Of a stretch of 45,633 nucleotides of DNA, positions 1 through 45,633 are shown piece by piece. The position numbers and the translations under genes were made by a program. Numbering within the stretch: the first letter of the stretch is position 1; every line of letters starts with the position of its first letter. The notes below the pieces were generated by a model. That model did no database searches. It was given only the letters and a program-made list of their open reading frames with translations, and had not been told where the DNA came from. Origin of the DNA: Collimonas silvisoli (GTDB lineage: Bacteria > Pseudomonadota > Gammaproteobacteria > Burkholderiales > Burkholderiaceae_D); contig NZ_JAGQEG010000042.1 in NCBI RefSeq assembly GCF_018305005.1, forward strand, positions 1-45,633, given 5' to 3'.

Positions 1-553
1 CAAAAGTGAAACGCCAGCCGATCCAGCTGCCGAGCAAGGTGCCCAGCGGAATCCCAAGCGACAGGGCCAGTGGCGTGCCGACCATGGCAACCGCAATCGC
101 GCGGCCTCGCAGCGATGGCGCCGCCATGCGGCTGGCAAAACCGGCCAGCAAAGCCCACAGCAAACCTGCGAAGACCCCGGCAAACAGCCGCGCGACCAAG
201 GTCAGCAGATAGCTGTCGGAGAGCGCGGTAACGGTATTCACGATAAAGAAGCCGCCGATCGCGGTTTGCAGCAGCGGCCGCCGGCGCCAGCTGCGAGTGG
301 CGGCGACCAGCGGAATCGCGGCCAGCAAGGAGCCGATGGCGTAAATCGTGACCAACTGGCCGACCACCGATTCCGACACCGCCAGGTCGCGGCTCATCTG
401 CGTCAACAAGCCAGCCGGCAAAGCCTCGGTCAGAATGGTAATGAATCCCGCCATCGCCAAGGCCAGCAAACCCGCCAGCGGCAGGCCGGCAGCAGCGGAA
501 GGAACGCCGTCCGGCGTGACTGGCTCCATGGTTTGAAACTCGACGGTTTTCAT
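1..553 (-). CDS. MFS transporter, DHA1-like (3' end outside window)
   Basis: This is the N-terminal 184 or so residues of a major facilitator superfamily permease; the gene runs off the left edge. The protein opens with a short polar stretch and then alternating hydrophobic helices, for example GLLALAMAGFITIL. The loop after TM2-3 holds an RSWRRRP basic cluster, which resembles the A-motif region of DHA1 drug or sugar efflux permeases. It has the look of the YdhP/AraJ/PbuE-type 12-helix exporters. The ATG at 553-551 overlaps the TGA of the upstream serine hydrolase (ATGA, 4 bp), so the two genes are translationally coupled and probably share a promoter at about 1.8 kb. The substrate cannot be inferred. 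Confidence 0.85.
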   Translation of the reverse strand, partial: MKTVEFQTMEPVTPDGVPSAAAGLPLAGLLALAMAGFITILTEALPAGLLTQMSRDLAVSESVVGQLVTIYAIGSLLAAIPLVAATRSWRRRPLLQTAIGGFFIVNTVTALSDSYLLTLVARLFAGVFAGLLWALLAGFASRMAAPSLRGRAIAVAMVGTPLALSLGIPLGTLLGSWIGWRFTF

Positions 554-1761
554 GCTGCCCGCTCCGTGATTTTCGCTTCAGACTGACAGCCGTAGACGGC
601 GTCCCGCACATCGGTCACGAACCGGCCGGCCATGCCTTCGTACAAGGTATTGGTGAAGGCGACCGCACTCAGCCCGCGGGCGCGGTCGACGAACCAGGAG
701 TGGCCATAAGCGCCGCCCCAGCGCCAGGTGCCGACCGACTCCGGCGAATTCGCTGCAAGCGGATCGCGCAACACGGAAAACCCCAGCCCAAAACCGAAGC
801 CCGGCGCATTCGGCAGTTCCAGGTCACCCGTATGATTCTTCGCCATTTCATCGACCAGCGAGCGCGGCAGCAATGCACGGCCGCCTTCGCGCAGCAGTTC
901 CAGCAACTGCAGAAAATCGCCGGCGCTGCCAACCATGCCGGCGCCTGCCGAAGGAAAGGCGTGCGCATCGAGCGCGCGAGCAGGCTGGAAGCGGATACCT
1001 ACCGCCCCCTCGAAAGGAGAAACGATGTCGGTCTCCTGCATGCGCCGTGGCGGCGTACCTTGGTTCACGTAAGCGCTGCTCAAGCGCGCCGGCTCGGCTG
1101 CAAAAAAGGCCGTATCGTGCAGCGCCAAAGGCGCCGTCACCAGACTCTTCACTGCGGCGTCCAGCGGCAGCTGGCAGACCCGCTCGATCACCGCGCCAAG
1201 CACATCGGTCGCCAGCGAATAACCCCACGCCGTGCCCGGCTGGTACTGCAGCGGCACGCTGGCGATGCGGCGCAGATTCTCGGCCAGCGTAACGCCGGAT
1301 TGATCCATGCCGTCGGAGACGCCGGCCAGCGCATACGGGCCGTTCTCGTCGGCTTCGAAAAACCGGTAACCCAGGCCGGCCGTGTGGGATAGCAGTTGCC
1401 GCACGGTGATTTGCGCAGCGCTGCCGTCCGCCAGGTGTGGCCGGAACTCCGGCAGCCAGCGCTCAAGCGTATCGTCCAGCCCCAGCCGCCCCTGCCCCGC
1501 CAGCACCATGGCCGCAGTGGAAACGATGGGCTTGGAGACCGAGGCCAGCCGGAACAGCGCGTCGTCGCGCATCGGGCGCCTGGCTTCGCGGTCGGCAAAC
1601 CCAGCTGCACGGCAGTAAACCAGCTTGCCGTCCTGCGCAATCAAGACTACGGCGCCGACCAGCCGTTGTTCCTGCAAAGCCGAGTCAAGCGCCGTATCAA
1701 GGCGTGTTTGCAAAGCAGCGGACGATTCGAGCGGACCCGGAGCGGGCATTCGTATTGGCAT
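550..1761 (-). CDS. Serine hydrolase, beta-lactamase (class C/EstB) family
   Basis: A 403-aa protein of the penicillin-binding/beta-lactamase-related serine hydrolase family (Pfam Beta-lactamase). An SVSK tetrad in LASVSKPIVSTA is the SxxK nucleophile and general base. A Tyr in WGYSLATDVLG fits the YxN/YSx position, and HSWFVD in the GGAYGHSWFVD stretch replaces the KTG box, as is usual for EstB-like esterases. No signal peptide is visible, so it is probably cytoplasmic. I chose the ATG at 1761 because GAAGGAA lies about 6 nt upstream; an in-frame start at 1806 would add 15 residues without a clear RBS. It overlaps the MFS gene by 4 bp and diverges from a LysR regulator. It is more likely an esterase than a true beta-lactamase. 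Confidence 0.88.
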   Translation of the reverse strand: MPIRMPAPGPLESSAALQTRLDTALDSALQEQRLVGAVVLIAQDGKLVYCRAAGFADREARRPMRDDALFRLASVSKPIVSTAAMVLAGQGRLGLDDTLERWLPEFRPHLADGSAAQITVRQLLSHTAGLGYRFFEADENGPYALAGVSDGMDQSGVTLAENLRRIASVPLQYQPGTAWGYSLATDVLGAVIERVCQLPLDAAVKSLVTAPLALHDTAFFAAEPARLSSAYVNQGTPPRRMQETDIVSPFEGAVGIRFQPARALDAHAFPSAGAGMVGSAGDFLQLLELLREGGRALLPRSLVDEMAKNHTGDLELPNAPGFGFGLGFSVLRDPLAANSPESVGTWRWGGAYGHSWFVDRARGLSAVAFTNTLYEGMAGRFVTDVRDAVYGCQSEAKITERAA

Positions 1762-1826
1762 GATGGTTCCTTCTGTTGGTGTGATCGGCAAATCATAGGA
1801 GGCCATCGATTAAAGATAAACTGGGC

Positions 1827-1843
1827 TATAGTTCCACTCTATA
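1827..1843. promoter_or_regulatory. Candidate LysR-type operator between the divergent genes
   Basis: An inverted repeat TATAG-N7-CTATA lies between the serine hydrolase and lysR starts. Its inner arms satisfy the T-N11-A LTTR-box rule (TAG-N7-CTA). A second perfect inverted repeat, GGACA-CAAA-TGTCC, follows at 1845-1858 and overlaps the first possible lysR ATG (1853). The position fits autoregulation plus control of the hydrolase-MFS pair. This is pattern-based only. Confidence 0.45.
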
Positions 1844-1873
1844 AGGACACAAATGTCCGCAATTGGAGAGCAT

Positions 1874-2791
1874 ATGGAGAGCCTGAGTGGATTTGCGGTG
1901 TTTGTCCAAGTGGCTGAAACCCGCAGTTTTGTCGCCGCCGGCCGCTTGCTGGGCGTGTCGGCGTCGGCTATCGGCAAACGGGTGGCGCGGCTCGAAGAGC
2001 GGCTCGGCGTGCGCCTGTTTCACCGCAGCACGCGCAACATCACGTTGACCTCGGAGGGAACCCTGTTTCTAGAGCGCAGCCGGCGCGTGCTGGCCGAGAT
2101 AGAGGCTGCCGAAAACGAACTGTCGCTGAGTACCGGAACGCCGCGCGGACGGCTGCGCGTCAGCCTGCCGCTGGTCAGCTCGCTGGTGCTGCCGGTGCTG
2201 GCTGACTTCATGCAGCAATATCCGGAAGTCGAACTGGATCTTGATTTCACCGATCGCAGCGTCGACGTCATCGAGGAGGGATTCGACGCCGTGGTGCGTA
2301 CCGGCGAGTTGGCCGATTCACGCCTTTCATCTCGTTTGCTCGGTTCATTTCGCGTATTGCTGGCAGGCTCACCCGCCTATTTTGCCCAGCGCGGCGTTCC
2401 GCAGAAGCCGTCCGACCTGGCCGGCCATAGCTGCCTGCATTACCGCTACCCGAACAGCGGCAAGCTGGAGGTCTGGCCGTTGCGGCACACGCCTGACGAA
2501 GCCGAAATCGTCCTACCCACATCCATGATCTGCAATAACATTGAAACCCGCGTCTGCTTCGCGCTACGCGGGCTGGGGATTGCCTGCCTGCCGGGCTTCG
2601 CCGTCCGCGACGCCATCGCCGACGGCCGCCTGCGCACGGTACTGGACGACTACGTCGAGCGCACCACCGCATTTCGGGTGCTATGGCCGACCAGCCGGCA
2701 TCCGACGCCCAAGCTGCGCGTGTTCATCGATTTCCTGGTGGAGCGGGTGTTTGCGCAGAGAGCTGGCGGAAAAACAAAACAGCCGGTTTAG
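1874..2791 (+). CDS. LysR-family transcriptional regulator
   Basis: A 305-aa LTTR. The N-terminal winged HTH is clear (AVFVQVAETRSFVAAGRLLGV, then SASAIGKRVARLEERLGVRLF and HRSTRNITLTSEG, about residues 1-60). It is followed by a substrate-binding domain with the pattern of CrgA/DmlR-like LTTRs (GRLRVSLPLVSSLVLPVL, and later GLGIACLPGFAVRDAIADG). I prefer the ATG at 1874, which has GGAGA just upstream; an ATG at 1853 would add MSAIGEH. It is divergent from the serine hydrolase with a 112-bp intergenic region holding LTTR-like dyads, so it probably controls the hydrolase-MFS pair. The effector is unknown. Confidence 0.92.
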   Translation: MESLSGFAVFVQVAETRSFVAAGRLLGVSASAIGKRVARLEERLGVRLFHRSTRNITLTSEGTLFLERSRRVLAEIEAAENELSLSTGTPRGRLRVSLPLVSSLVLPVLADFMQQYPEVELDLDFTDRSVDVIEEGFDAVVRTGELADSRLSSRLLGSFRVLLAGSPAYFAQRGVPQKPSDLAGHSCLHYRYPNSGKLEVWPLRHTPDEAEIVLPTSMICNNIETRVCFALRGLGIACLPGFAVRDAIADGRLRTVLDDYVERTTAFRVLWPTSRHPTPKLRVFIDFLVERVFAQRAGGKTKQPV

Positions 2792-2830
2792 GGCAAATGC
2801 CAGAGCTGGCGGATGCGAGAAGGTTAAACG

Positions 2831-2855
2831 ACAGGTAGTGCGAACAGGTAGTGCG
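2831..2855. repeat. Tandem 12-bp direct repeat
   Basis: ACAGGTAGTGCG occurs twice with one base between the copies (2831-2842 and 2844-2855), 40 bp after the lysR stop and just ahead of the phnA promoter. It could be a regulator half-site pair or a chance duplication. Confidence 0.6.
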
Positions 2856-2875
2856 CCTCAAAAAACATTTCAATC

Positions 2876-2902
2876 CTGACAGCGATAGTCACGCAGTATA
2901 CT
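2876..2902 (+). promoter_or_regulatory. Candidate sigma70 promoter for phnA
   Basis: CTGACA (2876-2881) and TATACT (2897-2902) are 15 bp apart. The -10 sits inside a perfect 10-bp palindrome CAGTATACTG (2894-2903). It lies about 45 bp before the phnA start. The spacing is shorter than ideal, so confidence is modest. Confidence 0.35.
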
Positions 2903-2945
2903 GTCGCACTTTTACGGCTCCGGCTTTATTTCGAAAGACAACACC

Positions 2946-3293
2946 ATGACTACCCTACCAGCATGCCCGCAATGCAACTCCGAATTTACCTACGAAGACG
3001 GCGGCCTCTTCATCTGCCCGGAATGCGCCCATGAATGGTCGGCACAGGCGACTGCAGAATCCGGCGGCGACGGCGTCAAGGTCTACCGCGACGCCGTCGG
3101 CAATGTCTTGCAGGATGGCGATACCGTCACCGTGATCAAGGACCTGAAATTGAAAGGCTCCAGCGGCGTGGTCAAGGTTGGCACCAAGGTCAAGAATATC
3201 CGCCTGGTCGACAGCGATCACGATATCGATTGCAAAATCGACGGTTTCGGCGCCATGAGCCTGAAATCGGAGTTCGTCAAGAAGGTGGTGTAA
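2946..3293 (+). CDS. phnA: PhnA/YjdM family zinc-ribbon protein
   Basis: A 115-aa protein with the full PhnA/YjdM architecture. An N-terminal zinc ribbon has two CPxC knuckles (CPQC at about residues 8-11, CPEC at about 25-28). It is followed by the C-terminal beta-barrel region with [10 protein letters not shown]-type and [15 protein letters not shown] motifs. The family was named for alkylphosphonate utilisation, but YjdM is not part of C-P lyase and its true role is unclear. A promoter-like element and a direct repeat precede it. It appears monocistronic, since the next gene starts 98 bp downstream with its own N-terminal anchor. Length matches the family norm of about 110-115 aa. Confidence 0.93.
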
Positions 3294-3391
3294 TTGTGCG
3301 GGGAGCGATAGCCATCGGACTCCCCGGCAACAGTCCAACAGCCTCGCGCCCGGTTTTCGCGTTGCCCGACTAAGCGCTTCAAATCCGCACC

Positions 3392-4735
3392 ATGCCCAGA
3401 CAAAACCCAGCACTGCACCGCATCCAGAAGCCACCGATGACCGCGCAACGCCTGCGGCTCCTGATCATCGGCGCGATCGTGTTGATCGCTGCGCTGGGCT
3501 GGGCCCTGTTCATCATGCTCAAGCCCGCCATCCAGCGCACGATTGTGATTACCGCCGGCGCCGACAAGGGCATCTATAGCGGTTTTGCAGAGCGCTATGC
3601 GCCGCTCCTGAAACGTGAAGGCATCACCCTGGATATCCGCCGCTCCTCCGGCTCGGTGGAAAATTATCAGCGGCTGACGGATCCGGAAAGCGAATACGAA
3701 GTCGGCTTCATCCAGTCCGGCACCAACGCCCCGACTGAAAACGATCACCTGCAAACCATCGCCGCCGTCTCCTATGAACCGATCTGGGTGTTTTATCGCG
3801 GCGACACCGTCATCAACCGGCTGACGCAATTGCGCGGCAAGCGGGTTTCCGTCGGCGTTCCCGGCAGCGGACTGCTGAAAGTCTCGCGAATTCTGCTCGG
3901 CCACAGCGGCATCAACGGCGACAACGCCACGCTGATCGAAATGGATGCCTACAAGGCCTACCAGAATCTTGAAAACGGCCAGCTGGACGCCGCCTTTTTT
4001 ATCGGCAGGCCCGACGCCCCCATGCAGAAAATGCTGCTCAACAGCGATCTGAAGCTGATGAGTTTTGCCCAGGCAGACGCGCTGGTGCTGAAGTTTCCCT
4101 CGCTCTCCAAGATCATTTTTCCACGCGCCTCGACCAGCATCGCCAACGATCTGCCGCAAGCCGACGTCACCATGCTGGCCGCCACCGCCCTGCTGGTTTC
4201 CAAGGATACCCTGCATCCGGCCCTGGCCTACCTGCTGCTGGAAGCCGCCAACGCCGCCCATGCCCGCGAAGATTACTTTACGCCGCGCGGTGTATTTCCC
4301 AACCTGAATACGGATGATTTTCCGGTTTCCGACGAAAGCACCCGCTACTTCAAATCCGGCCGCCCTTTCCTGCAACGCTACCTGCCGTTCTGGCTAGCCA
4401 GTTTCATTGAAAGGCGCTTGCTGATCCTGCTACCCTTCATGGCCTTGTTGTTCGGGCTGCTGCAAGCGCTGCCGCGCATGGTGGCGGCACGCATGAAAAA
4501 CCGGCTGGTGGTCTGGTATCGCGAAATCAAGTCGCTGGAAGATGAGATATGGGCTTGCAAGAATCCCAGCAAGGAACAGATTGCGCAATGGCGCGACGAC
4601 ATCGAAAACATCGATGCGAACGCCAGCCAGATACGGATTCCGCAGCGTTATTTTCAAGATGTGTATGCGCTCAAACAGGCGATCCGGGTGGTGCGGGAAC
4701 GGATTGTTCAGGTGGCGCAGAAGGTTGAACAATGA
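3392..4735 (+). CDS. TAXI-family TRAP-type solute-binding protein with C-terminal TM anchor
   Basis: A 447-aa protein of the TAXI (TRAP-associated extracytoplasmic immunogenic) binding family. An N-terminal membrane segment at about residues 22-45 (LLIIGAIVLIAALGWALFIM) precedes the binding domain with TIVITAGADKGIYSGFAE, GSGLLKVSRILLG and the QNLENGQLDAAFFIGRP signature. A second hydrophobic segment near residues 340-360 (LLILLPFMALLFGLLQ) is followed by a cytosolic helical tail of about 90 residues. This double-anchored form is seen in stand-alone TAXI proteins. No TRAP DctQ/DctM gene is adjacent, so the partner permease is elsewhere or absent. Translation could also start at the Met at 3437, directly before the TM segment; no strong RBS decides this. 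Confidence 0.88.
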   Translation: MPRQNPALHRIQKPPMTAQRLRLLIIGAIVLIAALGWALFIMLKPAIQRTIVITAGADKGIYSGFAERYAPLLKREGITLDIRRSSGSVENYQRLTDPESEYEVGFIQSGTNAPTENDHLQTIAAVSYEPIWVFYRGDTVINRLTQLRGKRVSVGVPGSGLLKVSRILLGHSGINGDNATLIEMDAYKAYQNLENGQLDAAFFIGRPDAPMQKMLLNSDLKLMSFAQADALVLKFPSLSKIIFPRASTSIANDLPQADVTMLAATALLVSKDTLHPALAYLLLEAANAAHAREDYFTPRGVFPNLNTDDFPVSDESTRYFKSGRPFLQRYLPFWLASFIERRLLILLPFMALLFGLLQALPRMVAARMKNRLVVWYREIKSLEDEIWACKNPSKEQIAQWRDDIENIDANASQIRIPQRYFQDVYALKQAIRVVRERIVQVAQKVEQ

Positions 4736-4769
4736 ATTGGGGTTGATTGGAGACTTCCTGACACTTGGA

Positions 4770-4829
4770 CAAGCTGGCAAGGACGAGGCGATCGCCCTGG
4801 TCCGCATGGCCGTCGAACGCGGCGTCACG
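4770..4829 (+). pseudogene. Aldo/keto reductase N-terminal fragment (remnant)
   Basis: About 20 codons read GQAGKDEAIALVRMAVERGVT, which closely fits the early alpha-helix of aldo/keto reductases (normally followed by FFDTAxxYG). The match stops abruptly after GVT, and no catalytic Asp/Tyr/Lys/His region exists nearby. It starts just after the TAXI stop codon. I read it as decayed sequence left by a deletion, not as a gene. Confidence 0.5.
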
Positions 4830-5061
4830 CTCATCGTCCAGCCGCTCGCGCTGAAACGAGCCACATCAAACCTGGCATCCCCATAACATTTTCCGCTCGG
4901 CTGCTTCCCTCGCTTTACGTACGCCGCTTCAGATTGACGAGCGAGCCGGAGAATGGCGGCTTGCTAGACAGCCAGCATGCAGCGATCCAATTTTCCCCGG
5001 CGCCTCGAAATTACCCCACTTCTGATGTTTTGTTACGCACCAATTACCTTTTAAGCATCTA

Positions 5062-5122
5062 TTCGCTCAGGGCCTCTTTATTTCGCATCTTGAAGAGGTT
5101 GACTGGTCACATGTCGCAGTAT
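5062..5122 (+). promoter_or_regulatory. Perfect PIP box with -10-like element (Hrp-regulated promoter)
   Basis: TTCGC at 5062-5066 and TTCGC at 5082-5086 are separated by exactly 15 bp, giving the consensus plant-inducible-promoter box TTCGC-N15-TTCGC. This also satisfies the hrpII form TTCG-N16-TTCG. Exactly 30 bp after the box is CAGTAT (5117-5122), which fits the YANNNT -10 expected 30-32 bp downstream. In Xanthomonas and Ralstonia, HrpX/HrpB AraC-type activators use such boxes to switch on type III secretion genes and effectors. It is the only such element I noticed in the window and it points at the next gene. Confidence 0.8.
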
Positions 5123-5257
5123 GAAAACGATATCGAAATTTCCAATAGCCAACATTGAACGGCTGAATGTCGAATGGCAGATATCGATTGAGAGACGAGA
5201 CTATTCGACAGGAAATGATGACCCAGAACCTTGACGGTCTTTTATGGAGCATCAGAA

Positions 5258-7090
5258 ATGCATATACAAAACCTACCCCAGCCCACGATTTCGCCCGAGA
5301 ACACTGAGATCACCGAGAATGTCGAAACGAATACAAGCGGTTCCAGCCGAAGGTCGAGATCCCGCAGCCCGATGGCGAGCTCAGGCGAATTAACCCGGCT
5401 TGCAGAGCCAAATACCGGTAGTAACCGACATTCGGTGTCCTCCAGCATAGGCCATGAAGGAAGAGTGGAAAGCGCCAGGATGTCAGTATCTTCCAGTATC
5501 GGATTTGAGGGACGCACGGACAGCGGCAGACGAATTTCAGCATCGTCAAGCAGGAGCGGAAGCGGACGGGCCACCGTTGGTTCGTCGACGCGGCATCACA
5601 GCGGGGAATTGAATCTCGACGTCCTCTCAGACGAGGAAAAAAAAATAACTTTCGATGAGCAATTGGCGCTTTCCCGCATCGAAGGCTCTCCAATTGCGGA
5701 AGGTTCTCCGCTGCCGCTGATTCCCAAAGCTCCCGTCAGCCGCAGAAAGCTCTCCACCATTTTCTCCGGTAAATATTTGGGTTCGTCGTCAACTGCGAAG
5801 GCGCCTCTTTCCTCCACTGCGGAAAGCTCGGCAATGGCCAGGGCGACCCATATTGAAATCGAAATGAGCGGCATGCTTGCAGACGAGGCTGAACCAACCG
5901 CACCCTTGGATGCTGAAAACATTCGGCTGGGAGAGGAAGTAATTCAGATTCCGAACAGGGATTCAATCTCAGTGCAACTGCACGAAATATTTGCGCCGCA
6001 TATTAATGAAGGCAACCATGAAGCTTTCGAATTGCTGATCGGCGAGAGAGCAATCAGACTCGATGCAAAAGGCGAAACACCTGAAAGTATCCATCGGATC
6101 CTGTCAAAAGGAACTAACATGGATCGCGTTGCGCAAGCTACCGTGGGCTACGTGAGATCAGTCCCGTTCGGAATTGCATCAAGATTGCTGGACGCCAAGC
6201 AGGTATTGACCGCGGCCGCAAAAACCCCGGCACAAGGCGGCGCCATTGCCGGCGTGTTTTCTGGCGCCGCAGATACCGTGGGCGCAAAAATTCTGGAGAA
6301 ATCGACCGGCAATACCCAATGGATGAAAGCGGACGCGGAACAGCTGGAGCCGGTGATGGCGGAAGCAAAAGGGGCAACGGGCAATCTGATGAAGCAAGCT
6401 CTCGAAATTTCGGCTTCGTTTCAGACCTATACCGGACGCAACATCCTGCGAAATGCTGTCGTTCCGGCGGTTGCCAAGAAAGCCGGCGCAGCTGCGGCAA
6501 CTGGGGTTGACTCCTGGATAGCGGCTGCCGGAGGTCCCATCGCCGGCTCGGCTGCATATGTCGCCATGAATGCGTTCAATGAGAAGAATCATCGTGTCGG
6601 CCCTGAATATTTGCTCGGCCGTCCTGATTGGGAAGCGCATTTCGATAGACTGAAAAATGCCACATGGACCGATGCCGGCATCAATGGGTTGAAGCGTGCC
6701 GCCAGATTGCCTGTGGATATCGCGACGGACACGCTTAGCGGGGCGCGCGAACTATTGACTGCCAAGCGTATCTTGACGAACGGTGTGCTGGCCGGCGGTT
6801 TTGCCGCAGTCTCCGCAGCAAAAGCAGCGGCCGGAATCGCAGCGAAAAAGGCGGGAATGGATCCAGCCAGCATCTCCGCCATCCAGGAAACAGTCGGGAC
6901 GATCACCAGCGCACCGGTATTTGCGGCATGGACAATGACCGATGTTCTCGCCGATACCGCAATTGATAAAGCAGGTGAGGCAGCGAATCGGGCCGGCAAC
7001 ATGATTCACCAATCCAATCCGCCTATGGCCGCAAGAGCGGAGTATCACGTGATCGACATGCCGGAGGACGATCGGGGACCGGCAGCGTAG
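5258..7090 (+). CDS. Putative type III secreted effector, Ser-rich N-terminus
   Basis: A 610-aa protein of no family I recognise. The first 130 residues or so are strongly Ser/Arg-rich and low in complexity (SGSSRRSRSRSPM; SVSSSIGHEG and SVSSSIGFEG are near-repeats), like disordered type III secretion N-termini. The middle is acidic and mixed. From about residue 290 to 580 there are several long Ala/Gly-rich helices (AVVPAVAKKAGAAAATGVD, AGGFAAVSAAKAAAGIAAKK) that could insert into membranes. There is no Sec signal peptide. GGAG lies 8 nt before the ATG at 5258. An exact PIP box with a correctly placed -10 lies about 135-195 bp upstream, the main argument for effector status. It is visibly less GC-rich than its neighbours. 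A role as eCIS cargo is less likely, since it lacks DUF4157 and is not in that operon. Confidence 0.65.
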   Translation: MHIQNLPQPTISPENTEITENVETNTSGSSRRSRSRSPMASSGELTRLAEPNTGSNRHSVSSSIGHEGRVESARMSVSSSIGFEGRTDSGRRISASSSRSGSGRATVGSSTRHHSGELNLDVLSDEEKKITFDEQLALSRIEGSPIAEGSPLPLIPKAPVSRRKLSTIFSGKYLGSSSTAKAPLSSTAESSAMARATHIEIEMSGMLADEAEPTAPLDAENIRLGEEVIQIPNRDSISVQLHEIFAPHINEGNHEAFELLIGERAIRLDAKGETPESIHRILSKGTNMDRVAQATVGYVRSVPFGIASRLLDAKQVLTAAAKTPAQGGAIAGVFSGAADTVGAKILEKSTGNTQWMKADAEQLEPVMAEAKGATGNLMKQALEISASFQTYTGRNILRNAVVPAVAKKAGAAAATGVDSWIAAAGGPIAGSAAYVAMNAFNEKNHRVGPEYLLGRPDWEAHFDRLKNATWTDAGINGLKRAARLPVDIATDTLSGARELLTAKRILTNGVLAGGFAAVSAAKAAAGIAAKKAGMDPASISAIQETVGTITSAPVFAAWTMTDVLADTAIDKAGEAANRAGNMIHQSNPPMAARAEYHVIDMPEDDRGPAA

Positions 7091-7833
7091 CCCTGTTTCT
7101 TTAACCTGCAGTAGTTCCAGGGTCGGCTTCTAGAGCCTGTTCCAGGGCCTGTCACAGGCCCTAGTGATGTCGCACAGCAAATTAAATAGTGAGGAATTGG
7201 AAAGCTGGATGAAAGTTATGCTGGCCTAGAATACATCCACGTTAATAAATGTTTGAGGAAGATCACGGCCGCCATATCAATTGCGGCAGGTCATAATTCC
7301 CAAAATCGTGGAGACAAGAAGTAATGCCTAAATTTCTCTATGGCCCAATGCATCCGCCCGCAATGCCGGCGGCACACGCGAGTGCTGCCCCGATTGCAGC
7401 GACCGGGGGCATGGCTGCCAACTCATCAAAAAATCGCCGTCATGACTGGCGGCATCGCGCAGATTATCTATTTTCCGGTAGAGCCGACTGAGCACCTGCA
7501 AGATAGATGCTGCCAGATTGGCGCGCACATTTAACACGATCCTGACGTTCATCAAGGATGACGCCACCGATTTTATCCATCAGCGCAGTACCGCCTTGAC
7601 ACCTGCAGATTGGCCGCCCTGGGGGGCGCATGCCTTGTTCTGATCGATGAAGTCATCGGGCAGAGTAGCAACGGGAAAAAACTGCACGTTTCCTGAACGA
7701 GCAACTTATTCGCGCCATGTTCCACATTAGCCGTAAGGCTGCGACAGCACACACTCATAACTGCCTTTGTATTTAAAAACACAGCATGACGAGCCTTGTG
7801 CCAACTCTAGAATTTGAATCAAAGGAGAAAGAA
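7091..7833. other. 743-bp region with no confident gene
   Basis: Apart from the hairpin at 7144-7162 I see no secure gene. A 55-codon frame at 7324-7491 (MPKFLYGPMHPPAMP...) has a GGAG 10 nt upstream. Its reading seems to continue in another frame at about 7490-7640 (ARTFNTILTFIKDDATDF), which could mean a decayed or frameshifted short gene. The evidence is too thin to name it. Confidence 0.4.
7144..7162. terminator. Hairpin downstream of the effector gene
   Basis: AGGGCCTG-TCA-CAGGCCCT is a perfect 8-bp stem with a 3-nt loop, 53 bp after the effector stop codon. No U-run follows, so it may be a weak terminator, a 3' stabiliser or a REP-like element. Confidence 0.4.
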
Positions 7834-9183
7834 ATGAAAGCTATACCTGCTGAACAGCTTATGCCGGTCACGGAAAAAACATCCGAAAAATTCTGGCCGT
7901 ACGGCTGGTGGAAATTGATGGAAATGCGCATTGGCGTTATACCGTTGCCGGTGTACTTGTTGCTGCTGGCATTGATCACCGGATTTGTCGTCACCGGCAA
8001 AGTGCCGTCCGATATCTCGGTATCGATTGCGTTGCTGGCAGTGGGCGGCTTTTCTTGCGCGGAATTGGGCAAGCGGCTCCCTATCATGCGCAACATAGGC
8101 GCCGCAGCAATTTTTGCGACCTTCATCCCTTCCTACCTGGCATTCCAGCATCTTTTGCCTGCCATGGTTTTAAAGAACGTAGTCGATTTCACCAAGTCGA
8201 CCAATTTTCTTTATCTATTCATTGCGTCGATCATTGTCGGCAGTATCTTGAGCATGGATAGAACGGTTCTCATCAAAGGTTTCATCAAGATTTTTGTGCC
8301 GCTTGCCGCCGGTTCTGTCGCGGCAGCTATTGTCGGCACGGCCGTCGGCACTCTGCTTGGCCTGGGCACCTACCATACTTTCTTTTACATCGTTGTTCCG
8401 ATCATGGCCGGCGGTGTGGGTGAAGGCGCTATTCCCTTATCCATTGGTTACTCCGGAATATTGCACCAGGCTCAGGGTGATGTCTTTGCGCAGGTGTTGC
8501 CCCCTGTGATGCTCGGCAGCCTGACCGCAATCATGCTCGCCGGCGTGCTGAATTTTGTGGGCAAGAAATACCCGCACCTCACTGGCGAGGGCCGGCTGCA
8601 GCCGGGCGAGCATGACGAAATGCATCCGGCGAAGGAAGAAGGTCTCGCTCATACGGATGTCGGCAATATTGCGGCCGCCGGCATTACCGCAATCTCGCTG
8701 TATATGTTTGGATTGATGTGCTACAAGCTGTTCGATTTTCCGGCGCCGGTCGCCATGTTGTTTATTGCCGTGATTTTCAAGCTGTCACGCGCAGTGTCGC
8801 CGCAGTTGCAACAAGGCTCTCTGGTCGTCTACAAGTTCTTTTCCACGGCGGTCACTTACCCCTTGCTGTTTGCCATCGGCGTATCCATGACGCCCTGGGA
8901 CAAACTGGTGTCCGCATTCAACGTGCTCAACCTCATCACCATCATATCGACTGTTGCGACCTTGATGGCGACAGGCTTCGTGGTCGGGCGGTGGCTGAAC
9001 ATGTATCCGATTGAAACGGCAATTGTAAATGCCTGCCACAGCGGCCAGGGCGGCACCGGCGACGTGGCGATTTTGACGGCGGCGAATCGCATGCAAATGA
9101 TGCCGTTTGCACAGATTGCGACGCGCATTGGCGGTGCGATTACAGTCACTCTGACCCTGATTGTCATGTCCCAGTTGAAATAA
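7834..9183 (+). CDS. 2-hydroxycarboxylate transporter (2HCT/CitS family)
   Basis: A 449-aa, highly hydrophobic carrier matching the 2HCT family of sodium- or proton-coupled citrate, malate and 2-hydroxycarboxylate transporters (CitS, CitP, CimH, MaeN). Both signature reentrant-loop GGxG motifs are present: MAGGVGEGAIPLSIGYS in the first half and GQGGTGDVAILTAANR in the second. The second is followed by MQMMPFAQIATRIGGA with the conserved Arg. Its inner-membrane location is clear from about 11 hydrophobic segments. I chose the ATG at 7834 because AAAGGAG lies 7 nt upstream; an upstream in-frame start at 7786 lacks an RBS. The gene is followed after 9 bp by an isocitrate-dehydrogenase-family gene, suggesting uptake and oxidation of a citrate-like acid. 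Confidence 0.93.
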   Translation: MKAIPAEQLMPVTEKTSEKFWPYGWWKLMEMRIGVIPLPVYLLLLALITGFVVTGKVPSDISVSIALLAVGGFSCAELGKRLPIMRNIGAAAIFATFIPSYLAFQHLLPAMVLKNVVDFTKSTNFLYLFIASIIVGSILSMDRTVLIKGFIKIFVPLAAGSVAAAIVGTAVGTLLGLGTYHTFFYIVVPIMAGGVGEGAIPLSIGYSGILHQAQGDVFAQVLPPVMLGSLTAIMLAGVLNFVGKKYPHLTGEGRLQPGEHDEMHPAKEEGLAHTDVGNIAAAGITAISLYMFGLMCYKLFDFPAPVAMLFIAVIFKLSRAVSPQLQQGSLVVYKFFSTAVTYPLLFAIGVSMTPWDKLVSAFNVLNLITIISTVATLMATGFVVGRWLNMYPIETAIVNACHSGQGGTGDVAILTAANRMQMMPFAQIATRIGGAITVTLTLIVMSQLK

Positions 9184-9192
9184 AAGGATCTC

Positions 9193-10230
9193 ATGAAAAA
9201 CACAATAACTCCCCAAATTCCCGCAACGTTGATCCCCGGCGACGGCATCGGCCCGGAAGTAGTCGAAGCCACGGTCCAGGTATTGGATGCCTTGGGATCG
9301 CCTTTTTCCTGGGACATACAACAAGCGGGCATGGCCGGCGTCAACAGCAGCGGCGACCCGTTGCCGGCAGCAACCCTGGCCAGCATCCGCAAGAACAAGC
9401 TGGCCCTCAAAGGCCCGCTGACCACACCGGTAGGCGGAGGCTTCCGCTCCTCCAACGTCCGCCTGCGCGAAGAATTCCAGTTGTACGCCAATGTCAGACC
9501 GGCGCTGACGATTGTGCCGGGCCGCTACGAAAACATCGACATCGCGCTGATCCGGGAAAACATCGGCGGCTTTTATGTGGCCCATGAATACTACATTCCG
9601 GTCGGCGACGACCCGCGCGCCGTCGCCGTCTCTACCGGCATCAACACACGCGAAGCCTGCAAGAAGATTGCGCGCTTTGCCTTCGAATATGCGGTAAAGA
9701 ACGGCCGCAAGAAAATCACCGTAGTCCACAAAGCCAACATCCTGAAAGCGCTGACCGGCATCTTCCTGGAAGCCGCCAAAGAAGTTGCGAGCGAATACGA
9801 AGGCAAAGTGCAGATGAACGACATGATCGTCGACGCCTGCGCCATGCAACTGGTGCTCAACCCCTGGCAGTTCGACATGCTGTTATGCACCAACCTGTTC
9901 GGCGACATTCTTTCCGATCAGATGGCCGGCCTGGTCGGCGGCCTGGGCATGGCGCCGGGCGCCAACATCGGCGACGACTGCGCGATCTTCGAAGCTGTGC
10001 ACGGCTCGGCGCCGGACATCGCCGGCAAGGGCATCGCCAATCCGATTTCCTTGCTGCTGGCAGCGGGCCAGATGCTGGATCATGTCGGCCGGGGCGATCT
10101 GGCCCTGCGGCTGCGCACCGCGATCACCGACACGCTGAACAAAGACAAAATTGCGACGGGCGATCTCAAGGGCAGCGCATCCACTCAAGAGTTTACCGAT
10201 GCGATTGTGCGTCGGCTTGAGGTGATCTAG
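9193..10230 (+). CDS. Isocitrate/isopropylmalate dehydrogenase family enzyme
   Basis: A 345-aa NAD(P)-dependent beta-decarboxylating dehydrogenase. It has the N-terminal [12 protein letters not shown] motif, the substrate Arg region ([18 protein letters not shown]), [13 protein letters not shown], the catalytic Lys in VVHKANILK, and the metal-binding signature [33 protein letters not shown] follows. The length and the [13 protein letters not shown] type favour NAD-dependent isocitrate or homoisocitrate-like dehydrogenase over LeuB. The RENIGG segment, where RENTEG or RENTED is usual, is unusual and touches the substrate-discriminating position. It starts 9 bp after the 2HCT transporter gene, so both are probably one operon handling citrate, isocitrate or a related hydroxy-tricarboxylate. 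Confidence 0.9.
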
Positions 10231-10322
10231 CTAGCGATCCATCGAACTGTGCAGCGGCGGAATATGTCACCCTCACGTTGGCACGATCAAGGTTTTTATT
10301 TTTAATATGCCTGGAGAAAAAA

Positions 10323-11135
10323 ATGCCAACGGAACGTTTCGAGTTCTTAGGGGCTGAAAAGCAAAAACTTGCCGCTCGCCTCGATCTTCCAACGGGAGAA
10401 ACACGCGCCTATGCTTTGTTCGCTCATTGCTTCACAGGCGGCAAAGACATTCTCGCAGCCAGTCGAATTGGACAGGCGCTCGCCACGTGCGGCATAGCGG
10501 TATTGCGCTTCGACTTTACCGGCTTGGGTGCAAGTGAGGGGGAGTTTGCCAATACCAATTTTTCCTCGAACCTGGCTGATCTGACCGCCGCGGCAAATTA
10601 TTTGCGGCAGACATATCGTGCGCCGTCCATGCTGATCGGGCATAGCCTCGGCGGCGCGGCGGTGCTAGCCGCCGCTTCAAAGATACCGGAGGTGCGCGGT
10701 GTCGTTACCATCGGTGCGCCAAGTGATCCAGCGCATGTCAAGAAGCAGTTCCGTGGATATCTGGACGAGATTCAAACTAATGGTGAAGCCGTAGTCAAGC
10801 TCAGTGGGCGACCATTCAGAATCAAGAAACAGTTTCTCATCGATGCGGAGAAACAGCGATTGCTGCACAATATTTCGGAGTTTGACGGGGCGTTGCTGGT
10901 CATGCATTCGCCGCAAGATGAGACAGTCGCGGTGCAGAATGCGAGCCATATTTTCAGCGTTGCAAAACACCCGAAAAGCTTCGTATCCTTAGATGATGCA
11001 GATCATCTTCTTACTCGGAAAAGCGATGCTTTGTATGCGGCAAAAGTCATTGCGGCATGGAGTGAGCGTTATATCATCGGTGACGCCAAAAGGTCCGGCT
11101 ATCAAGATAATCTAGTCACTCCAGAAACGAGCTGA
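10323..11135 (+). CDS. Alpha/beta hydrolase
   Basis: A 270-aa cytoplasmic alpha/beta-hydrolase-fold protein. The nucleophile elbow is GHSLGG, the oxyanion region is AHCFTGGKD, and [13 protein letters not shown] follows strand 4. A late acid and base appear as HSPQDETV and DDADHLL. This resembles the hydrolase half of the hydrolase-OsmC fusion proteins, but no OsmC domain follows. The ATG at 10323 is favoured by GGAG 7 nt upstream. It is about 90 bp downstream of the dehydrogenase gene. The substrate is unknown. Confidence 0.88.
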
Positions 11136-11219
11136 TTTTACGGTGTGCCATCCATGTACCCAGGCCAAGCTAAAACAGCTTGATCGCATGTCCGTTGTTG
11201 AACTTCTAATTCACCGAAA

Positions 11220-11240
11220 GCAGAGTTTTTTATACTCTGC
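11220..11240. terminator. Hairpin between convergent hydrolase and porin genes
   Basis: GCAGAGT and ACTCTGC flank a 7-nt AT-rich loop between the convergent hydrolase and porin genes. It lies 19 bp past the porin stop codon. There is no clear U-run outside the stem, so it is only a possible bidirectional terminator. Confidence 0.35.
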
Positions 11241-11258
11241 CTCCGGCGATGACAGCAA

Positions 11259-12392
11259 TCAGAAGCGGGTACGCATGCCCACCGCGAATTCGGTCTGGTT
11301 CTGGAAGCCGTTCGCCGAACCTACACGATAGCCGCCGTCAAGTTTCATGTAGTCGGCAGCCAGATACAGCTCGGTACGCTTCGACAGATGGTAGAAGGTC
11401 GAACCGTACAGGGTTTTCTTTTTGCCGCTGCCGGTTGCGGTCGAGCCGCTGGCATCGGCATAGGCATTCAAGGTGCTGGTGCCGGCCGCATTGTAAGCAG
11501 CGTTGTTGGCCTTCATCACTTGATAACCGATTTCATAGTCGAACGAACCTTGCGGTGTGAACTTGGCCGATACGGTATACGCATCGTCCTTACGCTTGCC
11601 GAGTGCACCTTGCTCTGCCGTGTAATGGAAGTAGCCGGCATTCAAACGCACCAGATCGAAAATGTAGCTGCCACCCACCGAATAGGATTTGTGCTTTTCC
11701 AGACTGGTGTCGACGCCGTTGCCGACGTCGGCCTGGTTGATAAAGCCGGAGACGATGAAATTCGGGCCGTTGTAGCCGATCGCCGCCGATTTGGTGGTGT
11801 TGTGGGCGAACTGGCCGGCGACGTTGCCGAACTGATAGCCAAGGCCGGCCACCACGCCGTTATCGAACACTTTCTTCCACACCACGCCATTGTCATAGCG
11901 GGTGCCGGTGGCGCTGCCCGAGTAGAAAATCAGCTGTTTGAAGTTGTTGTTGTTGGTGTAGCCGCCCTCTTCCAGACCCAGCTTGGAACCGTAGGCGTCG
12001 CCGTAGACTTGGGAAAAATCGCGTGCCAGGGTGTTTTGGCGGCCCAGTGTGAGCTGACCAAAGGTGGTGTCTTGCATACCGACCCAGGCGTCGCGGTTAA
12101 ACAGCACGCCCGGCGTATCCATTTCACCGGTGCCGACCACGAATTCGGCTTCCAGTTTGAAAATCGCCTTGAGTCCGCTGCCCAGATCTTCAGCGCCGCG
12201 GAAGCCGATGCGGTTGCCGCTGAACCAGGCGACCGGGATGCCGGTCAGGCGGTCGCCGGCCTTGTCAGCATGATTGACGGTGCTGATGGTGGCGTCGATC
12301 AGGCCATAGATAGTGACATTGGATTGTGCATATGCTGCATTGGCAGATCCGAGCGTCCCCAGAACAGTTAACGCTAATAGCGATTTTTTCAT
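11259..12392 (-). CDS. Outer-membrane porin (Gram-negative porin, OmpC-like)
   Basis: A 377-aa trimeric beta-barrel porin of the betaproteobacterial Porin_4/OmpC type. The signal peptide is typical (MKKSLLALTVLGTLGSANAAYAQ, cleavage after AYAQ). It is followed by SNVTIYGLIDATI, RIGFRGAEDLGSGLKAIF, FNRDAWVGM and TLGRQNTLARDF, and it ends with the aromatic F required for outer-membrane assembly (VGMRTRF). GGAGG sits 4 nt before the ATG at 12392; the open frame upstream of it is not coding. It stands alone, with a tRNA remnant and terminator behind its promoter region. It forms a general diffusion channel for small hydrophilic solutes. Confidence 0.95.
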   Translation of the reverse strand: MKKSLLALTVLGTLGSANAAYAQSNVTIYGLIDATISTVNHADKAGDRLTGIPVAWFSGNRIGFRGAEDLGSGLKAIFKLEAEFVVGTGEMDTPGVLFNRDAWVGMQDTTFGQLTLGRQNTLARDFSQVYGDAYGSKLGLEEGGYTNNNNFKQLIFYSGSATGTRYDNGVVWKKVFDNGVVAGLGYQFGNVAGQFAHNTTKSAAIGYNGPNFIVSGFINQADVGNGVDTSLEKHKSYSVGGSYIFDLVRLNAGYFHYTAEQGALGKRKDDAYTVSAKFTPQGSFDYEIGYQVMKANNAAYNAAGTSTLNAYADASGSTATGSGKKKTLYGSTFYHLSKRTELYLAADYMKLDGGYRVGSANGFQNQTEFAVGMRTRF

Positions 12393-12574
12393 TTTTCCTC
12401 CAAACATGGGTATATTGAATTCACCGGCCAATTTCGCCTGACCGTTAAAAGATAATAATCGCAAGTTTCCTAAAAGCATTCGGCTTATATATTTTTGTTG
12501 CTTTTTGGATACAGTCGAAGAGTTTGAGTTCTTGTCCTGGCAATGGGACAAAAACGGGACAAGGGCGTAAACAG

Positions 12575-12599
12575 AAAAGGGCCAGCATGCAGCTGACCC
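12575..12599 (-). terminator. Rho-independent terminator (minus strand)
   Basis: Read on the minus strand, an 8-bp stem GGGTCAGC/GCTGGCCC (one G-U) with a 5-nt loop is followed by TTTTCTG. It lies directly downstream of the tRNA 3' fragment, as a native tRNA terminator would. Confidence 0.7.
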
Positions 12600-12609
12600 T
12601 TATGTATTC

Positions 12610-12643
12610 TGGCTCCCCGACTTGGAGTCGAACCAAGGACTAG
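12610..12643 (-). tRNA. 3' fragment of a tRNA (Asn-like), probable integration scar
   Basis: On the minus strand a complete T-arm (CTTGG-TTCGACT-CCAAG, 12637-12621) is followed by the acceptor 3' strand TCGGGGA, discriminator G and encoded CCA (12610). No D-arm, anticodon arm or matching TCCCCGA 5' acceptor strand occurs upstream, so the tRNA is not intact. The TCGGGGAGCCA end resembles burkholderial tRNA-Asn as I know it. A terminator follows immediately. Integrases that target tRNA 3' ends leave just such a fragment at the distal end of an island. Confidence 0.6.
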
Positions 12644-12667
12644 CCGACTCACTCACTCCAGACTTAT

Positions 12668-13333
12668 TCACTCCAATTTCCAGACATACTGCATTCGTGT
12701 CGCAGACTGCACCGGCTGACCATCTGCCATGGCGGGAGTAAAGTGGCAGAGACTCCAGGCTTTCAGCGTCGCTCTATCCAGGTCTTTGAAGCCGCTGCTC
12801 TTTTCAATCACGGCGTCCACCACGTTACCGTTGACGCCAATGATCAGCTTGACGTCCACCGTGCCCTGTTCCTCATTGCGTAAAGAGTTTCTCGGGTATT
12901 CCGGCTTTTCGCAATTCCCGCTTACCCTCGCACTGGTGTGCGCCGGCGGAGCAGCTGCTTGCGTTACGGCAGCAGGAGACGGTTGCGCTACGGAGGTAGG
13001 CAGATCATTGGTCGGTGGCTTGACATTGCTTACGGCGGCAATCGTGTTTTCCTGCGGCTGCGGCTGTACCTTGACCTCTGGCGGCGGTACGTAGGGCGGT
13101 GGCGGCGCGACTGTTTTCGGTGTTGGCGGCGCCGGTTTTTCTAGCGCTGGCGGCGGTGGCGGCGGCTTGATTTCGGTGATGATCTTGGCGATCACAGGTT
13201 CCTGGATGACATCGACGACTTTACGGGCCAAGCCGGTCACCAGTGCATACACGACCAGCATATGCAAAAAAATTACCGCGCCGACGCCAACCAGTTTCCT
13301 GGTAGGCCTGCCGCCATCCAGTGTGAAATCCAT
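12668..13333 (-). CDS. TonB-family energy transducer
   Basis: A 221-aa TonB-like protein. A single N-terminal membrane anchor (LVGVGAVIFLHMLVVYALV, about residues 14-32) precedes a long Pro-rich periplasmic linker (IKPPPPPPALEKPAPPTP, then VAPPPPYVPPPEV). A C-terminal TonB domain follows (CEKPEYPRNSLRNEEQGTV, VDAVIEKSSGFKDLDRATL, FTPAMADGQP). It would couple proton-motive force from ExbB-ExbD to TonB-dependent outer-membrane receptors, but no exbBD or receptor gene is adjacent. Its CDS ends 25 bp from the tRNA fragment, so it may lie inside the putative island. The ATG at 13333 has AGGAGT upstream. Confidence 0.92.
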   Translation of the reverse strand: MDFTLDGGRPTRKLVGVGAVIFLHMLVVYALVTGLARKVVDVIQEPVIAKIITEIKPPPPPPALEKPAPPTPKTVAPPPPYVPPPEVKVQPQPQENTIAAVSNVKPPTNDLPTSVAQPSPAAVTQAAAPPAHTSARVSGNCEKPEYPRNSLRNEEQGTVDVKLIIGVNGNVVDAVIEKSSGFKDLDRATLKAWSLCHFTPAMADGQPVQSATRMQYVWKLE

Positions 13334-13589
13334 TTAAGGACTCCTGTCTGCCCGCCAATATAAAGTCCGACAAAATCCACGGCAATCCAACTTACCTATG
13401 GAACGCAAGGTAAATAAGGCACCGTATCTCCAACCGAGTCCAAAACAACCTGTCTAAAACCAAACAACAATGGCATACCAATAAACCCACATCAACAATA
13501 AAAATTATGGCAATTCTCACCGATCTCAAAGCACCCAGCATCAAGCCCGACTCAGGAATTCTACCCCACGGCGCAGTTATAGGCTTGGC

Positions 13590-13815
13590 GTTCCCTGTGT
13601 ATTCGTAGACTTCCAGCTGGTTCGGCACGGCGCCGTGGTCTTCCAGCGTGTAGGTATTGGTGGCGTTATTGTGGCAGGGAGATTTGTAGTCGTAGGTCAC
13701 GGTCGACAGCTGCCGGCTGAGCAGCTTGCGCTGGCCGCGCCAGCGGCGTCAACTGGCGCACCGAGTCCGTGATCACGAGCGTGTGAGCGCTGCCGTCTTC
13801 CTTCTGCTTCCACTT
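13590..13815 (-). pseudogene. vgrG fragment (type VI spike remnant), frameshifted
   Basis: Two pieces in different frames read like the VgrG N-terminal hub. First is KWKQKEDGSAHTLVITDSVRQL (from 13815). After a frame change near 13735-13745 come RQLSTVTYDYKSP and DHGAVPNQLEVYEYTG, the typical strand before the VgrG core. An in-frame TAA precedes the first piece, and the match ends near 13590. The remaining 200 bp up to the TonB gene show nothing recognisable. Confidence 0.6.
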
Positions 13816-13840
13816 TTAGCTATCGCTTCGCCGCAATGGA

Positions 13841-14491
13841 TCAAATATCCACAACGATATCTTCCCAGGGCTGGCGCGCCGGATCGAGCAGCCATTGAAA
13901 CGCATATTGGCGCTGCGCCACGACCTGGCAAATCACGCCGCCCGGCGCGTTTTGGTACGACGGGACGGCTTGCCGACAGATGCCGAGAAATCGCCAGGTG
14001 AGATCGGCGGCATCGAGAATGTCGCCGTCGCTGCGGCATGTGCCGATCAGACGTTCGATTGACTTTGCTGTGGTAATGATTGCGGCGACCCGCTGCGGAT
14101 CGCACATCGCCACCGGATCGTCGAGGCGCTCTATCCGTCCGAGTACCCATAGCAGCACCCAGCAAGCTTCATACCCCCATTGAAACAAACGTCCTTCGAT
14201 GCCGGGATCGGCCTGCGCGTTGAGAAAATCCGACTCCCGCGGCCGCAAATGCTGGGCCACGCCCAGATCGTGAGTCAGGGAAACCGCAACCTGCTGTTCC
14301 AGACCTTCGGCCCGGGCGGCGCAAATGCACAGGCAAATCGCGCGTGCGGCAATTTCTTCGGGCGTGCGGGCCAATGCCGACAGCTCCGGCGACAAGGGCG
14401 GCAGGGTGGGATCGATGGGCAGCTTCGCGTGCGCCAGGTGTGCTTCCGATCGGGTTTTTCTTGCTGCTGCGGCTGCTTCGATGTTGTTCAT
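13841..14491 (-). CDS. DUF4272-like protein, last gene of the eCIS operon
   Basis: A 216-aa soluble protein. TPEEIAARAICLCICAARA, GYEACWVLLWVLGRIERLDDP, ILDAADLTWRFLGICRQA and the terminal PWEDIVVDI fit DUF4272, a helical family of unknown function often found near polymorphic toxins and secretion loci. There is no signal peptide or membrane segment. It begins 13 bp after the DUF4157 gene, so it is co-transcribed with it. Possible roles are immunity or chaperone factor for that cargo; both are inference from position. The vgrG remnant lies just downstream. Confidence 0.7.
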   Translation of the reverse strand: MNNIEAAAAARKTRSEAHLAHAKLPIDPTLPPLSPELSALARTPEEIAARAICLCICAARAEGLEQQVAVSLTHDLGVAQHLRPRESDFLNAQADPGIEGRLFQWGYEACWVLLWVLGRIERLDDPVAMCDPQRVAAIITTAKSIERLIGTCRSDGDILDAADLTWRFLGICRQAVPSYQNAPGGVICQVVAQRQYAFQWLLDPARQPWEDIVVDI

Positions 14492-14504
14492 GATGAATGT
14501 CTAG

Positions 14505-15731
<1,227 letters not shown>

Positions 15732-15773
15732 TTGCAGATCCGTATTGTCATAACGTCCTGAAAAACACGCGAT

Positions 15774-15799
15774 ATATAATTTCCCATGGGAAATTATAT
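15774..15799. promoter_or_regulatory. Perfect 26-bp palindrome upstream of the DUF4157 gene
   Basis: Half-site ATATAATTTCCC (15774-15785), central AT, then its exact reverse complement (15788-15799). It sits 42 bp before the DUF4157 start and downstream of the ATPase stop. On the plus strand a T6 run follows at 15803-15808, so as RNA it could form an AT-rich hairpin. It may be a repressor operator or an attenuator separating cargo from structural genes. Confidence 0.7.
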
Positions 15800-15862
15800 G
15801 ACTTTTTTCCCGCTTGCAACAAACCCAGTATTGCCGCCTTGATCCCTAAGTCCGCCAAGCTG

Positions 15863-18097
15863 TTATTCATCATCATCCCAGCGAAAATCCCCCGCGCTAA
15901 ACACCTTGCCCAGCTTGTTGTATTCGCGCTCGGTCGCTTTCAGTACGTGGCGCTGCGCCACCGCCTGCTGTTCCGCCGCCGCCAGGAACGCGGCGCCGAC
16001 GGCAATGTTGTTGATGCTGCCGCCGCTGAGCGCCGCGCTCTTTGCCAGTAGCGCAAAATCGACGTCGTCGGCCAGCGGCGTCGCCGCCGGGAACGCATTG
16101 CGCCAAAGCTGCAGGCGCTGCTCGCCGCCCGGAAACGGGTATTCGATCATGAACTTGAAGCGGCGCGTGAACGCCTTGTCCATGTTGGCCAACAGATTGG
16201 TCGAGAGAATGACGATGCCGGGATAGGTTTCGATCCGCTGTAACAGGTAGCCGGTTTGCAGGTTGGCGTAGCGGTCGTGCGCGTCCTTGGTTTCGGTGCG
16301 CTTGGAGAACAGGCTTTCGGCTTCGTCGAAAAACAGCACGATGTTCATCGCTTCGGCCTGGTCGAATAGCTGCGCCAGATGCTTCTCGGTTTCGCCGATG
16401 TATTTGCTGACGATATTGGCCAGATCGATCTTGTACAGGCCGAGATTGAGTTCATTGGCGATGATCGACGCCGCCATGGTCTTGCCGGTGCCGGACGGTC
16501 CGTAGAACAGGATGCACAGGTTTTTGCTGTTCTGGTTTTTTGTGTCGAAACCCCAGTTCTCGATCACCTGATGCCGTTGCTGGGCGTATTGCAACACCTC
16601 CTGCAGCCATTGCCGCGTCTCGTCGGGCAGCACGATATCGGAAAACCGATGCGGAGTTTTGACTTCCCGCGCGACCATCATCTGCTCCCGGTTGCTCTGC
16701 TCGCGGCAGGCGTCGAACAGCAACGCGTCGGCGCTCGCCTGGTCCGGATTGAGGATTTTCCGACCGGCGGCATCCTTGATCGCCATCACGATCTGTTCTT
16801 CGGTAAACAGGTAGTTGTTGACCAGCTTGTCCAGCATCGCCGCCGTCAGGACGATGCCGCAGGCGGCGCCGTGACGTTGCCAGATCCGCATCCGCAACCG
16901 GCTGTCGGGCACGCTAATTTTGATCAGGACCGACGCCACGTCGTGTCGGGTGTAGCGGTACGCCAGATCGGACAGGCGCCGCGCCGGGCCGTTCAGTACC
17001 GCCAGGTAGCGCTGGCTTTCGAGCAGGGTATGGAACACATCTTCCAGCAGATCGTCGGCGGCGTCCTGCGCGCCGAGCCACTGGCAATGCAGTAGCACGC
17101 ATACCCGGTTGCACAACAAGGCGTCGCGGCACAGCAGGCGCAGACGCAGCAGCAGGGTCGCGCGATTTTTATGGCTGGAAAGATAGGCTTGCCAGATTTC
17201 CCTGCCGTCCAGCGCCACGCAGCGCATCTGCATTTGCTCGAACGCGGCGGCGCACAGGCTGCGTTCCAGCGCCAGGTCCGGACCCTGCAATTGCAATACA
17301 TAGCCCGACGCCTTGGCGCCGGCGTTGCCGCTTTCCAGGCCGCATTGGTCGATGAAGCGCGACAACTGCTGCAGAACCTGTTCGTCCACCAGATGATCGG
17401 CCATGGCCAGCGTGCTGTCGACCGGCTCCAGCGGCTGCGCCAGACGCAATTGCGGCGCCGCTTTTGCCAGCAGATAGACGGCAATCGCCGGGCTTAACTG
17501 AATCGAGCCTTCCAGCCCTGCAAGCCGGGTGTTCGGCGCCAGCTCGATCAACTCCCAGTAACGCAGGGTGGCGTCGGCCATCAGGCATTGCTGCAGCGTC
17601 AAGCGGGCGGCGACCGAGCCGCCCAGAGCCGCCGCCAGACCGCTCAGGTCGACCCAGTTTCCCTGCGGATCGGAGGCCCCGGCGGCTGCCCCGCCGAGGG
17701 CGCGCAGGATGGCGCCGTAACGCGGTTCGATTTCAGCCAGCAAGCCGAACAACATGCACGCCTGGTCTTGCCGGCTTAATTTGAATAGCGCCGCCAGATG
17801 GATCCACGGAATAAAAACCTGCGCCTCCACGGTGGCGGCGATGCGCGTCTGCATTGCCTGCCACTGGACCTCCTGGGCCGCGTCCAGTTGGGCGATTTGC
17901 TGCTGAAGTTGCGACGGCGACGGCTGGCTGCCGCTGGCTTGCCGGTACAGGCTATCGAGCTTGTCGTCGCCATCGGCGGCGGAATCGGCGCCCGGCTGGC
18001 GCGCCAGCAGTGCGCGTTCGATCATGCTTTCGCCGAGCGCACGCAGGTCCTGCAAGAAGGCAGAATTGTCGGAATAGGCGGCGTTAGGACTGTCCAT
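15863..18097 (-). CDS. AAA+ ATPase, Afp15/PVC15-like
   Basis: A 744-aa ATPase that is a near-universal part of eCIS loci. The N-terminal 480 residues or so are helical and have no motif I recognise. The AAA+ domain follows: Walker A GPSGTGKT at about 533-540, Walker B IVLFFDEAE at about 586-594, sensor-1 LSTN at about 631-634, and arginine fingers in TRRFKF near 644-649. By family it is cytoplasmic and thought to act in particle assembly or cargo loading; its exact job is unknown. AAGGA lies 9 nt before the ATG. It is 12 bp downstream of the hydroxylase-like gene, so it is in the same operon. Confidence 0.93.
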   Translation of the reverse strand: MDSPNAAYSDNSAFLQDLRALGESMIERALLARQPGADSAADGDDKLDSLYRQASGSQPSPSQLQQQIAQLDAAQEVQWQAMQTRIAATVEAQVFIPWIHLAALFKLSRQDQACMLFGLLAEIEPRYGAILRALGGAAAGASDPQGNWVDLSGLAAALGGSVAARLTLQQCLMADATLRYWELIELAPNTRLAGLEGSIQLSPAIAVYLLAKAAPQLRLAQPLEPVDSTLAMADHLVDEQVLQQLSRFIDQCGLESGNAGAKASGYVLQLQGPDLALERSLCAAAFEQMQMRCVALDGREIWQAYLSSHKNRATLLLRLRLLCRDALLCNRVCVLLHCQWLGAQDAADDLLEDVFHTLLESQRYLAVLNGPARRLSDLAYRYTRHDVASVLIKISVPDSRLRMRIWQRHGAACGIVLTAAMLDKLVNNYLFTEEQIVMAIKDAAGRKILNPDQASADALLFDACREQSNREQMMVAREVKTPHRFSDIVLPDETRQWLQEVLQYAQQRHQVIENWGFDTKNQNSKNLCILFYGPSGTGKTMAASIIANELNLGLYKIDLANIVSKYIGETEKHLAQLFDQAEAMNIVLFFDEAESLFSKRTETKDAHDRYANLQTGYLLQRIETYPGIVILSTNLLANMDKAFTRRFKFMIEYPFPGGEQRLQLWRNAFPAATPLADDVDFALLAKSAALSGGSINNIAVGAAFLAAAEQQAVAQRHVLKATEREYNKLGKVFSAGDFRWDDDE

Positions 18098-18109
18098 GGC
18101 TGAAAATCC

Positions 18110-18592
18110 TTATGGTTTCGCAAAATCGACCAGTAGCACCAGACGATCCGCATGCCCCCGGTTCCACGCCTCATGTTCGACCGTATCGTCGAAAATCAGG
18201 CATTCCCCCGGTATCCAGTGCCGCACTTCGGCGCCCACCCTGATGCCGCATTGCGCCGAGCTGCGCAAGGCCAGATGCAGGCGCAGGACCTGATCGGTGT
18301 AGCCGACATGCGGCGTAATCTCGGTGCCCGGCGCCAGCCGCGAAAAACCGGCGGTCACCAGCCCGGGAACGGCTTGCAGCAGCGCCACCGTCCGCGGACA
18401 GAAGATGCAGTTCTCCATGATCCGCTGCCGCATCAATACTAGTCCGTAGACATCCCAGCCGCGGTTATAAATACTTTTTTCCGGCCATGCATCGAACTCC
18501 GCTCCCGGCAGGGAAAGACATTCGTCCAGAACGACTTGCCAGTGCCGCTCAAGGTCTTGGGTAAAACTGAAGTTGGCGCGGGGGAAAAACAT
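18110..18592 (-). CDS. Aspartyl/asparaginyl beta-hydroxylase-like protein
   Basis: A 160-aa protein matching the AspH (Asp_Arg_Hydrox) fold. ITPHVGYTDQVLRLHLAL supplies His95 and Arg104-x-His106. HWIPGECLIFDDTVEHEAW supplies His140, and RLVLLVDF ends the fold with Arg150. Family members are Fe(II)/2-oxoglutarate dioxygenases that hydroxylate Asp/Asn side chains in proteins; the two His residues bind iron and the Arg binds 2OG. I chose the ATG at 18592 because AGGAG lies 8 nt upstream; a start at 18685 would overlap the previous gene deeply. It sits between the AAA+ ATPase and two other putative dioxygenases, so a protein substrate within the particle is a fair guess. Confidence 0.8.
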   Translation of the reverse strand: MFFPRANFSFTQDLERHWQVVLDECLSLPGAEFDAWPEKSIYNRGWDVYGLVLMRQRIMENCIFCPRTVALLQAVPGLVTAGFSRLAPGTEITPHVGYTDQVLRLHLALRSSAQCGIRVGAEVRHWIPGECLIFDDTVEHEAWNRGHADRLVLLVDFAKP

Positions 18593-18611
18593 CGCGGTGT
18601 CTCCTATGCAT

Positions 18612-19367
18612 TCACCAGAATAATTGCCATTGCCCATCCAGCCAAGCGCCATGGCCTTGCAGGGTGATGCGGTACTGCTGCTCATGAAAAGGCAGGCCGC
18701 GCGCCTGATGGAAGAAATCCCCTGAATGGACGAATAGTCCGCCAGTCCGATAAGCGACGCACCGGCTGGCCGTGCGCCGCAGCAACTGCAGTTTCCCGCC
18801 TTCGTCGATCCGCTGCATGTGCTCAGCCGTCAGCGGCCATATTTTCATGCCGGCTCCGCCTTGCGGCATCGCTATCGCCAGCGTGAAGGAGATCGTCGGC
18901 GCGGCCGGCAAGCCGATCGCCAGATGCGCCGTATCGACATGAATCGGATTGCCGGGAAAGCCGTCGGCGTCCCGGCGCCGAAACCATTCTTCATGCGTGA
19001 GGTCATGCCGGTCCGACGCCTCGAAAGCTGGATGCGCTGCAAAGATATGAAAGCCGGGCAGCGCCGCGCCCGGATAAAATCCGACCGTTTGCCGCAGATG
19101 TCCGCGCAGTGCGGTCAGCAGCGCGTCATACACTTCGGCAAAATTCTCCAGCAAAAACGGATTGTATTGGCGCGCCAGCCGCCGGTACGGTCGCGCCGGG
19201 TTGGCGACGATGTCGTAATAGTTGGTCGCCCCCAGCGTATAAAACGGAAAATCCCGATGGCGCGGCAGCCAGAACGCCTCGACATCGAGCAGGCGCTGCA
19301 CGATGTCGTCGCACTGCGCCGGCGACAAGACCGGATCGTGAAATTCCTGTACGCGAGACACATTCAT
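18612..19367 (-). CDS. Putative Fe(II)/2OG dioxygenase, paralogue A
   Basis: A 251-aa protein with a plausible double-stranded-beta-helix triad: IHVDTAHLAI (His143-x-Asp145), LFVHSGDFFHQARG (His214 or His220) and QYRITLQGHGAWLDG (Arg233 for 2OG binding). It shares several blocks with the next gene upstream: PGFHI..AHPAF versus PGFHI..PHPAF, HSG...HQA, RITLQGH and a C-terminal YW or FW. No exact family name is recognised. The ATG at 19367 or a TTG at 19379 could be the start; both overlap or abut the upstream stop at 19373, indicating coupling. No signal peptide. The substrate is unknown; a component of the eCIS is the parsimonious inference. Confidence 0.6.
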   Translation of the reverse strand: MNVSRVQEFHDPVLSPAQCDDIVQRLLDVEAFWLPRHRDFPFYTLGATNYYDIVANPARPYRRLARQYNPFLLENFAEVYDALLTALRGHLRQTVGFYPGAALPGFHIFAAHPAFEASDRHDLTHEEWFRRRDADGFPGNPIHVDTAHLAIGLPAAPTISFTLAIAMPQGGAGMKIWPLTAEHMQRIDEGGKLQLLRRTASRCVAYRTGGLFVHSGDFFHQARGLPFHEQQYRITLQGHGAWLDGQWQLFW

Positions 19368-19372
19368 TTCCG

Positions 19373-20011
19373 CTACCAATACAGAAGTAGTTCGCCGTCC
19401 AGCCGGACAGCGTGACCTTGCAAGGTAATACGCTCCAGATCGCCGTTGCAGCGCAATACCGCCTGATGCGTCGTCAGGCCGCTATGCAAGACCAGCCGGC
19501 CGCTGCGATAAGGGATGAACTCCGGCGGGTCCCGCTCCTGGCGCCAGAGATTGAGGCCGCTGCCGGGCGGCGTGCTCAATGGCAGGGTAAACGTAAAGAC
19601 ATCTTCGGCCGCGATCTCGCGCTTTGGGAAAACATCCCGGTATTGCAGATCCCGATGCACGCTGGCGACCGGATCGGCGAAGGCCGGATGCGGCAGGTGG
19701 ATATGAAAACCGGGAAAAGCCGCCTCGCGCGCCAGCCGTGCGGGCAACTGGAAATGCGTCTGCAGCAACGCCGTCACCTGCTGCAACAAGGGGCCGAAAT
19801 GCGTCTCCAGCAGCTGGTTGCTTTGCTGCCGTTGCGGCGCGTCCCGGTAGGCGGCGCCGGCCCGCCCCGCCACGCAATCGAGGTAAGCCGCCATGCCGAG
19901 GGAAAAGAAGGGCACTTCGGCATGACGCTGCCGCCAGTGCCGCTTCAGCAGCAGCACCCGCAGTACCCAATCTTCGCAATCGGCTTCGTCCAGCAAGGAG
20001 AACATCTTCAC
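19373..20011 (-). CDS. Putative Fe(II)/2OG dioxygenase, paralogue B
   Basis: A 212-aa protein, clearly a sister of paralogue A. PGFHIHLPHPAF leads to ASVHRDLQYRD (His119-x-Asp121), then GRLVLHSGLTTHQAV (His176 or His182) and LERITLQGHAVRLDG (Arg194), ending LLLYW. The triad order HxD...H...R fits the 2OG-oxygenase superfamily. It begins with GTG at 20011 (ATG at 20005 is the alternative), 5 bp after the stop of the fibre-related gene, so translation is likely coupled. It is shorter than paralogue A at the N-terminus and in the loop before HxD. Having two diverged copies in one operon suggests two substrates or a heteromer. This is a fold-level assignment, not proven activity. Confidence 0.6.
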   Translation of the reverse strand: MKMFSLLDEADCEDWVLRVLLLKRHWRQRHAEVPFFSLGMAAYLDCVAGRAGAAYRDAPQRQQSNQLLETHFGPLLQQVTALLQTHFQLPARLAREAAFPGFHIHLPHPAFADPVASVHRDLQYRDVFPKREIAAEDVFTFTLPLSTPPGSGLNLWRQERDPPEFIPYRSGRLVLHSGLTTHQAVLRCNGDLERITLQGHAVRLDGELLLYW

Positions 20012-20016
20012 CGGCG

Positions 20017-20964
20017 TCAGCCCTGCGTCCCGTCTCCCACCAGGCGCACCACGGCACGCGTCAGCAGCCGACGCTCATTGGCGCCGAACTCGACGTTCAA
20101 CGCCTGCTGCACATTGTCGAGAAACAGGCCGATATTGTTATTGATTATGACCAGATTGTTCCGATTGGCGTCGTTGTCGTTGATTTGCACCAGCGCCCGG
20201 ACACCGGCTTCCAACATTCCTTTTTGGGCGTCGCTAAAGGAGCGGCCGGTCACTTGCCCCATCGTCGCAATCAAACCCGCGATATCGCTGTCGTCGACCC
20301 GGTTATCGGGCGTTTTACCGGCGGGCGTCGCCGAACAGACGATCTTTTGCAGAGCCGCGACAAAGCGTTGGCGATCCTGCTCGCTTTGGCTCATTTTGGT
20401 GGCGTCGCCGAAAATCTGCGAAAAATCGTTGACCCGCTCGTCGATCGCCTGCTGGGCCGAGGCCAGCAGGCCGCTTTGCAGGCGTCCCGACTGGATATCC
20501 TCGCGCAGCGTCTGCATCGCGGCGCGCATGCCGCCGGCCTTGGGATAGACCGCAGGGCGAATCTCGGTCCGGCCGTCGTCGGGCAGCCAAAAAAACGCAA
20601 CCTCGGGCGCCGGCGCCACGGCGGTATCGGTGGTCAGTTGCAGTTTCCAGGTTTCGCCGGCGCGCACCGGCATGGTAAATGTGCCGGGAAGCGGAATGTA
20701 ATAGGTCTGCGTACCCTTCTTCCCGCTCGACGTGGTGCATTGCTGCGTGGAGCCGGTCGTATAAATATAGCTGGTGACGTTGCCGCCGCCGTCAACGGTG
20801 CTGCCCTCAAGAATGCCGAGATAGGCCGAAGCGACGGTCGCCTGGCCCACATTGACCATCACAAAACCGTCGCTCTGCGCAACCTGCGCAAACGCGCCGT
20901 CGCTCATGTCTGCTTGGGTATAGGCCGTGCGCGGACCGAAATCGTTGGAAATGGTGTTCGTCAT
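20017..20964 (-). CDS. Fibre-tip-like protein, duplicate of the large fibre C-terminus
   Basis: A 315-aa protein alignable over nearly its whole length with the last 330 residues or so of the 1229-aa fibre. Shared blocks include YTQ...SDGFVM/SDGLVM, IPLPGTFTMPVR/IPIPGSFTMPVR, GETW.L.LTT, QIFG.AT.MS and LQKIVCS, plus a near-identical helical tail (NIGLF.DNVQQ, RRLLTRA.VRLVGDG). The N-terminal half is a beta-sandwich-like domain and the C-terminal 150 residues look helical. AAGGAG sits 5 nt before the ATG. It directly follows the fibre gene in the operon. It probably forms or caps the fibre tip, or offers an alternative tip; function is inferred only from the duplication. Confidence 0.7.
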   Translation of the reverse strand: MTNTISNDFGPRTAYTQADMSDGAFAQVAQSDGFVMVNVGQATVASAYLGILEGSTVDGGGNVTSYIYTTGSTQQCTTSSGKKGTQTYYIPLPGTFTMPVRAGETWKLQLTTDTAVAPAPEVAFFWLPDDGRTEIRPAVYPKAGGMRAAMQTLREDIQSGRLQSGLLASAQQAIDERVNDFSQIFGDATKMSQSEQDRQRFVAALQKIVCSATPAGKTPDNRVDDSDIAGLIATMGQVTGRSFSDAQKGMLEAGVRALVQINDNDANRNNLVIINNNIGLFLDNVQQALNVEFGANERRLLTRAVVRLVGDGTQG

Positions 20965-21039
20965 GTCTACTCCTTGGTGAGTTGCATCATCGAAAAATAC
21001 GTCATCGCTATCACGCCTGGCCGCTGTTGTGGCCAGGTC

Positions 21040-24000
21040 CTACATAACATCGTTCGCCGCATCAACCGCGCCGGCGTTCTGCCTGCCGTCGCCGACCAGA
21101 CGCACCAGCGCCCGCGTCAGCAAGCGCTGATCGCCGCTGCTGAACTGCTTGCCCAGGACCTGCTGCACGTTATCGATGAACAGGCCGATGTTTTTCTTGA
21201 TCAGATTCAGATCGTTGCGGCTGGCTGCGCTGTCGTTGATCTGCATCAGCGCCTGTACCCCGGCAGTCAGCAGGGCGCGCTGCTCCTGCGTAAAGTCGTG
21301 GCCGCTGACCTTGCCGAAGGTGGCGATCAGGTCCTGGACATCTTGTTCGCTGACTTGCTTGTCTGCCGGTTGTCCGGGAGCGGCAGGCGAACAGACGATT
21401 TTTTGCAGATCCCGGATAAATTGCGCGCGGTCGTTCTCGTCCGCGCTCATATCGGTGGCGTTGCCGAAAATCTGCGCCAGGTCGCTGACCCGCTCATTAA
21501 TCGTTTGTTGCGTAACCTGCGCAGAACGGTAACTCATGCCGCCGGCGCGAATCTGCTCCTGGACTCTCGCGAGCGCGTCCATCATGACGCTGGCCGGATT
21601 GGCGGGCAAAGAAGCGGCGTCTGCCGGTTCCATGCCTTCCCCGACGCGCTCGTCCGACGCGACCGGTATCGCGGCGTCTGTTGCCATGGCTTGCGGAGGC
21701 GGTGGAGAAGGCGACGAGAAAAGGGTTGACGACTGCGTCGATGCGCCAAGCGGCACCCACCAGAACGAGACCGGCGCCGCAGGCAGGAAATCGGTTGCAG
21801 TTGTCAGGCTCAGCGTCCAGGTTTCTCCATTGCGCACCGGCATCGTGAACGATCCGGGAATAGGAATATCAGTGCTGCCCGAGCTTTTCCCGCTTCCGGT
21901 TACGAACGATGCGATAGTTGCAATGGCGAACATTGAACTGGTCGGTACACCGGAAGCGTTTTCGGTCAAGCCGCTCAGCACACCGAAACACTTAGCGCCC
22001 GGTTGCCCGACGATCGCCATGACCAGACCGTCTGACGCCGCCACTACGCTGATGGGTAAATTGCTTTGCGTATAGACGGTGCGCGCGCCCAGCAGATCGC
22101 CCACCAGGTTTGTCCCCTGCACATTGCCCGCAGCCGTGATATTGGCGCTGGCCTGGATATTGCCCGCCACCGCCAGCATCGCATCGGCCGTGCTGCTGGC
22201 CTGGCCGAGCAGGACATTGGTCGGCGTCACCACCAGCAGGGGATTGGCGCTGGCCGGCGGCGCTACCGTCATTACCGCGCCGCCGGCCGCCAGCGCGGTG
22301 CCGCCGACCGTGAGGGACCGTTGCGCCCACACCGTATCGGCGGTCACATCCTCGAAGTCCACGCCGCCGTCGCTGACCTTGAGGTCGCCCACGACCTGCA
22401 AGGCGCAGTCGTGATCCACATCGGCCCGATCGACGTTGATCGCCACCGTGTTCGGGTTGGCGATACCGCTATTAGTCACAATCAGCATCGCCGGCGCCTG
22501 GGCGGCCTCGACGTCCGGTGCCACGATGGCGTTGTTGTCGTTGGCCTTGAACTGCCCCAGGAGCCCGGTGGTCACCATGTAGACGGAAGTCGCCGCCGCA
22601 AAATCGAGCGTTTTACCGTTTCCAGGCGGCTGCAGGGTCAACTGTGTCTGGCTCTCGATCGACTTGACCGTCCATTTTTGCGGCAGACCGGAATTGGCGT
22701 TGACCGGATTGGTAAACAGGATATCGCCCGCTTTCACCGTACTCAGAAACGCGGTTCCGCTACCGGTTACCGCCGTTCCATCGCTGGTGAGCGTCCCGGC
22801 GCCGGCAGTCTTGGTCCCGCCAGGCGCCTGGACGCTATACGACAGAGCGGCCACGGTGCCGGCATAGGCGCTGGCCAGGGTCAGGGCGGTGTCGCTGGCG
22901 ACTGCGGTGACGGTCCGGCCCTGCTCCGCATTGACGGTCGGGATAAAGCGCGGAATACACAAGATGTCGCCTGCGTTAAGATCGGTGAACGTGGTGCCGA
23001 CGCCGGTGATCGCGGTGCCGTTGCTGGTGACAGTCCCGCCTCCGGTGGTCTCGCTGCCGCCCTGCGGCACATAGCTATACGGCGATTGAATCACCGGCAC
23101 TTCGAACTGGGTTTGCAACGTCAGTTCGGTATTGCTGGTCGGCTTGACGGCCACGGTGGCGCGCTGCTCGATCAAGGTGCCGATCGCAATCCGATCGCCC
23201 GCCATGATCTGATCCTGGAACGTGGTCTGGTTGCCGACAACGATATTGTTGCTCACCGACGAAATCACACCGTGGCCAATGAATGCGTGCCCGCCGCCGA
23301 CGCTCAGCGATGCGATCGGATTGGTATCGAGGATGCCGACGTTGCCGCTGTTGTAGTACAGCTTGCTGGCCGCTGCACCGGGCGTTTCCTTGGTCCAGTA
23401 GCTTAACATCGCCATGCCTTCCAGCTTGGAGCCGTTGCCCTCGAAACTCTGGGCCTTGATCGCCCCGCTCGAGATCAGGCTGGTGGCAAGAATCTGGCCG
23501 TTGACGTCCAGCGCCGCCTGCGGCGTGCCGGAGGTCAACCCGATTCCGACCCTACGGTCGGCGGTGATCGTCAATGCATTCGGCCCGGCGCTGCCGGTGC
23601 CGCCGCTGACCGACGCCTGCTTCCCCAATCCGATCGAACCGTCGACGTTGACCTGCAACAAACTGGTATCGCTGGTCACCGAAAACCGCGCCAGCGTCGA
23701 ACGGATATACGTATAGCCGGAGCCGGAGGTGCTGACCACCGGCGAAAACGCCGCATCCACCATGACCTGCGTGCCGAGCTGCACGATCGAGGTGACGATG
23801 CGCCGCTGCGCCGCCCCCTGGCCGACCGATGGATCGGAAATCAGAATGTCGCCGACTTGCAGGAACGGCGACGGTCCATCCGTAAACGTCACCAACTGGT
23901 TCTTCCACGAAATCGTGCCCTTGCCTTTGAACGTCACCGCATCGATCTGCAAGTTGGCGATCGGATGATCGGTGCCGACGCCGAAGTTGCTGCGCGTCGT

Positions 24001-24729
24001 CAGCAATCCCATGAACTGCCCGCGCGGCGCGTCGAATTCCAGATAGTAGTCGGCGCTGTTGTTGCCATTGCTGCCCGTCATGCCTTCCCGTTTGGCGCTG
24101 ATGCTGGCGTAATCGGTAAACAGTTTCGCGCCGCGAAAGTCGGGCGGCGAAGCCGGCAGGTTCGGATTGACGCCCGAGCCTTCGGTGACAAAATTGACCG
24201 ACCCCACGCTGGAGCCGACATAACGTCGCTCATTGCGCCCCGATTTGTAGGTCAGGCTGTTGACGCCGCCCTGCGTCGTCAACGAAATCACCGCCAGCAC
24301 GATATACAGACCGGGCTGGTCGAGATTGCGCAGCGCCTTGATTTCCGGTTGCTGCACGATGCGCTTGTAACCGGCGGTGCCGGTGACATCGCTATAGTCG
24401 GCAAAGACCTCGTGGTAATTGATGGTGACGAAATAGGTGGCGCCCGGATCCAGGTCCTTGAGCGGGACGACCGCCGGTTGCAGCAAAATGATTTGCCGGC
24501 CCAGCGCATCGATCGCCATGCCGCGCGCCACTTCCAGTTGCGTCGCCGCGCCGCCGTCGGAAGCGGTCGGCATCGACACTTCCAGCCCCTGCGCAATGCC
24601 ATAGATGTATAAGCCGGTATTGTTGGCCGCCAGCATATCCATTTGATATTGCTGCTCGCAACGGAAATCGTCGGTCAGCAGCGCTTCACCGGTGAAATAA
24701 TTCGGACGTTCGACTTTTAAATTACGCAT
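21040..24729 (-). CDS. Large tail-fibre protein (Afp13/PVC13-position)
   Basis: A 1229-aa fibre, the likely receptor-binding protein of the particle. The N-terminus (PNYFTGEALLTDDFRCEQQY) shares a module with the 260-aa protein encoded just upstream and probably docks to the baseplate. The shaft contains fibre-type motifs such as NFGVGTDHPIANLQI, VGIGLTSGTPQAALDVNG and NVGILDTNPIASLSV, and four copies of a beta-module (separate entry). The last 330 residues match the 315-aa protein encoded next. Between them lies a Pro/Ser linker (SSPSPPPPQ). Its ATG at 24729 has no clear Shine-Dalgarno, so it may be translated by coupling from the gene ending 12 bp upstream. Target cells cannot be inferred. 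Confidence 0.8.
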   Translation of the reverse strand: MRNLKVERPNYFTGEALLTDDFRCEQQYQMDMLAANNTGLYIYGIAQGLEVSMPTASDGGAATQLEVARGMAIDALGRQIILLQPAVVPLKDLDPGATYFVTINYHEVFADYSDVTGTAGYKRIVQQPEIKALRNLDQPGLYIVLAVISLTTQGGVNSLTYKSGRNERRYVGSSVGSVNFVTEGSGVNPNLPASPPDFRGAKLFTDYASISAKREGMTGSNGNNSADYYLEFDAPRGQFMGLLTTRSNFGVGTDHPIANLQIDAVTFKGKGTISWKNQLVTFTDGPSPFLQVGDILISDPSVGQGAAQRRIVTSIVQLGTQVMVDAAFSPVVSTSGSGYTYIRSTLARFSVTSDTSLLQVNVDGSIGLGKQASVSGGTGSAGPNALTITADRRVGIGLTSGTPQAALDVNGQILATSLISSGAIKAQSFEGNGSKLEGMAMLSYWTKETPGAAASKLYYNSGNVGILDTNPIASLSVGGGHAFIGHGVISSVSNNIVVGNQTTFQDQIMAGDRIAIGTLIEQRATVAVKPTSNTELTLQTQFEVPVIQSPYSYVPQGGSETTGGGTVTSNGTAITGVGTTFTDLNAGDILCIPRFIPTVNAEQGRTVTAVASDTALTLASAYAGTVAALSYSVQAPGGTKTAGAGTLTSDGTAVTGSGTAFLSTVKAGDILFTNPVNANSGLPQKWTVKSIESQTQLTLQPPGNGKTLDFAAATSVYMVTTGLLGQFKANDNNAIVAPDVEAAQAPAMLIVTNSGIANPNTVAINVDRADVDHDCALQVVGDLKVSDGGVDFEDVTADTVWAQRSLTVGGTALAAGGAVMTVAPPASANPLLVVTPTNVLLGQASSTADAMLAVAGNIQASANITAAGNVQGTNLVGDLLGARTVYTQSNLPISVVAASDGLVMAIVGQPGAKCFGVLSGLTENASGVPTSSMFAIATIASFVTGSGKSSGSTDIPIPGSFTMPVRNGETWTLSLTTATDFLPAAPVSFWWVPLGASTQSSTLFSSPSPPPPQAMATDAAIPVASDERVGEGMEPADAASLPANPASVMMDALARVQEQIRAGGMSYRSAQVTQQTINERVSDLAQIFGNATDMSADENDRAQFIRDLQKIVCSPAAPGQPADKQVSEQDVQDLIATFGKVSGHDFTQEQRALLTAGVQALMQINDSAASRNDLNLIKKNIGLFIDNVQQVLGKQFSSGDQRLLTRALVRLVGDGRQNAGAVDAANDVM
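22579..23922 (-). repeat. Four copies of a roughly 70-residue beta-module in the fibre shaft
   Basis: Modules lie at about residues 270-345, 487-553, 565-632 and 644-717. Each reads G(T/V)(I/L/V)(T/S)S..., then GT.F....AGDIL or VGDIL, then an R/K-x-V-x-SI turn and a (T/Q)LTL strand. Examples are GTTFTDLNAGDILCI and GTAFLSTVKAGDILFT. The third and fourth copies are the closest pair. Confidence 0.65.
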
Positions 24730-24741
24730 ATTTTTTTGAAA

Positions 24742-25524
24742 TCAATTTTCGATGGCGATCCAGGACAGATCGACGGTTGATGCTTTCGGCGCGGCGGTTT
24801 GCACCGACGTCAGCGTGATGACGCATTGCGCCAGCTCCGCAGCGACTGCCGTGGCATAGGGTGTGCCGCCGGTGACAGACACCATGACCGTCGGCGTCTT
24901 GCTGAAAGCAGCCTCTTTCGACGCCAGGTAACTCACCGTCACGGAAACGCTTGCCCCCGCCGTTTGCAAGTTGGCGGTCGAGACCGACACGCTGCCCTGC
25001 AAGGCGTGCATTTTCTGCAACCCCGTATCGGTCGGGGGCAGCACCGCGGGCAGGCGGCTGGTAACGGGAACCCGGCTATCGGTCACCTTCTGGATGACGT
25101 TATTGGCATCGAGCGTCACCGTTGCCAGGACGACGCCGTTGTCCGGCACGCTGGCTGCGGCTGCGACCTGCGCCGCGGCATTCACTACCGGCGTGGTGGC
25201 TTTGCTGGTGTCGGGATAGAACGCGTACACCAGGAAGGGATTGGTTGGCGCAGCAGGAACCGTCACCGGATTGCCGCTGCCGCCGGGCAAGATCAGGAAA
25301 TTGCCGGCTGCGTCGAACGCCACCCCTTGGCTGACCGACAGCGCATTGTCCTGCTGCGTCACGAGCATGCCGTTGAGGACTCCCGGGGTGAATAAATACT
25401 GATTTTGCAGCCAGAACCAGTTACTGAAATAGTTCTGTTCCAGCGTCATATAGTCCGACGTCAGAAACATGCCGGTCTGATAGTTCAGATGTTGCGCGAC
25501 ATCGGATGAAATTTCATTGCTCAT
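24742..25524 (-). CDS. Fibre-associated/baseplate-fibre adaptor protein
   Basis: A 260-aa protein whose N-terminus (LNYQTGMFLTSDYMTLEQNY, then LSVSQGVAFDAAGNFLILPG) parallels the first 90 residues of the large fibre (YFTGEALLTDDF, LEVARGMAIDALGRQIIL). The rest is beta-rich with no cysteines. The shared module suggests both proteins attach at the same baseplate position. It could be a short fibre or an adaptor between the gpI-like protein and the long fibre. Its ATG overlaps the stop of the gpI-like gene (ATGA at 25524-25521). I recognise no named family. Confidence 0.6.
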   Translation of the reverse strand: MSNEISSDVAQHLNYQTGMFLTSDYMTLEQNYFSNWFWLQNQYLFTPGVLNGMLVTQQDNALSVSQGVAFDAAGNFLILPGGSGNPVTVPAAPTNPFLVYAFYPDTSKATTPVVNAAAQVAAAASVPDNGVVLATVTLDANNVIQKVTDSRVPVTSRLPAVLPPTDTGLQKMHALQGSVSVSTANLQTAGASVSVTVSYLASKEAAFSKTPTVMVSVTGGTPYATAVAAELAQCVITLTSVQTAAPKASTVDLSWIAIEN

Positions 25525-26522
25525 TGCGTTGTTTCCTGTTCGCCAAGTAAGGTATTAACGCCCAGCGCAGTCGCATGGGCCGGGTCCTGCAATTGCATGC
25601 TGGGTACGATCGCGATGACGAACCTGCTGGCGGCCGGCTTGATGCCGGATAGCAGTTGCGTCAACTGAAGATATAGGGCCTGGATCTCCTGCACGTTGTC
25701 GGCCGTCAGGATGAATGTCGGATCCTTGGCGTTCGGCAGGACCATTTGCACATCGAACAGCCAGGGCAGATAGCCGGCAACCACCGGCGCGCCCGGCCGG
25801 TACCGGTCCGGCAAAATGAAGGCGGTGGCGACCGTGTCGCTGAGGATGATCCCGGGAACGACCGGATTGGCGAGCGTGACGGCAAGCGTGCCTTGGGCCG
25901 GCTGCGGATCGCCGTTGTCGTCGTATTTCACGCCGTTGATCGTCAACGGCAGGTCCAGCAGCAAATCGACCAGAAATTTCAAGCCCTGCACCGTGCCGCG
26001 CATCCGGTACAGCGCCATGATCTCGGCCATCACGGTGCGCTTCTTGTCAATGCTCCAGGCGTTGTCGACCACCAGGCCGACCCATCCGCCGAGCCAGATC
26101 AGGAAATCGTTGAGCCAGGCTTCGATCGGACCCAGCGGGTCGGTACGGGTCACCGCCTGCGCGGCGGAACCGGAGACCGAAGCGGTCACGTACGCGGCCA
26201 GCGGATCGCCCTGGTCGGGCACGCCGATATAGGTGTCGAGGTCGGTCAGGATGGCCGTTTCCTGGTCCTTCTTCGCGCCGGAAATCGGCGGAATGAACCC
26301 GGTGTCGTTGGGCGGAAATAAAAAGCTCAGGCGCGGATAGAACAAATTGCCGATGACTTCGGCGGCCAGCAACTCCTGGATGCCCTTGCGCCCATCCAAT
26401 TCCTGGTCTTTGATGCCGGTCAGGATTTTCTGGAAAATTTTCAGGTATTGCGCGAGAAACCCTGGATCTTGCGTGCTATAGACCGCCGGCAGATAGCGCA
26501 GGTAGCTGGTCGATTCGCTCAT
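25521..26522 (-). CDS. Phage tail protein, gpI/TIGR02242-like
   Basis: A 333-aa baseplate-periphery protein. YLRYLPAVYSTQDPGFLAQYLKIF, IPPISGAK.., and the diagnostic SIDKKRTVMAEIMALYRMRGTVQGLKFLVDLLL fit the phage tail protein domain related to P2 gpI. That domain links baseplate wedges to tail fibres. Its start overlaps the upstream baseplate gene (ATGA) and its stop overlaps the next ATG, so it sits in a coupled trio with the wedge and fibre adaptor. In the operon it stands exactly between wedge and fibre genes, consistent with that role. Confidence 0.85.
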   Translation of the reverse strand: MSESTSYLRYLPAVYSTQDPGFLAQYLKIFQKILTGIKDQELDGRKGIQELLAAEVIGNLFYPRLSFLFPPNDTGFIPPISGAKKDQETAILTDLDTYIGVPDQGDPLAAYVTASVSGSAAQAVTRTDPLGPIEAWLNDFLIWLGGWVGLVVDNAWSIDKKRTVMAEIMALYRMRGTVQGLKFLVDLLLDLPLTINGVKYDDNGDPQPAQGTLAVTLANPVVPGIILSDTVATAFILPDRYRPGAPVVAGYLPWLFDVQMVLPNAKDPTFILTADNVQEIQALYLQLTQLLSGIKPAASRFVIAIVPSMQLQDPAHATALGVNTLLGEQETTQ

Positions 26523-27640
26523 GCCTGACTACTCCTTGCGATGACGTCGAGGCAGCGCAGACGCGGCAGCCCGCGATAGAACATGGCCGGCTCGCCCGGC
26601 GGCAGATCGGCCAACTGGGCGTTGACGTCGAGCGTTGCCATCGTATCCAGTTCCATGGTCGGAATGAAATTGAAGTCGAAGCTGTCGATCGCGTCGATGC
26701 CCGGCACGCTGAAGACCAGATGGCGGATCTCGTCGGCGACCGGCGCCTCCCCGTAAGCCCAGCCTTGGCCGTCGGTTCCTCCTTCGCACGGCAGAAAATA
26801 GCGAAACAGTGTGGCGAACAGCAAGGTCAGCGTGACATCAACGCGGGTATTGGCGGCACAGCGAACCGTGAGCGCCAGATTGATGTCGGTCAGTTGCGCC
26901 GCACGCACCCACACCTGATTGCCGGCGATGACCCTCGGCTTGAGGTAGGTCGTCACCTGATCGAGCAGGGTCTTTTCCGCCTTTGCATCGTCTTGCGGCT
27001 GAATCATCAACAGCTTGCGCAAGGTGGTGCTCGAGCCCTTGTATTGTTGCTGGTTCGGATAATACGGGTATTGGTAGCGCCATTTGGCATCGCTCAGGAC
27101 GTAGGCGATGCAGCCCTCTCCGGCACTTTGCGCATAGGCCTGCCGCACCAGCGGCGACGGCGGATCGGCCGGCTTTTTTTTCTGCTGCTGGGCGATCACC
27201 AGATTGGTCTGCATCGCCAGCGTATCGACATTCGATAAGGTCAGCGCCATATAGGGCTGCTGGACATAGGCCAACACATCCTGTTGCAAAGTCTCCCGGC
27301 TCAGCGCCGCGCCCTGCTCCATCTGCGTCAGCACTTGCTGCAGGGCGAGGAAATCGAAATCGTTATCGGTGACGGCGACCTTGCTGTACGACGTCTCGTT
27401 GCTGCTGAAAGCCAGTCCCAGCACCCAGCGCAGATAGTTTTGATCGTTCTGAATCGGAATCGCATTGGCCTGATACAGCAGCGAGTCGTCCAGCCAGGCC
27501 AGCAGCTGCAATAAGGTGATGCCGGGGTCGGAATCGTTGTAATCGGTCCATTGCGTGGTGTATTGCGGGATGCGGCGGATCAGCTCGGCGACCAGTTGCG
27601 GGTAGCTTTTTCTGTCGAGGTTGGGTATGTCAAATGACAT
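26519..27640 (-). CDS. Baseplate wedge protein, gpJ-like (short)
   Basis: A 373-aa protein with the N-terminal signature of putative baseplate assembly proteins (DYNDSDPGITLLQLLAWLDDSLLYQANAI). It matches the equivalent block of the 1025-aa wedge protein (DVDQDPGLVLLNLFAQLADY). The C-terminal half is a beta-rich wedge domain. It may be the second wedge subunit that pairs with the larger one, as Afp11 and Afp12 or T4 gp6 and gp7 do. The ATG lies 4 bp after the upstream stop without a strong RBS, implying re-initiation. It overlaps the next gene by 4 bp. Confidence 0.85.
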   Translation of the reverse strand: MSFDIPNLDRKSYPQLVAELIRRIPQYTTQWTDYNDSDPGITLLQLLAWLDDSLLYQANAIPIQNDQNYLRWVLGLAFSSNETSYSKVAVTDNDFDFLALQQVLTQMEQGAALSRETLQQDVLAYVQQPYMALTLSNVDTLAMQTNLVIAQQQKKKPADPPSPLVRQAYAQSAGEGCIAYVLSDAKWRYQYPYYPNQQQYKGSSTTLRKLLMIQPQDDAKAEKTLLDQVTTYLKPRVIAGNQVWVRAAQLTDINLALTVRCAANTRVDVTLTLLFATLFRYFLPCEGGTDGQGWAYGEAPVADEIRHLVFSVPGIDAIDSFDFNFIPTMELDTMATLDVNAQLADLPPGEPAMFYRGLPRLRCLDVIARSSQA

Positions 27641-27644
27641 CTGG

Positions 27645-30600
27645 CTAACTCAGCGAAAGATAAACCAGCATGTCGCCGGCCACCGGCAACTGGGTCGGCA
27701 ACAGCACGATATTGCCGTTTTGGCGGCCGTTCAGACTCAGGCCGAGCACCGCTTTCACCTCCGGCATCTGGCGCAGGAAGACGCTGACGGTCGACGCCTG
27801 CACGGTCTGGCCGAAGATCCAGCCCCGGTGATCGAGGCCACCGAACACGGGCTGGAAAAACGCCTGGAGCCGGTCGGCGATGGCTTGCTGCAGCGCGTTG
27901 ATCTGATCGGGCGCAACGTCCACCATCAATTGCGCCGTCACCGCAACCGGAACGAAGTCCGGCGGCTCGGTGCCGATGCGATCGGCCAGCGCCGCCAGGC
28001 AATATTGCTTGACGTAGTCGGCCACCTGGTTCAATACCGCCGGACTGGTATAGGGCACCGGATCGGCGCTCAACGCCAGTAAGGCGATGCGTATCTTGTG
28101 GCCGGCGCTGTCATCGGCGGCCTCGACCGCCCGCGCCTGCGCCACTTGCTGGCTTGCGGCGGCGGCCAGCGCGGAAATGTCCTGCATCTGCACCGCCCAG
28201 CCGCCGGCGCGGATCAGGGCCGGACTGGTGGCGCCGACCTCGACCACGGTATCGCCGCCGACGCCGCCGGCGGCCGGGGCGGGATTGCCGACGCCGGTGA
28301 TGTTGGCAATCCCCGGTCGCAGCAAGTTGATCGCCCCGGCATCGACATTGCCCTTCAGCCCTTGCGTGTATTCGTAGTAGGCGGCAATGATGTTGTTGTG
28401 GCCGGCCGGCGGGATCATGCCGTTGTAGCCGTCGCCGAAGGTGATGAGGCCGTTCTGGTAATCCAGCGTGTAGACGCGGTCGGTCGGGCCGCAAAAGGCG
28501 AAGGTATCCACCATTTGCCATTGCCGCGCCACCTCGTCCGCGGCCACGCTGATCTGGCTCAGATCGACGCTGGCGCCAGCGTCGGCGCCGGACGCCGCTT
28601 CCAGCCCGAGCGACTCGATCACAACCAGCGCCAGGTTGGCCAGCACCGGCTTGTAATTCAGGACGAAGGTCTGGAATTGCTGCTCGTTGCTCGTCCCCAG
28701 CACCTCGTCGGACACGCTGGTGATATTGCTGGCCATCACCGTGTTCGGGTAAATCCCATAGACCCGGATGGTGCGGCCGACGTGCGGATTGATGACGCGA
28801 AACCAATACGCCGTTTGCGAAAACAGATACGCCTCCCGCATCGCGGCCGGGATCGTGAAGCCGACCACACCGGACCGGGACAGGCCGTAGGTCGCATCGT
28901 CCACCGCCAGCGCCTGCCACTGCTGGCCATCGTTGTATTCCCAGCGCAATTTGCTGCCCGGCGCGGCCTGCTCCTGTTGCAGGTAAAAGTACAGCGCGAG
29001 CTTGTTGCCGACGCTCATGCCGCCGAACTCCTCCGGCGCAAACGCGAAATAGAAACCGGTCAGCTTTTCATCCACCGGCTTGAACGGGCTGAACAGGAAG
29101 CGGCTCAGATAAAACGCGTTATAGCTCCAGAAACTGGCCGGCTTGGCCGAATAGGTATAGGTAATCTGTAGCGATTGAATATAAGGCGGGTAATAATCGG
29201 TATGCGTGAACGTGTAGGAAAAATTAACGCCGGCCACATTGTTGAGGTAGTTGCTGACGTTCTGCTTTTGCTCTGTATTCAGAATGCTGTCTGGAACGGC
29301 GTCGATGGTGGCGTTGACGCTGGTGGTGGCAAATCCGCCCTCCTGCCCGTAACCGCCCTCGGCGATCACCGACCGTATCCACAGCCCTTCGCTGCCTGCC
29401 ACCGTATTCTTACCCATGGCCGGACATTGAAACTGGATGTAGGTAGCGCCGTCCGGATTGTCGTACTGCAGGTTGCTGGTGGTATCGACGAACTGGTAGG
29501 TGCTGACATCGGTCGAGGTTTGATTGAAGGATTGCCACTGCTTGCCGTCCCAGAATTGCCAGTTCAGTTTGGCCGGGAAAGTGCGCTTGACCGCGGTGAG
29601 CGCAAAGAACAGCGTAACAATGGCCCCGGTTTTAGCAAACACGCTGTCCGAGCGCAGGTAAAAGGCGTCGTTCTTTTGCGGCGTCTCGCTAAACGGATAG
29701 GCGCTGTTGGTAATGTCGAGCAACACGACGTTATAGGCTGCCTGCTGCGGCTGGATTTTATGGCCCTTGAAGCTGCAGGACAGACCGGTAATCACCGGCA
29801 ATTGCTGCGCCAGCGAGGCCAGCACCTTGACTTGGGGCCCCGGCTTGACCAGCAACCAGTATTCCGGCGTCTGGTCCTGCCGGGCATCGGGCGCGGCATC
29901 GAAACCGGCGTCGGGATCGTCCTGATCGTAGAGTTCCTGCTGCACTTGCGAAATGGTCAGCGCCTGCGCCGTCGGCGTCCTGGTCAGCACGATATCGAGC
30001 GCCCGGTTATCGGACGATTCGATCAACTGCGCCGTCAGCGGCGTCAGCGCGCCGTCGAACCATTGGTCGAAATATTCCGGATACAACTGCTTGCCGGTCA
30101 ATGTGACGGTGATGCTTTGCAGCGCATCGTCGGGCTTGAATAGCTCGGGGTCGCCCATCATGAACCAGTGGGGAAGCGCTTGCTCGGCCGGGTCGATGGC
30201 CTGGTCGGCAACGAAAATCGGCGTCCCGCTCTGGCTCGCCTGATCGCCCAGCAGGACCGGCATCGCATCGATGAACTGATCCTGCGCCGGAATGATAGTC
30301 ATGGCCGCGCTCATCACGGCCGGCAGCACCAACAAGTCCTGGTTGGTCTGAAAGCGGATTTGCTGCTGCGCCGCATCCAGCACCGGCGTCTGCGCCGGCA
30401 GCAGTTGCGGCGGCTGGCCGGATTTCAGCGAAAAATGCAGCGGAGCCTGCGCCGGCAGCGGCGGGCGCAGTTGCATGTTCATGAATTTGAAAAAACCCAA
30501 CCGGCGCTGTTCCGGCATCTGGTTTTCTATTTTCGCCGTGTAGTCGGCCAGTTGCGCAAACAGATTGAGCAGCACCAGGCCCGGGTCCTGATCGACATCT

Positions 30601-30722
30601 TGCGCACCGGGGACGGCGGTCGGCCAATAGTCCGCCCATTCCGGCGCGTAAACGTTGGCCAGCGCCAGCGCCTGCAAATAAAATTGCTCGGCGCTGCGGA
30701 AATCAAGTGTCGGATTGGTCAT
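27645..30722 (-). CDS. Large baseplate wedge protein, gp6/gpJ-like (Afp11 equivalent)
   Basis: A 1025-aa baseplate protein. The N-terminal DPG block (DVDQDPGLVLLNLFAQLADY) is shared with the 373-aa partner. A long beta-rich insert follows. The C-terminal third has the baseplate-J core: LDYQNGLITFGDGYNGMIPP, IIAAYYEYTQGLKGNV and VPVAVTAQLMVDVAPDQI, ending in strands like T4 gp6. Afp11/PVC11 proteins of about 900-1000 aa have this layout. It forms the wedge ring around the spike hub and triggers sheath contraction. The start codon is 9 bp after the 59-aa coiled-coil gene. Confidence 0.9.
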   Translation of the reverse strand: MTNPTLDFRSAEQFYLQALALANVYAPEWADYWPTAVPGAQDVDQDPGLVLLNLFAQLADYTAKIENQMPEQRRLGFFKFMNMQLRPPLPAQAPLHFSLKSGQPPQLLPAQTPVLDAAQQQIRFQTNQDLLVLPAVMSAAMTIIPAQDQFIDAMPVLLGDQASQSGTPIFVADQAIDPAEQALPHWFMMGDPELFKPDDALQSITVTLTGKQLYPEYFDQWFDGALTPLTAQLIESSDNRALDIVLTRTPTAQALTISQVQQELYDQDDPDAGFDAAPDARQDQTPEYWLLVKPGPQVKVLASLAQQLPVITGLSCSFKGHKIQPQQAAYNVVLLDITNSAYPFSETPQKNDAFYLRSDSVFAKTGAIVTLFFALTAVKRTFPAKLNWQFWDGKQWQSFNQTSTDVSTYQFVDTTSNLQYDNPDGATYIQFQCPAMGKNTVAGSEGLWIRSVIAEGGYGQEGGFATTSVNATIDAVPDSILNTEQKQNVSNYLNNVAGVNFSYTFTHTDYYPPYIQSLQITYTYSAKPASFWSYNAFYLSRFLFSPFKPVDEKLTGFYFAFAPEEFGGMSVGNKLALYFYLQQEQAAPGSKLRWEYNDGQQWQALAVDDATYGLSRSGVVGFTIPAAMREAYLFSQTAYWFRVINPHVGRTIRVYGIYPNTVMASNITSVSDEVLGTSNEQQFQTFVLNYKPVLANLALVVIESLGLEAASGADAGASVDLSQISVAADEVARQWQMVDTFAFCGPTDRVYTLDYQNGLITFGDGYNGMIPPAGHNNIIAAYYEYTQGLKGNVDAGAINLLRPGIANITGVGNPAPAAGGVGGDTVVEVGATSPALIRAGGWAVQMQDISALAAAASQQVAQARAVEAADDSAGHKIRIALLALSADPVPYTSPAVLNQVADYVKQYCLAALADRIGTEPPDFVPVAVTAQLMVDVAPDQINALQQAIADRLQAFFQPVFGGLDHRGWIFGQTVQASTVSVFLRQMPEVKAVLGLSLNGRQNGNIVLLPTQLPVAGDMLVYLSLS

Positions 30723-30731
30723 CGGTCGCGG

Positions 30732-30911
30732 CTACGAAGCGTTTTCCTGTTCGGCCTGCAGCTCTTCCAGAACCTGGATCGCGCCGCTGATGCGCATCAG
30801 AGTGGCCTGCAAATCCCGCTTCTTTTCTTCCAGCACGCGTAATTGTTCCTGTCCGGCGCTGAGATTGTTTTTCAATTCCTGAATGCGATTGGCGATCACT
30901 TGCATGTCCAT
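30732..30911 (-). CDS. 59-aa coiled-coil protein, unrecognised eCIS component
   Basis: A short gene in the gap between gp25 and the large wedge protein. The protein runs MDMQVIANRIQELKNNL...QLRVLEEKKRDL...GAIQVLEELQ and ends QENAS. Heptad-like spacing of I/L residues over about 45 residues suggests one long coiled coil. There is no signal peptide. The RBS is weak (AGGA 11 nt upstream), but the frame lies in a gap that would otherwise be the only sizeable one in this stretch and ends 9 bp before the next ATG. It may act as a clamp or chaperone of the wedge. I do not recognise a family. Confidence 0.75.
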   Translation of the reverse strand: MDMQVIANRIQELKNNLSAGQEQLRVLEEKKRDLQATLMRISGAIQVLEELQAEQENAS

Positions 30912-30933
30912 GCTGCGTAAGTCCTATAAGAAG

Positions 30934-31323
30934 TCATTTAAGAAAAAACGGGTAAACCAGATTGGCCGGCTGATTGCGGGCGCGGATCACGTATTCAAGC
31001 GAGATCTGCAAATAATTCGGCTCCTGCGGCGTCACGATCGCCGTCACCGACGTCACCTGTATGCGCGGCTCCCAGCGGTCGAGCGCCTGCTTGACATAGA
31101 GCTGCGCCAGGCTGGTGGCGGTCGCATTGCCTTCGGCAAACACCAGTTCGTTGATGCGGCAGCCGAAGCCCGGCAGCATCACGCGCTCGCCGGGCGCGGT
31201 TTGCAGGATGATCAGGATCGCCTGCGCAATATCCTCCGCATCGGCGGCAAACACCACCCGTCCGCCGCTGGTATGCACCGGGAACGCCCAGCCCTGACCG
31301 AGAAAGTCGGGATTGTTGACCAT
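30934..31323 (-). CDS. gp25-like baseplate wedge protein (Afp9 equivalent)
   Basis: A 129-aa GPW/gp25 family protein. The core FLGQGWAFPV, AEDIAQAILIILQTAPGERVMLPGFGC and WEPRIQVTSVTA blocks are all present. In T4, P2, T6SS (TssE) and eCIS, gp25 nucleates the sheath at the baseplate through a sheath-like handshake domain. Length fits the family (about 120-150 aa). It starts 2 bp after the PAAR gene stop, using GAGGA about 10 nt upstream of the ATG, so it is coupled to PAAR. Confidence 0.93.
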   Translation of the reverse strand: MVNNPDFLGQGWAFPVHTSGGRVVFAADAEDIAQAILIILQTAPGERVMLPGFGCRINELVFAEGNATATSLAQLYVKQALDRWEPRIQVTSVTAIVTPQEPNYLQISLEYVIRARNQPANLVYPFFLK

Positions 31324-31325
31324 GG

Positions 31326-31739
31326 CTAGCCGATCCTCACGGTGGGCATGCCCAGTACCTGCACCGTCGGCGGCGGCCCCTGCGGTCCGGCGGGCGGGAT
31401 ATCGTGGCAGGTTTCGCAGATATCGCCGGCGCGCGCCGCGCCCTTGCCGTTGATCCGCACCGTCGGACTGCCTAACATCACGCGCCCCAGATTGGTCGGC
31501 GGTATCTGAAACGTGCCGGTGGTCGGAATGTGCGGCGGGATATTGTTCGCCATCGAGCCGACGGTCGCGGCCGGTCTGGCGTTGATGCGCACGTTGAGGC
31601 TGGTGTTCATGCTGATCTTGCCGTTGAACGGGAACGGTTGCGGGGTCGGCACCGGGCCGCCCGGACTCGGCACCAGCACGATATGGATATCGGCGGCGTT
31701 GACAATGCTGTCGCCCGTTTTTGCTGCGGCCATTCCCAT
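31326..31739 (-). CDS. PAAR-like spike tip protein (Afp10 equivalent)
   Basis: A 137-aa PAAR-type protein. It begins MGMAAAKTGDSIVNAADIHIV and has repeated Gly-Pro and RING motifs (NVRINARPAATVGSMANN, TVRINGKGAARAGD). An ETCHD motif lies near a metal-binding Cys/His cluster. PAAR proteins sharpen the spike and may carry cargo at the tip; no C-terminal toxin extension exists here. AAGGA lies 6-7 nt before the ATG. It follows the spike gene after 115 bp, one of the longer gaps in the operon, in which I see no gene. Confidence 0.92.
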   Translation of the reverse strand: MGMAAAKTGDSIVNAADIHIVLVPSPGGPVPTPQPFPFNGKISMNTSLNVRINARPAATVGSMANNIPPHIPTTGTFQIPPTNLGRVMLGSPTVRINGKGAARAGDICETCHDIPPAGPQGPPPTVQVLGMPTVRIG

Positions 31740-31854
31740 GTTTCTTCCTTCGATCGCGTTTCGTTGTGGTTCAAACGTTATTTCCGATCAGTTGAGGACC
31801 GAGTAACGCGCCACGCTACGGTGGTTCTTAAACTCTGTCCCGCAATCAGTTCAA

Positions 31855-32451
31855 TCAGTTGATATCAATCATCGCCGCCTGCAATTTCATGCTCCGCGCC
31901 CCGCTCAACTGCATCCCGTCGGCGGATAGTTCCGCCTTGACGCTGCCGGTGGTGTTCTGCACCACAACCTGCGCGCCGCTGATGGTCAGCTTGCCCTTGG
32001 CGCTGATGTTGAGGTCGCCCTGGCTGCTGATGCTGATTTTGTTATTGGCGGTGTCGATTTCGATCTGGTTGTTCTTGTTGTCGACGATGGTGATCTTTCC
32101 CTGGCTGGAGTCGTCCAGCATGATGGTCTTGCCGAGCTTGGTCTTGATGATCCGCACGTCCTGCTGCCTGGCGCTCTCGACCGGCGGCTTTTGCACGCCG
32201 TTCCACAAGAAACCCAGCACGTAGGGCTTGCTGGGGTCGCCGTCGGCAAACGCCAGCAGCGCCGAATCGCCGACCTGGGGCAGGAAAAATGCGCCGTAGT
32301 TCTGGCCGGCAAAAAAACTCACGATCTGCACCCAATCCGAGTCGATTTTCTGCCCGCTCAAAGAAAATGTGACGCGGATGCGCCCCAGTCCTTTCTCGTC
32401 CTTGGTATCGCTGACCGTGCCAATCGTCACGCCGTGGGAGAGTTCGCTCAT
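31855..32451 (-). CDS. Baseplate spike, gpV/gp5-like (half of a split VgrG)
   Basis: A 198-aa protein. An OB-fold (GTVSDTKDEKGLGRIRVTFSL, then SDWVQIVSFFAGQNYGAFFLPQVGDSALLAF) is followed by a repetitive beta-helix needle (KITIVDNKNNQIEIDTANNK, ISISSQGDLNISAKGKLTIS). Together these are the C-terminal gp5/VgrG spike. Its ATG overlaps the stop of the hub gene (ATGA at 32451-32448). In Afp and PVC this spike is fused to the hub as Afp8/PVC8; here the two halves are separate but translationally coupled. It should trimerise and carry the PAAR tip. Confidence 0.93.
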   Translation of the reverse strand: MSELSHGVTIGTVSDTKDEKGLGRIRVTFSLSGQKIDSDWVQIVSFFAGQNYGAFFLPQVGDSALLAFADGDPSKPYVLGFLWNGVQKPPVESARQQDVRIIKTKLGKTIMLDDSSQGKITIVDNKNNQIEIDTANNKISISSQGDLNISAKGKLTISGAQVVVQNTTGSVKAELSADGMQLSGARSMKLQAAMIDIN

Positions 32452-33494
32452 ATGCCCGTCCTTCTTATCTTGATATCGGTTTTATAGCCGCTGCTGTCGT
32501 CATAGCTGTGGGTGCTGGAGGTCACGTAATACGTCCCGTCGAATCGCTGGCTCAAGCCGGTGAGCCTGACGTTGACGCCGGCCACCAGTTGGCTGTCGCC
32601 GACCAGGCTGGCGCCGCCTTCGATAAAGTCCTTCAGATTGCTCTGGAACTGGGCGTCCGCCACGGCTTGCAACGCGCTCGGATCACTGATGTTGGGACAC
32701 TCCAGCGTAATGCCGGAACTGGGAAAATCGTCCGCCGCCTGATAGCCGGTTTCAGTTCCCCCCATCTTGTCCTGCGGCGTGCCGGAAGAAGCCACGGCCT
32801 TGATGATCTGATTGGTTTCGACGTCGTAACCGACCGCCGTCACCGTCTCGCCCATGGTCGGCAATTTCAAGTTCAGGTTCACGTCGTTCACATCGCGCGG
32901 AAATTGCAGGGTCTTGACCGGGCTGTTGCCCTCGGCCGAGGGGCGGAACACCAGCGTCGTGTCGGCCATCAGCAGTTCGTAATCGAGTTGCTTGCAACGG
33001 CCCATCAGGAATTTGTAATTGGACGTATTGTTTTGCAGCACGTATTTATTGATCGTGCTCGGACTGCCGGCCAGCTTGACCGACAGGCCGGACGCTTTCG
33101 CAACGTCGGTGACGATTTCATTATCGTTGAGCATTTCATAGGTCTTGATGCGGGTGCCGAACTTGAGCCGGTACATGCGGTCGAAACCGCGGATCGTGGC
33201 CGACGATGAAGTGGTGCTGAAGTTCGGTTCGATCGCCGTGATATCGCCGCTGATCAATTGCTCCAGGCTGTCCAGCCCGAGAAAAATGGTGATCTCGTCG
33301 CCCGGTTTGAACACATCCAGATCGACGTCCTGCCAGCCGCCGCTGGACGACATCATATTCAGGCTGAAGCTGAACATGGCCGGGACGTTGATCTCATCCT
33401 GAACCCGCACGTTATGGATCGCCGCCACCACCGAGATCGGCAGCGCCGACCTGTTTTTCAGTATCCTGAAGGCGCCGGTCTGGACGTTAAGCAT
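32448..33494 (-). CDS. Hub protein, phage late control gpD/gp27-like (other half of split VgrG)
   Basis: A 348-aa protein. It has the gpD/gp27 hub pattern: PAMFSFSLNMMSS, FKPGDEITIFLGL, DRMYRLKFGTRIKTY, and NYKFLMGRCKQLDYELLMAD, which is the hallmark LxxRxxxLGY-like block. AVGYDVETNQI follows in the C-terminal half. I chose the ATG at 33494, with AAAGGA 7 nt upstream; it overlaps the LysM gene stop by 8 bp. The upstream in-frame start at 33527 lacks an RBS. The product should form the trimeric hub between tube and spike, with the next gene supplying the needle. Confidence 0.92.
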   Translation of the reverse strand: MLNVQTGAFRILKNRSALPISVVAAIHNVRVQDEINVPAMFSFSLNMMSSSGGWQDVDLDVFKPGDEITIFLGLDSLEQLISGDITAIEPNFSTTSSSATIRGFDRMYRLKFGTRIKTYEMLNDNEIVTDVAKASGLSVKLAGSPSTINKYVLQNNTSNYKFLMGRCKQLDYELLMADTTLVFRPSAEGNSPVKTLQFPRDVNDVNLNLKLPTMGETVTAVGYDVETNQIIKAVASSGTPQDKMGGTETGYQAADDFPSSGITLECPNISDPSALQAVADAQFQSNLKDFIEGGASLVGDSQLVAGVNVRLTGLSQRFDGTYYVTSSTHSYDDSSGYKTDIKIRRTGI

Positions 33495-34131
33495 TGACCA
33501 ATCCTTTCGCGCCGTCGGCGTGCACATCGGGAATCACCAGCGTGCGGCCGATGTCTTTGCGCTGCGGAAAATTGAGCGGGTCGTAGATGTCGTTGTATTC
33601 GGCGATCAGACGCCATTGATTGGGATCGCCCAGCGCATCCTGCGCAATCAGGTACAAGCGGTCGCTTTGCTTTACCTGCCACAACTGGCGGCAGTTGAAA
33701 TAGCCGCGCGATTGCAGATCCTCTTCCTCGGTCAACACCGATTTGAACGTCACCGACAGCTCGGCCCGCACCGGAATGCCGGAGCTGAGAAACATCGTGA
33801 ACTTCTGGTCGAGCTTGACGATGATGCCGGTATACAGCGGCCCGGCCCAGGTGAAGACCACTACCGGCGGTTCCTTGCGCACATTGGTGCCGACGCTAGG
33901 CACGGTCAGCGCGGCGATCTTGTTGGTCTTGCTGCGCACGTCAATCTGGCTTTCGTAGGTGTCAAAGAAAAGCGATACCGTCAGATCGTCGTTATTGACC
34001 CGCTGAAACTGGATGTTGGAACCCTCTCCCTGCACCATGACGGTTTTGTTCAGCGACAGTTCGATCGGGTTGTACATCACGGGAATTTCTTCGCGCGTTT
34101 GCTGCACAACGATTTTTGCCATCTCCAGCAT
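33487..34131 (-). CDS. LysM-domain hub-tube adaptor (Afp7 equivalent)
   Basis: A 214-aa protein. The N-terminal 150 residues are a tube- or hub-like beta fold (IPVMYNPIELSLNKT, VSLFFDTYE, VVFTWAGPLYTGIIVKL). The C-terminal segment is a LysM-type domain (WQVKQSDRLYLIAQDALGDPNQWRLIAEYNDIYDP). This arrangement matches Afp7/PVC7 and T4 gp53-like or P2 gpX-like adaptors that join tube to hub and baseplate. The ATG at 34131 shares its A with the upstream TGA (TGATG), and AGGAG is 7 nt upstream. Confidence 0.93.
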   Translation of the reverse strand: MLEMAKIVVQQTREEIPVMYNPIELSLNKTVMVQGEGSNIQFQRVNNDDLTVSLFFDTYESQIDVRSKTNKIAALTVPSVGTNVRKEPPVVVFTWAGPLYTGIIVKLDQKFTMFLSSGIPVRAELSVTFKSVLTEEEDLQSRGYFNCRQLWQVKQSDRLYLIAQDALGDPNQWRLIAEYNDIYDPLNFPQRKDIGRTLVIPDVHADGAKGLVNA

Positions 34132-35348
34132 CAGTCTGCTCCTCGTCGATAACGTTCAGTGGCGCTGTGCCGCTCTACCGCGACATAAATGCGATCGGCC
34201 AGCGCATGCAGCATTTGCGGCGACAACAGCGAGTCCGTCATCACGCGGCGCAACTGCTCCTGGGTGTGGCTGCTATGCACGATCTCGTGCAGCACCCTGG
34301 TTTGCACTTTCCGTTCCAGGCTTTGCACCTGCGTCTGAATCCGGGTGTCAATCCGATTTTGAAGATCGGTCCCGGCCGCGCGTCCGGCTTCGCGCAGGAT
34401 GCGCGTGGCCGGATGCGGTGCGTGATAGTGCGCCAACACCGTCGGCGCAACTGCGGGCGACGCTGCGGCATGGCCGGCCGCGGCGGCAGCGATCTCCTCC
34501 AGCCGCGCAGCGATCCGCTGCAAGCCTGGCGAGCCGGCTGCCCGCGGCGCGGTGATTCCGGCATCTGCATCCCGCCGCGCAATCGTCGCAGCGGTGACTC
34601 GGAAAGCCCGCTCGCCTGCCAGGGATTGCCGCCGGACCGGAAACTGCCGGGATTGAAGCACTGACATTCTCGTTAGAAATGCCATGTTTTTTCCTATGAC
34701 GGACCGTGACTTCACATTCTGAAATGCCGGTAACTGCGGCTGTAGCTGCACCGCATGAATAAATCGCTGCGCATGCCGCGGCCGCATCGAACCGTTTTGT
34801 CGCGCACCGGTTCCCGCATTCGGCCACCCTGGACCTGGCGTTTCGCCGTCCGATTTAACCTGGATGCATGCCGCTGCCGACCTGCTCCGCCGCCAAAACG
34901 TCTGCGCACTGCGTGCATGCACACGCGACAGATCCCGCTTGCCTGCCAGAATCTGCAACATGCGTTCGATGCGCTCCTGCACGCCCGGCGACGGCTGCCG
35001 CCCAGCCTGCACGATCCGATGCAAAAGCCGGACCTGCTGCGGGGTAACCTGTAACGACAGACGCAGCAGCATCGGGCTGCGGGCCATGGCGGACGACGAT
35101 TCCTGCAGCTTGCGGCCGCGATCGCGCGCCATCGCGCGCATCCACTGTTGCAACAGATGCACACGCTGGATGTAATAGGAAATGCGGGTAGTCGGCGGCG
35201 CCTTGGCGCGCATCAGAAACGCAAGATGAGCGCCGGCCCCGGACATGCCGGACTGCAAAGCGGGTGCGCCGCGCCCGGCGTGAAAGCGCTGCGCGCCGCT
35301 TGCGCAAAGCAACTGCATGGCCTTGCCGCTGACTGGCGCCATCGCCAT
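34131..35348 (-). CDS. Unrecognised 405-aa basic protein between tube 2 and LysM
   Basis: No family is recognised. The protein is very basic and mostly helical, rich in Arg, Ala and Gln. The C-terminal 100 residues or so form probable long helices (LQNRIDTRIQTQVQSLERKV, then LRRVMTDSLLSPQMLHALADRIYVA) and end ERHSATERYRRGAD. The ATG at 35348 overlaps the stop of the tube gene (TAATG) and its stop overlaps the LysM ATG (TGATG). It is therefore locked into the structural core. In contractile phages this slot, after the tail-assembly chaperones and before the LysM gene, holds the tape measure, and no other tape-measure candidate is visible here. That role is a hypothesis. Confidence 0.6.
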   Translation of the reverse strand: MAMAPVSGKAMQLLCASGAQRFHAGRGAPALQSGMSGAGAHLAFLMRAKAPPTTRISYYIQRVHLLQQWMRAMARDRGRKLQESSSAMARSPMLLRLSLQVTPQQVRLLHRIVQAGRQPSPGVQERIERMLQILAGKRDLSRVHARSAQTFWRRSRSAAACIQVKSDGETPGPGWPNAGTGARQNGSMRPRHAQRFIHAVQLQPQLPAFQNVKSRSVIGKNMAFLTRMSVLQSRQFPVRRQSLAGERAFRVTAATIARRDADAGITAPRAAGSPGLQRIAARLEEIAAAAAGHAAASPAVAPTVLAHYHAPHPATRILREAGRAAGTDLQNRIDTRIQTQVQSLERKVQTRVLHEIVHSSHTQEQLRRVMTDSLLSPQMLHALADRIYVAVERHSATERYRRGAD

Positions 35349-35860
35349 TACAGCAATCCCTTGGCGACGGAATAGGCGGCGCTGCCGAGGCTCTTTTTGA
35401 TGCCTTCATGAGCCAGCGTAAAACTCTGGCTGGCGACCAGATTCTGGCTCGCGTCCAGGCTCGGCCCTTGCCACTGCACCGGCCACGCATTATAGAAATC
35501 CCACCAGACGCTGGGAATGCCCTGATCGTCCAGAATGAAAATCGAACCGTTCTTACGCTTGATCGCGCCCGAAAGCGTCGATTGATACCAGAGCCACATT
35601 GGATCGAGGAAGGTGATCCCGGCCTTTAACACCAGGTCGCTGTAGGTGATTTGTCCCGGCAATTTGTACTCGGTGTCATTGACGCCGCCCTGGCGCACGG
35701 TTTTTACCTCGGTTTTGGATTCCAGTCCATCCACCGACATAAAGCCGCCGACCAGGATGCCTTCCACTTCCACAAAAAAATTGTAGGACTTGAACGGATC
35801 GATGCGCAGTCCCAGTTGGCGCTGGGCAAAGCCGACTCCTGCATTGACGCCTATTACCAT
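35348..35860 (-). CDS. Tail tube protein 2 (gp19-like, Afp5 position)
   Basis: A 170-aa tube protein of the gp19/T4-like tube family. The hallmark blocks are DPFKSYNFFVEVEGILVGGFMSVDGL, SKTEVKTVRQGGVNDTEYKLPGQITYSDLVLKAGI, and IPSVWWDFYNAWPVQW. eCIS loci usually encode two or more tube paralogues; this one lies near the hub end and may form the first tube ring, like Afp5. AGGAGG sits 5 nt before the ATG at 35860. It overlaps the next gene by one base. Confidence 0.92.
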   Translation of the reverse strand: MVIGVNAGVGFAQRQLGLRIDPFKSYNFFVEVEGILVGGFMSVDGLESKTEVKTVRQGGVNDTEYKLPGQITYSDLVLKAGITFLDPMWLWYQSTLSGAIKRKNGSIFILDDQGIPSVWWDFYNAWPVQWQGPSLDASQNLVASQSFTLAHEGIKKSLGSAAYSVAKGLL

Positions 35861-35913
35861 TGTATCCTCCTATGCCGCCATTCCGATCTGCCTGGGACGG
35901 AGTACCGCTGCGC

Positions 35914-36120
35914 TCAACTCCTTCCCGCAAGTTCTAAGCTACTCCCGTTTTTTTGCCGTTCGTCCGTATTCATCACTTTGTTGATTTTGCTGATTTCCTC
36001 GCACCAGCGGCGCCGCTCGGCATGTTCCATTGCCAGGATCTCCCCGTAAGACCAGTGAAAGTGATAGGCGACGAAGGCTATCTCTGCGTAAAGCTGGTCG
36101 GCAACTGCGGGGAGTCCGGC
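35914..36120 (-). CDS. -1 frame extension of the tail-assembly chaperone (DUF6760-like)
   Basis: This is the 3' part of a predicted fusion protein. After the slip at 36126-36120 the -1 frame continues for 68 residues: AGLPAVADQLYAEIAFVAYH, then FHWSYGEILAMEHAERRRW, ending ELAGRS. The YHFHWSYGEI...ERRRW block looks like the small DUF6760-type proteins found beside eCIS tail-assembly genes. The -1 frame has no ATG, GTG or TTG ahead of this block, so it cannot be made independently. The combined product would be 182 aa (114 + 68). It parallels lambda gpGT, which binds tube and tape measure during assembly. Confidence 0.75.
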   Translation of the reverse strand, partial: AGLPAVADQLYAEIAFVAYHFHWSYGEILAMEHAERRRWCEEISKINKVMNTDERQKNGSSLELAGRS

Positions 36121-36461
36121 TTTCCCAATCCGCCCTGCGCCTCCATCTGCAGCACGTTGTCTTCGCCGCCGACTTGGTTGATCTTGTTGTACAGGCTCTG
36201 CAAGAAGGAAAAATCCGCCGAAAATAATTCTTCGACCACTTTGGTGGTGATCATGTCCAGACTGCCGAGCCGGACGATGACGCGCGACAGGACGATCACG
36301 ATCAGATAGGCCGGATTGCTTTGCACCCGATGGTCCTTCAACGGCAAAATCTCGTCCCCGGCGGTGGCCAGCCGCATCACGCCTGTGCGATGCAATGTGC
36401 CGTCGCTGTCGCGATAGCCGATCGGCAGGGTGAATTCCTTTTCCATACTGATGACGTGCAT
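36078..36461 (-). CDS. Phage tail-assembly chaperone-like protein (gpG-like, 0 frame)
   Basis: A 127-aa protein. MEKEFTLPIGYRDSDGTLHRTGVMRL, then ILPLKDHRVQSNPAYLIVIVLSR and MITTKVVEELFSADFSFLQSLYNKIN fit small tail-assembly proteins of contractile tails (gpG/gpE-like). AAGGAG lies 8 nt upstream of the ATG at 36461, so an open-frame start 24 codons earlier is rejected. Codons 113-114 are GGA AAG within an in-frame GGGAAAG heptamer. Most ribosomes would end at the TAG at 36078-36080; a fraction should shift to make the long form. It lies between tube 1 and tube 2. Confidence 0.8.
   Translation of the reverse strand: MHVISMEKEFTLPIGYRDSDGTLHRTGVMRLATAGDEILPLKDHRVQSNPAYLIVIVLSRVIVRLGSLDMITTKVVEELFSADFSFLQSLYNKINQVGGEDNVLQMEAQGGLGKPDSPQLPTSFTQR
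36120..36126 (-). promoter_or_regulatory. Predicted -1 programmed frameshift site GGGAAAG
   Basis: In the 0 frame it reads G GGA AAG, which fits X_XXY_YYZ. It is the same heptamer used at the lambda G-T junction. The 0-frame stop comes 14 codons later, and the -1 frame stays open for 68 codons beyond the slip. No obvious strong downstream stem was found by eye. Confidence 0.75.
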
Positions 36462-36529
36462 GCTGATTACTCCTTGATTACTCATATCGACCTTGTAGGC
36501 TGGAGCACCATCCCAGCCTGCCCCTTCGT

Positions 36530-36976
36530 TCACGACACGCGTGTCATGTATTCCATCGTCAATTCAAACGTCTCGACCATCACTTCGCTGCTCGCGGCGT
36601 TGAGGCCGGTGCTTTCGTATTTGCTGGCCCAGGCGTTGATGATGTTCCAGCGGGCCTTGTCGACGCCGCCGGCGTCCATCAGAATCAGCGACACGTTCTT
36701 TTGCGCACCCTTGGCGCCGGAGCCTTGCGACGAGACCAGTTGATACCAGTTATACAGATCCATCGAGTCGGTCAGGCCCTTTTTCAGGCTTAGCTTGCCG
36801 TAGCTGGTCAAGCCCGAAAACGAGCGCTTGTACACCGGATCGGTGCCTTCCCGATATTCCACCGTTTCCACCGTGCTGTCGGGCACACTTGCCTCGGAAA
36901 ACGCGGCAATCTGGATGCCCGCTATTTCCACCCGAAAGCGAAAACCGCGGTAGGGATCGGTTAATGTCGTTGCCAT
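36530..36976 (-). CDS. Tail tube protein 1 (gp19-like, Afp1 equivalent)
   Basis: A 148-aa tube protein. TDPYRGFRFRVEIAGIQIAAFSEASV, then STVETVEYREGTDPVYKRSFSGLTSYGKLSLKKGL and SLILMDAGGVDKARWNIINAW are standard gp19 tube blocks. The C-terminus reads ETFELTMEYMTRV. It is the probable main tube subunit, since it directly follows the sheath gene as Afp1/PVC1 do in other loci. GGAG lies 7 nt before the ATG at 36976. The gap to the sheath gene (138 bp) holds no gene. Confidence 0.93.
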   Translation of the reverse strand: MATTLTDPYRGFRFRVEIAGIQIAAFSEASVPDSTVETVEYREGTDPVYKRSFSGLTSYGKLSLKKGLTDSMDLYNWYQLVSSQGSGAKGAQKNVSLILMDAGGVDKARWNIINAWASKYESTGLNAASSEVMVETFELTMEYMTRVS

Positions 36977-37114
36977 AGTTGTTCTCCGCAATCAGTCGTC
37001 ATTAAGTTGGTCATTCCATTTCCAAATCAAATGCGAACGCGGCGCGGGCCTGCAGGCATTGCGCCAGTCAGGCAGGCGCCGACAACCAAGTGCACGTTTG
37101 ATGTGGACATGGAA

Positions 37115-38758
37115 TCAGTTTCCGGAGTCCGGCGCGCTGGTCTTCTGCGTCATGCGAATAATGACAAATTCGGCCGGGTACACCGCCGCCAGGCCGATGT
37201 CGATATACAACTGCCCCAGCATGCGGGTTTCGGGCGGGTTATTGGACGCGTCGCACGTCACGAAAAACGCTTCCGAAGCAGTGGCGCCGAACAGGCCGCC
37301 CTGTTGCCACAAAGTCGTCAGGAAAGCGCTGATGTCGCGCGTGACCGACGACCACAGTTGCTGGTCGTTAGGCTCGAACACCACCCACTGCAAGCTTTGT
37401 TTCAGGCTCTGCTCGACATAGATGAACAGGCGGCGCACGGCGATGTAGGTCCATTCGGTATTGAGCGCGAGCGTGCGCGCGCCCCAGATCACGTTGCCGT
37501 AATTGATGAAATTACGGATCGCGTTGATGCCTTCCTGGTTGAGTTGATCCTGATCGGCGTCGGTGATCGATTGATCCAGCAAGACCGCCGTCATCAACGC
37601 ACCGTCGCTGACCCCGGCCGGCGACTTGTAGACGCCGACATTGGTGTCGGTATACGCGTAGCGTCCCAGCACCGGCCCCGACGGCGGGATCGGCACATTG
37701 GCATTGGCAATCGGGTTATAGATATAGACCCAGGGATAATAAATCGCGCCGAAGTCGGAATTGAGGGCATTGGGATTGCCGTTGGGAGCGGTGCCCTGCC
37801 CCGATTTGAACGACAGCATATCCTGAAGGTTGAGGCCGAACGGCGGATCGATGACATAAAACAGGCTGCGCAATTTCTCGCAAAACCCCAACCCCAGATT
37901 GATCAGTTGGCCTTGCAGCGACTGCGACGGTTTTCCGCCGTTATCGGTGGCGGTCACCGTGTCCGGCACCGATAGCAGGCTGAGCCCCTGCACCTTGGCC
38001 AGGAGATCGGTAGCCGCATTCAGGTCATAGACCGGAGCGGTTCCTCCGGTAAACAAGGTCGGGCCGCTGTTAGGCGGACGCGTGCCTGTGGTCGCGCTGG
38101 CGCTGACCGGCAGGCGCACGAACATCGAGTTGCTGTTGATCTTGGCCGCCAGCGGGCTGGGTTGATCGGCGATGCTGGTCAAGCTGTTGGCGGTAAAGCC
38201 GTTGAACTGTTCCAGCACGTAATACTGCTTGCTGTTGATGGTTTTCGGCGACAGGTTGTTTTCCAGTACGTATTGCTGCAACAACTGATTCGGCATCGTG
38301 GCGGTGGTCGTTGCGATCACGGCGGCGTCGACCAGAATGGTGACGTTGAATACCGGCGTGGGCGGCGGCGACTTCACCGTCGGATCGGTCGCGCTGCCGT
38401 TGCTGATCATGATGTTCAACACATTGCCCCAGGTTCCGGGCGTGACTGCGCTGAAGACCAGGGGCGAGGCCTTGCCGGTCGCAGCCTTGGCGTTGGCGCT
38501 GTCGGTGGCGCGCACGATGTAGCAGGCGGTGCCGCCTTCGTTGAAAAACTCGTAGACTGACCACGACACCATCGCATACCAGGCAAGGTTGCCGAACTGG
38601 CGCTGGTACGCATTCCAGCTCGTGATCAGCGTCGGTTGCATGAACGGACCGGTTTCGGTGACGCCGACGAAGGCCGCGGTCGAGGTGGATGCGCCTTGAA
38701 TGCTGCGGGTGCTCGGCACTTCCTGGATGTAAATGCCGGGATGATTATAGGTGGCCAA
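37115..38758 (-). CDS. Contractile tail sheath protein
   Basis: A 547-aa sheath protein and the only one in the operon. The N-terminus MATYNHPGIYIQEVPSTRSIQGASTSTAAFVG is the canonical sheath start. WSVYEFFNEGGTACYIVR follows. The C-terminal block with SVTRDISAFLTTLWQQGGLFG, MLGQLYIDIGLAAVYPAEFVIIRM is the handshake domain that links subunits. The start codon is TTG (38758-38756), with AAGGA 10 nt upstream. A sheath is the most abundant protein of the particle, so the weak start is odd and may limit output relative to tube. Afp has three sheath paralogues; this locus has one. Confidence 0.95.
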   Translation of the reverse strand: MATYNHPGIYIQEVPSTRSIQGASTSTAAFVGVTETGPFMQPTLITSWNAYQRQFGNLAWYAMVSWSVYEFFNEGGTACYIVRATDSANAKAATGKASPLVFSAVTPGTWGNVLNIMISNGSATDPTVKSPPPTPVFNVTILVDAAVIATTTATMPNQLLQQYVLENNLSPKTINSKQYYVLEQFNGFTANSLTSIADQPSPLAAKINSNSMFVRLPVSASATTGTRPPNSGPTLFTGGTAPVYDLNAATDLLAKVQGLSLLSVPDTVTATDNGGKPSQSLQGQLINLGLGFCEKLRSLFYVIDPPFGLNLQDMLSFKSGQGTAPNGNPNALNSDFGAIYYPWVYIYNPIANANVPIPPSGPVLGRYAYTDTNVGVYKSPAGVSDGALMTAVLLDQSITDADQDQLNQEGINAIRNFINYGNVIWGARTLALNTEWTYIAVRRLFIYVEQSLKQSLQWVVFEPNDQQLWSSVTRDISAFLTTLWQQGGLFGATASEAFFVTCDASNNPPETRMLGQLYIDIGLAAVYPAEFVIIRMTQKTSAPDSGN

Positions 38759-38778
38759 GATAGTTCTTTCCTTATGGA

Positions 38779-39363
38779 TTAACTTATTTCAATGTCGACG
38801 CACTGCGTGGTACCCGGCTGCACACTTAACTGCTTCCGCACGTTTGCAAATCCAGCCTTGCTAAAATTCAGGTCGACGGCGGTGTGCGCCGCCAGTTTGC
38901 CGGTCAGGGCCAGCGCGTAACGGCCGTCGTAACGTCCATAATCGGATGACCGGGTGGTTTGACGCTTTGGCCTGGCGCGTACATTCTGATAGCTGGCGGC
39001 GACGTCGACGCCGGGCACGGGTCGACGCTGTGCGTCGACCTGGAAAATTTGCCCGCGAATCAGGGTTGTCCCTTCCGGATAGGGATAGAGCGGGCTTGGA
39101 GCCAATGTGCAGGCGATGATGGCGTCAGCCAACGGCTCGCGGAGCGGCACTTGCAATGCAATCCGTTGATCGAAGAAGACATGATTCTCGCAAAGGATCG
39201 TCAATTGATACGCGCCGTCGTCAAGGTCGCTAAACGCGTAAAAGGCCTGTGCCTTGCTCAGCGGCAGATACGGCTTGTCGTTGAGCAAAAACCGTACCGC
39301 GACGCCCACCGCAGGCTGCAGACTGAAGCCGTCGATCAGTTGCACCACCGCGCTGAGCTTCAC
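38779..39363 (-). CDS. Ig/carboxypeptidase-regulatory-like eCIS protein
   Basis: A 194-aa protein with two beta-sandwich-like segments. VKLSAVVQLIDGFSLQPAVGVAVRF and AFYAFSDLDDGAYQLTILCE look like a carboxypeptidase-regulatory (CNA-B/Ig) domain. A second half with TLIRGQIFQVDAQRRPVPGV and GRYALALTGK is a repeat of the idea. I place the start at the GTG at 39363, which overlaps the TGA of the DUF4255 gene (GTGA). No signal peptide. Similar proteins occur next to DUF4255 genes in eCIS loci and may decorate the sheath, but the role is unknown. Confidence 0.7.
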   Translation of the reverse strand: MKLSAVVQLIDGFSLQPAVGVAVRFLLNDKPYLPLSKAQAFYAFSDLDDGAYQLTILCENHVFFDQRIALQVPLREPLADAIIACTLAPSPLYPYPEGTTLIRGQIFQVDAQRRPVPGVDVAASYQNVRARPKRQTTRSSDYGRYDGRYALALTGKLAAHTAVDLNFSKAGFANVRKQLSVQPGTTQCVDIEIS

Positions 39364-39989
39364 GTTGCGCCCTTGTGCAGAACGCCGTCGAGCGGCCGCT
39401 GCTCCGCGTGCAAATCGCCCTGGATGACCATATTGCTTTGCCATGCATCGGTGGACGGAATCCGCACCGGCGACAACATATAGAGCTTGGTGAGTTTGTA
39501 GGCTTTGTTCGGAAACCCGCTCCAGATATTGTGCAGCGTCGCGATCGAGCTGGTGTCGGGCACGATCGGAATCGCCTCATTGCCGCTTTGCTTCAATACC
39601 GGATGCAGCCATTCTCCGGACAGCGCAGGTATTTCGTGAAACAGCCTGACCAGCTTGTCCACCAGCACCAGTTCCAGCTCGGCGGAACGGGCGTAAGGCA
39701 CCATCATGTACAGCAGATCGGCCACCAGTGGCGGCGGCGTCACCGCCAGCGAATTCCGTGCATCATCGGCGCCCTGCCGACGAGTCAGGGTCGGCGGCAA
39801 ATTGCGCAGGTAGGGATTGATTTCCAGGTTATAAAGATACAGCGACAGCCGGGTCTCGCCCTGGCTGTCGATCTCCGCGGGTGAGTCGAACACCACCGCC
39901 GACTCGGGCCGCAATTCCGCAATATGATCGCGAATCAACGATCGCAACGATTCGCTGACGCAGCGCAGTATCTGACCGTTATCGACCAT
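39360..39989 (-). CDS. DUF4255 tail-terminator-like protein (Afp16 equivalent)
   Basis: A 209-aa DUF4255 protein. The N-terminus MVDNGQILRCVSESLRSLI, then LSLYLYNLEINPYLRNLPP, VTPPPLVADLLYMMVPYA, ELVLVDKLVRLFHEIP, and SGFPNKAYKLTKLYMLSPVRI are diagnostic. In Afp, Afp16 caps tube and sheath at the distal end and sets particle length, like T4 gp3/gp15. The ATG at 39989 is chosen for the family start; the open frame extends upstream but overlaps the previous gene in an unlikely way. It is coupled to the next gene by GTGA. Confidence 0.92.
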   Translation of the reverse strand: MVDNGQILRCVSESLRSLIRDHIAELRPESAVVFDSPAEIDSQGETRLSLYLYNLEINPYLRNLPPTLTRRQGADDARNSLAVTPPPLVADLLYMMVPYARSAELELVLVDKLVRLFHEIPALSGEWLHPVLKQSGNEAIPIVPDTSSIATLHNIWSGFPNKAYKLTKLYMLSPVRIPSTDAWQSNMVIQGDLHAEQRPLDGVLHKGAT

Positions 39990-40003
39990 TTCCGGATGCT
40001 TCC

Positions 40004-40807
40004 TCAGAGTGTGAAAACGGTGTCGGTCTGACTCACGAGTTGCGGCTGCCGGTTGCCGACATGCGCATACAGGCTGACATTGCTGTCGCAAGTCGTCTTG
40101 AGGTAAATGTAAGGCAAATCGATCGGCTCCCAGATAATATAAGCCAGCAAGAAGAAATCCAGGGTCTCGGCCGAACTTGTATTTTTTGCGGTCTCGAATA
40201 CGATTTGGCGGCTGTTGTAAGTCAGGGAAGCCAGCGGCACGGAACCTTTGGCACTGGCCATCCGGATACCCCCCGCTTCGGAAAATATCGGCCCCAGACT
40301 CCAGGTCGCCAGGCCCAGGCCCTTCTTGGTCGAGAGTTCCAGGCTGATCCTGTTGCCGGGAGCGGCGCCCTGGACGGTAACCAGTACGCCACGGGTATTG
40401 CTTTCCGGATTGCGCAGCACCGCGCTGATGCGTCCGTTGCGCCACTCCATCCCGCGCTGCGCCCCGAAAAACGCCATTACCGTAGCGTCGTTATTGAGTG
40501 TGCAATAGCCCTGCAAATAATCGACGCCGGGCGTCACGCGCAGGAACAGGGTCATCGTAAACGCGCCCAGCGAACTGTTGTCGCTGGAGGTGCGGATGGC
40601 AAGCATTCCTTCGTTGAATTCGATTTTCTGGATACAGGATTGCGGCTGCCCCGAGGCGTTCTGGGCTGCCACGGTAAAGCCCATGCTGTCGCCCGATAGC
40701 GCCCCCAGGGACCAGCTCGCACCCAACGTTGTAAACGTGAAGTTGATATTGGAATTGGGCGCGACATTATTGAATATCAACACAACCGGCATTAGCTCTT
40801 GAATCAT
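40004..40807 (-). CDS. Unrecognised beta-rich protein, eCIS operon head (267 aa)
   Basis: A 267-aa protein of no family I recognise. It starts MIQELMPVVLIFNNVAPNSN and is rich in Ser, Thr, Asn, Gly and short beta-strand-like stretches (TFTTLGASWSLGALS, SLGAFTMTLFLRVTPG). Three cysteines occur. Two tandem halves may be present, since the WSLG motif appears in both (ASWSLGALS near residue 32, ATWSLGPIF near 168). AAGG lies 6 nt before the ATG. It ends 14 bp before the DUF4255 gene, so it is co-transcribed with the structural core. It could be a surface decoration or a cargo. Confidence 0.65.
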   Translation of the reverse strand: MIQELMPVVLIFNNVAPNSNINFTFTTLGASWSLGALSGDSMGFTVAAQNASGQPQSCIQKIEFNEGMLAIRTSSDNSSLGAFTMTLFLRVTPGVDYLQGYCTLNNDATVMAFFGAQRGMEWRNGRISAVLRNPESNTRGVLVTVQGAAPGNRISLELSTKKGLGLATWSLGPIFSEAGGIRMASAKGSVPLASLTYNSRQIVFETAKNTSSAETLDFFLLAYIIWEPIDLPYIYLKTTCDSNVSLYAHVGNRQPQLVSQTDTVFTL

Positions 40808-40874
40808 CGATAACCTTTTGGTGTTTTACCGCGATCCCATTCGCCCGCGGCAACCGCGGCGCGATACCCAGACA

Positions 40875-41612
40875 TCACTCCAGATCCACCCCGAACGAAC
40901 TCAAACCGACGATACTGCTGCGGTCGCAGCGCGACTGCAGGGTCACGCTTGCTCCGGGCGGCAAATCGACCCGGCCCTGTAAATGCAGTTGATCGGTACG
41001 TACATAAAGGTTGATATTGATCTCGCTGCAATCCTGATAGGTTTCCAGGATCATCTCGCGCGCATTAATCAGGAAACTACGGAGATAAAGAGCGGGATCG
41101 GTACCGGCCGCGAAGCTCAAACCCACCATCCGGCTATTTTCGCCGCCCTCGCTCCAGATCGCCTTTTGGTCTTGGCGGATCGATAAAAATGCTTTGCTGT
41201 TGGCACGCAGATTGCTGAAAGTGAGACTCATTTGCCGAAAGGTATCGACCTCCTTGAAGCAGGTCTCATTGAGCGCATGCATGGGATTTGCCAGCAAATG
41301 CGAATGCAGGTGCCGCATCTCCTCGGGCGAAAGCGCCTCGGCTTCGCTCTTGATCTGCGCCATCATCGACGCCGCTTGCTCCTGCTGCACCCGGAGCAGG
41401 AGCAGCTCCGTGTTCGGAACCGGCGCAGCGGCTTGCGGTTTCGCCTCTGGATCCGGTGCGGCCGATGCCGGCGCGGGCGTTGGCGCTGCTGCCTCTAAGG
41501 CTGCGGCTGGTGCAGCCGCCTGCGGCAATGGCGTAGCGCCGGCTCCTGCCTGATCAGGCTTGGCTGCTTTCTCAGGCACCTTCGACGTGCCGCTTTTCTT
41601 TATGTCATCCAT
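40875..41612 (-). CDS. Unrecognised protein with Ala/Pro linker, eCIS operon head (245 aa)
   Basis: A 245-aa protein. Residues 1-65 or so are a low-complexity Ala/Pro linker (PLPQAAAPAAALEAAAPTPA). A helical segment (LLLLRVQQEQAASMMAQI) follows. The last 130 residues form a mixed domain with SLTFSNLRANSKAFLSIRQ, LYLRSFLINAREMILE, and LQGRVDLPPGASVTLQSRCD. No signal peptide is visible. The linker could allow it to be threaded or to tether another protein. No catalytic motif is recognised. It starts 11 bp after the GTG-initiated gene upstream. Confidence 0.65.
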   Translation of the reverse strand: MDDIKKSGTSKVPEKAAKPDQAGAGATPLPQAAAPAAALEAAAPTPAPASAAPDPEAKPQAAAPVPNTELLLLRVQQEQAASMMAQIKSEAEALSPEEMRHLHSHLLANPMHALNETCFKEVDTFRQMSLTFSNLRANSKAFLSIRQDQKAIWSEGGENSRMVGLSFAAGTDPALYLRSFLINAREMILETYQDCSEININLYVRTDQLHLQGRVDLPPGASVTLQSRCDRSSIVGLSSFGVDLE

Positions 41613-41623
41613 GTCGACGACAG

Positions 41624-42004
41624 TCAGCTCGAAAACGAAATCGTGGTATCGCCAACGTTAAGCTGGCCCGAACTGCCACCCGATACGCTGTAGTACCCGA
41701 TCACGGTCACGTCCGAATAGGTAAAATTCACCTTCATGCTAGCGCCGCCCGGGATCACAGGCACCATGACCTTGACACCCTGGGTATCGCCGGAGGGATT
41801 GGGACCCGCAAGCAGATTGATGCTTTTTTCCTTGACATTCAGATACTTCAGCGGCGGCGTATATTCGCTGCTGTTATAGGGTTGAATCTGAATCTGGCCG
41901 GCGCTAAGCGAGATGGTGCTGCTGTCGACAATCGTCAACACCGCATTCAAAGGTATGGTGCTGTCAGGTACTTCAAAGCTAAAAGTAACCGAATATTTCT
42001 CCAC
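41624..42004 (-). CDS. Unrecognised beta-rich protein, eCIS operon head (126 aa)
   Basis: A small, Cys-free, probably all-beta protein: MEKYSVTFSFEVPDSTIPL, then STISLSAGQIQIQPY and GGASMKVNFTYSDVTVIGYY, ending NVGDTTISFSS. I choose the GTG at 42004 because AGGAG lies 6 nt upstream; an ATG at 42061 would add 19 Arg-rich residues without RBS. The region is more AT-rich than the core genes. Together with the 138-aa neighbour it resembles small immunoglobulin-like or adhesin-like domains, but I cannot assign a family. Confidence 0.65.
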   Translation of the reverse strand: MEKYSVTFSFEVPDSTIPLNAVLTIVDSSTISLSAGQIQIQPYNSSEYTPPLKYLNVKEKSINLLAGPNPSGDTQGVKVMVPVIPGGASMKVNFTYSDVTVIGYYSVSGGSSGQLNVGDTTISFSS

Positions 42005-42088
42005 AATAGACTCCTCTCTCCCGGACAAACGAATGAGTGTCCGCACAAGACGGGCACTCATGCATGGCAGCGCTATCAGGCAATCGGC

Positions 42089-42505
42089 TTACGGTGTCGG
42101 CCAATCCAAAGTGACGAAAGTTTGACTGAGTGTGGTCGATTCATAGCCGGAAAAATTGAATGTCACCACCGGCGAGCCATCGTTAGTGGTTTTGATCTTG
42201 AATTCAGACAAATTGATATTCGCAACCAGGAAGGAAGACAAGTTAAAAGACACGGTGCCGGTACTGTCGCCGCCAATATTGAGGGTGATCAGCAAGCCGT
42301 TAACGCTAAACTGCGTGAGCGGTACCGCAACGCCGCCTGTAGTCTTGATCTGAATACCAGTGGCCTCCGTTTTGGCCGGGTCGCCGGTGCTCCACGAAAT
42401 TTTATCGTTGGCTTGCTTGGGCTGCAGCTCAACAATAATTTGTTGGGCAACAGCGGCATTTGAGACCGATATTTGGGCGTTCGCGTACTTTAGTTCGCTG
42501 CTCAT
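42089..42505 (-). CDS. Unrecognised beta-rich protein, first gene of the eCIS operon (138 aa)
   Basis: A Cys-free, Thr/Ser/Asn-rich 138-aa protein: QISVSNAAVAQQIIVELQPK, then LITLNIGGDSTGTVSFNLSS and TFNFSGYESTTLSQTF. All-beta content seems likely. GAGGA lies 7 nt before the ATG at 42505. It is the first gene of the minus-strand operon, so the promoter should lie in 42506-42650. The sequence is AT-rich compared with the downstream genes, suggesting a separate origin for this head module. No signal peptide. Confidence 0.65.
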   Translation of the reverse strand: MSSELKYANAQISVSNAAVAQQIIVELQPKQANDKISWSTGDPAKTEATGIQIKTTGGVAVPLTQFSVNGLLITLNIGGDSTGTVSFNLSSFLVANINLSEFKIKTTNDGSPVVTFNFSGYESTTLSQTFVTLDWPTP

Positions 42506-42651
42506 GGTTCTATCCTCATAAAGTGAAAGTTCATAGAGTTAACCAAATCCGACCTTCCGATCATTGCCCACAAGCAACGAATGGCTGGCTAGACATTAGA
42601 CCTGAGGCAACTTTTTAACGCAACTGTAAGATTTACCAGGTGTGTTGACAT

Positions 42652-42790
42652 TTATTTCAACCAAAATGCCAAAGCCGCGAGCGCCACGAATGAAGCAAAG
42701 CGCGAAGCGAGTTTGTCGTAACGCGTATGCGCTCAGATTGCGCTTGAAGCGCTCGCTAATAGCGATTAGCAGAATTCTTAGTTTTTAAGT
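42652..42790 (-). mobile_element. IS5-family transposase C-terminal remnant
   Basis: On the minus strand the frame reads RYDKLASRFASFVALAALAF, then WLK and TAA (42654-42652), the usual C-terminus of IS5-type transposases. Upstream, ISERFKRNLSAY lies in another frame, so it is frameshifted. No DDE core or inverted-repeat pair is seen. Confidence 0.7.
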
Positions 42791-42839
42791 TCTCAAATAA
42801 TTCGGCTTTTTCTCATTTAATCCGGATTTCTACAGGCAG

Positions 42840-42917
42840 CTTGGATTGCTCAAGGAGGTTGCGCGGATCTTGCCCGATCCGCGCAACCCGGCACTGGTGA
42901 AGCATCCCATCGAACAA
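42840..42917 (+). mobile_element. Possible transposase fragment (IS1380/IS4-like)
   Basis: About 26 codons read LGLLKEVARILPDPRNPALV then KHPIEQ, like the early DPRxPxxVxH block of IS1380-type transposases. The frame loses similarity after EQ. Confidence 0.35.
42857..42888. repeat. 13-bp perfect inverted repeat (hairpin)
   Basis: GGTTGCGCGGATC, a 6-nt loop (TTGCCC), then its exact reverse complement. It is 121 bp before the DUF4157 start codon. No U-run follows. It lies within the possible transposase scrap but could act as a stem in the DUF4157 mRNA leader. Confidence 0.65.
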
Positions 42918-43009
42918 AAACGCACACTCGTGCGGGGCCAACTGCCGTCTCCAGGACTATTGTTAGACCGGCATAACTGACTGCACTAGAAAGAGGGAGA
43001 GTAAGTACG

Positions 43010-45633
43010 ATGTCTGAAATAGCGAACGAACCGCCACGCCCAGCCTCACATCGTCGTCACCTGTCGGGTAAGGAAAGTGCTCCTGCGGCGCTTGAGCCGC
43101 CAGCGGTTGTCAACGACGATTCGTTGACCGTCATGGGTGACTATCATTACGCGACGAGTCCGATTCGGCGTGGCGCCGACGAAGCGGCGGTGCACAAACC
43201 TGAAAATCGTACTGGCTTGCCGGACCATCTCAAGACGGGCGTGGAGCAGTTGTCCGGCGTCGCGTTAGATCATATCAAGGTGCATTACAACTCATCCAGC
43301 CCGGCACAAATAAAGGCGCTGGCGTATGCGCAAGGTAGCGTGATCCATCTGGGACCGGGGCAGGAGCGGCATTTGCCGCATGAAGCCTGGCATCTGGTGC
43401 AACAGGCGTGCGGCAGGGTCAAGCCGACGATGCAAGCCAAAGGCATGGCGATCAATAATGACCGTGCTCTGGAACGCGAAGCCGACGTCATGGGAGAGCG
43501 GGCTAACCGCTTCGTCCCGGCTGCAGGCCGGAGCAATCCGGCAGAACCACATGCCGCACAGGTTGCTGCGGGCAATGCGGCACCGATTCAGGCCGTCTTC
43601 GCGCGTGACGAAGAGGCGGCGGGAAAGTTTACGGACCTTGAAACCGGGCTTATATATGATTTTGTCCTGGCAGCGCCCGGCTACATTGCGGTACGACGCG
43701 TCGACGACGGTCATATTGTCTATCTGCACCAGACCGCCGACGGACTGCTGCCGTTTGACCAGGATGAAGAAGCGGCGCTGAAGCGGCGCACTATCGATGT
43801 CGGCATGAAGGGGATTGTCGAAGAGCCGCCGGATTCTGGCGACTATGTTGACATGGACGAGGGCGGCATCGAGCAGTTTCTGGAGCAGGGATTTGACGAG
43901 GAGATTCTTGATTTCGCTTTCAGCCAGGCGGAGCAGGCAGACCTGATCGGGCAGGACGAAGACGAGCAGGAGTACGACATTCACATGACGAGCGAATTTG
44001 GTTCGCAGGTTGCGCTGGTGCCTATCGCGCAAGGCGAGTCGGCAAAAGGTTCGGAGCATCAATATTTGTCCGACGATTTGCTGGTAAGCGACGTCAATGT
44101 CGGCGACAAGGATCGTCCCGATACGCGTTTCGGCGCTAAACAGGAATCGCATACCGTCGCGTGGGTGCTGCTGCGCCATACCCTGATGACCCAGAATGGG
44201 CGCACTGTGCGTCAAGTGGCCGAATTTTTGTTTCATGACATCGACCGGATTGCGGAAATGGAGCAATCAGAGAGTGTGGATGCCCTGTTGCAGCAGGTAG
44301 CTAGAATCCCTGAGGCTTTTGAGCGTGGCCGTCTCCCGGTATTTGTCTGGCAGCAGTTGCTCAGCCGGCTGGTGGTGATCTATACGCAGATCTATCAGGC
44401 GAGCCGTGCCGCCACGTTCAGAAAAGGCTCGCCCAAGGGCCATGGCGAATCGCATGCAATTGCTTTGCTCAGCGCCGCCCAGGTCGAGGCGGCAGGCGAT
44501 CAGGTGATCGATGACCCGGACCGGATCGACGCTTTAACCAAGGCGTGCGGAAGTTTATTGGATATCGCCTTCAATCCGTCTCTGGGGGCGGAGGCCGCTT
44601 CATTTTCGATTCGGCACTGGATGGCAGCTCTGCAGCAAGTCTTCCCGGCGTTGATGGCGCAGGTTGGCGAGCAATTGACGGGACCGGTGCTGCTCAGGAA
44701 AATCCCAAAAAAAACCGCGGAAGAACTGGGGGCGACGTCGGTCAGTGAGCTGCTTGTGCGTTTCGGGCATGTAAAACCTAACTTCAAGACACGTCCCATG
44801 CCGAATTTATATCTGGCCAAGGGCAACATCGCGGGCGAGCATTCGATGCAGATTCCATCTGACATCGCGACCAATTTCGTTGCCAATGTCGATGTTGCAC
44901 CGTTCGAGCTTACCGGTACCGGCACTCTCGAAAAGCTCCCGGTTCAGGTTGATGGCCGCGACGAGCAGGAATTGGAGGTATTTGCCTACCCGGCCGATGC
45001 GCTCGAAATCCGAGAGGTCAGTTTGTCCGACCGCGATCGCCCTAAAACGCGTTTCCTGCGAGCGCAGCTGTCGCACACCGTTGCGTGGACCCTGGTGCGC
45101 AATATGCTCATGGAATTTTCCGGGAAATCCGCAAGGAGTCTGCTCCACTACATCGGGGAAAGTCTGGAGAAATTGGAGGTGAAAAATGACGACGGCGCGC
45201 AGTTACAGACTCTGGCACGGTCTCGGGTGAAGCAGTTATGGGTAGCGCGTTTGCCGCTGCATACCTGGCAGGCGCTGTTGAGCAATCTGATGCGTGTCTA
45301 TGTGACGTTGAGCCAACTAGCCGAGTCGTCTTCTTACAACGATGTCGGCAGCCTGTCGCGCGCCACGGGGCACGCCGAAGGCTATCACATGGGATTGTTG
45401 CGCGTTAACGAGGCACGGATCATCGAGACTGGCAAGCTGTCGCATACGCCGAAGGAAATTATCAAATCCGCCAACGCGCTATTTGATGCGCAGATAGGCG
45501 ACAAGATGCTCAGCACCGAAGCTTTTGTGACGGCGGCCATCGACTGGATGGGGCATCTTCGCCATCGGTTTCCGCAAATCATGTCCATTGGCGAACAGGA
45601 TATTGTCAGCGAACTGGCCAAACGCACGGTGCC
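43010..45633 (+). CDS. DUF4157 protein with repeat C-terminus, putative eCIS cargo (3' end outside window)
   Basis: At least 874 residues, still open at the right edge. DUF4157 occupies about residues 68-165: TGLPDHLKTGVEQLSGVALD, KVHYNSSSPAQIKALAYAQG, HLPHEAWHLVQQACGRV with HExxH at 124-128, and ALEREADVMGE. Next is an acidic stretch (about residues 200-340, many Asp/Glu). Then come two copies of a roughly 210-residue helical repeat (separate entry). There is no signal peptide. AGGGAG lies about 11 nt before the ATG. It diverges from the eCIS operon and shares its N-terminal domain with the 14505-15731 protein, as expected for interchangeable cargos of one particle. The C-terminal activity is unknown. 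Confidence 0.82.
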   Translation, partial: MSEIANEPPRPASHRRHLSGKESAPAALEPPAVVNDDSLTVMGDYHYATSPIRRGADEAAVHKPENRTGLPDHLKTGVEQLSGVALDHIKVHYNSSSPAQIKALAYAQGSVIHLGPGQERHLPHEAWHLVQQACGRVKPTMQAKGMAINNDRALEREADVMGERANRFVPAAGRSNPAEPHAAQVAAGNAAPIQAVFARDEEAAGKFTDLETGLIYDFVLAAPGYIAVRRVDDGHIVYLHQTADGLLPFDQDEEAALKRRTIDVGMKGIVEEPPDSGDYVDMDEGGIEQFLEQGFDEEILDFAFSQAEQADLIGQDEDEQEYDIHMTSEFGSQVALVPIAQGESAKGSEHQYLSDDLLVSDVNVGDKDRPDTRFGAKQESHTVAWVLLRHTLMTQNGRTVRQVAEFLFHDIDRIAEMEQSESVDALLQQVARIPEAFERGRLPVFVWQQLLSRLVVIYTQIYQASRAATFRKGSPKGHGESHAIALLSAAQVEAAGDQVIDDPDRIDALTKACGSLLDIAFNPSLGAEAASFSIRHWMAALQQVFPALMAQVGEQLTGPVLLRKIPKKTAEELGATSVSELLVRFGHVKPNFKTRPMPNLYLAKGNIAGEHSMQIPSDIATNFVANVDVAPFELTGTGTLEKLPVQVDGRDEQELEVFAYPADALEIREVSLSDRDRPKTRFLRAQLSHTVAWTLVRNMLMEFSGKSARSLLHYIGESLEKLEVKNDDGAQLQTLARSRVKQLWVARLPLHTWQALLSNLMRVYVTLSQLAESSSYNDVGSLSRATGHAEGYHMGLLRVNEARIIETGKLSHTPKEIIKSANALFDAQIGDKMLSTEAFVTAAIDWMGHLRHRFPQIMSIGEQDIVSELAKRTV
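44086..45633 (+). repeat. Two copies of a roughly 210-residue repeat in the DUF4157 protein
   Basis: Copy 1 begins near 44086 (SDVNVGDKDRPDTRFGAKQE) and copy 2 near 45010 (IREVSLSDRDRPKTRFLRAQ). Shared blocks in order: DRPxTRF, SHTVAWVLLR/SHTVAWTLVR, GRLPVFVWQQLLSRL/ARLPLHTWQALLSNL, KGHGESHAIALL/TGHAEGYHMGLL, and WMAALQQVFPALM/WMGHLRHRFPQIM. Conserved SHTVAW and GHxExxH may be functional. Confidence 0.75.

What the first reader, a model, noticed from the sequence alone, without database searches (positions are those of the whole stretch)
35914..36461. Lambda-type GGGAAAG programmed -1 frameshift in an eCIS tail-assembly gene
Seen: codons Leu112-Gly113-Lys114 read TTG GGA AAG, giving G GGA AAG, the X_XXY_YYZ heptamer used in lambda G/GT. 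The -1 frame then encodes 68 residues with a protein-like YHFHWSYGEI...ERRRW block and has no ATG, GTG or TTG before it, so only a frameshift can make it. Known: tail-assembly chaperones of many long-tailed phages use this recoding, and the long form recruits the tape measure. Inferred: this eCIS keeps the phage mechanism, and annotation pipelines will miss or split the second part.
Basis: partly seen in the sequence, partly recalled or inferred. Interest (0 to 1): 0.9.

Follow-up and report, generated by a model that had tools for sequence, protein, structure and literature searches.

The report
Frameshifted tail-assembly chaperone in injection systems
A bacterial injection machine related to phage tails appears to make two versions of an assembly helper from one gene by having some ribosomes slip back one base, and the same arrangement recurs in related machines across bacteria and archaea, where annotation can split or miss the second half.

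Summary
On the minus strand, the 127-aa ORF (36461-36078) reads TTG GGA AAG at codons 112-114. The -1 frame from there encodes 68 residues with no ATG, GTG or TTG before them. The ORF matches the PHROG tail-assembly-chaperone family (2.1e-8); the -1 frame is Pfam DUF6760 (4.6e-21). The neighbours are eCIS genes.

It holds far beyond this window. An in-phase slippery hexamer sits at the junction in 85 of 96 nonredundant DUF6760 loci from Bacteria and Archaea, and in 29 of 31 loci fetched later. In 51 of the 85, no start codon follows it.

Two signal designs appear. Most loci use GGGGGA/GGGGGG plus a conserved hairpin of 12-15 bp, far above a synonymous-codon null. The window's group uses GGGAAA with an SD-like site upstream (8 of 10) and no hairpin.

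DUF6760 resembles P2 gpE', itself a -1 frameshift product. My searches found no eCIS frameshift report. The mechanism is that of lambda G/GT; the setting, breadth, RNA element and a role for DUF6760 are new. No protein product was measured.

The parts
36078..36461 (-). Frame-0 ORF, tail assembly chaperone (TAC), 127 aa, ATG start
   Evidence: phrog_508 tail assembly chaperone E 2.1e-8; 53 of the 54 aligned TACs, window included, match it at E <= 0.001; no Pfam or NCBIfam hit for the window protein
36470..36475 (-). Likely Shine-Dalgarno (AAGGAG) of the TAC gene
   Evidence: read
36140..36144 (-). SD-like GGAGG, 13 nt upstream of the heptamer, probable stimulator of the slip
   Evidence: SD-like site 8-20 nt upstream in 8 of 10 bacterial GGGAAA loci, against 21 of 800 windows elsewhere in the same ORFs
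36120..36126 (-). Slippery heptamer G_GGA_AAG
   Evidence: same place in four congeneric genomes (L002-L005)
35914..36120 (-). -1 frame extension (DUF6760), 68 codons plus TGA; start-less
   Evidence: PF20546, 4.6e-21; no start; purifying selection
36530..36991 (-). Upstream neighbour: gp19-like tube protein
   Evidence: PF06841 E 1.6e-39
35348..35860 (-). Downstream neighbour: second gp19-like tube protein
   Evidence: PF06841 E 6.6e-38
37115..38758 (-). Sheath protein
   Evidence: PF17482 E 2.9e-15 and PF04984 E 2e-7
33487..34131 (-). CIS_tube protein
   Evidence: PF19266 E 1.3e-19
31855..32451 (-). Spike / baseplate V OB-domain protein
   Evidence: PF04717 E 5.4e-23
39360..40445 (-). Pvc16_N protein of the eCIS
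   Evidence: PF14065 E 8.2e-33
15863..18097 (-). AAA+ ATPase with WHD domain of the eCIS
   Evidence: PF00004 E 5.1e-26, PF22977
14505..15731 (-). eCIS_core domain protein
   Evidence: PF13699 E 7.3e-09

Best explanation
The locus encodes a two-form tail assembly chaperone. Most ribosomes translate the 127-aa TAC. A fraction, paused at G_GGA_AAG and probably helped by the SD-like GGAGG 13 nt upstream, slip back one base and make a 182-aa TAC-DUF6760 fusion. By analogy with lambda G/GT and P2 E/E', the short form would coat the tape measure and the rare long form would bring tube subunits to it through DUF6760; both would leave before the particle is finished. Shown by sequence: the anatomy, its conservation in phase, selection on the -1 frame, the hairpin in the majority class. 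Inferred: that slipping happens here, its rate, and the assembly role.
For: In-phase hexamer GGGGGA/GGGGGG/GGGAAA in 85 of 96 nonredundant loci, against 19 and 6 in the two other phases. With any XXXYYYZ or GGGGGAN counted: 89 of 96, against a codon-shuffle mean of 34.5 (strict XXXYYYZ alone 54 against 28.7). Loci fetched later: 29 of 31, other phases 8 and 0. No ATG/GTG/TTG after the hexamer in 51 of 85. DUF6760 is in the -1 frame of the upstream ORF in 113 of 117 loci by the mechanical rule. G-run class: in 52 loci 85.4% of hairpin cells pair, against 63.6% (sd 1.2, 500 draws) when codons are redrawn synonymously; 39 double-change cells against 18.4 shuffled (0 of 500); Val codon GTA in 45 of 49 against 12% background. 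Downstream folding z below -2 in 48 of 62 G-run loci and 2 of 23 GGGAAA loci; SD-like site in 8 of 10 bacterial GGGAAA loci. TAC family by PHROG. DUF6760 against P2 gpE' profile: probability 91.7, E 7.9e-7. Eleven of the 13 P2-type loci held could be laid out, all with a T-run and a -1 extension. GGGGGAA is the sole 'fivetwo' motif, in about a thousand SEAPHAGES cases (PMC10885494, passages). G_GGA_AAG is called highly shift-prone in E. coli (PMC5009743, passages).
Against: No protein or ribosome-profiling data. In 34 of 85 loci a start codon does lie after the hexamer (9 of them only the TTG of the anchor leucine), and in 12 of 29 later loci, so coupled initiation is possible there. Where the stop directly follows the heptamer, ATA is the overlapping codon in 19 of 30, which I put down to GAA+TAR but which also looks like a start. 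7 of 96 have no in-phase heptamer. The window has no significant downstream RNA structure, and the GGGAAA class folds less well than its synonymous null (z +2.4). TAC against P2 gpE gave no profile match (probability 0.2). RNAalifold left to itself chose a G-run/C-run pairing, not the hairpin, though the named hairpin evaluates lower (-18.3 against -7.64). Two of the five covariation measures are only modestly above shuffles (17 and 38 of 500 reach them). The ten bacterial GGGAAA loci include close kin, so 8 of 10 is not independent.
Confidence: 0.9

Rival explanations
1. DUF6760 is a separate protein made by translational coupling: the ribosome ends the TAC and restarts at an overlapping, often non-standard codon (AUA, GUG, CUG), with the G-run serving as Shine-Dalgarno.
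For: Many junctions read GGGGGAN(N)-ATA/ATG/GTG overlapping the stop; I first suspected a conserved AUA start (note). With the stop directly after the heptamer the overlapping codon is ATA 19, ATG 4, GTA 4, GTG 1, TTG 1, CTG 1. A few loci clearly have their own ATG (L042, L028).
Against: With the stop 3 nt after the heptamer, where GAA does not dictate the base, the overlapping codon is ATA 8, GTA 7, TTA 5, CTA 3, ATG 3, CTG 3, GTG 2, so no start codon is kept. 51 of 85 have no ATG/GTG/TTG after the hexamer. In 8 of 85 the frame-0 stop comes 39 nt or more after the heptamer. The G-run is replaced by GGGAAA, or in single loci by TTTTTT or AAATTTT, which are not SD-like, in the same phase. The conserved hairpin would bury a restart site.
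Confidence: 0.06
2. Internal initiation at ATT just before the heptamer in the window, driven by GGAGG.
For: GGAGG lies 10 nt upstream of ATT in the -1 frame in the window.
Against: The ATT is absent in L002-L005, L115 and L118, which keep GGGAAAG; L115 and L118 keep GGAGG too.
Confidence: 0.02
3. A sequencing error or decayed gene joined by chance.
For: One locus (L055) seems to have lost a G in its run.
Against: Same layout in four congeneric genomes and an in-phase hexamer in 85 of 96 loci; purifying selection on the -1 frame.
Confidence: 0.01
4. Transcriptional slippage on the homopolymer rather than ribosomal slipping.
For: G-runs of 5 to 8 occur in the majority class.
Against: GGGAAAG in the window has no run longer than 3; phase, hairpin and SD-like site fit ribosomal slipping.
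Confidence: 0.01

Closest known systems
Phage lambda G/GT
   Same: TAC followed by a -1 extension made at a low level; heptamer G_GGA_AAG (the heptamer of lambda and its gene order are recalled; the roles are from PMC5009743 passages)
   Different: Found in a cell-encoded contractile injection system; the extension is DUF6760; similarity to lambda T was not tested
Phage P2 E/E' (PF10109 / PF06528)
   Same: Contractile-tail system, annotated -1 frameshift, extension with the FHW..E....W motif; profile match to DUF6760, probability 91.7
   Different: P2 slips on T_TTT_TTG; TAC halves gave no profile match, PF10109 matches only 2 of 54 eCIS TACs
Mu gp41 / FS-gp41
   Same: Mu FS-gp41 is among the structural matches of the TAC model (E 7.2e-3); Gp41_Mu matches 10 of 54 TACs at E <= 0.1
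   Different: Weak matches only
Actinophage chaperones with GGGGGAA
   Same: Same slip site as much of the majority eCIS class (PMC10885494, passages; PMC5506516, passages)
   Different: Conserved hairpin seen here; not compared with the phages' own structures
HCTV haloarchaeal tailed viruses
   Same: G_GGA_AAC and G_GGA_AAG slip sites, as in haloarchaeal eCIS here (PMC5009743, passage)
   Different: Viruses, not injection systems; they also use A_AAA_AAC
Cis6/Afp6/Pvc6 spike plug
   Same: An eCIS protein reported as a spike plug (PMC8894136 and PMC12210884, passages)
   Different: DUF6760 profiles found no convincing solved chain; whether a Cis6 chain is among those searched was not checked

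Membership tests
Phage tail-assembly-chaperone -1 frameshift (G/GT kind) | First ORF is a tail assembly chaperone | tested here: met
   phrog_508: window E 2.1e-8, 53 of 54 aligned TACs at E <= 0.001
Phage tail-assembly-chaperone -1 frameshift (G/GT kind) | Canonical X_XXY_YYZ slip site in frame near the end of the first ORF | tested here: met
   G_GGA_AAG at codons 112-114; 85 of 96 loci have a listed hexamer in phase
Phage tail-assembly-chaperone -1 frameshift (G/GT kind) | Start-less overlapping -1 ORF under selection | tested here: met
   51 of 85 loci start-less after the hexamer
Phage tail-assembly-chaperone -1 frameshift (G/GT kind) | Location between tube and tape-measure genes | tested here: inconclusive
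   Directly follows a gp19-like tube gene and precedes a second one; the tape-measure gene was not identified
Phage tail-assembly-chaperone -1 frameshift (G/GT kind) | Both products made at a fixed ratio | not testable with these tools
   no expression data
DUF6760 (PF20546) | Score above the Pfam cut-off | tested here: met
   75.1 bits, cut-off 27
Phage_P2_GpE (PF06528) | Score above the Pfam cut-off | tested here: not met
   Pfam scan of the window extension up to E 1 lists only DUF6760; the resemblance is at profile level
eCIS | Sheath, tube, baseplate, PAAR, AAA+ ATPase, Pvc16-like and eCIS_core genes together | tested here: met
eCIS | No phage head, packaging or replication genes in the cluster | not tested
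   only the larger minus-strand ORFs were scanned; several had no family

The most novel reading that the evidence does not exclude
DUF6760 is as a rule not a protein in its own right but the frameshift-only C-terminal half of an eCIS-wide, two-form assembly chaperone. It is found in Bacteria and Archaea with two interchangeable recoding signals: a weak G-run site rescued by a conserved hairpin, or a strong GGGAAA site without it. Gene lists of such eCIS then lack one core product, and heterologous expression of these machines depends on the host's rate of frameshifting.
Probability: 0.8. Interest if true: 0.75.

Novelty: new variant of a known kind. Interest (0 to 1): 0.7.

Why it matters
It gives a role and a mode of expression to a Pfam family of unknown function. 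It shows that eCIS kept the phage recoding trick across two domains of life, and it points to an RNA element with no Rfam match at gathering score in the 7 loci tested. It explains why pipelines can split or miss the gene. Work that expresses eCIS in a new host would need to keep the slip site and hairpin, which recoding of codons would erase.

Tried and rejected
A conserved AUA start codon was my first reading of the plasmid loci (note). It failed once more loci were counted: where GAA does not dictate it, the base before the stop varies. A hairpin in the window itself: not significant (z +1.57). TAC homology to P2 gpE by profile: no match. Solved structures for DUF6760 or TAC by sequence: none convincing (none; best E 0.22, 1.2, 0.038 to a chain labelled sc-apCC-6-DPH-NR). 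PDB fold search with the TAC model: best hit YqbN, E 0.62; DUF6760 model against viral models: no hit at E <= 0.001. Rfam on window 35800-36600: one match far below its cut-off, HgcF 15.3 bits against 70. Whole-genome search with the hairpin model in 274 genomes of the class: no match, uninformative because no genome known to match was included. The same model over 55 of the loci held: 27 matches at E <= 1, 26 at the junction and one elsewhere (L100); the window does not match (L022 was also in the model). E. coli genomes: no match. Phage records: no DUF6760 match by tblastn. First viral-contig scan with the window extension: none. A viral scan by TAC brought 11 loci that I did not analyse. 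An earlier, looser SD count gave 13 of 23 and 24 of 62; one search replaces it.

Literature: searches listed no paper that I could recognise as reporting frameshifting in an eCIS chaperone, and none holding the word DUF6760; the library holds only open-licence PMC papers, and of the listed papers I read passages of seven. Recalled, from no call: lambda gene order and heptamer, spacing rules for SD-stimulated frameshifting, GTDB group names. A paper on T4-like chaperones that argues for a mechanism other than frameshifting (Vladimirov et al. 2022) was seen only as a title in a reference list.

Full report
What is there. The region lies in an eCIS cluster on the minus strand: sheath, gp19-like tube, the gene in question, a second gp19-like tube, CIS_tube, spike, PAAR, gp25-like, Pvc16_N, AAA+ ATPase and eCIS_core proteins. 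The gene starts at 36461 and ends at 36078 (127 aa). It reads TTG GGA AAG at codons 112-114. The -1 frame from 36120 to 35917 gives 68 residues and then TGA. That frame is open for 119 codons before 36120 and holds no ATG, GTG or TTG. The first ORF has no Pfam or NCBIfam match but matches the PHROG family of tail assembly chaperones at 2.1e-8. The extension is DUF6760 (PF20546), 4.6e-21.

Conservation near the window. Of 15 genomes of the genus, five have DUF6760, one of them the window's own. The other four carry GGGAAAG at the same place while the flanks differ and frame 0 stops 4 codons after the site instead of 13. Between the window and five relatives the -1 frame shows pN 0.03-0.10 against pS 0.38-0.80 over 32 codons.

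Conservation at large. From I held 121 loci; 117 gave a DUF6760 hit with a profile made here. Dropping 4 weak hits (score under 60) left 113, and dropping 17 with 80% or more identity over 240 nt left 96. A hexamer GGGGGA, GGGGGG or GGGAAA stands in the phase needed for a -1 slip in 85 of 96; the two other phases give 19 and 6. Of the 85, 37 have no ATG/GTG/TTG anywhere in the open DUF6760 frame up to the anchor, 14 have them only before or in the hexamer, and 34 have one after it (9 of these only the TTG of the anchor leucine). With all XXXYYYZ or GGGGGAN sites the count is 89 of 96, and shuffling codons gives 34.5; with XXXYYYZ alone it is 54 against 28.7. Among the 11 without a listed hexamer, L081 (T_TTT_TTA), L102 (T_TTT_TTT) and L086 (A_AAT_TTT) have other canonical sites in phase (read by eye; one search does not list them as missing). 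L042, L028, L066 and L041 have start codons of their own and no in-phase heptamer; L107 has a GTG.

Test on later loci. With the hexamer rule fixed I drew 46 further loci from the phyla of L050 (a cyanobacterium), L049 (Thermomicrobiales) and L060 (a haloarchaeon); no score cut was applied. Dropping 15 as redundant or seen before left 31: 29 have an in-phase hexamer, 8 and 0 in the other phases; 17 of the 29 have no start after it, the anchor codon aside, so 12 do.

The hairpin. Fifty-two G-run loci with the site 30 nt before the anchor align without gaps. After the heptamer lies a hairpin of the form NGGCUACC-C-CCUCG / CGAGG-A-GGUAGCCN. Twelve pairs, the first 5 nt after the heptamer, are well kept; three outer pairs form in only 19 to 36 of the 52. 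Of all 780 cells 85.4% pair, against 34-53% when slid and 81.7% in column shuffles; 39 cells changed on both sides, against 18.4 in shuffles, reached by 0 of 500; the number of pairs with a double change and of pair types is only modestly above shuffles (reached by 17 and 38 of 500). Because the region is coding, the fairer null redraws synonymous codons: 63.6% paired (sd 1.2, maximum 66.9 in 500 draws), and mean energy -10.35 (60 draws) against -21.13 observed. The valine codon in the 3' arm is GTA in 45 of 49 G-run loci (background 12%) and in 0 of 11 in the GGGAAA class; in the later loci GTA is 19 of 22 valines, and all six core pairs stand in 22 of 25. GTA followed by G also spells a frame-0 TAG, which could add to its conservation. 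RNAalifold by itself preferred a G-run/C-run pairing (-7.64); the named hairpin scores -18.3. No Rfam family reached its threshold in 7 loci.

Two signal designs. Downstream folding is strong in the G-run class (48 of 62 with z below -2, median -3.27) and absent in the GGGAAA class (2 of 23, median +0.28; window +1.57); the GGGAAA class even folds less well than its synonymous null (z +2.4). The bacterial GGGAAA loci have an SD-like site 8-20 nt upstream in 8 of 10, against 21 of 800 windows elsewhere in the same ORFs; G-run loci 30 of 62 against 4.0%; haloarchaeal GGGAAA loci 1 of 13. Some of the ten are close kin, and in G-run loci a shared protein motif may add to the count. So a weak slip site goes with a hairpin, and a strong one with an SD-like site or neither. 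That GGGGGA is the weaker site is my inference from imperfect re-pairing of the second tRNA (discussed in PMC10885494, passages).

What the extension is. DUF6760 and the P2 gpE' profile align with probability 91.7 and E 7.9e-7 (91.0 with a second alignment), sharing FHW, E and W positions. Of 13 P2-type loci held, 11 could be laid out; all 11 have a T-run and a -1 extension. Both domains also touch phrog_10636 (E 0.0029 and 2.2e-5). The TAC halves did not align. The TAC model (mean pLDDT 79, residues 11-90 above 90 per block of ten, 98-127 almost wholly below 50) matches among predicted viral proteins an unnamed protein of Bacillus phage BCD7 (best E 1.9e-5), T4-like baseplate hub assembly proteins (2.1e-5) and Mu FS-gp41 (7.2e-3). 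The slip site falls in the low-confidence tail, so the fusion would be a chaperone core, a flexible linker and a helical DUF6760.

How it likely works. Published for lambda: G binds the tape measure, T binds the tube protein, and neither product stays in the virion (PMC5009743, passages). I infer the same division here. The absence of these sequences among solved chains fits, but is weak evidence.

Known or new. Frameshifting in phage chaperones is long known. In the searches listed I found none reported for eCIS, and no paper holding DUF6760. The kind is known; the setting, the reach into Archaea and the hairpin make it a variant.

Changes made on checking: the frame-0 stop is 13, not 16, codons after the site; the hairpin is given as 12-15 bp; the split homologues are 4 of 96; results against the reading were added.

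Noticed in passing
L124 (G000:C110, about 700-830): The window's own genome also carries a P2-type E/E' gene pair with a T-run at the junction, so two frameshifted tail chaperones may coexist in one genome.
   Followed up: partly
L042:3970-4030, L028, L066, L041: Rare loci in which DUF6760 has its own start and no in-phase slip site: a split of the two halves.
   Followed up: partly
C-terminal part of TACs in L044, L077 and others: Many eCIS chaperones end in a CPxC zinc-ribbon-like stretch; the window's protein lacks it.
   Followed up: no
L113 and L114 (viral contigs), before the match: Divergent DUF6760-like sequences, left out of the counts, also show GGGAAAG in what looks like the right phase (read by eye).
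   Followed up: no
L012, L015, L017, L018: Plasmid annotations start DUF6760 at ATA, at an internal TTG, at ATT, or list no CDS.
   Followed up: partly
window 18110-18685: An aspartyl/asparaginyl beta-hydroxylase gene sits next to the AAA+ ATPase gene of the eCIS cluster.
   Followed up: no
window 21040-24729 and 24742-25524: Two adjacent ORFs each match the CIS13 family below its cut-off.
   Followed up: no
L055:3977-4030: One G appears missing from the run compared with L068; a possible assembly error or a lost site.
   Followed up: no
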